From: a virus
Virus record (IMG/VR): IMGVR_UViG_3300046820_000175
Location: 1 to 31,419 of that record
DNA length: 31,419 nt
Reading direction: 5' to 3' (one strand)
A program made the position numbers and the translations under genes. The notes beneath the pieces are model-generated. The model saw nothing but the letters and a program-made list of their open reading frames with translations. It was not told where the DNA came from and ran no database searches. How positions within the stretch are numbered: the stretch's first letter is position 1; every line of letters starts with the position of its first letter. Below are positions 1 to 31,419 of the stretch, in pieces.

Positions 1-107
1 GTTTAGCGTTTCTGTAAAATTCATTTTAGTTTCCTTGTTATGCTAATGCGTGACCCCAGCGTTGTGGACGCATAGCATCTGGGTCAACGTTACGGCGCAC
101 GGGGAAT
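1..107. repeat. Left copy of 107-bp terminal direct repeat
   Basis: Positions 1-107 are identical to 31313-31419. The repeat covers the end of the terminase gene and the start of the portal gene, so it lies in coding sequence. Joining the copies restores the gene order terminase-portal with a 13-base gap. This is what a circular assembly closed by a k-mer-length overlap looks like. A true short terminal repeat at a packaging end is less likely but not excluded. Confidence 0.95.
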
Positions 108-1276
108 AGATAGTCAACTGCGTATCCAAGTGCATCGTTTAAATGGTCATAGCCCGAATCTTTGTCGGGTTGCGAACTATTTTCTTTGTATGTTTGTCGT
201 TCTAAGCACTCAATCATATATTTACACTTAGGGCTAATAAACAACTGTCTAACACCACCGGCATTACACAATCTGCTGTTGACTGCGTTTATTCTATCTC
301 TGACTGGTGTGTGGCTGTTGGGCACTTTGACAATGAAGCCTGCGTTCCTGAGTATGATGTTGTCAGTAAGGCCGCCAGCGGACGTTTTTCTTTGATTTCC
401 GGCAGGGTCTGGGTAACACATGACTTTTGATTTTGGGTATCGTTGATGTATTTCGTCCACAAGTTCTTGGGTATTGCTAGAATACATACGGATTTCGTCA
501 ATGGCATAGAGCATATCACCTTTACGTATCATTATTATGCAACTAACAGGGTCAATGTTAAAGTCAATGCCACAAATAATTGTTGATGTGTCATAATCTT
601 TAATGTCAATGACGTTTTCATTTCTGTCAAATGCGTAATAAATTCTGTTTGCGGCCTCTTCCCATGTTGCAAGGTATTCTTGCCTAAACGTTTTTTCGTC
701 TAAGTCTTGCTTGGCTGCTTCAATTTCTTCTTGTGATACATTACCACCATCTAGTGTGGTAAATGTCCATGACTGCCAGTTGTCTGGATTGTTCTGTGCG
801 TTGTTGTAAATGTCATAGGCCCAACTACTTCTGCCACCTTTGGGTGTGCCAATGAACATGGCATGACCTTTCTTGTCACTAAGTGTAGGTCTGACTGCTG
901 TCCATACTTCTGGATCCATATCTGCAAACTCATCAAACACGCAAAAGTTTACTGAAAATCCACGCATACGGTCATAGGCATCTGCTGACTTAATTGCAAT
1001 CTCTGAGCCATTGACTAATGTAATTGTTAATTCACTTTCATTAGTTTTTGCAATCCAACGTAAGTCACCTAATCGTTGTTTTAACTGTTCCCAGACAATG
1101 CCTTTACCTTGTCCACGTGTAGGAGCAATATACCAACAACGTGTCATGGGTTGACGTGCAAATTTTGCCAGTTCACGTATTGCCAAAAATGTCTTGCCAA
1201 AACGGCGCCCACATATTGCAGTGCGAAATCGTTTTGTGCTTAGTGCAATCTGCTCCTGTGCTTTACTCAGTGGCAT
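38..1276 (-). CDS. terL: Terminase large subunit
   Basis: This is the ATPase-nuclease motor that packages DNA into proheads. The 412-aa product has a Walker A-like motif GRRFGKTF at residues 23-30, Walker B VFDE at 113-116 and the coupling motif GTPKG near 143. The C-terminal RNase H-like nuclease has acidic residues in GIDFN (D238), YPDPAG (D290) and HLNDALGYAVDYLFP (D about 383). The length is normal for the family. The start ATG overlaps the stop of the small terminase gene as TAATG, which suggests translational coupling. Across the circular junction the portal gene follows after 13 bases, the usual phage order. The nuclease type (headful or site-specific) cannot be decided from sequence alone. 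Confidence 0.95.
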   Translation of the reverse strand: MPLSKAQEQIALSTKRFRTAICGRRFGKTFLAIRELAKFARQPMTRCWYIAPTRGQGKGIVWEQLKQRLGDLRWIAKTNESELTITLVNGSEIAIKSADAYDRMRGFSVNFCVFDEFADMDPEVWTAVRPTLSDKKGHAMFIGTPKGGRSSWAYDIYNNAQNNPDNWQSWTFTTLDGGNVSQEEIEAAKQDLDEKTFRQEYLATWEEAANRIYYAFDRNENVIDIKDYDTSTIICGIDFNIDPVSCIIMIRKGDMLYAIDEIRMYSSNTQELVDEIHQRYPKSKVMCYPDPAGNQRKTSAGGLTDNIILRNAGFIVKVPNSHTPVRDRINAVNSRLCNAGGVRQLFISPKCKYMIECLERQTYKENSSQPDKDSGYDHLNDALGYAVDYLFPVRRNVDPDAMRPQRWGHALA

Positions 1277-1758
1277 TAATCACTCCAAGGCAATACTTTG
1301 TCATTGTCAGTGTTAGTAGGCTGGTCCACTTGACCAAGTATGTTTTTCCCAAGCCAGATAAGCATAGTGGCATTGCCTTCTAGTGCAAGTTTAATCTGCG
1401 CACGGCGTAGACGTTGCTTTAAATCAGCCTGTGCAGCCTGCATATACTCACCAAAATTGTAGTGCAGGGTGTCTTTGTTGATGCCAAAGAAATCACATAT
1501 CTCCTTGTCATTGCAACCCAGTGCGGCAAGTTTATATACATCATCTGGTGGCACAATTTTGCGATTGTCACCTCTGCCCACAACTAGACCTTGACGTGTA
1601 ATTTCACCCCATTTAGCACGTCTACGCTTGGTATACTGCCATTTAGGATACATACCTGATTGTTCAGGTAATTCCTGACATTCAATTTCTTGTTCTTCTG
1701 TGTCTACAGCATCTATGGGATGAAGATTAACTGTGCCACTATCAACGATTTTATTCAT
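1276..1758 (-). CDS. terS: Terminase small subunit (probable)
   Basis: This 160-aa protein lies directly before the large terminase, with its stop overlapping the terL start. Residues about 70-100 look like a helix-turn-helix (VYKLAALGCNDKEICDFFGI), followed by a helical stretch of about 50 residues (KQRLRRAQIKLALEGN), as in DNA-recognition small terminases that form rings. The N-terminal 60 residues are acidic then basic and probably disordered. The likely role is binding phage DNA and presenting it to TerL. The assignment rests on the HTH-plus-helix layout and position, not on a catalytic motif. Confidence 0.8.
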   Translation of the reverse strand: MNKIVDSGTVNLHPIDAVDTEEQEIECQELPEQSGMYPKWQYTKRRRAKWGEITRQGLVVGRGDNRKIVPPDDVYKLAALGCNDKEICDFFGINKDTLHYNFGEYMQAAQADLKQRLRRAQIKLALEGNATMLIWLGKNILGQVDQPTNTDNDKVLPWSD

Positions 1759-1767
1759 AGTCTATAT

Positions 1768-2022
1768 TTACTCTCTGGGCTGTCTGCTGTGCATTTTTTC
1801 TGCTTCTAACAGCAATCTCAGCATCTTAATTTCATCAGCCATGCTCTTAATCATTCTGCGGTCTTGTTTGACAAGTTCCAACATTTGTTGATTTTGACTG
1901 GTTAACTGTCTGATATGGTCACGATGTTCTTCTAGTGCAGGACCCATTAGACTGATATTGTGCTTGCAATTTTCTAGGTCTTGCAATGGATCCCATGCAG
2001 GGTCTATCCACCATTTTGTCAT
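1768..2022 (-). CDS. Small coiled-coil protein upstream of terminase
   Basis: This is an 84-aa product starting MTKWWIDPAWDPL. I chose the ATG at 2022 because AGGAGG lies 4 bases upstream, inside the end of the preceding gene. A GTG six codons earlier would overlap that gene and lacks such a site. The N-terminus is rich in tryptophan and proline. The rest is a long charged helix (HIRQLTSQNQQMLELVKQD onward) with heptad-like leucine, isoleucine and methionine spacing, so a coiled coil is likely. No enzymatic motif is visible. Its place between the fibre adaptor and terminase genes suggests a structural or assembly role. I do not recognise a family. Confidence 0.75.
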   Translation of the reverse strand: MTKWWIDPAWDPLQDLENCKHNISLMGPALEEHRDHIRQLTSQNQQMLELVKQDRRMIKSMADEIKMLRLLLEAEKMHSRQPRE

Positions 2023-2032
2023 AAGGCCTCCT

Positions 2033-2362
2033 TTAGGCACTGCGGTCTTCTACTTTTACTTTAAAAAATCTGCGGTCTTCAAGTCCATCATCAGTGACAA
2101 TTTTGCAAAACACTGTATAACTTTTACCTACTTGACCTTCGTCTAAGGTAATAAAAGTTTTTGTGCCCTGTATGCCGTCTGTGACTTTTAACAGTGGGTC
2201 AGGGTCATTGGCACGTGTAACAACAGTCCATGTAGCAGTTGCAATGCTGTCACCTGTTTCAAGCCACTGTGCCCAATCTAAACTATAAGTTAGTTTTGCT
2301 TCGGGGTCTTTGCTGATTTGTAGACCTTGTATAGTCTGCACGAATCCTTGTGTAATAGCCAT
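2033..2362 (-). CDS. Fibre-tail adaptor-like protein
   Basis: A 109-aa protein with the pattern DPEAKLTYSLDWAQWL, then IATATWTV, then GQVGKSYTVFCKIVTDDG and a closing beta strand FFKVKV. This is the layout of the small beta-sandwich proteins annotated as phage fiber-tail adaptor proteins: an aromatic DW motif, an SxW strand and a G..YTV strand. It follows the 1159-aa fibre gene after 12 bases and has a strong site, AAAGGAG. The likely role is joining a fibre to the virion. The family assignment comes from pattern memory. The virion role is inferred from that and from its neighbours. Confidence 0.6.
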   Translation of the reverse strand: MAITQGFVQTIQGLQISKDPEAKLTYSLDWAQWLETGDSIATATWTVVTRANDPDPLLKVTDGIQGTKTFITLDEGQVGKSYTVFCKIVTDDGLEDRRFFKVKVEDRSA

Positions 2363-2374
2363 TTCTGGTCTCCT

Positions 2375-5300
2375 TTAAATTATATATGTTTCTTCAGTGT
2401 TAGCCACTGCATAATCACGCAATTCTTTGACAATTTCATAACTGCGGCTTTCTGGTATAACAATGTCATCACGCCATTCATCTGCAATCATTTGTGTGCG
2501 TGTTTCACGTGGTATCATGTATGTTAAATCAGGATCAATTCTGATTTCAATTACATTGGCAACAAGTGTAAATGTTGCTGATAAATTTGCAGAGAGGGTG
2601 CTGGTCTCTGTGCCTATGGCAAGTTGTGTGCCTATAGTTGGCAACACAGCAACAGCACTCTTGGTTGCTGTGGCATTTGCTTGAATTTGTGCCTGTGTAG
2701 ATAGATTAGCCTGTGCGTATTGTAAGCCACCTGGTTTAGCCTGAACAGTAAATTGTGCAGTTAAATCAGCATCTGCAAATTTTGTGCTGGTTGCATCAAC
2801 TGTTAGTTGTGCTTGTGTTGACAACGCAACAGCACTAGCACGTAGTCTTGCATTAACAGCAGTTTGTTGTGCTGTAACAGTTAATTGTGCATTTGTAGTG
2901 CGTGTTACTTCTACAGTATTTGTAAGTTCAGCGTTGCTGTTTAAATTAGCAATGACAATCTTACCACTGATAGCATCAGCAGTCAGTGTAGAAACAACAG
3001 CACAGTCAACAAGTGTTACACCAATTTTTGCGGCTGCTGTTAACTGTGTTGCCAGTGTTGGTAAATTAGCACTGAATGGTTTGTTAACGTTGGTGTCAAC
3101 ACTAATTTGTGCTTGTGCTTGTTGTGCGGACTCTGCTTTAACAGTTTTTACTGCTGTTGCTGTTAATTGTGCCTGTGTGCTTAGTGCAGAATCAAGTGTT
3201 TTTGTTACAGTTGCACTGGCATTTACTGTTGCCTGTGTAGACAACTGTGAATCTGCTGTGCGTGTGATTGTTTCTTGTGCAGTTTGTGTAAATTGACTGG
3301 TTAAATCAACTTCACCTTCTAGCGTAGCAACAGCCAGTGTAGTTTGTGTAGCAGTGCTTGTTAAATTACTATCAACAGTTCTTGTAACTTCTGCTGTGGC
3401 TGTTAATGTTGCTGTGTTATCACAAGCAACTAAGAAATCACCAATCTTGGCAACAGCCGTAAGTTGTGTTGCAATAGCAGGTAAATCACTATCAAATTGT
3501 TTAATGCGTGTATAGTCAACAGTCTGTGTAAATGCGCTGGCTAAATCAGCATTAGCCAAAACAACTTTTTCTGCACTTGCTGTCTGTGTAAATGCTGAAG
3601 TTAACTGCGCTGTGCCCACAGCATCATATCTATTTTGTGCTGTTTGTGTAAATGCTGAAGTTAACTGTGCAGATAGGCTTATTGTCTTGGGTGGTGCAAC
3701 ATTGTCATCAAGGTATGTATTGTTAAAATGCAATAACAGGTCAGTGTTGTCATTGTTTACGTATTCTGTAGTTGGAACTGTAAATGATGTTGCTGTTGGG
3801 TCTGTTAATGCTGTATCACTGATTAATAACTCATCAATGCGTAGGTCAGCACTAGGTCCCAGCGTATAAATTTTAACGCCAGTTGTGTCAAAATAACTGT
3901 TGCTGAATCCTGTGTTGGTGTCAATTCTGTTTCCGTTAGCGTATAAACTAATTCTTCCACCATCATTGACAATTCTAAAATGATTCCACTGATTGTAAGC
4001 AACAACTTGATTTAATGGAGCACTATCACCTTGAATAGTTGAGCCATCTGCTGTTCTATAAAACAATGATGGTAATATACCAGTTCCAGCGGCAGTTACA
4101 CCAACTCTCCAACTGTATGCATAAAGTGTATTTGTGCCTTCAATGTATAAAATTGGACTTTCATTGCCATTTCTAGTTGGCATATAAATCCAGAAATCAA
4201 CAGTTTTCCAACTGTTCCAATCTGGATTATCAGCAAATACAATTTCTGCTGATTTTGGCAATGATGCTGTCAATGCTGTGTTACTGCTTGATGTCCATGT
4301 TGCGCCATCTGTGCTTGTCCATATACCAACCCACCAACGTGAATTTGCATAAAATGCTCGTTGTTGAGCAGTAAATGTAACAGTTCTTTGTGTCCATGTA
4401 ACACCGTCACTACTGGTCAGTAATGTGTTTCCACTGCCAGTAACAATCCATAGACCATTACTGTAACTTACATGGTTTAATGTTGCTGTTACGCCACTTG
4501 TGCGCTTTGTCCATGTGCTGTTTGGTGCGGATGCTGTAAATATGTCACCGTTTCTACCAACAATTACCCATAAGTTGTTACCAAATGCAACTCCGTTTAA
4601 GCCAACGTTAGCACTTACTGGACTTGAAGTTACGCCTGTCCAGTCTGCACCGTGATTAGTTGAATAAAATAGATAATTGCTGTCTGCGGCACCTGTGTCA
4701 ACACGATTAATTGTTGCCACTGCAACAATGGTTGAACCACCAACAGCAACACTGTTAAACACTGTTATTCTACTTGCCGCACCAATATCTTCTGTTGTGC
4801 TAGTAAGCGCACCAGCAGTATAACTACACGGACTCCAGTTTACTAAATCAGTGCTACGTAAAATGCTACCACGTGTTACAGTGTTATAACCTACTCTGAT
4901 GTAATGTGTGCCTGTATAAGCAAGGTCATTAAAATCATGGGTAGTATATGTGGCGCCTGCTTGTTTGCTCCAAACTGTTCCGCCATTTGTTGAATTGTAA
5001 ATGCTGGCGCTGTTTTGGTCATACCATGCTACTAGTCTGTTGTTTAAAAATTCAACACGATTGATAGGTAAATTGCTATCTCTGACAATATCTGTGGTGC
5101 CACTAGTCCAGGTATTTCCATTAGTGGTTTCACTGTAGCCAGTGTTGTAATAATTTGTTTGTGTGACTCTCAGTCCAAATATTTTAGTGCCTGTGTAGAC
5201 AAAATTTGTAGTGACTGATAATTGATTGTTGTTGTTTTCTAAGAATTTTAGGCTGTGTGTGCCAAACTTTTTAATTGTGCTGTCAAATGCTAGTTGTCCA

Positions 5301-5854
5301 TACAATCCATCTACGTTGACTGTTGGATCACCTACTACCCTGTTAACTCTATTGCCTGTTGTTGCCTGTGTAAATGTTGCCTGTAATGTTGCTGAAGTTT
5401 CAACAAATTTTATAGCCTGAGAATTTACATTGGCAATGCTTGCAAGTGTAATTGCAGTTGAACGGTTAGCAACTGGTGTAGCACTGATAGTTGCTACAAC
5501 ATTTACGCTTGAACCAAGATTTTTAATTGCAATAGCAGTCATTGTTGGTGAGAAAACACCTGACCAGTTAGCACTAAACCCAATTAACTTGTCTGTTTGT
5601 GCTGTTACACTGGTTGTTGACTGTAAACTAACAGAAAAATCAGCAATGACATTTATATCTGTTGTTTGTGTTGCCACTGATGTTAAAACTGCATCAAATT
5701 CTTTGACTATACCACCACCGATAACATCTGCTGTGCAATCAATGGATGCTGTTGAACTTAACGCCGCTTCTGCAAGGGCTTCATAGACATAATACTCTTC
5801 GGGAGTAAAATAATCTAAATCAATATACAAATTGTCTGTGACTTGTCTTGTCAT
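2375..5854 (-). CDS. Large tail fibre protein with Asp-box and LamG-like domains
   Basis: At 1159 aa this is the largest gene here. The first 170 residues and the last 430 or so are built from short repeats on the theme A.LT..FTQTA or L.T.AQLT.TA, spaced about 19-33 residues apart; these are rich in Ala, Thr, Gln and Val and suit a beta-structured shaft. Between them (about 220-540) are several Asp-box motifs such as STDLVNW, STNHGADW, SSDGVTW and STDGATW, typical of sialidase-type beta-propellers. A LamG-like domain follows (TVDFWIYMP ... YNQWNHFRIV ... LRIDELLIS). The C-terminus carries ETR/ESR repeats (IPRETR, IPESRSY), often seen in phage proteins next to fibre adaptors. It probably binds host surface glycans. 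The start has AGGAG upstream. Confidence 0.85.
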   Translation of the reverse strand: MTRQVTDNLYIDLDYFTPEEYYVYEALAEAALSSTASIDCTADVIGGGIVKEFDAVLTSVATQTTDINVIADFSVSLQSTTSVTAQTDKLIGFSANWSGVFSPTMTAIAIKNLGSSVNVVATISATPVANRSTAITLASIANVNSQAIKFVETSATLQATFTQATTGNRVNRVVGDPTVNVDGLYGQLAFDSTIKKFGTHSLKFLENNNNQLSVTTNFVYTGTKIFGLRVTQTNYYNTGYSETTNGNTWTSGTTDIVRDSNLPINRVEFLNNRLVAWYDQNSASIYNSTNGGTVWSKQAGATYTTHDFNDLAYTGTHYIRVGYNTVTRGSILRSTDLVNWSPCSYTAGALTSTTEDIGAASRITVFNSVAVGGSTIVAVATINRVDTGAADSNYLFYSTNHGADWTGVTSSPVSANVGLNGVAFGNNLWVIVGRNGDIFTASAPNSTWTKRTSGVTATLNHVSYSNGLWIVTGSGNTLLTSSDGVTWTQRTVTFTAQQRAFYANSRWWVGIWTSTDGATWTSSSNTALTASLPKSAEIVFADNPDWNSWKTVDFWIYMPTRNGNESPILYIEGTNTLYAYSWRVGVTAAGTGILPSLFYRTADGSTIQGDSAPLNQVVAYNQWNHFRIVNDGGRISLYANGNRIDTNTGFSNSYFDTTGVKIYTLGPSADLRIDELLISDTALTDPTATSFTVPTTEYVNNDNTDLLLHFNNTYLDDNVAPPKTISLSAQLTSAFTQTAQNRYDAVGTAQLTSAFTQTASAEKVVLANADLASAFTQTVDYTRIKQFDSDLPAIATQLTAVAKIGDFLVACDNTATLTATAEVTRTVDSNLTSTATQTTLAVATLEGEVDLTSQFTQTAQETITRTADSQLSTQATVNASATVTKTLDSALSTQAQLTATAVKTVKAESAQQAQAQISVDTNVNKPFSANLPTLATQLTAAAKIGVTLVDCAVVSTLTADAISGKIVIANLNSNAELTNTVEVTRTTNAQLTVTAQQTAVNARLRASAVALSTQAQLTVDATSTKFADADLTAQFTVQAKPGGLQYAQANLSTQAQIQANATATKSAVAVLPTIGTQLAIGTETSTLSANLSATFTLVANVIEIRIDPDLTYMIPRETRTQMIADEWRDDIVIPESRSYEIVKELRDYAVANTEETYII

Positions 5855-5865
5855 GTTTGCTCCTG

Positions 5866-7227
5866 TTATGACACTGTCATAATTGTTGTTAGCATACTAT
5901 TAGTGCCTAGGTCAGTTTTACTAATGGTTGACGAACCAGTAAATCCTGCGCCTTCAAATGCTCCTAACCTTGCATAGTTGCTGGTAGAAATTGCCGCATT
6001 TAAATATCTACTTGGCGTTACTGTAGAAGTTACAACTTGTGATACTGTTGTTGTTGTGCCACTGTTAGCACCATAGGCAAATGCCACTTTAGTTGCTGAC
6101 ATAGCATCAAATGTCAATGTTTGATTTGCAGGAGTATTCACAGTTATTTCACTAGTGCCTGTGGTAAACGACACTGTAGTTGGCACAAAACTTGGTCTAT
6201 ACACTAATATGATATGACTGGCTCCTTGTGTGCCTGTAAAACTTGTTACGCTTCTAGTGCTGGCCACTGTTGATATTTGATAAAATACCGCAGTTCTTTG
6301 TGCGGCAGCCTGTGTGCCTGTGGCTATATTAAACACATTAGTCCAACCACTAGGAGTTACCAGTGCTGGAGGTGCCGCACTGGTAGCATTGTTATTTGCT
6401 GTGACAAAATAAACAACAATGTCATTGACTTGCGTGGTAAATGTAGTGCTGGTAGCACTTGTGCCAGCAATTACACTGCTACTGTTGAATACTAGACTTA
6501 CGGAATTGTCATCAGTAAATTGATTATCACCGTTTGTGCCATCCATGTGCATCAACAATTTTGTGTTTATATCATTACTAAATGCCGCTGTTGGGATTGT
6601 GTATGTGGCAGCGTTAGCGTATCTACTAGTATTGCTTAAACGAATTTCATCCAAATAAACAAGATTCTCTCCGCTGTTGATTAATAAATCATCACTAGTG
6701 CCAGTGCCAAACGGATTTGTATGACTAGCAACTCTGTTACTGCGTCTAGTTCCATTAAAGAAAATGTTTGTAGTTGGCCCAGATGTATATCTTACAATAG
6801 CACAATGATACCAAGTGCCGTAAGTCAAAGTTTGTGCTGTGCCACCGTTAGTGTTCCAGTTTTCTCCCTGAAATGTATATTCAATATCATAGACATTACC
6901 ACCTTGTGGTCGCAAACTTACTGAGCCACCACTGCCTGCTACAGTGAATAATGTTTTTTGTCCTGTGACTGCCGCAGGTAACATAATCCAAAATTCAATA
7001 GTGTAGTTGCCACTACTAGAAAAACCAGAACTGTTAAATTGTTTGTAGGTTATATAACCACCACTGGTAAAATTACCACTTGCTGTGCCAAACTTTTTGT
7101 TTGTTGTGTTTAATACAGCCGCGCCAGTGACTTGTATTTCACCATTATATCTATTAGTTGGCCAACTAACCACTGCTGGTGCTAGATAGCGACTAATGCC
7201 GTTAAGTTTAAATGCTCCTAATGGCAT
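5866..7227 (-). CDS. LamG-like fibre protein
   Basis: A 453-aa protein. Residues about 25-220 form a LamG/concanavalin-like jelly roll, with YTIEFWIMLP, YGTWYHCAIVRY, FNGTRRS and LVYLDEIRLSN in the expected order. The second half (about 240-453) is a Ser/Thr/Val-rich beta domain with a motif like VSLVFNSSSVIAGTSAT, repeated VTSFTG and VSFTTG strands, and no cysteines. The start ATG overlaps the stop of the upstream fibre gene (TAATG), so the two are co-translated. It probably forms part of the adsorption apparatus and binds carbohydrate. No catalytic residues are recognisable. The LamG part resembles the one in the next gene downstream, suggesting domain duplication between fibres. Confidence 0.75.
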   Translation of the reverse strand: MPLGAFKLNGISRYLAPAVVSWPTNRYNGEIQVTGAAVLNTTNKKFGTASGNFTSGGYITYKQFNSSGFSSSGNYTIEFWIMLPAAVTGQKTLFTVAGSGGSVSLRPQGGNVYDIEYTFQGENWNTNGGTAQTLTYGTWYHCAIVRYTSGPTTNIFFNGTRRSNRVASHTNPFGTGTSDDLLINSGENLVYLDEIRLSNTSRYANAATYTIPTAAFSNDINTKLLMHMDGTNGDNQFTDDNSVSLVFNSSSVIAGTSATSTTFTTQVNDIVVYFVTANNNATSAAPPALVTPSGWTNVFNIATGTQAAAQRTAVFYQISTVASTRSVTSFTGTQGASHIILVYRPSFVPTTVSFTTGTSEITVNTPANQTLTFDAMSATKVAFAYGANSGTTTTVSQVVTSTVTPSRYLNAAISTSNYARLGAFEGAGFTGSSTISKTDLGTNSMLTTIMTVS

Positions 7228-8282
7228 TATGCAAATCCTTTCGCAAGACTAGCCCAGTAGTTTGTGCCATCATAGAACACACTGAGAATGTCAACACATC
7301 CAGCAGTGCCTGTTAGTGTTTTAATGCCACCAGCAAATTTCATTGTTGAAGTTATACTTGTATATGCTGTGCCACCGTTAATAATCAATGTAAGACTTTG
7401 ACCAGCAACAGGACTAGTAAAGCCATTGATAGTCAATGCTGAGTTTAATGTAATTGTCTGCACATTGCCGTTAGCCACGTTTGGTGCAATGGTGCCACCA
7501 GTTGTGCCTAATGCAAATATGTTTTCATTGTATTCTAGGTTTTTAACAACAGTTTGGCCAGTGCCGTTTGGTGTTAGAGTAATATTATTATTAGCGCCTG
7601 CAGTAATAACAATATTACCGCTGTTAGTTCCATCGTTAGTGCTTAAAAATAAATTGCCAGTGCCGTTAGTAGTAATAATAGTAAGTTGATTGAGGTCACC
7701 AACTCTAATAGTGTCTGCGTTTAAGTAAAGTTTGCCAACGCCGTTTGGTTCTATGACAATGTTGCCATTGCTTGCTGATACAATGCTGTTGCCGTTAACA
7801 TCCAAACTGCCACCTAATTGTGGTGTTGTATCTTCTACAACATTGGCTAAAGCACCAATGCCTGCGGCTGTTGGTGGTGTGTAAGTAAACACGCCTGTTG
7901 TGTTGTCGTAACTGATAGCACCATCACCACTAGCGGTGCCTTCTGCTCCCACGCTTAGGTCAACTAAATCAATGCCTGCATCGCCATTGATCCAATTTGT
8001 TCCATTGTAAATTAAGATTTCGCCAGTGCTTGGTGTTGTGATGACTACATCTGTGAGTTCATCTAATGTAGTTGCTCCACTGGCTGTAACATCAGCGGGT
8101 GTAAATGTAAAAACTCCCGTGGTGTCATTGTAACTAAGACTGCCCCCACTGCTGGCTGTGGCAGTGCTGACACTAAGGTCAGTGAGTTCAATCTTGTCTG
8201 TGTTTAAATTCGTTATGTTGGCATCGCCTTCAGTCCAGGTCAGTGCTGAACCTTTGGCTGCTCTTGTGTATACTGTTGTCAT
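7227..8282 (-). CDS. Fibre shaft protein with internal repeats
   Basis: A 351-aa protein. Its first 150 residues contain two copies of a unit running LTDLSV...SGGSLSYNDTTGVFTFTPAD and LVDLSVGAEG...AISYDNTTGVFTYTPPT, separated by an LTDVVITTPSTGEIL/YNGTNWINGD segment. These are typical of trimeric phage and collagen-like fibre shafts. The middle (about 160-270) is a beta-helix-like run (NGNSIVSASNGNIVIEPNGVGKLYLNADTIRVGD). The end (GQSLTLIINGGTAYTSITS ... DILSVFYDGTNYWASLAKGFA) matches the common C-terminal module of marine phage fibres. GGAG lies about 9 bases before the ATG. It probably works with the two LamG fibres encoded just downstream. Confidence 0.75.
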   Translation of the reverse strand: MTTVYTRAAKGSALTWTEGDANITNLNTDKIELTDLSVSTATASSGGSLSYNDTTGVFTFTPADVTASGATTLDELTDVVITTPSTGEILIYNGTNWINGDAGIDLVDLSVGAEGTASGDGAISYDNTTGVFTYTPPTAAGIGALANVVEDTTPQLGGSLDVNGNSIVSASNGNIVIEPNGVGKLYLNADTIRVGDLNQLTIITTNGTGNLFLSTNDGTNSGNIVITAGANNNITLTPNGTGQTVVKNLEYNENIFALGTTGGTIAPNVANGNVQTITLNSALTINGFTSPVAGQSLTLIINGGTAYTSITSTMKFAGGIKTLTGTAGCVDILSVFYDGTNYWASLAKGFA

Positions 8283-8312
8283 GTGACTTGCTCCACGGGG
8301 TTATAAAGTATA

Positions 8313-8344
8313 AGTGAGCATGGGAGTCCAAGTCCATGCTCACT
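8313..8344 (-). other. Intergenic stem-loop between structural genes
   Basis: An 11-bp perfect stem (8313-8323 with 8334-8344) and a 10-base loop lie between the stop at 8352 and the start at 8282. On the minus strand the stem is followed by an A/T-rich but interrupted stretch (TTATACTTTATAA) rather than a clean T-run. It could be a weak terminator or attenuator that lowers expression of the fibre genes relative to the abundant protein upstream, or an mRNA-stabilising 3' hairpin. Confidence 0.6.
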
Positions 8345-8351
8345 GTGCCTA

Positions 8352-8744
8352 TTAGTCTAGGCTGATTGTCAAGTTACCGCTGGTTACCTGGAATGTGTCG
8401 CCACTGTCAATAGTCTTACTTGTAGTGACCGCGCCCCAGAATAACACGTTACCACTTGAACTTGCGTCCATTACGGCAATGTGAGTAATAGTTCCCCAAC
8501 TTGCACTTGCGGCTGGGAATGTAACTGTTGCGTTACTTGCACTTGCGCCACTAGAAGCGGCTGCAAATGTAATTGCTTGACGTGCATAACTACCACCTGA
8601 TACTTCTGCACTTGGGCTGTTTGATTCTAAGCCTGTGTTGGCTGTGAACAATGCCAAGTAGCGTGTGCTAGGTTGTGAGTATGCTGTTGCTGTGAGAACG
8701 TGGTCAAGAATCTTGTTCTCCAAATAGTTGCTGGCTGCCGACAT
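8352..8744 (-). CDS. Conserved phage structural protein (fibre or decoration type)
   Basis: A 130-aa protein of a type very common in environmental phages. The start is ASNYLENKILDHVL, then RYLALFT, EVSGGSYARQAITF, WGTITHIAVMDA, VLFWGAV and a final GDTFQVTSGNLTISLD. The all-beta pattern and the motifs EVSGGSYARQ and GTITH are diagnostic of this family, usually annotated as a tail fibre or virion protein. The gene follows a terminator, has the strong site AAGGAGA, and is the first gene of the fibre block, so it is probably expressed highly and late. Its exact place in the particle is unknown. Confidence 0.8.
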   Translation of the reverse strand: MSAASNYLENKILDHVLTATAYSQPSTRYLALFTANTGLESNSPSAEVSGGSYARQAITFAAASSGASASNATVTFPAASASWGTITHIAVMDASSSGNVLFWGAVTTSKTIDSGDTFQVTSGNLTISLD

Positions 8745-8773
8745 ATTTTATCTCCTTAAGGTTATGTTTGCAA

Positions 8774-8799
8774 AATGCGAATCGCACTTTTATTTAGTC
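8774..8799 (-). promoter_or_regulatory. Possible late promoter with GC palindrome
   Basis: The minus strand reads ACTAAATAAAAG (8789-8799), close to the T4-type late motif TATAAATA, followed by the palindrome TGCG-ATT-CGCA (8776-8786). It lies between terminator 8831-8871 and the structural gene starting at 8744, where a promoter is needed. No good sigma-70 -35/-10 pair is visible in this gap. This is an inference from position and a short motif. Confidence 0.35.
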
Positions 8800-8830
8800 A
8801 GAACCTAAAAAAACATTTGAAAAACAGAAA

Positions 8831-8871
8831 AAAATAAAAAAATCCCACTAGCGTTAGTAGCACTAGTGGGA
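8831..8871 (-). terminator. Rho-independent terminator
   Basis: The stem TCCCACTAG / CTAGTGGGA (8843-8851 with 8863-8871) is followed on the minus strand by seven T, one A and seven more T (down to about 8828). It ends the transcription unit of the small gene 9009-9278. Its stem shares the sequence CCCACTAG with the terminator at 16045-16080, suggesting a duplicated element. Confidence 0.9.
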
Positions 8872-9008
8872 CGGGTCTTAGGAAGTATGTCAGTAACTTT
8901 TGATTACCGCAATGTATTTATCAACCATGAAAGAAACGCCATGATAATTGCACCCGTTCATGGCAACGGTTAACTTGGAATCTAGCCAGCAATCTTGGCC
9001 ATGTCAAT
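8872..9008 (-). other. Non-coding 3' region with possible RNA structure
   Basis: There are 137 bases between the stop at 9009 and the terminator. On the minus strand it contains CCGTT-6-AACGG, a GGTAAT-CAAA-AGTTAC stem with two G-U pairs, and the motif GATAAATA at 8915-8922. The arrangement (ATAAATA motif, small hairpins, then a CCCACTAG terminator) parallels 16045-16250. It may be a small RNA expressed from its own promoter or a 3' UTR. No credible gene is seen. Confidence 0.4.
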
Positions 9009-9278
9009 CTACGCCAGTATGCCAGCCTTTACTGCATACTCAATGTAAAAGTGTGCCTTAGTTTTCTTGGCATCGTCAGTGGCATCTGCAATGGGTGCAA
9101 ATGCTTGCTTGGCTTGTTCTTTTGTTAGTGTTGCACCATTATACAATTCAAACCATGCAAACAGTGTTGCAAACGTCTTGGCTTCACGCCCACGCTTAGG
9201 CGTCTTTGCACCATGCGCACTCGTCCACTTTTGTAATCTGTTGGGTGTTGTGTCTTTTACTACTGTGTATGTTTTCAT
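9009..9278 (-). CDS. Small protein of unknown function
   Basis: An 89-aa product starting MKTYTVVKDTTPNRL. The N-terminal third is basic (RLQKW, KTPKRGREAK). The C-terminal part looks all-helical (TFATLFAWFELYNGA, LTKEQAKQAFAPIAD, KKTKAHFYIEYAVKAGIL) and could be a small winged-helix or DNA-binding fold, but no family is recognised. The ribosome site is weak (AGGGC). It is the last of five small genes in a row and is separated from the one before by a long inverted repeat. An early host-interaction or regulatory protein is a guess from size and position. Confidence 0.7.
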   Translation of the reverse strand: MKTYTVVKDTTPNRLQKWTSAHGAKTPKRGREAKTFATLFAWFELYNGATLTKEQAKQAFAPIADATDDAKKTKAHFYIEYAVKAGILA

Positions 9279-9334
9279 AGTTGCCCTATTTTAAAAGTTA
9301 GGGGTTTTTGGCCACTACCCCCGGAGTGTGTGAA

Positions 9335-9382
9335 CCAGCGTATAACGAAAGGAAAATATGACATAACAAAATTATACGCTGG
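9335..9382 (-). promoter_or_regulatory. Inverted repeat with TATAAT, leader of gene 9278
   Basis: The 11-bp perfect arms CCAGCGTATAA (9335-9345) and TTATACGCTGG (9372-9382) are separated by 26 bases. On the minus strand the first arm runs into TATAAT (-10-like), although no convincing -35 is seen 16-18 bases upstream; the second arm offers TTATAC with TTGTTA 18 bases before it. It could be a repressor-controlled promoter or an RNA hairpin in the leader. It sits about 55-105 bases before the start at 9278. Confidence 0.55.
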
Positions 9383-9394
9383 GGCCAGAATGTA

Positions 9395-9643
9395 TTAAGC
9401 CACTGTGTCGTATTCTGCCTCTAGGAAGTCAAACAATTCGTCCTCTTGCAAGTAAGAGGGTGAGGTTGACCAGGTTACTGTGAGTGTGGGAACAGTTGAG
9501 AAATATTCCCAGGTAGTGAAAATTGGTTCGTGCTGGCTGTATTTGTGAATGGCTGTGGCACGTGCTTTGTGAAACTTGCCGCGCTTGGCTGCAAACAGTT
9601 TGGCATACTTGCCAGTGAGTTGATATTTTTTGGTTACTTGCAT
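9395..9643 (-). CDS. Small protein, paralogue of the 10530-10784 product
   Basis: An 82-aa basic protein beginning MQVTKKYQLTGKYAKLFAAKRGKFHKA. Its layout matches the 84-aa product of 10530-10784: both start MQVT, both have Y.KLF/YRLF..(K/Q)R.K(F/Y) near residue 15, a central LTVTW/LVVTY strand, and a final helix with aromatic and acidic residues (LFDFLEAEYD / FFSILDQYY). They are probably diverged copies of one gene. The function is unknown. It has its own consensus promoter (9671-9699) and the site AAGGAA. Confidence 0.75.
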   Translation of the reverse strand: MQVTKKYQLTGKYAKLFAAKRGKFHKARATAIHKYSQHEPIFTTWEYFSTVPTLTVTWSTSPSYLQEDELFDFLEAEYDTVA

Positions 9644-9670
9644 TGTGATTCCTTACTGAGTTAAAAGTTA

Positions 9671-9708
9671 ATTATAGCACAATGCCCGCACTCGGTCAAG
9701 CATTGTGC
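9671..9708 (-). promoter_or_regulatory. Sigma-70 promoter with flanking operator, gene 9643
   Basis: Minus-strand TTGACC (9694-9699), a 17-base spacer and TATAAT (9671-9676). A perfect 9-bp inverted repeat, GCACAATGC (9700-9708) and GCATTGTGC (9677-9685), abuts both boxes: one arm just upstream of the -35, the other just upstream of the -10. This layout suggests a repressor site that would block RNA polymerase. Confidence 0.85.
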
Positions 9709-9712
9709 CAGG

Positions 9713-9730
9713 TGTTGTTTTTATGCAACA
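9713..9730. repeat. TGTTG-A/T-CAACA hairpin repeat, copy 1
   Basis: TGTTG (9713-9717) and CAACA (9726-9730) flank an 8-base A/T-rich loop. This copy contains the stop codon of gene 9721-10011 and lies 14 bases upstream of the -35 box for gene 9643. The run of A on the minus strand sits about where an UP element would. Other copies: 10107, 10195, 10512, 10837, 16021, and a degenerate one at 14707. Confidence 0.75.
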
Positions 9731-10011
9731 GTCTTGGATTGTTGCTTAACGTGTTTGTATTGTGCCAGCAACCAGTCATAGTGTCGCAGGCTAAAATACT
9801 GATTTAGTGTGCGTTCCAAGTGCAGTTGCACGTTGTTGTCAGTTGTTGCACTGCCCAAAAACCATTGCCAGTCTGCCATGGGTGCCACGTTTTCAGTGTC
9901 GTAGGCGTGTTTAAATTGCTTTAGCAATGCGTGTGCTGTTGCTGTGTCAAGGTCTTGACTATAGTGTTGGACAAGTTTTTTGACCAGTGTGCGATGATTA
10001 GGTTTTGACAT
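9721..10011 (-). CDS. Small helical protein of unknown function
   Basis: A 96-aa protein, MSKPNHRTLVKKLVQHYSQDL onward, predicted mostly helical and rich in His, Gln and aromatic residues (MADWQWFLGS, HYDWLLAQYKHV). No known domain is recognised. Its last codons and stop lie in the same 19-base string (ACTGTTGCATAAAAACAAC) that ends gene 10202-10417, so both proteins end -TVA. It has its own consensus sigma-70 promoter at 10069-10097 and AAGGAA before the start. Probably an early protein. Confidence 0.75.
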   Translation of the reverse strand: MSKPNHRTLVKKLVQHYSQDLDTATAHALLKQFKHAYDTENVAPMADWQWFLGSATTDNNVQLHLERTLNQYFSLRHYDWLLAQYKHVKQQSKTVA

Positions 10012-10038
10012 TGTGATTCCTTACATAGTTTAAAGTGT

Positions 10039-10097
10039 ATACACTGCATTATTGCTGTGTATGTGATTATTATACTGCAAAAGCAGGGCTGTGTCAA
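10039..10097 (-). promoter_or_regulatory. Consensus sigma-70 promoter and operator, gene 10011
   Basis: Minus-strand TTGACA (10092-10097), 17 bases, TATAAT (10069-10074): a perfect match to consensus. Just downstream, over the expected start of transcription, is an inverted repeat ATACACAGC-6-GCAGTGTAT (10039-10062) with one mismatch between arms. The same operator, with one spacer base changed, occurs at 10444-10467, so the two genes are probably co-regulated. The leader ends with TAAGGAATCA-type ribosome-site sequence shared with genes 9643 and 10417. Confidence 0.92.
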
Positions 10098-10106
10098 GCA
10101 TTATTT

Positions 10107-10124
10107 TGTTGTATTTTTGCAACA
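10107..10124. repeat. TGTTG-A/T-CAACA hairpin repeat, copy 2
   Basis: TGTTG and CAACA flank TATTTTTG (plus strand), 10 bases upstream of the -35 box at 10092-10097. On the minus strand the loop is an A-run, suited to a promoter UP element or a short hairpin. Confidence 0.75.
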
Positions 10125-10180
10125 TTTAAGCGTGGGCTCTTTTTGTATACAAAATGCTTAAACTAGCAAATTGTATACAA
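10125..10180. promoter_or_regulatory. Paired TTGTATACAA palindromes
   Basis: The perfect 10-base palindrome TTGTATACAA occurs at 10143-10152 and 10171-10180, 28 bp apart, close to the same face of the helix. The first copy is enclosed by TTTAAGC (10125-10131) and GCTTAAA (10156-10162). The stretch lies between the end of gene 10202 and the promoter of gene 10011. It looks like a binding region for a dimeric regulator. Confidence 0.6.
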
Positions 10181-10194
10181 AATAGTTACAAACC

Positions 10195-10210
10195 GTTGTT
10201 TTTATGCAAC
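10195..10210. repeat. GTTG-A/T-CAAC hairpin repeat, copy 3
   Basis: GTTG (10195-10198) and CAAC (10207-10210) flank an A/T loop. The stop codon of gene 10202-10417 lies in the loop, exactly as at 9713-9730. Nineteen minus-strand bases (ACTGTTGCATAAAAACAAC) are identical between these two copies, so a duplicated element carries the last codons of two genes. Confidence 0.7.
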
Positions 10211-10417
10211 AGTGCGTGGCAGTTCGTGGAATGTGGGCTGTTGTCGCAATTCGGACATGAGTTTTGCAATAGTTTGTTGGTGCCATTTAATTTGGCGCTT
10301 GCATTTAGCAATTTCCTTGCTGTTGCCCTTAGTTTGTTGCAGTTGTTCAATGCGTTGCATTTGTTCTGCGATTGCCATTTGGTTGTTGGCGATGAGTTGA
10401 CCGTAGTGTTTTGACAT
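10202..10417 (-). CDS. Small coiled-coil protein of unknown function
   Basis: A 71-aa product rich in Gln and Lys (MSKHYGQLIANNQMAIAEQ, then RIEQLQQTKGN and KWHQQTIAKLMSELRQQ), strongly helical and likely a two-helix coiled coil. The C-terminus PRTVA comes from the repeated stop-codon element. It has its own perfect sigma-70 promoter at 10474-10502 and AAGGAA upstream of the ATG. No homologue is recognised. Confidence 0.75.
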   Translation of the reverse strand: MSKHYGQLIANNQMAIAEQMQRIEQLQQTKGNSKEIAKCKRQIKWHQQTIAKLMSELRQQPTFHELPRTVA

Positions 10418-10443
10418 TTTGATTCCTTACATAGTTAGTTAAA

Positions 10444-10502
10444 ATACACTGCACTATTGCTGTGTATGTAAGAATTATACACAAAAACAGTGGAGTTGTC
10501 AA
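10444..10502 (-). promoter_or_regulatory. Consensus sigma-70 promoter and operator, gene 10417
   Basis: Minus-strand TTGACA (10497-10502), 17 bases, TATAAT (10474-10479). Downstream is the operator ATACACAGC-6-GCAGTGTAT (10444-10467), with arms identical to those at 10039-10062. About 60 bases of leader are related between the two loci, from the -10 box to GGAATCA before the start, which indicates a duplicated promoter cassette. Confidence 0.92.
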
Positions 10503-10511
10503 CTGTTTTTT

Positions 10512-10529
10512 TGTTGTTTTTTTGCAACA
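10512..10529. repeat. TGTTG-A/T-CAACA hairpin repeat, copy 4
   Basis: TGTTG (10512-10516) and CAACA (10525-10529) flank a T7/A7 loop. It begins 10 bases upstream of the -35 box of gene 10417, and its upstream edge touches the stop codon of gene 10530-10784. Confidence 0.75.
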
Positions 10530-10784
10530 TTATTTCAATGTGTCTGCTCGGGTATAATACTGGTCTAAAATGCTAAAAAATGCACGTTCCGTAGCCTCAG
10601 TATACGCATCCTGAAAGTAAGTAACCACTAACTTTGTGGTGTTGCGTTTATACGACACGGACTTGACAATGTTAAAGTTTTGCTGTATGTCTGCCAATGC
10701 TTGTTGCAGTGCAACACGATATTTTTGTCGTTGACTGCTAAAAAGTCTGTAAATGTTGTTGCTGATTTCATAGGTTACTTGCAT
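10530..10784 (-). CDS. Small protein, paralogue of the 9395-9643 product
   Basis: An 84-aa product beginning MQVTYEISNNIYRLFSSQR. It shares the order of features with the 82-aa product of 9395-9643: MQVT start, YRLF...RQKY helix, LVVTY strand and an aromatic-acidic final helix (FFSILDQYY). The function is unknown. Its promoter (10806-10834) lies inside the 3' end of the glycosyltransferase-like gene upstream, so it can be transcribed independently of the large operon. The ribosome site is GGAG. Confidence 0.75.
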   Translation of the reverse strand: MQVTYEISNNIYRLFSSQRQKYRVALQQALADIQQNFNIVKSVSYKRNTTKLVVTYFQDAYTEATERAFFSILDQYYTRADTLK

Positions 10785-10805
10785 AAAGACTCCGTTAAAA
10801 ATGAC

Positions 10806-10834
10806 ATTTTAGCACAATTATTACTCATTGTCAA
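10806..10834 (-). promoter_or_regulatory. Sigma-70 promoter of gene 10784
   Basis: Minus-strand TTGACA (10829-10834), 17 bases, TAAAAT (10806-10811). The -35 box is inside the last codons (VDNE) of the gene ending at 10821. No inverted repeat overlaps this promoter, unlike the next two downstream. Confidence 0.88.
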
Positions 10835-11678
10835 CCTGTTGTTTTTTTACAACAACACTACTGGGATTAGGGTTATTCTTATACACTGACCTAAACATAA
10901 TGTTGCCTGCTTTGTTTGTTGACAATTTGTATTTGTTTATAAGACATTCACGGCTTTTTGTTCTGGTATCTCCACCATGACCCTTTGCACCCTGTGTCCA
11001 TGTGCTGACAGTGTGACCAAACTCACGCAATACTATGTTTTGACACTGATATACGCCAAAGTCATTTTGCATTAGTTGTAGGCCAAAATCAATATCTGCA
11101 CCACCAATCATTTTACCAGTGCTGTCTGTGAAAGTTGTTTGGTCAAAGTAAATTGGCTTGTTATAAAACTTTCTCAGATTCTTTAACACAAAGAAACTGC
11201 CCTTAAATGCTGTGCTACGTTTGAAAACAAGATTGTCTTGGAATGTCTGGGTGTTTTCTGCATACAGTTTGTTAAAGGGCATGTTGGCAGGGTTGATGGG
11301 TATAAACGCATCTACATTGCCCAGTAGTTCTGGATCAATGTTGTTGAATACTTCTACAAAGTTTTTACTGTCACAGTGTTGCTGACCTTCGTGCAATACG
11401 CTGTCATCATCTGCAAAAATAGCCCAGTCTTCGTCACTGGCATAAAATTTTTCTAGTAAGCAGTCACGTGCATGTCCAGGTAGTTTTATTTCTTTGTCAT
11501 TGACAATGTATTCAACACCAGATTTAAAATCTTCTTTGTTGTAGTGCTGTGCGTAGACAACTGGTTTTAAGTTATTTTGAAATACCCATGCTAGTTGTTT
11601 AGTGTGATAATCTCTGCGGCGTTGTGCTACGTCATCATTGCCAAACCAACTGATAATGTATATGCTTTTTAGTTTCAT
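10821..11678 (-). CDS. Glycosyltransferase-like protein (GT-A type)
   Basis: A 285-aa protein. It opens with a beta strand and a charged helix (KSIYIISWFG, RRRDYHTKQLAWVFQ) as in GT-A nucleotide-sugar binding folds. Residues 66-93 read LPGHARDCLLEKF...WAIFADDDSV: the strand-DDD motif (D90-D92) after a helix with conserved R and E is the metal and sugar-nucleotide site of GT-A enzymes. Later motifs are GGADIDFGLQL (about 195), a likely acceptor or base region, and FGHTVSTWTQG. The general order resembles phage DNA-base glycosyltransferases of the TET-associated type, but this is from memory. It is the last gene of the operon with the DpdA-like and dehydrogenase-like genes, 7 bases after the latter. 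The sugar and acceptor are unknown; modified DNA is the favoured acceptor, a host glycan the alternative. The C-terminus (VVVKKQQ) is encoded by a hairpin repeat. Confidence 0.65.
   Translation of the reverse strand: MKLKSIYIISWFGNDDVAQRRRDYHTKQLAWVFQNNLKPVVYAQHYNKEDFKSGVEYIVNDKEIKLPGHARDCLLEKFYASDEDWAIFADDDSVLHEGQQHCDSKNFVEVFNNIDPELLGNVDAFIPINPANMPFNKLYAENTQTFQDNLVFKRSTAFKGSFFVLKNLRKFYNKPIYFDQTTFTDSTGKMIGGADIDFGLQLMQNDFGVYQCQNIVLREFGHTVSTWTQGAKGHGGDTRTKSRECLINKYKLSTNKAGNIMFRSVYKNNPNPSSVVVKKQQVDNE
10837..10854. repeat. TGTTG-A/T-CAACA hairpin repeat, copy 5
   Basis: TGTTG (10837-10841) and CAACA (10850-10854) flank an A7 loop, 3 bases upstream of the -35 box of gene 10784. This copy is translated as part of the glycosyltransferase-like C-terminus, so the element is tolerated in coding sequence. 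Confidence 0.75.
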
Positions 11679-11685
11679 TGTCTAT

Positions 11686-12468
11686 TTACCTTCGCAGTTC
11701 ATGGTTCTTTGTAATTGCGGCTGTTAACACTTTTGGTGTCATGCCCATGTCTTGTGCATACTTTAACAATGCACTGGTGTCTTTGGGGAAACAAGCACCA
11801 CCGAATCCAAATTTGCCATCAGGACCTGGCACTTGCATATGACTAGTGCCAATGCGTGTGTCTAGTTTTACAATCTCTGCAATTTTGTCATAGTCCATGC
11901 CAGATAACTTTGTTAGTTCATGTATTTCATTCATAAACAAAACTTTAGTAGCCAAGAAACTGTTTATTGTGTATTTTACCAATGATGCTTCGTCAATGTT
12001 GCAGTGAGCAACCTTTGTCAAATTAGGCTGTGTTAGTCTGATTACTGTTTCTGCTTGCTTGATGTATTCACTGTTGTTACCACCAATCACTGCAAATTTG
12101 CCATTGACATAGTCCTCGTTGGCATTTGCGGCTGTTAAAAACTCAGGCGCATGGACTAAGTTTGGGCACTTGCTGTTTAACTCTTTGTATACACTGGGAG
12201 TTGCAGTGCATTTGCTGATGATGACGCCTTGATAGTTCACTTCTTTTAAATTATCAATGATTTGTTCTAAAATACTTGTGTTGCATCGGCCATCACTGAG
12301 TTGTGCTGTGGGCACACAAACAAACACTGAATCTGTCATGTCTGCAAGTTCTTTGTATGTGCTGTTGTAGCCCTTGCTTTCGTCAATTATTACCCATACA
12401 TCATCTTTGATTGAAGATTTAATGGCATTGCCTACAAATCCCAATCCTATAATTCCAATCTTTTTCAT
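11686..12468 (-). CDS. UDP-glucose/GDP-mannose dehydrogenase-like protein, lacking the C-terminal domain
   Basis: A 260-aa protein. The N-terminal Rossmann fold has GLGFVG (residues 8-13). Family motifs follow in order: VFVCVPTAQL, ISKCTATPS, HAPEFL, the central-domain helix ASLVKYTINSFLATKVLFMNEI, and the catalytic cysteine motif FGFGGACFPKDTSALL (C about 226). Normal family members run 390-450 aa; this one stops just after KNHELRR, where the UDP-binding C-terminal domain would begin. The NAD-binding domain and catalytic Cys and Lys are kept, so it may still oxidise a sugar or another alcohol, with the substrate handled by a partner. Its start overlaps the stop of the DpdA-like gene by 4 bases (ATGA). 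A plausible role is making a uronic-type donor for the adjacent transferase. Confidence 0.85.
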   Translation of the reverse strand: MKKIGIIGLGFVGNAIKSSIKDDVWVIIDESKGYNSTYKELADMTDSVFVCVPTAQLSDGRCNTSILEQIIDNLKEVNYQGVIISKCTATPSVYKELNSKCPNLVHAPEFLTAANANEDYVNGKFAVIGGNNSEYIKQAETVIRLTQPNLTKVAHCNIDEASLVKYTINSFLATKVLFMNEIHELTKLSGMDYDKIAEIVKLDTRIGTSHMQVPGPDGKFGFGGACFPKDTSALLKYAQDMGMTPKVLTAAITKNHELRR

Positions 12469-13772
12469 ACTACCTCAAATAAATTGTTAAATGTGTCCAG
12501 GCTTGTTGCCCTGTGATTGCTGAAACGTTCTAGTCTGCGACTGTGTGTCGCTAGTGCTTTCAGTGCCTGTGTTTCTGTAGGTGCTTCTAGGATTTCTTCT
12601 AATACTGTTTCTACATCCACGTCCCATGCAAGTTCTTGTGGTCTTTGTCCCTGTTGAAATGCTAGTTCTGCTTGTTGTTGGCTTTGTAGCATTATGTCCA
12701 GGTTGTGATGTTGTAGAAATATATAACTTATGGCATCAAGTCCTGATTTATTATTGGCCTGTATAATGTCATGCAAGGTCAATCGTTTAAAGATTTCACT
12801 GGCAGTAATGTCAGGTCTGTTTGACAACACTGGCTCAGTGCTTGCCTTGTGCTGTTGCGTCCAGGGTATGGGTTCTATGTCAAGCACCCATTTGCCGTTA
12901 CTGTTAAAAGTCCATCCTGTGATTAGTTGACCCTTAGCAGCCTGTATGTAAGGACCACTGCTGTCATAGGTGATTTTAATATCGGGGAAGTGACGGGCAA
13001 TGGCATTAAAGAACACTGTCTGATAGAGTTTGCTTTTACCCAAAATGTGTATGCGTTCTGTGTGCTGTAAGTAACCACGGTGTTTGAGTATCACTAAACG
13101 GCGTAACATGGCTTCGGCACTGTAACTCTGCAAGTTACCAAACGCCCAGCCCCTGCAATAATCATTTCTATAGCCCGGAGTGTTGTAGTCTTTGACCTGG
13201 TCAAAGTAGTCATCTGTTTCTGCAAATGTTCTGCCCTGTAGTGCGTTGAGCCACTTGGTCTTGCCTGTTGACGTTGACATATAGTAGTCCATGTTGTCAA
13301 CAATCACACGCATGGCTTGTTCATGTGTGGTAATGCCTGTGATTGCCATTGCTTTGGGAACATCAAAAATCATATAAGGTATGTCAAGTGTCACTGCCCA
13401 GTCACTGTTGTTTTCTTGCCATGCCTGGACTGTTTTGCGTAAGTCCAGAAACTTTTGATCCATGGGATTTAGTCGGACTTTCCATGTGCCCTTACAGATT
13501 TGAAAGCCACCACTGTCACTGATAATTGTAGTGCCAGGGTAACGGTTTCTTAGGCTGTATTCGTTTAGTGGCTTTTTGCCTGTTAAGTCCGCATGACCAC
13601 TACTGGCTAGTCCTATATCATAGTGCAAGATACTGTTGGGGTTTAAAAACTCCAGGTCTTGCATACTGTTGATTGTTTGAGGTAATCTCTGTGCTATACG
13701 AGAGTGCTCATGTGGATGCCACATGGGCATCTCACAGAAAAAACTCCTAGCAGGTGTATACACTGCTGTCAT
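12465..13772 (-). CDS. DpdA/TGT-like base-exchange enzyme (predicted deazaguanine DNA transglycosylase)
   Basis: A 435-aa protein with the TIM-barrel motifs of the tRNA-guanine transglycosylase superfamily. SDSGGFQ at 85-91 (D86) matches the base-recognition Asp loop. VTLDIPY (D130), NALQGR (176-181) and RGWAFGNLQS (207 onward) match the central loops. ILGKSK (243 onward) is followed by ITYDSSGPY with D270, the expected nucleophile position. The C-terminal zinc site (CxCxxC...H) of tRNA enzymes is absent: only three scattered cysteines exist. This is what the DNA-acting DpdA branch looks like. DpdA enzymes swap guanine in DNA for a 7-deazaguanine such as preQ0. No preQ0 synthesis genes (folE, queD, queE, queC) are here, so the base would come from the host. 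It is the middle gene of a five-gene operon. A tRNA substrate is the main alternative. Confidence 0.8.
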   Translation of the reverse strand: MTAVYTPARSFFCEMPMWHPHEHSRIAQRLPQTINSMQDLEFLNPNSILHYDIGLASSGHADLTGKKPLNEYSLRNRYPGTTIISDSGGFQICKGTWKVRLNPMDQKFLDLRKTVQAWQENNSDWAVTLDIPYMIFDVPKAMAITGITTHEQAMRVIVDNMDYYMSTSTGKTKWLNALQGRTFAETDDYFDQVKDYNTPGYRNDYCRGWAFGNLQSYSAEAMLRRLVILKHRGYLQHTERIHILGKSKLYQTVFFNAIARHFPDIKITYDSSGPYIQAAKGQLITGWTFNSNGKWVLDIEPIPWTQQHKASTEPVLSNRPDITASEIFKRLTLHDIIQANNKSGLDAISYIFLQHHNLDIMLQSQQQAELAFQQGQRPQELAWDVDVETVLEEILEAPTETQALKALATHSRRLERFSNHRATSLDTFNNLFEVV

Positions 13773-14074
13773 CTATACTCCACACCAAATTTGTTAGCAA
13801 GTTGTTGTATGCGTTGACCAAGTATGACAATGTGCTGTAAACGGCTTTCGTAGCAGTCATACAAGTCACTGTCTGCTTCACGCTGTTGTATTAACTGCAT
13901 TTCTTTGCCGTAGTCATACAATTCTTGCCACAGAGTTTTAAAAGTGTGTATGTCCACAACTTCTGTTACATCATGGGCCTTGGCAAACCATTCTTCAACA
14001 GTGTTGGCTTGTATAGTTGCAAGTTCACGTAAAACTGCATCACTTAATTCAATATAGCGTTCTGTGTTAATCAC
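13769..14074 (-). CDS. Small helical protein in the modification operon
   Basis: A 101-aa product beginning INTERYIELSDAVLRELATI. I chose the GTG at 14072-14074: it has GGGAG seven bases upstream and follows the stop of the preceding gene by one base. A longer frame starting at 14128 would overlap that gene and has no ribosome site. The protein is nearly all helical (NTVEEWFAKAHDVTEV, FKTLWQELYDYGKEMQ, RLQHIVILGQRIQQL). No family is recognised. Its stop overlaps the ATG of the DpdA-like gene (ATGA), so it is probably co-translated with it and could be a partner subunit. Confidence 0.75.
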   Translation of the reverse strand: MINTERYIELSDAVLRELATIQANTVEEWFAKAHDVTEVVDIHTFKTLWQELYDYGKEMQLIQQREADSDLYDCYESRLQHIVILGQRIQQLANKFGVEYR

Positions 14075-14075
14075 G

Positions 14076-14552
14076 TTATTCTCCCTCTTTTTCCATTTTA
14101 CGCAATTCACGGACTGATTCTTTGACAAACTTTGGCACTGCTTTGCTGGTTTGTGTTTTTGTAATTGAGTTCACGCACCACAACAGTTGTTTTAGAGTAA
14201 CATTGGGGTTGTGATAGTTAGTCAATGTATGTTCAATGCCATTGCCGTTGGCACTACCCTCCCAGTAAGCATCCCAAATGTCAAGGTGTTCTTGTGTCCA
14301 CTTGTCATGGTCTTGTGCAATAGTTCTGCCTTTGTTTACTAAATCAACAATGGCATCTGCTTGGTCACGACTTAGTTTAGCACGTGCCCTGCCATTAATA
14401 ATCTCGCACTCTACTGTGTCTGCTTGTCTTACACGTATTTTATTTAGGATTTCAGCCGCTGGACTTACTTTTTTTTGTGGCTGTGTTGTTTGTGTTTGCC
14501 CGTCAAATTCAAAAAGTTGATTGAATAAGGGCATGGCGGTGTTTGATTTCAT
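14076..14552 (-). CDS. Unknown protein, first gene of the modification operon
   Basis: A 158-aa product starting MKSNTAMPLFNQLFEFDGQ. Residues 1-30 are polar and probably disordered. Then comes a helix rich in Lys and Arg (AAEILNKIRVRQAD), a short strand (VECEIINGRARAKL), and helices with several Trp residues (HDKWTQEHLDIWDAYWEG). The basic C-terminus (VRELRKMEKEG) could contact nucleic acid. No known fold is recognised. AAAGGAG precedes the start and the promoter at 14603-14630 lies upstream. As first gene of the operon it may be regulatory or an accessory factor for base modification. Confidence 0.7.
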   Translation of the reverse strand: MKSNTAMPLFNQLFEFDGQTQTTQPQKKVSPAAEILNKIRVRQADTVECEIINGRARAKLSRDQADAIVDLVNKGRTIAQDHDKWTQEHLDIWDAYWEGSANGNGIEHTLTNYHNPNVTLKQLLWCVNSITKTQTSKAVPKFVKESVRELRKMEKEGE

Positions 14553-14580
14553 AGTGTTCTCCTTTAGTTCATAAAATCAA

Positions 14581-14630
14581 CAAGCACCTTGCTTGTATTA
14601 CAATAATAACATACTAAAACAGTATGTCAA
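14581..14630 (-). promoter_or_regulatory. Promoter with internal operator for the DpdA operon
   Basis: Minus-strand TTGACA (14625-14630), 16 bases, TATTAT (14603-14608). A perfect inverted repeat ACATACT-GTTTT-AGTATGT (14609-14627) fills the spacer and overlaps the -35 box, a classic repressor position. A leader hairpin CAAGC-5-GCTTG (14581-14595) follows. The promoter would drive five genes (14552 to 10821). It is the only clear promoter found for that operon. Confidence 0.8.
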
Positions 14631-14647
14631 GTGTTTTTTCTATTTTT

Positions 14648-14699
14648 CTATATACATTTTTGTTATATAGAACTGGTATTTTATAATGTGAAATTATAA
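14648..14699. promoter_or_regulatory. A/T-rich inverted repeats upstream of the operon promoter
   Basis: CTATATA (14648-14654) pairs with TATATAG (14664-14670). Next to it, TTATAA-7-TTATAA (14681-14699) includes ATAATGTGAAA, similar to the operators at 15949-16013. The stretch lies between gene 14720-15004 and the promoter at 14603-14630. A degenerate copy of the TGTTG hairpin repeat starts at 14707. It may bind a regulator or end the upstream transcript. Confidence 0.45.
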
Positions 14700-14719
14700 G
14701 TCTGTGTGTTGTTTTTTTA

Positions 14720-15004
14720 CTACGTTTGAGTATTCAATGCAATCCAAGTTAACCATTTGGGATCTGCGTGGTATGCCCAGACAGTTATTTTATGGAACTT
14801 TGGCAAGGGATTTGGCTCATCCGTTAATAAGAACCCTCCCTTGTTTTCTAAAAATTTATTGACTGTATTTTCATCAATGACCCTTAGCAGTAATTCTTCT
14901 ACTGACATAAATTCATACAGGTATTCATCACTAAATTCTGTGTGAAATATTTGTTGACGGATACCATGTTCAATAATACCCCAATGATGGTGTTGTGTTA
15001 GCAT
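14720..15004 (-). CDS. Small protein of unknown function
   Basis: A 94-aa acidic protein, MLTQHHHWGIIEHGIRQ onward, with FSDEYLYEFMSVEELLLRV and ENTVNKFLENKGGFLLTDE, and a C-terminus rich in Trp (TVWAYHADPKWLTWIALN). The helix-then-strand pattern suggests a small alpha/beta fold. No family is recognised. Its ATG follows immediately after the stop of the 80-aa gene upstream (TAAATG), so they are co-translated. Confidence 0.7.
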   Translation of the reverse strand: MLTQHHHWGIIEHGIRQQIFHTEFSDEYLYEFMSVEELLLRVIDENTVNKFLENKGGFLLTDEPNPLPKFHKITVWAYHADPKWLTWIALNTQT

Positions 15005-15247
15005 TTATTTTAACCAAGTTTCTCTGCGTTGTAGTTCTCTGGCCAAATACTCATTAACAGGAACATTCAAATTCAATATACTCCATTTCAAGTAATCAGT
15101 GGGTAAGTCCTTAATGAACCAGTTTGTGTATTTACCAAATGTCATTCTTCTGTGTTTGTATTCATTACTACCCAATCTGTTATTCCAAGTAATTGCTTGA
15201 ATATTACTGGGTATCTTTGATTTTATTTTTCGTTTTGTTTTTGCCAT
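15005..15247 (-). CDS. DUF3820-like small protein
   Basis: An 80-aa product. After a very basic start (MAKTKRKIKSKIPSNIQ), residues 35-75 carry MTFGKYTNWFIKDLPTDYLKW and YLARELQRR. This is the FGKY...(I)..(L/I)P.DYL.W pattern of the DUF3820 family of small proteins, which occur in phages and are sometimes found with nucleic acid enzymes. Its function is unknown. AGGAG precedes the start and a promoter lies at 15269-15297. It is the first gene after the large non-coding region. Confidence 0.7.
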   Translation of the reverse strand: MAKTKRKIKSKIPSNIQAITWNNRLGSNEYKHRRMTFGKYTNWFIKDLPTDYLKWSILNLNVPVNEYLARELQRRETWLK

Positions 15248-15268
15248 ATATCTATCTCCTGTTTTATT

Positions 15269-15297
15269 AGTATACTGTTGTCAATTAAGAAAGTCAA
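15269..15297 (-). promoter_or_regulatory. Sigma-70 promoter of gene 15247
   Basis: Minus-strand TTGACT (15292-15297), 17 bases, TATACT (15269-15274). The -35 box is part of the 8-bp hairpin AAGTCAAC-3-GTTGACTT (15291-15309), so promoter and possible terminator of the upstream RNA share bases. The leader is about 15 bases before AGGAG and the ATG at 15247. Confidence 0.8.
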
Positions 15298-15419
15298 CTG
15301 CGTTGACTTGTTCAATATAAAATCATTGCTCGTTTGCACTCGCATGATTTTATATTTCACTGCGCTTCGCTGACTGAAATACAAAACATCTAAGTCATTA
15401 ACAAATATCAAGGACTTAG
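15291..15419 (-). other. Cluster of four stem-loops at the end of the large RNA
   Basis: Four inverted repeats follow each other: 15390-15396/15413-15419 (CTAAGTC), 15353-15359/15375-15381 (TATTTCA, with an inner GCG-AAG-CGC), 15315-15326/15344-15355 (a perfect 12-bp arm ATATAAAATCAT) and 15291-15298/15302-15309 (8 bp, followed on the minus strand by TCTTAATT). The last one could terminate the upstream RNA, though its T-run is poor. No gene is supported here. Confidence 0.65.
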
Positions 15420-15900
15420 TTATTGTGTAGATTCAGAGCCAATAAGACACCCCTAAGAAGGAATGTCTTAAAGAGTCATTGTGTGAGTTCTTCACCTTTT
15501 CAGACAGTAGGGCTTTTAGTGCGACTGCTTTGGGCTCTTTTCCTTACCCAGCCTACAAAGATTTTTAAACCGCACTTTCAGGTGTCAACGTGCAGTATAA
15601 GCAGTTTTAAATTCGCTAAACCATTCCGACTGTAGAAATCTTACTGTCATCCATTCAGGTGTCACAGTGATTTAAGGCATCCCAACATCATTGGGGTAGT
15701 CTACAGAAGCCCGTCTACAGCGAACAGAATTGGCTACCGTCACACATCAGAACGGATTCACCAGCGGTATAGTTATGCGGCCCGCTAACCTTGTGCTGTA
15801 AGATTTGCCTAAAATGGGAAATTGTAAAGATATGTGCCTAAAGTGCCTGTCAGACTTATTTATACGCAACAGAAAATAACTGTATTTTTTCTGCTGTGTC
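15420..15900 (-). ncRNA. Large structured non-coding RNA candidate
   Basis: About 480-600 bases with no credible ORF, downstream of a strong promoter (15906-15933). On the minus strand many helices form: 15887-15896/15867-15876 (10 bp, at the 5' end), 15782-15786/15763-15767, 15734-15738/15695-15699, 15690-15695/15681-15686, 15664-15668/15643-15647, 15590-15596/15569-15575 and 15459-15469/15444-15454 (11 bp with UCUU loop). In five of these, pairs that are G-U on the minus strand would be C-A mismatches on the plus strand, which points to a minus-strand RNA. The decamer GACACCTGAA occurs in the loops of two successive hairpins (15654-15663 and 15577-15586). A long-range helix (15837-15847 with 15572-15582) may compete with one of them. 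Size and setting recall the GOLLD and ROOL classes of phage RNAs, but I cannot assign a class. It is not a tmRNA or RNase P RNA that I recognise. Confidence 0.7.
15857..15864 (-). promoter_or_regulatory. TATAAATA motif within the RNA locus
   Basis: An exact TATAAATA on the minus strand, the consensus of T4-type late promoters, about 35-40 bases downstream of the expected sigma-70 start. If used, the RNA would be made from two starts, early and late. Based on motif alone. Confidence 0.3.
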
Positions 15901-15905
15901 TTACT

Positions 15906-15933
15906 AGTATATAGCATTTGTGAAACTTGTCAA
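15906..15933 (-). promoter_or_regulatory. Sigma-70 promoter of the large RNA
   Basis: Minus-strand TTGACA (15928-15933), 16 bases, TATACT (15906-15911). The start is expected near 15898-15900, placing the 10-bp hairpin 15867-15896 at the very 5' end of the transcript. Two palindromic operators lie upstream. Confidence 0.85.
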
Positions 15934-15948
15934 GTATTTTTTTCATTT

Positions 15949-16013
15949 TTTCATATTATGAAATTGTTTCTGTAACAGATTGATTTGTAATACTTTTGTT
16001 TCATAATGTGAAA
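15949..16013. promoter_or_regulatory. Twin palindromes upstream of the RNA promoter
   Basis: TTTCATATTATGAAA (15949-15963) and TTTCATAATGTGAAA (15999-16013) are 15-base palindromes sharing TTTCATA and TGAAA arms, 50 bp apart (about five helical turns). A related sequence lies near 14681-14699. They begin 16 bp upstream of the -35 box, a position suited to an activator or a looping repressor. Confidence 0.6.
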
Positions 16014-16020
16014 TGCTATT

Positions 16021-16038
16021 TGTTGTTTTTTTACAACA
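16021..16038. repeat. TGTTG-A/T-CAACA hairpin repeat, copy 6
   Basis: TGTTG (16021-16025) and CAACA (16034-16038) flank a T7/A7 loop. It lies just downstream of the terminator (minus direction) and upstream of the twin palindromes. It is farther from a promoter than the copies at 9.7-10.9 kb. Confidence 0.7.
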
Positions 16039-16044
16039 CAAAGA

Positions 16045-16080
16045 AAAACCCCACTAGACTATGACAACTAGTGGGGTTTT
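16045..16080 (-). terminator. Rho-independent terminator
   Basis: A 13-bp perfect stem AAAACCCCACTAG / CTAGTGGGGTTTT (16045-16057 with 16068-16080), with T-runs on both strands, so it may work in both directions. It ends the unit coming from the tail genes through the structured region 16082-16245. The inner stem CCCACTAG is shared with the terminator at 8831-8871. Confidence 0.93.
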
Positions 16081-16081
16081 G

Positions 16082-16237
16082 AGTTACCATTGCAGTAACT
16101 TAACTTTTGTTGCTTACAGGTAGAAAGTTGACAGACTTGGCACATTAGCAACAAAAGTGCAGTAAGTGACTACGGGGAACCGTCTATGGCAAAAACGGAA
16201 GTCAAATTAGTAATAAAGTGACCAAATCACTCACTGC
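16082..16237 (-). ncRNA. Second structured RNA candidate, or structured 3' UTR
   Basis: About 160 bases between the stop at 16246 and the terminator, without a credible ORF. Three nested or adjacent helices: 16227-16237/16159-16169 (11 bp with one G-U on the minus strand, C-A on the plus), 16147-16156/16105-16114 (perfect 10 bp, TTTTGTTGCT) and 16082-16087/16095-16100 (6 bp). Inside the first helix, CCGT-12-ACGG and AGTGA-5-TCACT can also form. The motif GATAAATA immediately upstream could be its own late promoter. A small regulatory RNA or a 3' UTR released from the tail operon both fit. Confidence 0.55.
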
Positions 16238-16242
16238 AATTT

Positions 16243-16250
16243 TATTTATC
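16243..16250 (-). promoter_or_regulatory. GATAAATA motif before the second RNA
   Basis: Minus-strand GATAAATA overlaps the stop codon of gene 16246-16899 and is followed by AAATTGCAGTGAG, where the 11-bp helix of the RNA begins. It matches seven of eight bases of the T4 late consensus. Motif evidence only. Confidence 0.3.
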
Positions 16251-16899
16251 TTCGTTTTAATCTGCGTTCAATTTTTTCTGTGCTTTTTAGTTCACGTATA
16301 ACGCTTTCACCACTTTCTCTAATTAACCAGTAATTTACTTTTACACTGACATCCTCATATTCTGGTTCTGGCTTAGGTGGTTTTGGCTGTTTGGCAATCT
16401 TTTGCTTGATTATCTCTCTGGGTGTTTGAAACTTGCTGGCATAGACACCCTTCTTTTCTCTATAATAACTAGCAAAAAATCCATGACTTTGCTGTGGTGT
16501 AACATCAAACTTTCCTGACATGGGATTTTTATAAAGCCCACAGGTCACGCATTTATGACGCCAGTGCTTTTTGCCAGTGATACACTGCTTGTGTTCTGTG
16601 TGACGGCCATTTGGGCAATGCACTCCACAATCTTCACAGTCAACGGGTTGATTCTTTACTTGCTTGATAACTGGCTGCACACTATCATTAGGCTGTGTTT
16701 CTCGCCAAGCAACTAATTCATCATAGTAATCCTGCACTTCCTCATCGGTCATGTCATTGAGTTCCTCTTCGGTAATCTGTGGAGGAGGAATACGTGCTTT
16801 AGCGTTCTTGTTTACTGAATAACAGCCATTGGGACCCAGCATGGGTCTGTGCCAGTCACTGACTTCTGTTAACTTGCGTAAAAATTCTTCATTGTCCAT
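16246..16899 (-). CDS. Zinc-ribbon protein at the end of the tail operon
   Basis: A product of about 217 aa starting MDNEEFLRKL. The ATG at 16899 is preferred to a GTG five codons earlier, since TAAGAG lies before the ATG and nothing purine-rich before the GTG. The N-terminal half is acidic (EEELNDMTDEEVQDYYDEL). The middle has a clear metal site: CEDCGVHCPNGRHTEHKQC, then HKCVTCGLYKNP about 15 residues on. The C-terminus is strongly basic and Pro-rich (KQKIAKQPKPPKPEPEYED) and ends RRLKRR. This is a zinc-ribbon protein likely to bind nucleic acid or to act as a scaffold. It follows the tail tip genes, but no structural family is recognised. Confidence 0.75.
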   Translation of the reverse strand: MDNEEFLRKLTEVSDWHRPMLGPNGCYSVNKNAKARIPPPQITEEELNDMTDEEVQDYYDELVAWRETQPNDSVQPVIKQVKNQPVDCEDCGVHCPNGRHTEHKQCITGKKHWRHKCVTCGLYKNPMSGKFDVTPQQSHGFFASYYREKKGVYASKFQTPREIIKQKIAKQPKPPKPEPEYEDVSVKVNYWLIRESGESVIRELKSTEKIERRLKRR

Positions 16900-16930
16900 G
16901 CTCTTACTTAGCACGGAGAAAATTACTCAA

Positions 16931-18388
16931 TTAATAAATGCCAATCTCTGCTAGGTCACTGATAAATTGACCAGTGTTGTTAATGGTATCAAATACAAAG
17001 TAAGCCATCAAATCACCAGGTGCTGTTGCACCATCAAGACCTGTTGTTGGGTCCGCAGTTGCACCAAAATTGCTACTTAAAAATCTATTAATGCCAGTGA
17101 CTGATTTAACTGATTGATAACTTGCAACTTCAATAATTTTATCAACGCTGTTGATTGTTGCTGTGCCGCCTTGATACAAGTCACATTTTAAGTTTACTGC
17201 TGTTCTACCAGGAGTGTCAAACCAGTTACCACGACATTCAACAACAAAATATTGTTGTCCTGGATATGCGGCTCTGAGTGCATCTAAGTCCATGACAATT
17301 TGTTCTGCACCAACACCAGTGTTGTCACCAGCCCAGGCAATATATGGAGTTCCACTTAAAGGCCACTGTGCATAACTGTTTTCAGTGTATCCTAAGTAAT
17401 TGCCAACGTCACCGTTTGTTCCTGTGTCTGGCACAATAACTGCGGCACGAATGTCAAGGTCACGTCCACCATCATCACTACCAACTTGATAGTTTGTGCC
17501 ACCAATGTTGACTTCGTTGTAATCTTCGTTAAACAACCAAGTAATAACTGCGTATCTGGCTTGAATTGACGCTTGTGCGCCACCTTGACCAAACTGCCAC
17601 TTGCCTGTTAGTGCATTGAATGCCAGTGTTAAGCCAAGACCTTTGGCAACACCACTCAAATCCATGGGCAAGCCTGCTTTGTTTTCGCTGGCAACTACTG
17701 CTGAGTTTGTTGTGCTAGAAACAATGCCGTTGTTTGTAGTGCGGACTTGTTTTTCAATGCCAGTTGTGTCATATACATCAGCATCATATTCAAATGCTGT
17801 GATGTTTAGCACAATGTTATTGTCATCACCATCTTCTTCGCTGATTGACAATACACGGAATAATTTATTTTCATAACCATATGCTGAATTTGTAACGTCA
17901 ATTAAGTCACCTGCTTTTAGTCCTAGACTGCTAAAGTCAGTTCTAAATTCAATGATTTTATCAATGCGACTTTGTTTGAGTTCACGCAATGCAAGAATTT
18001 CTGCTTGCACAGGATTGTTAATGCAGTCCAGACTAAAGTTTAGTGTGTTTTCAAATTCATTTGGAAAACGTTGATTGCTTGGTATTGCATAAGTTATGTT
18101 GTCTTTCTGGTCAAGAATGTCTTTGTTGGGAAAGTTCAATTCAACTTTGTTGTAGAGTTCAAACACACCAGTGCCTCTGATATTGATAGCACCAATGATG
18201 TTAGTATCATCAAAACTTTTTATGCTTGTGCCTTCACGGTTTATAATAACTGCCCACTTGCCTTGATTAATGTCAAACGTGACCCAACTACTGCAAGCAT
18301 TTGCAATAGTCTGTATGTTACGCATCACTGGCTGATTGGTGTCAATGACACCGTTAATGCAAAAAATGTTAGAAACTTGTGTTGTCAT
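16931..18388 (-). CDS. Tail tip (J-like) protein, downstream segment
   Basis: A 485-aa protein. Its start, NIFCINGVIDTNQPVMRNIQTIANACSS-W, followed by a strand KWAVIINREG and later RIDKIIEFRTDFSSLGLKAGDLIDVTNSAYGY and LFRVLSISEEDGD, is the series seen in the middle of lambda gpJ-like tip proteins (..NGV.DT.QP...N...I...C). The preceding part of such a protein, ending RYGAGI, is in gene 20330-21109, two genes upstream. The last 200 residues (about 270-485) are a beta-rich domain (YFVVECRGNWFDTPGR, MAYFVFDT) that may bind surface sugars. Predicted role: baseplate/tip ring and host contact. Confidence 0.75.
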   Translation of the reverse strand: MTTQVSNIFCINGVIDTNQPVMRNIQTIANACSSWVTFDINQGKWAVIINREGTSIKSFDDTNIIGAINIRGTGVFELYNKVELNFPNKDILDQKDNITYAIPSNQRFPNEFENTLNFSLDCINNPVQAEILALRELKQSRIDKIIEFRTDFSSLGLKAGDLIDVTNSAYGYENKLFRVLSISEEDGDDNNIVLNITAFEYDADVYDTTGIEKQVRTTNNGIVSSTTNSAVVASENKAGLPMDLSGVAKGLGLTLAFNALTGKWQFGQGGAQASIQARYAVITWLFNEDYNEVNIGGTNYQVGSDDGGRDLDIRAAVIVPDTGTNGDVGNYLGYTENSYAQWPLSGTPYIAWAGDNTGVGAEQIVMDLDALRAAYPGQQYFVVECRGNWFDTPGRTAVNLKCDLYQGGTATINSVDKIIEVASYQSVKSVTGINRFLSSNFGATADPTTGLDGATAPGDLMAYFVFDTINNTGQFISDLAEIGIY

Positions 18389-18398
18389 CTTTTAATCC

Positions 18399-20333
18399 TT
18401 ATGCGTGAACCTTAATTATAACTCTGCCTTTTGCTCCTGCGGCTCCGCGAACTCCTAAATTTACTAGGTTAGTTGCTCCTGCACCGCCATTACCAGAATT
18501 TGAAGTTGGAGATAACGGTGTTGAACTTTGTAAATTACCACCAGCACCACCTACACCGTATGTTATTGTTGATCCAGTAATGGTATTTGAAGTTCCAGCA
18601 CCACCAGAACCTGCACTCCAACTTGTTCCGCTCCATACACTATTTGCACCGTTAGCGGCATCGCCTGCGCCGCCACCACCTTTTCCTAAGAATGTATTTT
18701 GTCCTGCATACACTTTAGTTTGTCCAGTTCCACCAAAATATGAAGGTGTTCCGCCATTATCCCCACCGTTAAAGTTAAAATCAACAGGAACTATATTGTT
18801 TCCTTGAGTAGGATCCATATAAACATTTCCTGACCAATAACTTTTTCCACCTTTACCGCCAATTGCAGTGTATCCCAATGCAGATGAGTTTGCACCATTT
18901 CCTCCATGATGAGTCCATCCTGGATATGCTTTAGATGTTTGACCACTAATTGTTGGATTACTTCCAGTTTGAATTATTTCACCAGATGTAACAGGGTCAC
19001 CAGCAACTCCACCATCTCCAACTACTACAGAATAACTTTGAACTGTTATTGGCAAATCAGTTTGATAAATTACTTCACCACCACCACCGCCACCTGTAGC
19101 ACCACCGCCACCAGCACCAACAACTAATAAATCAGCAAAGCCATATAATGCTTGTTCATTGCTTGGTGTAAACACAGAATTTGAACCAAATGTATATGTT
19201 TGAGTTGTAATGCTTCCTGTGCCAGTATTCAATAATGACACTGTTCTAGTTAATTGTGTTATGCCATCTTTCTTTTGAGTATATGTTAAGGTATCTGTTC
19301 CAGAATAATTTTTATTTGGATAATATCTTAATGAAGAAAATTGACTATTAACTTGTGCAAGAGTTCCTGAATATGTTAAAGTTGAAGTTGCTGGAGTTCC
19401 AGAGTTAAAACTTAGCAATCCATTAGAAACTGCAAATTCAATAGTGAATGTTGATGTTGTTGATGAATTTCCATCGCCAATCTGTGGGGTATTTGATGCA
19501 AAAATTCTATTTTCAATATTGCTTTGATAGTTGCGTGATAACACCATGTTATCAACTAATACGTTTAGATTTACACTAAATGATCCTGCACTAGTTACAT
19601 TTATTACACCAAATTTAATTCTATTGCCACTTGCACTTGCAGTTGAAGTAGAGAATAGTCTTGCGTCAACAGCACTAGCAACAACATTAAATGCACTGCT
19701 CATACTAGAACCAAATTGTTTTAAGTTTCTAATTTCAAAACTTCCACTGAATGTTGAAGATAAAGAACTTGTAAAAGTTTTAATGCGTCTATTGACTGCT
19801 ACTAGTGTTGCGGCACTTGTTAATGAAGCAATTTCATAGTAGTTAGGGTCGTATACTTCCCAATCTGTGATAATGTCCTCTTCTTGTGCGCTGTCATAGT
19901 AAATTACAGCAACGTCAAGGTAAAATGCGTTGTAGGTTGAGTAATTACTTGGTATGCTCCATGTAAAATATTTTACAGCATCCCATTGTGATTTATTGTT
20001 AATGCCAGTAAGTGTATAAGTGTTTCCACTAACTGCTAGTTCAACACCCTCTGGCAACACACCCCAACTGACATTACTACCAGTGACTGTTGGATTGCCA
20101 ACAATTCTAACACGGTATCTGACATTGGCTGTTTGATAATTTCTAACTTCAAGTATGTTGATGCCTGGTTCTGGCACTACAACAAAACTACCATTGATAG
20201 CATCAGCACTAAACAAATAATTGCTGGGTCCTGGATTAACACCACCACGGTCAAATACAACACCGCTTGGGTTTAAATCAATAACGTCAACAGTTAGTCT
20301 GCCGTAGTTGTTTAATTCTTGTAACGTGTTCAT
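18399..20333 (-). CDS. Receptor-binding adhesin with glycine-rich tip
   Basis: A 644-aa protein. Residues 1-170 form a beta domain (YNAFYLDVAVIYYDS, DWEVYDPNYYEIASL) attached to a short Ala/Ser/Thr repeat zone. The middle contains SGTDTLTYTQK, a cadherin-like strand pattern. The C-terminal 250 residues begin ALYGFADLLVVGAGGGG and are rich in Gly (GGGATGGGG, GGKGGKSYWSG, GKGGGGAGDAANG, GGAGGNLQS), with SYSVVVGDGGVAGD, closing GAKGRVIIKV. This is the Gly-rich domain of phage adhesins that form polyglycine sandwiches, as at T4-type fibre tips, and determine host range. The gene overlaps its upstream neighbour by 4 bases and sits inside the split J-like protein. Codon use looks more A/T-rich than in its neighbours, suggesting exchange. 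Confidence 0.8.
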   Translation of the reverse strand: MNTLQELNNYGRLTVDVIDLNPSGVVFDRGGVNPGPSNYLFSADAINGSFVVVPEPGINILEVRNYQTANVRYRVRIVGNPTVTGSNVSWGVLPEGVELAVSGNTYTLTGINNKSQWDAVKYFTWSIPSNYSTYNAFYLDVAVIYYDSAQEEDIITDWEVYDPNYYEIASLTSAATLVAVNRRIKTFTSSLSSTFSGSFEIRNLKQFGSSMSSAFNVVASAVDARLFSTSTASASGNRIKFGVINVTSAGSFSVNLNVLVDNMVLSRNYQSNIENRIFASNTPQIGDGNSSTTSTFTIEFAVSNGLLSFNSGTPATSTLTYSGTLAQVNSQFSSLRYYPNKNYSGTDTLTYTQKKDGITQLTRTVSLLNTGTGSITTQTYTFGSNSVFTPSNEQALYGFADLLVVGAGGGGATGGGGGGEVIYQTDLPITVQSYSVVVGDGGVAGDPVTSGEIIQTGSNPTISGQTSKAYPGWTHHGGNGANSSALGYTAIGGKGGKSYWSGNVYMDPTQGNNIVPVDFNFNGGDNGGTPSYFGGTGQTKVYAGQNTFLGKGGGGAGDAANGANSVWSGTSWSAGSGGAGTSNTITGSTITYGVGGAGGNLQSSTPLSPTSNSGNGGAGATNLVNLGVRGAAGAKGRVIIKVHA

Positions 20334-21109
20334 TGTGCGTAAATCTCCTCTGGCGCAATGCCAGCACCATAGCGTGTGTTGGTCATGTAATCATATAGCA
20401 CATCACCTGGCAATGTTAAACTATTACTAATTTTAAATTTCATGTTGCCAAGTCCTTTAACGTCTTGGTCAGCGGCATAGTCAACTCTGACAATGGCAAA
20501 CACTAAGTCATTCATAAAATGTGTGCCACTAGCCCAACCAGGAAATATGTTATAAGCATAGTCAGTTGCGGCGTTTGTGTAACCTGTGGGAATAGTTGGG
20601 CGTGTTGAATTGCCATCAAAGCACCAAACTTTAATTTTTCCATTTGGCTTGTCTGTAAAAGTTTCGCTTTTGTCAGTCCATCCTGCTACTGTGATGCCAT
20701 CACTTTGAAAACTAAGTCTGTTGTCATTCCAGTAAATGTCATTGAATGTAAATGTGCTTTGTGGGCCTGTGCCTAAATCAGTCAAGCCAGTGCGTTCACA
20801 AATTGTTATACAGAAATACATTGTTTGATTGCCGTTGGTCAATACAGCATCAGTGATAATACCACCTAACACTGCTTCACCATAGACAACAGGAACTCTG
20901 TAATCAGGACTAGGGTCAACTTGTATTCTTACGCCAGGGTCAATTCTTTTTGTTTCTGGCTTTTCGTTTTCTTTGTTTACTGTGTTTGTAATTCTGTTTA
21001 GTGCGTAGCCAGTGATAGCAGTTCTGGCTAAGTTTGCACCAACGCTGTTGCCTGACAAAAAACCAATAGCACTTTTACCTAGGTCTACTAAACTGTCTAA
21101 AAAACTCAT
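20330..21109 (-). CDS. Tail tip (J-like) protein, upstream segment
   Basis: A 259-aa protein. The N-terminus is an amphipathic or hydrophobic run (LVDLGKSAIGFLSGNS, ARTAITGYALNRIT), then VDPSPDYRVPVVYGEAVLGGIITDAVLT and YFCITICERTG, and it closes with LYDYMTNTRYGAGIAPEEI. The order of P.RVPVVYGE, strand, then LYDY.TN.RYGAG matches the first third of lambda-type J tip proteins and related phage tail-tip proteins. It ends just where such proteins continue into the part found at 16931-18388. Overlaps with both neighbours are ATGA, so all are co-translated. Confidence 0.75.
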   Translation of the reverse strand: MSFLDSLVDLGKSAIGFLSGNSVGANLARTAITGYALNRITNTVNKENEKPETKRIDPGVRIQVDPSPDYRVPVVYGEAVLGGIITDAVLTNGNQTMYFCITICERTGLTDLGTGPQSTFTFNDIYWNDNRLSFQSDGITVAGWTDKSETFTDKPNGKIKVWCFDGNSTRPTIPTGYTNAATDYAYNIFPGWASGTHFMNDLVFAIVRVDYAADQDVKGLGNMKFKISNSLTLPGDVLYDYMTNTRYGAGIAPEEIYAQ

Positions 21110-21714
21110 TGCGGTGCTCCAAAGTTAAAGTTTGCTCCCACTAAACTAGGAACACGGTCCATGCTTTTGTCTCCACCAAAAAAACTTTTATGACTTGCAG
21201 GATTAGTTTTTCTACCTGCAATTTTGTTGTCTAACACTTCAACAAGACTGCTACACACCATTGTTATAGTATTTGATGCTGTGCGTGATTCAACGTCATA
21301 TTGTTCATCTAGGCTGTAGTTATTTACAATACCAAAAAATCTACCTGCAGGATTTCCAAATATGTTTAGATACTCTTGTGTTTGTGCATTGAACACATAT
21401 CTGTAAATTTCAATGGGACTACCTTTGATGCGTGAATTTACAATTTCTGCAATGCTAGTATTAGGAATACCACTGATGGTAATTGTTACACTGCCACTGC
21501 TTGTTTTAAGTTCACTGCTAGTTGGGCTTATGCCAACTAAATTGCCTAAACCAAGATATGTGTCACCGTTGTATGTAATTGGTTGTTGATAGTCACTGAA
21601 TAGCAATGATGTTGCAGTTGGTGTTGCACTGGGACTTGACTTGTAATATTCAACATCAATTTTGCACAACAATGCACAACCAATTGACCTATAGTTTGAA
21701 AGATTAATAGTCAT
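21106..21714 (-). CDS. Minor tail protein (DUF2163/gpL-like position)
   Basis: A 202-aa product beginning MTINLSNYRSIGC. The ATG at 21714 forms TAATG with the stop of the upstream gene, so I prefer it to an upstream GTG-type start inside that gene. The sequence runs PITYNGDTYLGLGNLVGI, SVTITISGIP, IEIYRYVFN and RTASNTITMVCSSLVEVLD. A YNG..Y strand with a following beta domain is typical of minor tail or distal tail proteins between the tape measure and the tip. Cysteines are at the N-terminus (C12, C16) and in MVCSSL. Its order fits lambda gpL or a DUF2163-type hub component. Confidence 0.65.
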   Translation of the reverse strand: MTINLSNYRSIGCALLCKIDVEYYKSSPSATPTATSLLFSDYQQPITYNGDTYLGLGNLVGISPTSSELKTSSGSVTITISGIPNTSIAEIVNSRIKGSPIEIYRYVFNAQTQEYLNIFGNPAGRFFGIVNNYSLDEQYDVESRTASNTITMVCSSLVEVLDNKIAGRKTNPASHKSFFGGDKSMDRVPSLVGANFNFGAPQ

Positions 21715-22325
21715 TATGCTTCTACGAACACAAACGGTCCGCTCCAACTAATTTGGTCACGTGCAAAAATAGTCCAGTTTGGTAAATCACGGCAATAGAC
21801 AGTAAACACACAATTTTCTGCTACACGCAATGCAACATTGCTTGCACTGCTGTCAATCACTGGTCTGTGTAATGTTACTGAGTTACTTGTATATGGCACA
21901 TCGCTTTCTACTTTATAAACTTTGCCACTACTGCCTAGTTGAATAAAGTCACCTGCACGAAATTTGTAACCACTGCTTGTTGTTGGGCTAGTTGTCAACA
22001 GAATGTTTTTACTGCCCTGTGTAATTGTAGCAACAAAGCCTGTGTAGTTTGCACTGTCACCTTGATACTGATACAACCACTCCATGTTTGCAGTGTTTAA
22101 TTGAAATGAGCCACTAGTAACACGGTCAAGTCTTTCTAATTCTGCAATACGTGTTCTCCATTCAGTCCAACTAGGACCGTCTGGTAGTTTTACTTCAAAT
22201 CTCCAGTATTGTCCACCTCTGCTGACTGCACGATAAGTGCCATCACGGCTTTGTGTGCTTGCAACAACTTGCTTGGTGTCAATGCTAATTGTTTCTGCGT
22301 AATTTATTACATTTTGAAAACTCAT
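21714..22325 (-). CDS. Minor tail protein after the tape measure
   Basis: A 203-aa protein. The N-terminal half has IDTKQVVASTQSRDGTYRAVSRGGQYWRFEVKLP and WTEWRTRIAELERLDRVT, a pattern common in distal tail or minor tail proteins of marine phages. The second half is a small beta barrel (YKFRAGDFIQLGSSGKVYKVESDV, SVTLHRPVI), like an OB-type insertion or hub domain. GGAG precedes the ATG, three codons after the tape-measure stop. Probably the distal tail component joining tube and tip. Confidence 0.7.
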   Translation of the reverse strand: MSFQNVINYAETISIDTKQVVASTQSRDGTYRAVSRGGQYWRFEVKLPDGPSWTEWRTRIAELERLDRVTSGSFQLNTANMEWLYQYQGDSANYTGFVATITQGSKNILLTTSPTTSSGYKFRAGDFIQLGSSGKVYKVESDVPYTSNSVTLHRPVIDSSASNVALRVAENCVFTVYCRDLPNWTIFARDQISWSGPFVFVEA

Positions 22326-22327
22326 TC

Positions 22328-24853
22328 TTATCTCCTACCTGGGATTGCTTGTCCACCCATCATTGCAACGCTGTGAATAAATCCTGGGTCAGCGGCAACT
22401 AATGCTTTGAAACTTGCGGCGTCTGTTGCGTTAATATTGTATGTTACACTGCCCATGCCCATGGGTGTAATGTTTGCTGGGCCACCAATAAATTCTGGGC
22501 CACGCTCGCCTACAATACCAAACTTGTTTGCAGGAATCATGCCACCATTGGCAAAGAATCCACCAAAGAAGTCACCAATGCTTGACAAGAATCCGCCACC
22601 ATCACTTGGACCACTTAGTTGTTCAGGGCCACTGCTAAAGATTCCACCAATAGCATCGCCAATACTTGAACCAATGCCACTGATTGCGTCCCAAGCACTA
22701 GTAGCAACATTTCCTATAGCACCCATGATGCCACCTCCACTGCTACTGCCTGCGCCACCAATGCCACCTACAGCACCAGCAACTGCTCCACCACCGCCAC
22801 TTAGGTCAATGACATACATTGGATTATTTGGTGTGCTACCAACAGCGTTACCACCAAATGCACTGCCTAACATATTACCTAAATCACCTAGCAGTCCACC
22901 ACCAGCACCACCCATGCCTTGGAATAAACCAGCAAGTGTTTGTTTGATTTGACTGCGTAACAGTGTTTCTAACATATCATTGACAAAGCCACGCCATTCA
23001 AATTTACCTGTCTTAACAAAGTCAACAAATAAATCTTCAATGCCCTGTGTAAACTTGCCAAATAATTGTTCTGCAACTCTGGCAGCATTGGTTGCATTTT
23101 GCACGTATTCATTAAACGCACGTTTCCAACCTGTGCTAAAGTCACGGCTCTTGTTGTAAAGTCTTTCTTGTGACTTTAGGACTTCTTCACTTTTCTTCTT
23201 GGCAGCATCATAATACTTTTGCTTTTCAATTTCAGTGAGTAATGAACCACGTGAGGCTTCTTGTGCTTTAATTTCTGCTTCTGCACGTTCAAAGGCATCA
23301 CGTGTAATCTGAGCGGATTTCTTCTCCATCTCAGTCATTGTCATTGTGCCAATTTCAAATTGAATGTCACGTATTTTCTTTTCAACATCAATCAATGATT
23401 GACGTTCAAACTTTTCTAAGTCAAATGCACGAACACGTGCTTGACTGTTTCTAATAGCCTGCTCTGTTGAATCCATGTCAACTTTAGTCTGTTGACGTAT
23501 TTTTTCAATCTCAGCATCAATTAACTTACCTAGACCAGCACGTGCTTGTTCGCTGGTTAGTTTACTTCTGCGGTCTTCAAGTTTGGCAATTTCGTCTGCT
23601 TCTTTTCTGATTAATTCACCACGTGCCCTTAGCACTTCTTGTTCTTCACGACCTTTGCCAATCAAATCTGTTTGCAGTTTAATTTGGTTAATGTTTGCCT
23701 GATTTAGTCTTGCGTATTCTTCACTGACACCACTGATACTCTTTTTAAGTTGTTCAAATGGATCTTTGACTTCACGTATTACTCTACCAGTGTTTTGATT
23801 TTCTTTTGCGGCTTTAGCGGCTGCATCAGCATTTTTTAACAGTTCTTCACGTGCATCTTTGCTAGGCTCAATGCCAAAAATTTCCTGAAGTTTTTTCTTA
23901 ACAGCATCAAAAGCATCACCAACAGGTTTTAGCAAGTTTACATCAAATACTAATTTTAGACCAGCGTTAATTGCAAACAGTAAAGCAAGCAATGCCGCAC
24001 CTATGGCAATAAATTTGCCCATTGCTACTGTTACGCCAACACTGGCAATACTTGCGGCTGAAAATGCTGTAGCAAGACCATATATTAATGTGGTAACTTT
24101 ACTTACTATAGCAAACATTGCAAATATTTTAATTAGTTTAACAATGTCATCTACAAAAGTTTGAATTGCAGTGTTGTCTAATGTTGCAATAAAATCTGTT
24201 ACTGGTGTAATTGCAATAAGAATAGCATTACCCAATGCACCTGCGGCTGTGTTTAATTTGTCATAAGCAGTAGCGGCTGCAATAACACTGGCTTCATTTT
24301 CTTGTGCTTTGTTTCTTAATTCTTCATAACGGGCACGTAATCCTTCAGTGTCACCGCTGACATTTCTAAATTCTTTGCCTAGTAATTGTGTAACAACTGC
24401 ACTGCGTTCACTAGCATTAGTAAAATTACTAAGTCCTGCTAGGACTTTTTCAAATATTTGTTGTTCGCTGAGTGTTGCTAGGTCACGTAATGAAACACCA
24501 ACTTTACTAAATGCTTCTTGTAAACCTGCATTACCATCAGCGGCTTCGCCAATGCCATTGACTAAACGCAAGATACCTTTCTCAGCACCTTCTGCACTTA
24601 CACCAAACTCTTGTGTGGCTGCACGAAAGCCTTGAATACTTGAAATTGCAATGCCAGTAGCATCACTTAAATCAGCAAGCACATCTGCTGTTCTAATTGC
24701 ATTACTAATAAATGCACCAAATGCAATACCTGCAATGGCTTGTTTTAAACCACCAAATGTTGCATTTACTTTTGAAACTTGTTGTGTAAGTCTATCAAGG
24801 CTTTGTTGTGCTTGATTGACGTTTACGTTTACGTTGTAATTTAAATTAGCCAT
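22328..24853 (-). CDS. Tail tape measure protein
   Basis: An 841-aa protein. Residues 1-50 are coiled coil (VNVNQAQQSLDRLTQQVSKV). A hydrophobic section at about 215-310 (IFAMFAIVSKVTTLIYGLA, AIGAALLALLFAINAGL) could enter the membrane during DNA ejection. Residues 330-600 are a charged coiled coil (EEQEVLRARGELIRKEADEI). The C-terminus (about 640-790) is Gly/Ser-rich (GGAGGGLLGDLGNMLGSAFGG) and ends with FANGGMIPANKFGIVGERGPEFIGG, a common tape-measure ending in lambda-like phages. At roughly 0.15 nm per residue it predicts a tail of about 125 nm. Its start lies one base after the upstream stop. Confidence 0.93.
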   Translation of the reverse strand: MANLNYNVNVNVNQAQQSLDRLTQQVSKVNATFGGLKQAIAGIAFGAFISNAIRTADVLADLSDATGIAISSIQGFRAATQEFGVSAEGAEKGILRLVNGIGEAADGNAGLQEAFSKVGVSLRDLATLSEQQIFEKVLAGLSNFTNASERSAVVTQLLGKEFRNVSGDTEGLRARYEELRNKAQENEASVIAAATAYDKLNTAAGALGNAILIAITPVTDFIATLDNTAIQTFVDDIVKLIKIFAMFAIVSKVTTLIYGLATAFSAASIASVGVTVAMGKFIAIGAALLALLFAINAGLKLVFDVNLLKPVGDAFDAVKKKLQEIFGIEPSKDAREELLKNADAAAKAAKENQNTGRVIREVKDPFEQLKKSISGVSEEYARLNQANINQIKLQTDLIGKGREEQEVLRARGELIRKEADEIAKLEDRRSKLTSEQARAGLGKLIDAEIEKIRQQTKVDMDSTEQAIRNSQARVRAFDLEKFERQSLIDVEKKIRDIQFEIGTMTMTEMEKKSAQITRDAFERAEAEIKAQEASRGSLLTEIEKQKYYDAAKKKSEEVLKSQERLYNKSRDFSTGWKRAFNEYVQNATNAARVAEQLFGKFTQGIEDLFVDFVKTGKFEWRGFVNDMLETLLRSQIKQTLAGLFQGMGGAGGGLLGDLGNMLGSAFGGNAVGSTPNNPMYVIDLSGGGGAVAGAVGGIGGAGSSSGGGIMGAIGNVATSAWDAISGIGSSIGDAIGGIFSSGPEQLSGPSDGGGFLSSIGDFFGGFFANGGMIPANKFGIVGERGPEFIGGPANITPMGMGSVTYNINATDAASFKALVAADPGFIHSVAMMGGQAIPGRR

Positions 24854-24854
24854 G

Positions 24855-25145
24855 TTAACGTCCTAAAATTTGTCTAATGCGATTTTGAAACCAGCGTTCA
24901 AATGGCACAGTCATACCTTTGGGTGCTTGCTTACTCCAACCATTGTCTAGTCTTTCAGCATATGGATAATTTAACTCAATGGTATCTCCGTTTAGATTTG
25001 TATTGCGTCTAGCATTACCAGTGTCAACGGGTGTCAATGACCTAAATTCTTGTAGGCTTTCTCTTGGCACTTGCTTTAATTGTCGTTGAATTGACTCTAA
25101 CTCGCCAGTTAGTCTGTCATCAACACTTACATTGACTTGAATCAT
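24855..25145 (-). CDS. HK97 gp10-like tail completion protein
   Basis: A 96-aa protein. The motif LTPVDTGNARRNT, then YPYAERLDNGWSKQAPKGM, is the signature of the HK97 gp10/tail-completion family (..TPVDTG.lr.....YA..le.G). It would join head connector and tail. It overlaps the upstream chaperone gene by 4 bases (ATGA). The place, between the chaperones and the tape measure, is unusual: in most siphoviruses this gene comes before the tail tube. Confidence 0.8.
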   Translation of the reverse strand: MIQVNVSVDDRLTGELESIQRQLKQVPRESLQEFRSLTPVDTGNARRNTNLNGDTIELNYPYAERLDNGWSKQAPKGMTVPFERWFQNRIRQILGR

Positions 25146-25381
25146 TTTCGCTCCTGATTTCTAACTCTTGCAATCATATCCTTCATTTGCTCAACTGTCA
25201 AATTAGGTCTCTTAGGTGCAAGATTATTGTGTTGCTTGGCTTCTTGTTGTTCTTGTTGATATTTAATCCACCTGGAACTCATATCAAGCACGTGTAAATC
25301 AAATGTTGTTGCGTTGGCCAATGCTTGACTTGGCAACATGCCATACTCTTTAGCGAGGTTATGAACAGTCAGTGTCATCAT
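25142..25381 (-). CDS. Tail assembly chaperone, T part of the G-T fusion
   Basis: A 79-aa open frame starting MMTLTVHNLAKEYGMLPSQAL, basic and helical, ending in VEQMKDMIARVRNQERK. It lies in the -1 frame relative to the 98-aa gene upstream, with open reading from the slippery site at 25420-25426 through VIGEDTDWDSQEA into MMTL. It is therefore most likely translated as the C-terminal part of a frameshift fusion (25142-25713). AGGAGG just before the ATGs may allow independent translation as well. The long form binds the tape measure in lambda (gpG-T). Confidence 0.8.
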   Translation of the reverse strand: MMTLTVHNLAKEYGMLPSQALANATTFDLHVLDMSSRWIKYQQEQQEAKQHNNLAPKRPNLTVEQMKDMIARVRNQERK

Positions 25382-25416
25382 GGCCTCCTGACTGTCCCAA
25401 TCTGTGTCCTCGCCTA

Positions 25417-25713
25417 TTACTTTCCCAATGTTTCTACAAGTTTCTGAATAATACGAATCAGAATTTGTGTTGGTAACATTACACCATCTTTAATAACAAC
25501 TTTACCCTGCTCATCAAGGATTAATTCTTTTACAATGTCAATGATTTCTGCTGGATTGTCTTGTTTAACACTGGCAAGTTTCATAAACTTGTCCAATGGT
25601 TGACGGTCCCATGTCCAGAACTCTAGTTCTTCACCTAGTTCTTTAACGGTGTCAGCATCATCTAACACTACTTTGATTAGTTGCGGTTTGCTTGCAATTT
25701 GGGTAATTTTCAT
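25417..25713 (-). CDS. Tail assembly chaperone, G-like
   Basis: A 98-aa acidic protein, MKITQIASKPQLIKVVLDDA onward, with a central helical part (DKFMKLASVKQDN) and a tail IIQKLVETLGK. Size and position (tube - G - T - tape measure) match lambda gpG. Its last codons, TTG GGA AAG TAA, contain the heptamer G GGA AAG in the correct phase for -1 slippage, identical to the lambda signal. It has GGAG upstream and starts 3 bases after the stop of a 57-aa gene. Confidence 0.85.
   Translation of the reverse strand: MKITQIASKPQLIKVVLDDADTVKELGEELEFWTWDRQPLDKFMKLASVKQDNPAEIIDIVKELILDEQGKVVIKDGVMLPTQILIRIIQKLVETLGK
25420..25426 (-). promoter_or_regulatory. Programmed -1 ribosomal frameshift site
   Basis: The minus-strand heptamer G-GGA-AAG lies two codons before the stop of the G-like gene. 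Slippage to GGG-AAA keeps pairing of both tRNAs and continues as GTA ATA GGC GAG GAC with no stop into the 79-aa frame. Lambda uses the same heptamer to make gpG-T. No obvious stimulatory stem was identified downstream. Confidence 0.85.
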
Positions 25714-25716
25714 CTG

Positions 25717-25890
25717 TTAATCTCCTTGTCTTTCAATCAGTATGTTGGCTAGCAGTAACAAGAATTTCATTCTGTTCTGCGCTTTGTTTAAATCAGCCTG
25801 GGCACATTTGATTTCGTTATTAGCCTTAGCCATCTCTGCAAGTAGGCTAGTTAGTAATTCACGGTCTGATTTTTTATCTAATATGTCCAT
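25717..25890 (-). CDS. 57-aa helical protein before the tail chaperones
   Basis: A 57-aa frame: MDILDKKSDRELLTSLLAEM, then AKANNEIKCAQADLNKAQNR, then MKFLLLLANILIERQGD. It looks helical throughout, with a short hydrophobic section (FLLLLANIL) near the end. A weak AGAG lies before the ATG, and its stop is 3 bases from the next start, whose ribosome site GGAG is in its last codons. It is the first gene after the terminator behind the tail tube gene. Small size makes a function uncertain; an assembly helper is plausible. Confidence 0.65.
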   Translation of the reverse strand: MDILDKKSDRELLTSLLAEMAKANNEIKCAQADLNKAQNRMKFLLLLANILIERQGD

Positions 25891-25900
25891 CTGCTAATCT

Positions 25901-25913
25901 CTTTTTATTTATC
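25901..25913 (-). promoter_or_regulatory. Possible late promoter after tail tube terminator
   Basis: Minus-strand GATAAATAAAAAG lies between the terminator (25921-25945) and the ATG at 25890. It fits a T4-type late motif (TATAAATA) at seven of eight bases. The resulting leader would be only about 10 bases, which is short, so confidence is low. Confidence 0.3.
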
Positions 25914-25920
25914 TGCAATG

Positions 25921-25945
25921 AAAAAAGGGAGCATAAAATGCTCCC
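25921..25945 (-). terminator. Rho-independent terminator after the tail tube gene
   Basis: Stem GGGAGCAT / ATGCTCCC (25927-25934 with 25938-25945) and a TTTTTT run on the minus strand (25921-25926). Termination here would give more tail tube and capsid mRNA than tape-measure mRNA, which matches the copy numbers needed in the virion. Confidence 0.92.
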
Positions 25946-25970
25946 AGTTTTCGCTCACGCTCCCGTGGGA

Positions 25971-26447
25971 TTAAGCAACAGTGAAGTCACCTGTTACAGT
26001 GATAGTGAATGGGCTAACCCAAACTGGACTATCTGCTGAAACTGTTGGTGATAGGCCAGTTACGTAGCCTGAACCACTGATAGTTTTACCAGTTGTTCCA
26101 CCTGAAGTGTCTCCAAGATAAAGTTCAAAATCAACTTTAACTTTGTCTTTGCTTAGACCAAAGATACCATATTCTGCAACTGTGTCGGCTGCGCCTGGTG
26201 CAGTTCCAAAGAAAATAGTTTGGTCAAGAACGATATTACCACTTAGACTGTTAGTAGCAGTAGTTGCAACTTGCAACTTAGAACCGCTGTCTAACTGAGT
26301 CCATGTGAATACATCGTTAGCGTTGTTAATAGTAATATCCTGTAGTGCAGGAATTGCTGTTCCAGTATCGCTGCCGTTGCTAGAAACACTAAGTGTTAGT
26401 GTTGCTTGCACACCGCTCACGCCTGGTGCTGGGTAAATGTATGCCAT
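25971..26447 (-). CDS. Major tail tube protein
   Basis: A 158-aa beta-rich protein: MAYIYPAPGVSGVQATLTLS, DITINNANDVFTWTQLDSGS, VELYLGDTSGG-type strands, ending VWVSPFTITVTGDFTVA. It has no cysteine and few charged residues, as expected for a tube subunit. AAGGAGA precedes the ATG. It lies after the connector genes and is followed by a terminator, then the chaperones and tape measure, the standard order. Only one such gene is present and there is no sheath gene, so the tail is non-contractile. Confidence 0.8.
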   Translation of the reverse strand: MAYIYPAPGVSGVQATLTLSVSSNGSDTGTAIPALQDITINNANDVFTWTQLDSGSKLQVATTATNSLSGNIVLDQTIFFGTAPGAADTVAEYGIFGLSKDKVKVDFELYLGDTSGGTTGKTISGSGYVTGLSPTVSADSPVWVSPFTITVTGDFTVA

Positions 26448-26458
26448 TGCTGGTCTCC

Positions 26459-26851
26459 TTAAATTATTTTGGTGAATCTAAATTCTAATTCAGTGACAAT
26501 CGTATCATTTTCATAGTTGCTAGTAACATTACAATCACGGCGATTCACTGCATCAATGGTTGTAATATTCTTTGCTTCTCTTACTGCTAATATAACGTCA
26601 CGTAAATTACTTGGGGGTTGTTTTGCGTCACACGCAAGGTAAACTGTAACAGTAGTTACCTCTGATGGTATGTCTATGTTGTCAAGTGTTACAACAAGTG
26701 GCTCAATTGCCATTTGTTCTTGGCTAACATAAATCTTCTTTAAGTTTTTACGATAAAGAGGCAAGCCATTTTCGCTCCAAGGCTCTTCACGTGATACAGT
26801 GAATACACCTAGATTTTGACTTTGTAAGAAATCTAAAATTTCTGCTCTCAT
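26459..26851 (-). CDS. Tail terminator/head-tail joining protein (probable)
   Basis: A 130-aa protein: MRAEILDFLQSQNLGVFTVS, then YRKNLKKIYVSQEQ, VVTLDNIDIPSEVTTVTVYLACDAKQ, a helix SNLRDVILAVREA, and a last strand TIVTELEFRFTKI. An alpha-beta sandwich of this size between the connector and the tail tube is typical of tail terminators (lambda gpU-like). The start overlaps the upstream stop (TAATG). Confidence 0.6.
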   Translation of the reverse strand: MRAEILDFLQSQNLGVFTVSREEPWSENGLPLYRKNLKKIYVSQEQMAIEPLVVTLDNIDIPSEVTTVTVYLACDAKQPPSNLRDVILAVREAKNITTIDAVNRRDCNVTSNYENDTIVTELEFRFTKII

Positions 26852-27360
26852 TATCTTACTCGCTTAATGTTGAACTGTCCTGGTTGTTTCTCACTTGAAC
26901 TGATACTATCGTCGGCATTAAAATCATACCAGTCTCCAGCAGTGATTAACTCACCAAAGAGGCTGTCTGCTTTTTGTGTGTAATAACTCATCTTCTTACG
27001 TTCTGCGCTATCTTCGTTGCCAAAGTCAGCGATTTGTGGAAGAATGTAGTCTGCTAATGCAGTATACACGCATAAGTCAGTAAAATCATTTTGACGATTT
27101 TGTATCTTATCTGGATCAACAGCAGGAATATCAGCCACCGTGTTGTAGACGGATGAAGTATCACGTTTTACGTAATAATTCACCCACCATTGACTTGCAC
27201 GTATCTTTGTAAGAATACGCTCCGTTGCACGTATTAACTGATTTTCAACTATATCATCAGCAAGGCCTTCATTTGCTTCAAATAAACGCTGGTCTTTGGC
27301 AAGAACATCGTTAAATTCAGCAAAACTTACTACTGTGTCGTTTTCTATAATGAAGGCCAT
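26851..27360 (-). CDS. Head-tail connector (adaptor) protein
   Basis: About 169 aa starting MAFIIENDTVVSFAEFNDVL. The ATG at 27360 is chosen because AAGGAA lies six bases upstream; an upstream start would run into the capsid gene. It has a helical N-terminal part (QLIRATERILTKIRASQWW), the segment QNDFTDLCVYTALADYILPQIADF and a long helix ERKKMSYYTQKADSLFGE. A four-helix adaptor of this size after the major capsid gene fits gp6-like head completion proteins. Confidence 0.65.
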   Translation of the reverse strand: MAFIIENDTVVSFAEFNDVLAKDQRLFEANEGLADDIVENQLIRATERILTKIRASQWWVNYYVKRDTSSVYNTVADIPAVDPDKIQNRQNDFTDLCVYTALADYILPQIADFGNEDSAERKKMSYYTQKADSLFGELITAGDWYDFNADDSISSSEKQPGQFNIKRVR

Positions 27361-27376
27361 CTCAGTTTCCTTGATA

Positions 27377-28231
27377 TTAGGCTGGGTCAACCAATGAACT
27401 GTCAGCAGTGATTTTCACGCCGTATGTATCATATAGTTCACCAACGCCATAGTGTGCGCTTGCAACAATGTCATCACCAACAAAAGAAGCACGGCGTTGT
27501 GTTTCAATGTTGATGTCACCAATCATAGCAAGACCTAGAGCATCACGGTGGAATACAGCACCAACGTAGTCACCAGCAGTGCCAGTGTCAGCGATGTTGC
27601 TAGATTCAAATACTGGCACACCAAATAGCATACCAACATAACCTTGACTCATTGCTTCATTCTGGATGATACCAGCATTTGGGTTAGCAAATGTGTTTGT
27701 CAAGTCTTTCTTCAAGTCATAGGCAACATATGGGTGCAATACGCAAGCCAATTGGTCACCAGGAACAGCGTTAGCACGTAGACGTGCAACTGCTTGTGCA
27801 ACAAGAGCGGCGCTCATTGCTGTAGAAGCACCACCAACACCAGTAGAGAAACTAGCAAACAATGCTAGTAAGTCTTGGTCCATTTTCTTAGCGATTGCTT
27901 CGCCAAATAAACGACCAACGTCAGCAACAACGTTAGAAGCGGCTGATGCACGAACTAAGTCAGTAACCATAGTTCTGATAGCAACTGTAGAAACAGTCAA
28001 TGTTACACCGTCAGTAGAAACTGCTGTGTTGCTTACTTCGTCACCTTCAGTAACAGCGGCTGCTGACTGAACTGGATAACGTGGAACAGTAATTGTCTTA
28101 CCGTTGCTTGCTGGGATAGAATAATTCTTTACCAAACCACGCATGATACTGCGCTCGTTGGCAACAAACATTGCTTCAGCAGTAATCGCTGGTAGCAAAT
28201 CATTTAATGTAGAGGTTGTTGAACCGGCCAT
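27377..28231 (-). CDS. Major capsid protein, HK97 fold
   Basis: A 284-aa protein. The N-terminal helix region (STLNDLLPAITAEAMFVANERS) is followed by VTVPRYP-type E-loop strands, AAAVTEGDEVSNTAVSTDGVTLTV, a spine helix (AIAKKMDQDLLALFASF) and the P-domain, with ARLRANAVPGDQLACVLHPYVAYDL, MLFGVPVFESSNI and AVFHRDALGLAMI near the end. These are hallmarks of small HK97-fold capsid proteins. There is no separate prohead protease between portal and capsid, so the N-terminus may not be processed; a separate scaffold gene precedes it. AAGGAGA lies before the ATG. Confidence 0.92.
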   Translation of the reverse strand: MAGSTTSTLNDLLPAITAEAMFVANERSIMRGLVKNYSIPASNGKTITVPRYPVQSAAAVTEGDEVSNTAVSTDGVTLTVSTVAIRTMVTDLVRASAASNVVADVGRLFGEAIAKKMDQDLLALFASFSTGVGGASTAMSAALVAQAVARLRANAVPGDQLACVLHPYVAYDLKKDLTNTFANPNAGIIQNEAMSQGYVGMLFGVPVFESSNIADTGTAGDYVGAVFHRDALGLAMIGDINIETQRRASFVGDDIVASAHYGVGELYDTYGVKITADSSLVDPA

Positions 28232-28251
28232 GTTAATATCTCCTTAGATTG

Positions 28252-28932
28252 TTAGGCTAAACCCGCGGTCTTACGATATTCTGCATAAGCCTTGCGGTGT
28301 TCTGGTTTTGTCATATCAAGTTTAGATATGTCTAATTTTTGTTGCTGTCCACCAGAAACATTAGATTTAGTATTTGTGGTGCTGGGAGTTGGCTGAACAA
28401 AATGTGGATTGCGCTGTAACCAATCACCAACAAAAGTTTCAACATCCATTGGAACTCCGTTGTCTAGGTATTTTACTGCACCTTTATCATCCACTACTTC
28501 TACTTCTCCGTCACCATTCAGTCTTACGTTTTGACTAAGTAAAGCCTTGACCTGTTCTGGAGCAACTGCACGATATTTTGCGGCTGCACTTAACAATGGT
28601 GTGTTTACCTTATACTCTTTAATAATACTATCTCGTTTCTGAATTTCAGCATCTTTTTTTGCAGCCAGTGACTTTAACGTTTCTTCAAACTCGCCACGCT
28701 TAATTGCTTGTTCCTGTTGACGCTTTTCATACTCAGTTTTAATACTGCGTAGTTCATCAGGATCTCCTAATTCTTCGTAGGGCTTGAGAAGTTTTTTTTG
28801 CAATGATGACTTCATACGTGCCATCATTCCATCTACTTCTTCCTGTGTATAAGTCTTTGACTGTGCCTGATTTTCAGAATTAACGTCTTGGGCATCAGTA
28901 GCCCCATCGTTCACCAATGTATTGTCTGACAT
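28252..28932 (-). CDS. Capsid scaffold protein
   Basis: A 226-aa, highly charged helical protein: KTYTQEEVDGMMARMKSSLQ near residue 26, a coiled coil (EYEKRQQEQAIKRGEFEETLKSL), then EQVKALLSQNVRLNGDGEVEVVDDKG and VPMDVETFVGDWLQRNPHF. This is the arrangement in phage scaffolds of the DUF4355-like type, directly before the capsid gene. The ribosome site GGAGGTGA is an almost perfect match to the 16S tail, consistent with abundant synthesis. A hairpin and a TATAAATA motif lie upstream. Confidence 0.88.
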   Translation of the reverse strand: MSDNTLVNDGATDAQDVNSENQAQSKTYTQEEVDGMMARMKSSLQKKLLKPYEELGDPDELRSIKTEYEKRQQEQAIKRGEFEETLKSLAAKKDAEIQKRDSIIKEYKVNTPLLSAAAKYRAVAPEQVKALLSQNVRLNGDGEVEVVDDKGAVKYLDNGVPMDVETFVGDWLQRNPHFVQPTPSTTNTKSNVSGGQQQKLDISKLDMTKPEHRKAYAEYRKTAGLA

Positions 28933-28966
28933 TGTGGCATCACCTCCAAATGAGTAATTGTTTTAT

Positions 28967-28984
28967 GTTGCACACCCGTGCAAC
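28967..28984 (-). other. Leader stem-loop of the scaffold-capsid unit
   Basis: GTTGCAC / GTGCAAC (28967-28973 with 28978-28984) with a 4-base loop lies about 35 bases before the scaffold start. It has no T-run, so it is not a terminator. It may stabilise the 5' end of the late mRNA. Confidence 0.6.
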
Positions 28985-28991
28985 GACTCTA

Positions 28992-28999
28992 TATTTATA
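28992..28999 (-). promoter_or_regulatory. TATAAATA late promoter candidate for capsid genes
   Basis: An exact TATAAATA on the minus strand is followed by TAGAGTCG and the hairpin at 28967. It is in the only large gap of the head gene block, upstream of scaffold and capsid genes, where a strong late promoter would be expected. No sigma-70 pair with good spacing is visible. Confidence 0.4.
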
Positions 29000-29029
29000 T
29001 AAAGTCATTGTAAGGGCACTTATTTTCTG

Positions 29030-29269
29030 TTAAAACTTCAATAATAGCGTGGCAATCAAGCCCAACAAGCCAGCGACCACAGTGCCTGCACTGCTGATAA
29101 TCACTGTGCTTAGACTGCTTTGTCCTTTGGTTATTGCTTGACTGACGTTATCAACCTTAACTTCAACTGTTGCTAATCTTTTCTCCAACAACAAATAACG
29201 TTGGGCGCACAAGTCCACGTGTAAATCTAGGTTAGTGCGTTCTGCTTCAACGGTATTAATGTCATTCAC
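29030..29269 (-). CDS. Holin candidate, XhlA-like
   Basis: A 79-aa protein starting at GTG (29267-29269), which overlaps the stop of the gene before it (GTGA). The N-terminal part is a charged helix (ERTNLDLHVDLCAQRYLLLEKRL) continuing ATVEVKVDNVSQAI, and the C-terminal 25 residues are one membrane segment (VIISSAGTVVAGLLGLIATLLL) ending KF. This is the arrangement of the XhlA haemolysin/holin-type family. It would take part in lysis or in anchoring at the membrane. No endolysin is next to it, or elsewhere, that I can recognise. Confidence 0.65.
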   Translation of the reverse strand: MNDINTVEAERTNLDLHVDLCAQRYLLLEKRLATVEVKVDNVSQAITKGQSSLSTVIISSAGTVVAGLLGLIATLLLKF

Positions 29270-29409
29270 GATTTCTTGCGAGCCGCTTGTGCTGCCTTAA
29301 TGGCTTGTGCTTGTTTTACGGCTTGCTCTCTTGTTGGATATACTTTACCAGACTGACCATATTGCCAGCCTTTACCACCACGTGGTCCTGTTGCTTTATG
29401 CACGGGCAT
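29266..29409 (-). CDS. 47-aa basic protein with a GKxW..GKSGKxY motif
   Basis: A 47-aa frame: MPVHKATGPRGGKGWQYG, then QSGKVYPTREQAVKQAQAI, then KAAQAARKKS. The pattern G-W-Q-Y-G-x-S-G-K-x-Y...A..QA.AI is a short module seen in many phage proteins, sometimes at the end of larger head proteins. Here it stands alone. AAGGAG lies eight bases before the ATG, and its stop overlaps the GTG of the next gene. It overlaps the end of the nuclease gene by 14 bases. The role is unknown; DNA or capsid binding is plausible from the charge. Confidence 0.75.
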   Translation of the reverse strand: MPVHKATGPRGGKGWQYGQSGKVYPTREQAVKQAQAIKAAQAARKKS

Positions 29410-29767
29410 TTTGTTTTCTCCTTTTAGCACGTTTCTTTGCTAATTGTTTGCGTTCTTCGTGTGTTCTGTGTGTTGGATGCAAAGTTTCACTATGCGTTGT
29501 TATAATATAGCCTATGAGATTGTGGGCTATGCCCTTAAGTCTGTTAATGTCTACTTGACTGCGTGGCATGTTATTTTCTATTTTGCCTAATAGACTGTTG
29601 CAACCTCTATGTAAAACTTGCCTGACTAATCCTGTTTTATGGTCATGGTCAAGCACTGCATCATCAATTATCTTGTCACCACATAAAGCACAGCAGTTAC
29701 CTTGTTTTAATAACTGCTGTTCCCTATACTCTTTAACTTCTCTTTGCTTTAATTTGTTCATTTGCAT
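29396..29767 (-). CDS. Endonuclease VII-like HNH nuclease
   Basis: A 123-aa protein. CCALCG (C26, C29), then AVLDHDHKTGLVRQVLHRGCNSLLGKIEN, is the endonuclease VII signature: DHDH (40-43) is the catalytic part and HRGCN the second zinc half-site, with the first of the two usual cysteines replaced by His53. T4 endonuclease VII resolves branched DNA before packaging. Its place next to the portal fits the same job. The C-terminus is very basic (KKRAKRRKQNARA). The start overlaps a 36-aa peptide frame; a second ATG two codons in is equally likely. Confidence 0.85.
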   Translation of the reverse strand: MQMNKLKQREVKEYREQQLLKQGNCCALCGDKIIDDAVLDHDHKTGLVRQVLHRGCNSLLGKIENNMPRSQVDINRLKGIAHNLIGYIITTHSETLHPTHRTHEERKQLAKKRAKRRKQNARA

Positions 29768-29843
29768 TACTTATCTGAAAGTAAGGCAAGAACACTAAAA
29801 ATAGCCACAAAGCAACGATACCGTCAATAATGTTTTCTATCAT
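29733..29843 (-). CDS. 36-aa membrane peptide coupled to the portal gene
   Basis: A 36-aa frame, MIENIIDGIVALWLFLVF then LPYFQISNANEQIKAKRS. One membrane segment (about residues 6-22) is followed by a polar, basic tail. Its ATG overlaps the portal stop by 4 bases (ATGA), the same coupling used between other genes here, which supports it as a real gene. It overlaps the start of the nuclease gene by 35 bases in another frame. It could be a holin partner or antiholin. Not large enough to place by motif. Confidence 0.6.
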   Translation of the reverse strand: MIENIIDGIVALWLFLVFLPYFQISNANEQIKAKRS

Positions 29844-31336
29844 TCTTTTTCAACCCAGCCCTGTTGCATTAGTTGACGTTTTGTTTCAAAGTCAATAATC
29901 CATCCTTCTTCGCCAGTGATTGGGTTGTAGTAAAGTTCTGGTTCTTCAAATGGTTCTACTGAATCATAAGGCACAGTTTCACCATTGGCTAGTGTCACCA
30001 TCTCTGGTAAAATAATGTCACCGTTCTCTCCTAGCCATTCTACAATTTCATGGTCAATGAGTTCTAACACACGTGGGTCAGTGGCAGTGTCTTTGGCAAT
30101 CTTTAATTGTTCAATTTCTTTACTTGTATCACGGATATTGAATGAGCCTGGGTAGTCAATCTCACCACTCCATGTTGTGCCCATGTATTCTGCCCAGAGT
30201 TTCCACATTTGTTCTTCTGCTAGTTCTAGGTTATCTGCTTTTTCGCTTAGACGGGCATTCAAAAGTTGAAATTCAGTTTCCATTGCTACCCCAGACATAC
30301 TGCGACTTTCTACTGCACGAACAGCACCAGTGTTGGCCATCTTGTCAATGGCTTCTACTGTGTGTTTGATACTTGCGTAGATAGAATCAATGCTTGCGCC
30401 ACTGTATTCTAACAAATAAGGCTTAAGACCTGGGTCAAGATTTTCTGGCATTCTGATTAATGCACCACTGCCTGTGCCCACTTGTGTTTCTGGTGTAGCA
30501 ACAAGACTTGGGTGAGAATCCATACGGATTGCTTGGTCAACTTCTGACGTTGCGTTGTATATAAATCGTTGAGCGTCCGCAATGTCCGCAATGTCTGAAA
30601 TGCCAATGCCACGCACACTACTACGACCGTTATAGCAAACAACAGCAGGAATCTTGCCTAAGCCATTGACTTCTATAACGTCATTGTCAATCTTGTTGTC
30701 TTTGATGTTGACTTGTGTTGTTCTGATTGTTTCTTTAGTCCACTCTTTGACAACTCTAATGTCACCATTAACATCTTCAAGGTATTTGAAATAAACAAGG
30801 TCATATCTGCCACTGGGTTGACGTGCCCACTTCCAGTCTAACACTACCATAGGTGTCAGCAAGTTTACATATGGTCTAATGCCCATGGCTTGTTCATCTG
30901 CACGTGTGTTAGCACCAATGTTTGGCTTTGCAACAATAATCCAGCAACTACCGAACACTGAACTCCATGTTGCCACGTCTTTCATAAATGCGTTTAGACT
31001 TCTGCCATCCATGTCCGCATCATCAAGGAAATCTCCTAGTTCAGGCATCATATCAAGGCCATTAAATTCACGCTCTGGTTCCTCACGGAAGAGAAAGGAG
31101 TTATACACACTTATGACACTGGCACAGTGATTTTCTAGGGGAGTGTTCTTTAGTCTGGCAGCGTATTCGCCATCAGTTTCTAACACATATCTGGTCAAGT
31201 GTTTGGCTTGACGGTATTCGTCACCCCCAACATATGATTCCAGCAAATATTTCCAAATTGGCAAGTAAGTCTGCACCGTTTCATTGGCACTTAACACTGC
31301 CTGTATTTCTGAGTTTAGCGTTTCTGTAAAATTCAT
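29840..31336 (-). CDS. Portal protein
   Basis: A 498-aa protein of the dodecameric portal type. The N-terminal part has YVGGDEYRQAKHLTRYV and RLKNTPLENHCASVISVYNSFLF (wing and stem). GIGISDIADIADAQRFIYNATSEVDQAI near 245-272 is a typical crown/clip segment, followed by an acidic region (SRSMSGVAMETEFQLLNARLSEKA, EEQMWKLWAEYMG). Length and position after the large terminase (across the circular junction) agree. The start has AAGGAA seven bases upstream. The type is close to portals of siphoviruses with separate scaffold genes. Confidence 0.9.
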   Translation of the reverse strand: MNFTETLNSEIQAVLSANETVQTYLPIWKYLLESYVGGDEYRQAKHLTRYVLETDGEYAARLKNTPLENHCASVISVYNSFLFREEPEREFNGLDMMPELGDFLDDADMDGRSLNAFMKDVATWSSVFGSCWIIVAKPNIGANTRADEQAMGIRPYVNLLTPMVVLDWKWARQPSGRYDLVYFKYLEDVNGDIRVVKEWTKETIRTTQVNIKDNKIDNDVIEVNGLGKIPAVVCYNGRSSVRGIGISDIADIADAQRFIYNATSEVDQAIRMDSHPSLVATPETQVGTGSGALIRMPENLDPGLKPYLLEYSGASIDSIYASIKHTVEAIDKMANTGAVRAVESRSMSGVAMETEFQLLNARLSEKADNLELAEEQMWKLWAEYMGTTWSGEIDYPGSFNIRDTSKEIEQLKIAKDTATDPRVLELIDHEIVEWLGENGDIILPEMVTLANGETVPYDSVEPFEEPELYYNPITGEEGWIIDFETKRQLMQQGWVEKE

Positions 31337-31419
31337 TTTAGTTTCCTTGTTATGCTAATGCGTGACCCCAGCGTTGTGGACGCATAGCATCTGGGTCAAC
31401 GTTACGGCGCACGGGGAAT
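31313..31419. repeat. Right copy of 107-bp terminal direct repeat
   Basis: Identical to 1-107. It contains the portal start codon and ribosome site and the last 23 codons of the large terminase gene, so one copy is redundant when the genome is closed into a circle of 31,312 bp. Confidence 0.95.

Follow-up and report, generated by a model that had tools for sequence, protein, structure and literature searches.

Why does a phage genome without its own 7-deazaguanine synthesis genes carry a DpdA-like gene, a nucleotide-sugar dehydrogenase-like gene and a glycosyltransferase gene in one operon? We hypothesize here that the operon makes a sugar-bearing, perhaps uronosylated, 7-deazaguanine in the phage DNA. 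We hold this reading to be rather probable, although no chemistry has been shown.

The window analysed here, 31,419 nucleotides of the record IMGVR_UViG_3300046820_000175, represents an entire phage genome of about 31.3 kb, assembled as a circle, because it carries an exact 107-base direct terminal repeat and because the TerL and portal genes meet across the sequence ends, an arrangement shared with the related complete genome DSL-LC06. The gene set is siphovirus-like (TerL, portal, scaffold, major head protein, tape measure and tail genes). As had been claimed from the sequence alone, genes for preQ0 synthesis appear to be absent: HMMs for QueC, QueD, QueE and FolE matched no frame of the complete genome. 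The operon comprises five co-directional minus-strand genes (14552-10821), joined by 4-base overlaps or gaps of 1-7 bases. The relevant features are:

1..107, no strand: direct terminal repeat, left copy (107-base exact match)
31313..31419, no strand: direct terminal repeat, right copy (107-base exact match)
14603..14630, minus strand: promoter-like site TTGACA-16-TATTAT, in which TG precedes the second hexamer, shortly before gene 1 (resting only on 11/12 consensus matches)
14076..14552, minus strand: gene 1, 158 aa, no convincing family (best weak match phrog_4239, E 0.003)
13769..14074, minus strand: gene 2, 101 aa, no family assigned (GTG start one base past the gene 1 stop)
12465..13772, minus strand: gene 3, 435 aa, putative DpdA-like DNA guanine transglycosylase (TGT fold; D86, D130, G208, H242, D270; without zinc cysteines)
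11686..12468, minus strand: gene 4, 260 aa, short UDP-glucose-dehydrogenase-like (UGDH) protein without the C-terminal NDP-binding domain (E109, K165, N169, C226, K229, D230 conserved)
10821..11678, minus strand: gene 5, 285 aa, predicted GT-A-fold glycosyltransferase (D90-x-D92)

The start of gene 2 is most likely the GTG at 14074 (101 aa) rather than the listed TTG at 14128 (119 aa), because the DNA at the junction of genes 1 and 2 reads TAA-C-GTG; the 119-aa form would overlap gene 1 by 53 bases. Genes 2 and 3 as well as genes 3 and 4 overlap by 4 bases each, and genes 4 and 5 are separated by 7 bases. The original prediction of five tightly packed genes under one promoter is borne out by these positions and junctions and by the single near-consensus promoter-like site. 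A DNA-level relative of the operon was not found among annotated phages, and gene 1 had no relatives among the first 201 loci collected. By TerL, the closest relative is L092 (97%), a 21.8-kb fragment that does not cover the operon region.

In the proposed pathway, the product of gene 3 would exchange guanine in the phage DNA for a 7-deazaguanine (preQ0, preQ1 or a close derivative), which would be made by the host, since the complete genome encodes no preQ0 pathway. The gene 4 enzyme would then oxidise a sugar, most simply at C6 of an NDP-hexose to yield an NDP-uronic-acid donor, and the gene 5 glycosyltransferase would attach this sugar to the 7-substituent of the newly placed deazaguanine. 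Since a sugar cannot be joined to the nitrile of preQ0 as such, the acceptor is more likely to be a form with an aminomethyl, amide or carboxylate group. The resulting DNA would hide guanine sites from host restriction enzymes and nucleases. Genes 1 and 2 are possible partners, with no evidence on either. The base exchange is inferred from fold and catalytic residues, the sugar oxidation from active-site conservation, and the sugar transfer from fold, DxD motif and gene linkage.

Gene 3 probably encodes a DpdA-like enzyme, as judged by its fold, its residues and the preQ0-gene neighbourhoods of its relatives; base insertion into DNA is inferred and the activity is untested. The protein matched no sequence family in Pfam, PHROG, NCBIfam or the PDB, and PDB sequence searches with DpdA and glycosyltransferase profiles yielded nothing useful. 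By structure the TGT fold is clear: the top seven Foldseek matches of the AlphaFold model (pLDDT 82) are all TGT (best E 3.4e-7), and comparison with 2ash gave Z 20.5 for 303 residues at 4.5 A. The SDSGGFQ motif (D86) and D270, which had suggested a DpdA from the outset, are invariant among the relatives, and an alignment extends this invariance to D86, D130, G208, H242 and D270 across 22 of them. D86, D130 and D270 have aligned counterparts in both 9g DpdA and E. coli Tgt; H242 aligns with His196 of 9g (HGFG), a position occupied by Tyr in E. coli Tgt. A CxCxxC zinc motif was not found in the protein, in accordance with the predicted lack of a tRNA-type zinc site; H356 is the only zinc ligand kept, and the zinc cysteines persist only in L010 and L011 among the relatives. 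By tblastn, relatives occur in PA5oct-type jumbo phages, Sinorhizobium phage Phosso and Vibrio phage 2.275.O. The copy in 2.275.O adjoins QueF, a preQ0-transporter-like gene, QueC and FolE, and QueE lies near that of PA5oct. A phylogenetic tree separates the gene 3 protein from Tgt_Ecoli with a fork support of 84/81, but its deep branches are very long and the depth is unresolved.

For gene 5, no Pfam, PHROG or NCBIfam family matched above the cut-off. The model (pLDDT 89) has a GT-A fold, with GalNAc-T2, K4CP and others as structural matches by Foldseek and by Z scores of ~14, and the predicted DDD motif is confirmed, D90 and D92 being invariant in 17 sequences of the family; a later ED motif reads AD in gene 5. 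Viral models annotated as TAGT rank high by fold, whereas sequence homology to TAGT was undetected with Pfam, PHROG and NCBIfam. Single-sequence scans of viral contigs with DpdA, glycosyltransferase and UGDH queries found nothing, and alignments were required. A GT-A alignment scan blind to DpdA retrieved 30 loci. The nearest relative of gene 5 (42% identity, L053) comes after QueE in a cluster that also contains DpdA, QueD and FolE. In L172 and L173 the GT-A gene overlaps QueC downstream of a DpdA2-like gene (37% identity to gene 5 for L172), and nine further loci (L177, L179, L181-L184, L186, L191 and L192) combine GT-A with QueE, FolE, a DpdA2-type gene and usually QueD within ~8-14 kb. With a family HMM and a 22-row alignment, DpdA was detected in 11/30 GT-A loci, in 6 of the large GT-A records and in Phosso. 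The same HMM and alignment revealed that an earlier count of 0/30, obtained with a four-row alignment, reflected a lack of sensitivity, and it was discarded.

A second type of glycosyltransferase accompanies the relatives of gene 3. In T4-like loci, DpdA is most often neighboured by a GT-B-type gene (62/80 loci). Its assignment is good but not strong, as Pfam Glycos_transf_1 matches 8/11 members with a best E of 2.7e-4. The GT-B gene abuts DpdA directly in PA5oct and overlaps it in ACP17. Among 50,697 phage records, GT-B is present in 20, all of which also encode DpdA; they represent ~six unrelated phage groups and include the cultured phages PA5oct, Paride and ACP17. In 47 whole viral records picked by UGDH, GT-B was found in 15/15 with a convincing DpdA and elsewhere only in two short fragments. 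The measured DNA of Schizotequatroviruses contains plain dPreQ0 or dPreQ1 (PMC6884629, PMC12028318), and these phages, which serve as a negative control, are absent from the GT-B list drawn from the 50,697 records. Phosso encodes DpdA, GT-B and GT-A. This pattern is naturally read as glycosyltransferases of one fold or the other acting on the base inserted by DpdA. The refuting condition set at the outset, relatives in which the three genes are never linked, is not fulfilled: DpdA, a short UGDH and a glycosyltransferase lie together in ten loci (L211, L225, L226, L248, L249, L256, L260, L265, L268 and L270), but the glycosyltransferase there is GT-B, and the exact trio of DpdA, UGDH and GT-A was found only in the source genome.

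The main doubt on a sugar-bearing deazaguanine comes from sister phages that carry distant GT-A genes but no DpdA. It is conceivable, though in our view unlikely, that the base inserted by the DpdA-like enzyme is a plain 7-deazaguanine and that the dehydrogenase and the glycosyltransferase have unrelated tasks, for instance in changing glycans on the host surface to ward off superinfection or in the decoration of virion proteins, and share the operon because accessory genes gather in a variable region. DSL-LC06 and L197 (the latter with TerL and portal 62% identical to those of the source phage) have GT-A genes of 24% identity and no DpdA in ~29 kb. In DSL-LC06 the variable region holds glycosyltransferase, heptosyltransferase, sialyltransferase-like and KpsC-like genes, and in L197 the GT-A gene lies between TerS and TerL. 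Likewise, L287 (38% identity, 36 kb record) and L174 (72 kb) are GT-A relatives without DpdA, so that the family as aligned is enriched in deazaguanine phages and not restricted to them. Many polysaccharide and protein glycosyltransferases also occur among the structural neighbours of gene 5. However, gene 5 is nearer to the glycosyltransferases of the deazaguanine clusters in L053 and L172 than to those of the sister phages, relatives of gene 4 are found independently in clusters of FolE, GT-B and DpdA, and GT-B is confined to DpdA phages. Separate functions would require three coincidences. Comparative genomics lends strong and independent support to a predicted link between sugar and deazaguanine, because searches with UGDH and GT-A that were blind to DpdA landed in 7-deazaguanine clusters and because of the confinement of GT-B. 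The sugar that the original prediction had placed on the base is supported to this extent; the base itself has not been seen.

The evidence on gene 4 bears on the nature of this sugar. Pfam matches to the NAD-binding domain UDPG_MGDP_dh_N (PF03721, 1.9e-10) and the central domain PF00984 (2.8e-23), together with the absence of the C-terminal UDP-binding domain PF03720 from the protein and from the whole genome, confirm the view of gene 4 as a nucleotide-sugar dehydrogenase that lacks its C-terminal domain. Sequence comparison indicates that it is not a decayed single case, because phages encode a whole family of such short enzymes (~250-320 aa), and E109, K165, N169, C226, K229 and D230 are fully conserved across them. 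In a viral scan made with the short UGDH and blind to DpdA, the closest relatives (47-67% identity) had a DpdA, FolE, QueE or GT-B gene in the fetched stretch in 17/21 loci, compared with deazaguanine or GT-B genes in 9/59 loci of more distant relatives (Fisher p 1e-7). These counts are inflated by shared descent and overstate independence, as many loci belong to related T4-like phages; the UGDH tree requires ~six changes of genomic context in all. Phages related by TerL were a poor background control, being mostly short, small-genome phages, and the contrasts used instead were close versus distant UGDH and GT-B presence versus DpdA presence. The recurring gene order in the close loci runs from DpdA through a small conserved gene, GT-B, UGDH and FolE to QueE; FolE follows UGDH after 10-72 bases in 11 of them, and the UGDH and GT-B genes share 4 bases in L211, L216 and L222. 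The gene 4 protein nests in a 20-row clade with deazaguanine-cluster context in 17 rows and shares 67% identity with the UGDH of L206, whose 206-kb record also encodes DpdA and GT-B. Many other short UGDHs occur in records without DpdA.

The uronic acid is the weakest step of the proposal, weaker than the sugar, because gene 4 lacks the part by which known UGDH enzymes bind UDP. It can therefore be asked whether the short dehydrogenase makes any nucleotide sugar, or whether its active site, left open, acts on an alcohol that the DNA carries beforehand, in a base-borne sugar or as a hydroxyl on the 7-substituent, and turns it into a carboxylate in place. Loss of the C-terminal domain alongside full conservation of the six active-site residues suggests unchanged chemistry on a substrate that lacks a nucleotide for binding, and a short UGDH is found near QueE in Campylobacter phage CP220. 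However, we found no precedent for a UGDH-fold enzyme acting on DNA, and NDP-sugar epimerase genes adjoin several short UGDHs (L048, L238-L240), a neighbourhood that favours a nucleotide sugar all the same. Oxidation on the DNA thus appears improbable to us. That the gene 3 protein instead modifies tRNA, raising queuosine-type modification during infection and leaving the DNA unmodified, is hardly credible: its TGT fold and a family first named for tRNA enzymes speak for it, but the zinc cysteines are missing, the His of 9g DpdA stands where Tgt has Tyr, gp43-like phage DNA polymerase genes adjoin gene 3 relatives in 78/80 loci, and DNA modification was measured in DpdA2 phages (PMC6884629, PMC12028318). 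We rejected it on the residues and not on the unresolved tree.

With transfer of a sugar to an inserted deazaguanine as the preferred reading, 7-deazaguanine DNA and glycosylated phage DNA are each known, while their combination is apparently unreported. We know of no report of a glycosylated 7-deazaguanine in DNA, and none was found in the literature searched, whose coverage is incomplete and gives no proof of absence. The known 7-deazaguanine products in DNA carry cyano, aminomethyl, amido, formamidino or carboxyl groups, not sugars. If true, the proposal would add a new chemical class to phage DNA, namely a purine base carrying a sugar, and would assign functions to gene families left hypothetical in databases (this DpdA group, short UGDH, GT-A and GT-B). 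It would be relevant to phage escape from restriction and CRISPR nucleases and to enzymes for DNA labelling. The prediction is directly testable in PA5oct, Paride and ACP17, which are in culture and whose records carry the pair of DpdA and GT-B. One may speculate further that an acidic glycosylated 7-deazaguanine is common and overlooked in T4-like water phages, jumbo phages of the PA5oct and Paride type, ACP17 and this minimal 31-kb phage, with the short UGDH as a dedicated tailoring enzyme that oxidises the sugar once it is on the DNA; we consider this a long shot.

Several known systems share single elements with the operon. Like the DpdA proteins of phages 9g, CAjan and nt-1, in which DpdA or DpdA2 is responsible for 7-deazaguanine DNA modification (Hutinet et al. 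2019, PMC6884629), gene 3 would be a base-exchange enzyme of TGT fold with the same catalytic residues, and the 7-deazaguanine would come from phage or host. In contrast to these, it belongs to a different sequence group, in a genome without synthesis genes, and is coupled to putative sugar oxidation and transfer. The clusters of PA5oct, Phosso and the T4-like phages have the same DpdA group linked to a glycosyltransferase and often to a short UGDH; they use GT-B (both types in Phosso) and mostly contain preQ0-pathway genes, whereas the source phage has GT-A and no such genes. The TET-associated and T4 DNA glycosyltransferases place a sugar onto a modified base in phage DNA, as proposed for gene 5, but their acceptors are hydroxymethylated pyrimidines and no sequence similarity to gene 5 was detected. 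The nearest precedent for a uronic acid on phage DNA with a phage UGDH is Bacillus phage SP-15, in which a modified uracil carries glucose and phosphoglucuronate and the phage encodes a UDP-glucose dehydrogenase and glycosyltransferases (PMC5977210). The gene set is alike in this respect, but the SP-15 base is a uracil derivative instead of a deazaguanine, and its UGDH is of full length (437 aa).

A small conserved gene of unknown function, assigned to phrog_17812 (positions 12207-12650 of comparison locus L053, and its homologues), lies close to the DpdA gene in 68 of the 80 loci, and is also present in the large phages ACP17 and PA5oct, in the latter directly after the GT-B glycosyltransferase gene. 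Near the T4-like DpdA clusters of six loci (L014, L021, L038, L053, L069 and L085), genes resembling DegT/DnrJ sugar aminotransferases and cytidylyltransferases were noted by eye only. These assignments hint at amino-sugar or other activated donors.

Four further loci (L177, L182, L184 and L186) carry DpdA2 clusters with FolE and QueE, and QueD was found in the stretches retrieved around them. QueC was not found in these four records as far as they extend. The product may stop at 7-carboxy-7-deazaguanine, an unknown gene may replace QueC, or QueC may lie beyond the fragment.

A DpdA-like gene 27% identical to that of the window was also located on a Polynucleobacter chromosome, within an island (L296, 1353-11233) where, judged by eye, other genes resemble an integrase and a cytosine methylase. 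The island may serve the bacterium in modification or defence.

The window itself represents a complete genome of approximately 31.3 kb with a 107-base terminal repeat, and a search of its larger ORFs recognised no family of DNA polymerases, primases or helicases. Around the operon (8200-16400), 41 promoter-like sites were counted, including two perfect TTGACA-17-TATAAT sites, approximately twice the 20.8 (SD 5.1) in shuffled sequence. Judged from sequence alone, it is as if each small accessory gene had its own putative promoter. Among the tail genes, positions 2375-5854 encode a protein of 1159 amino acids with a concanavalin-like Laminin_G_3 domain, which is probably a host-binding tail protein. 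The phage is related to DSL-LC06 and L197; in the latter, a close relative, a distant GT-A gene (9992-10936) forms an insertion that separates the genes for the small and large terminase subunits.
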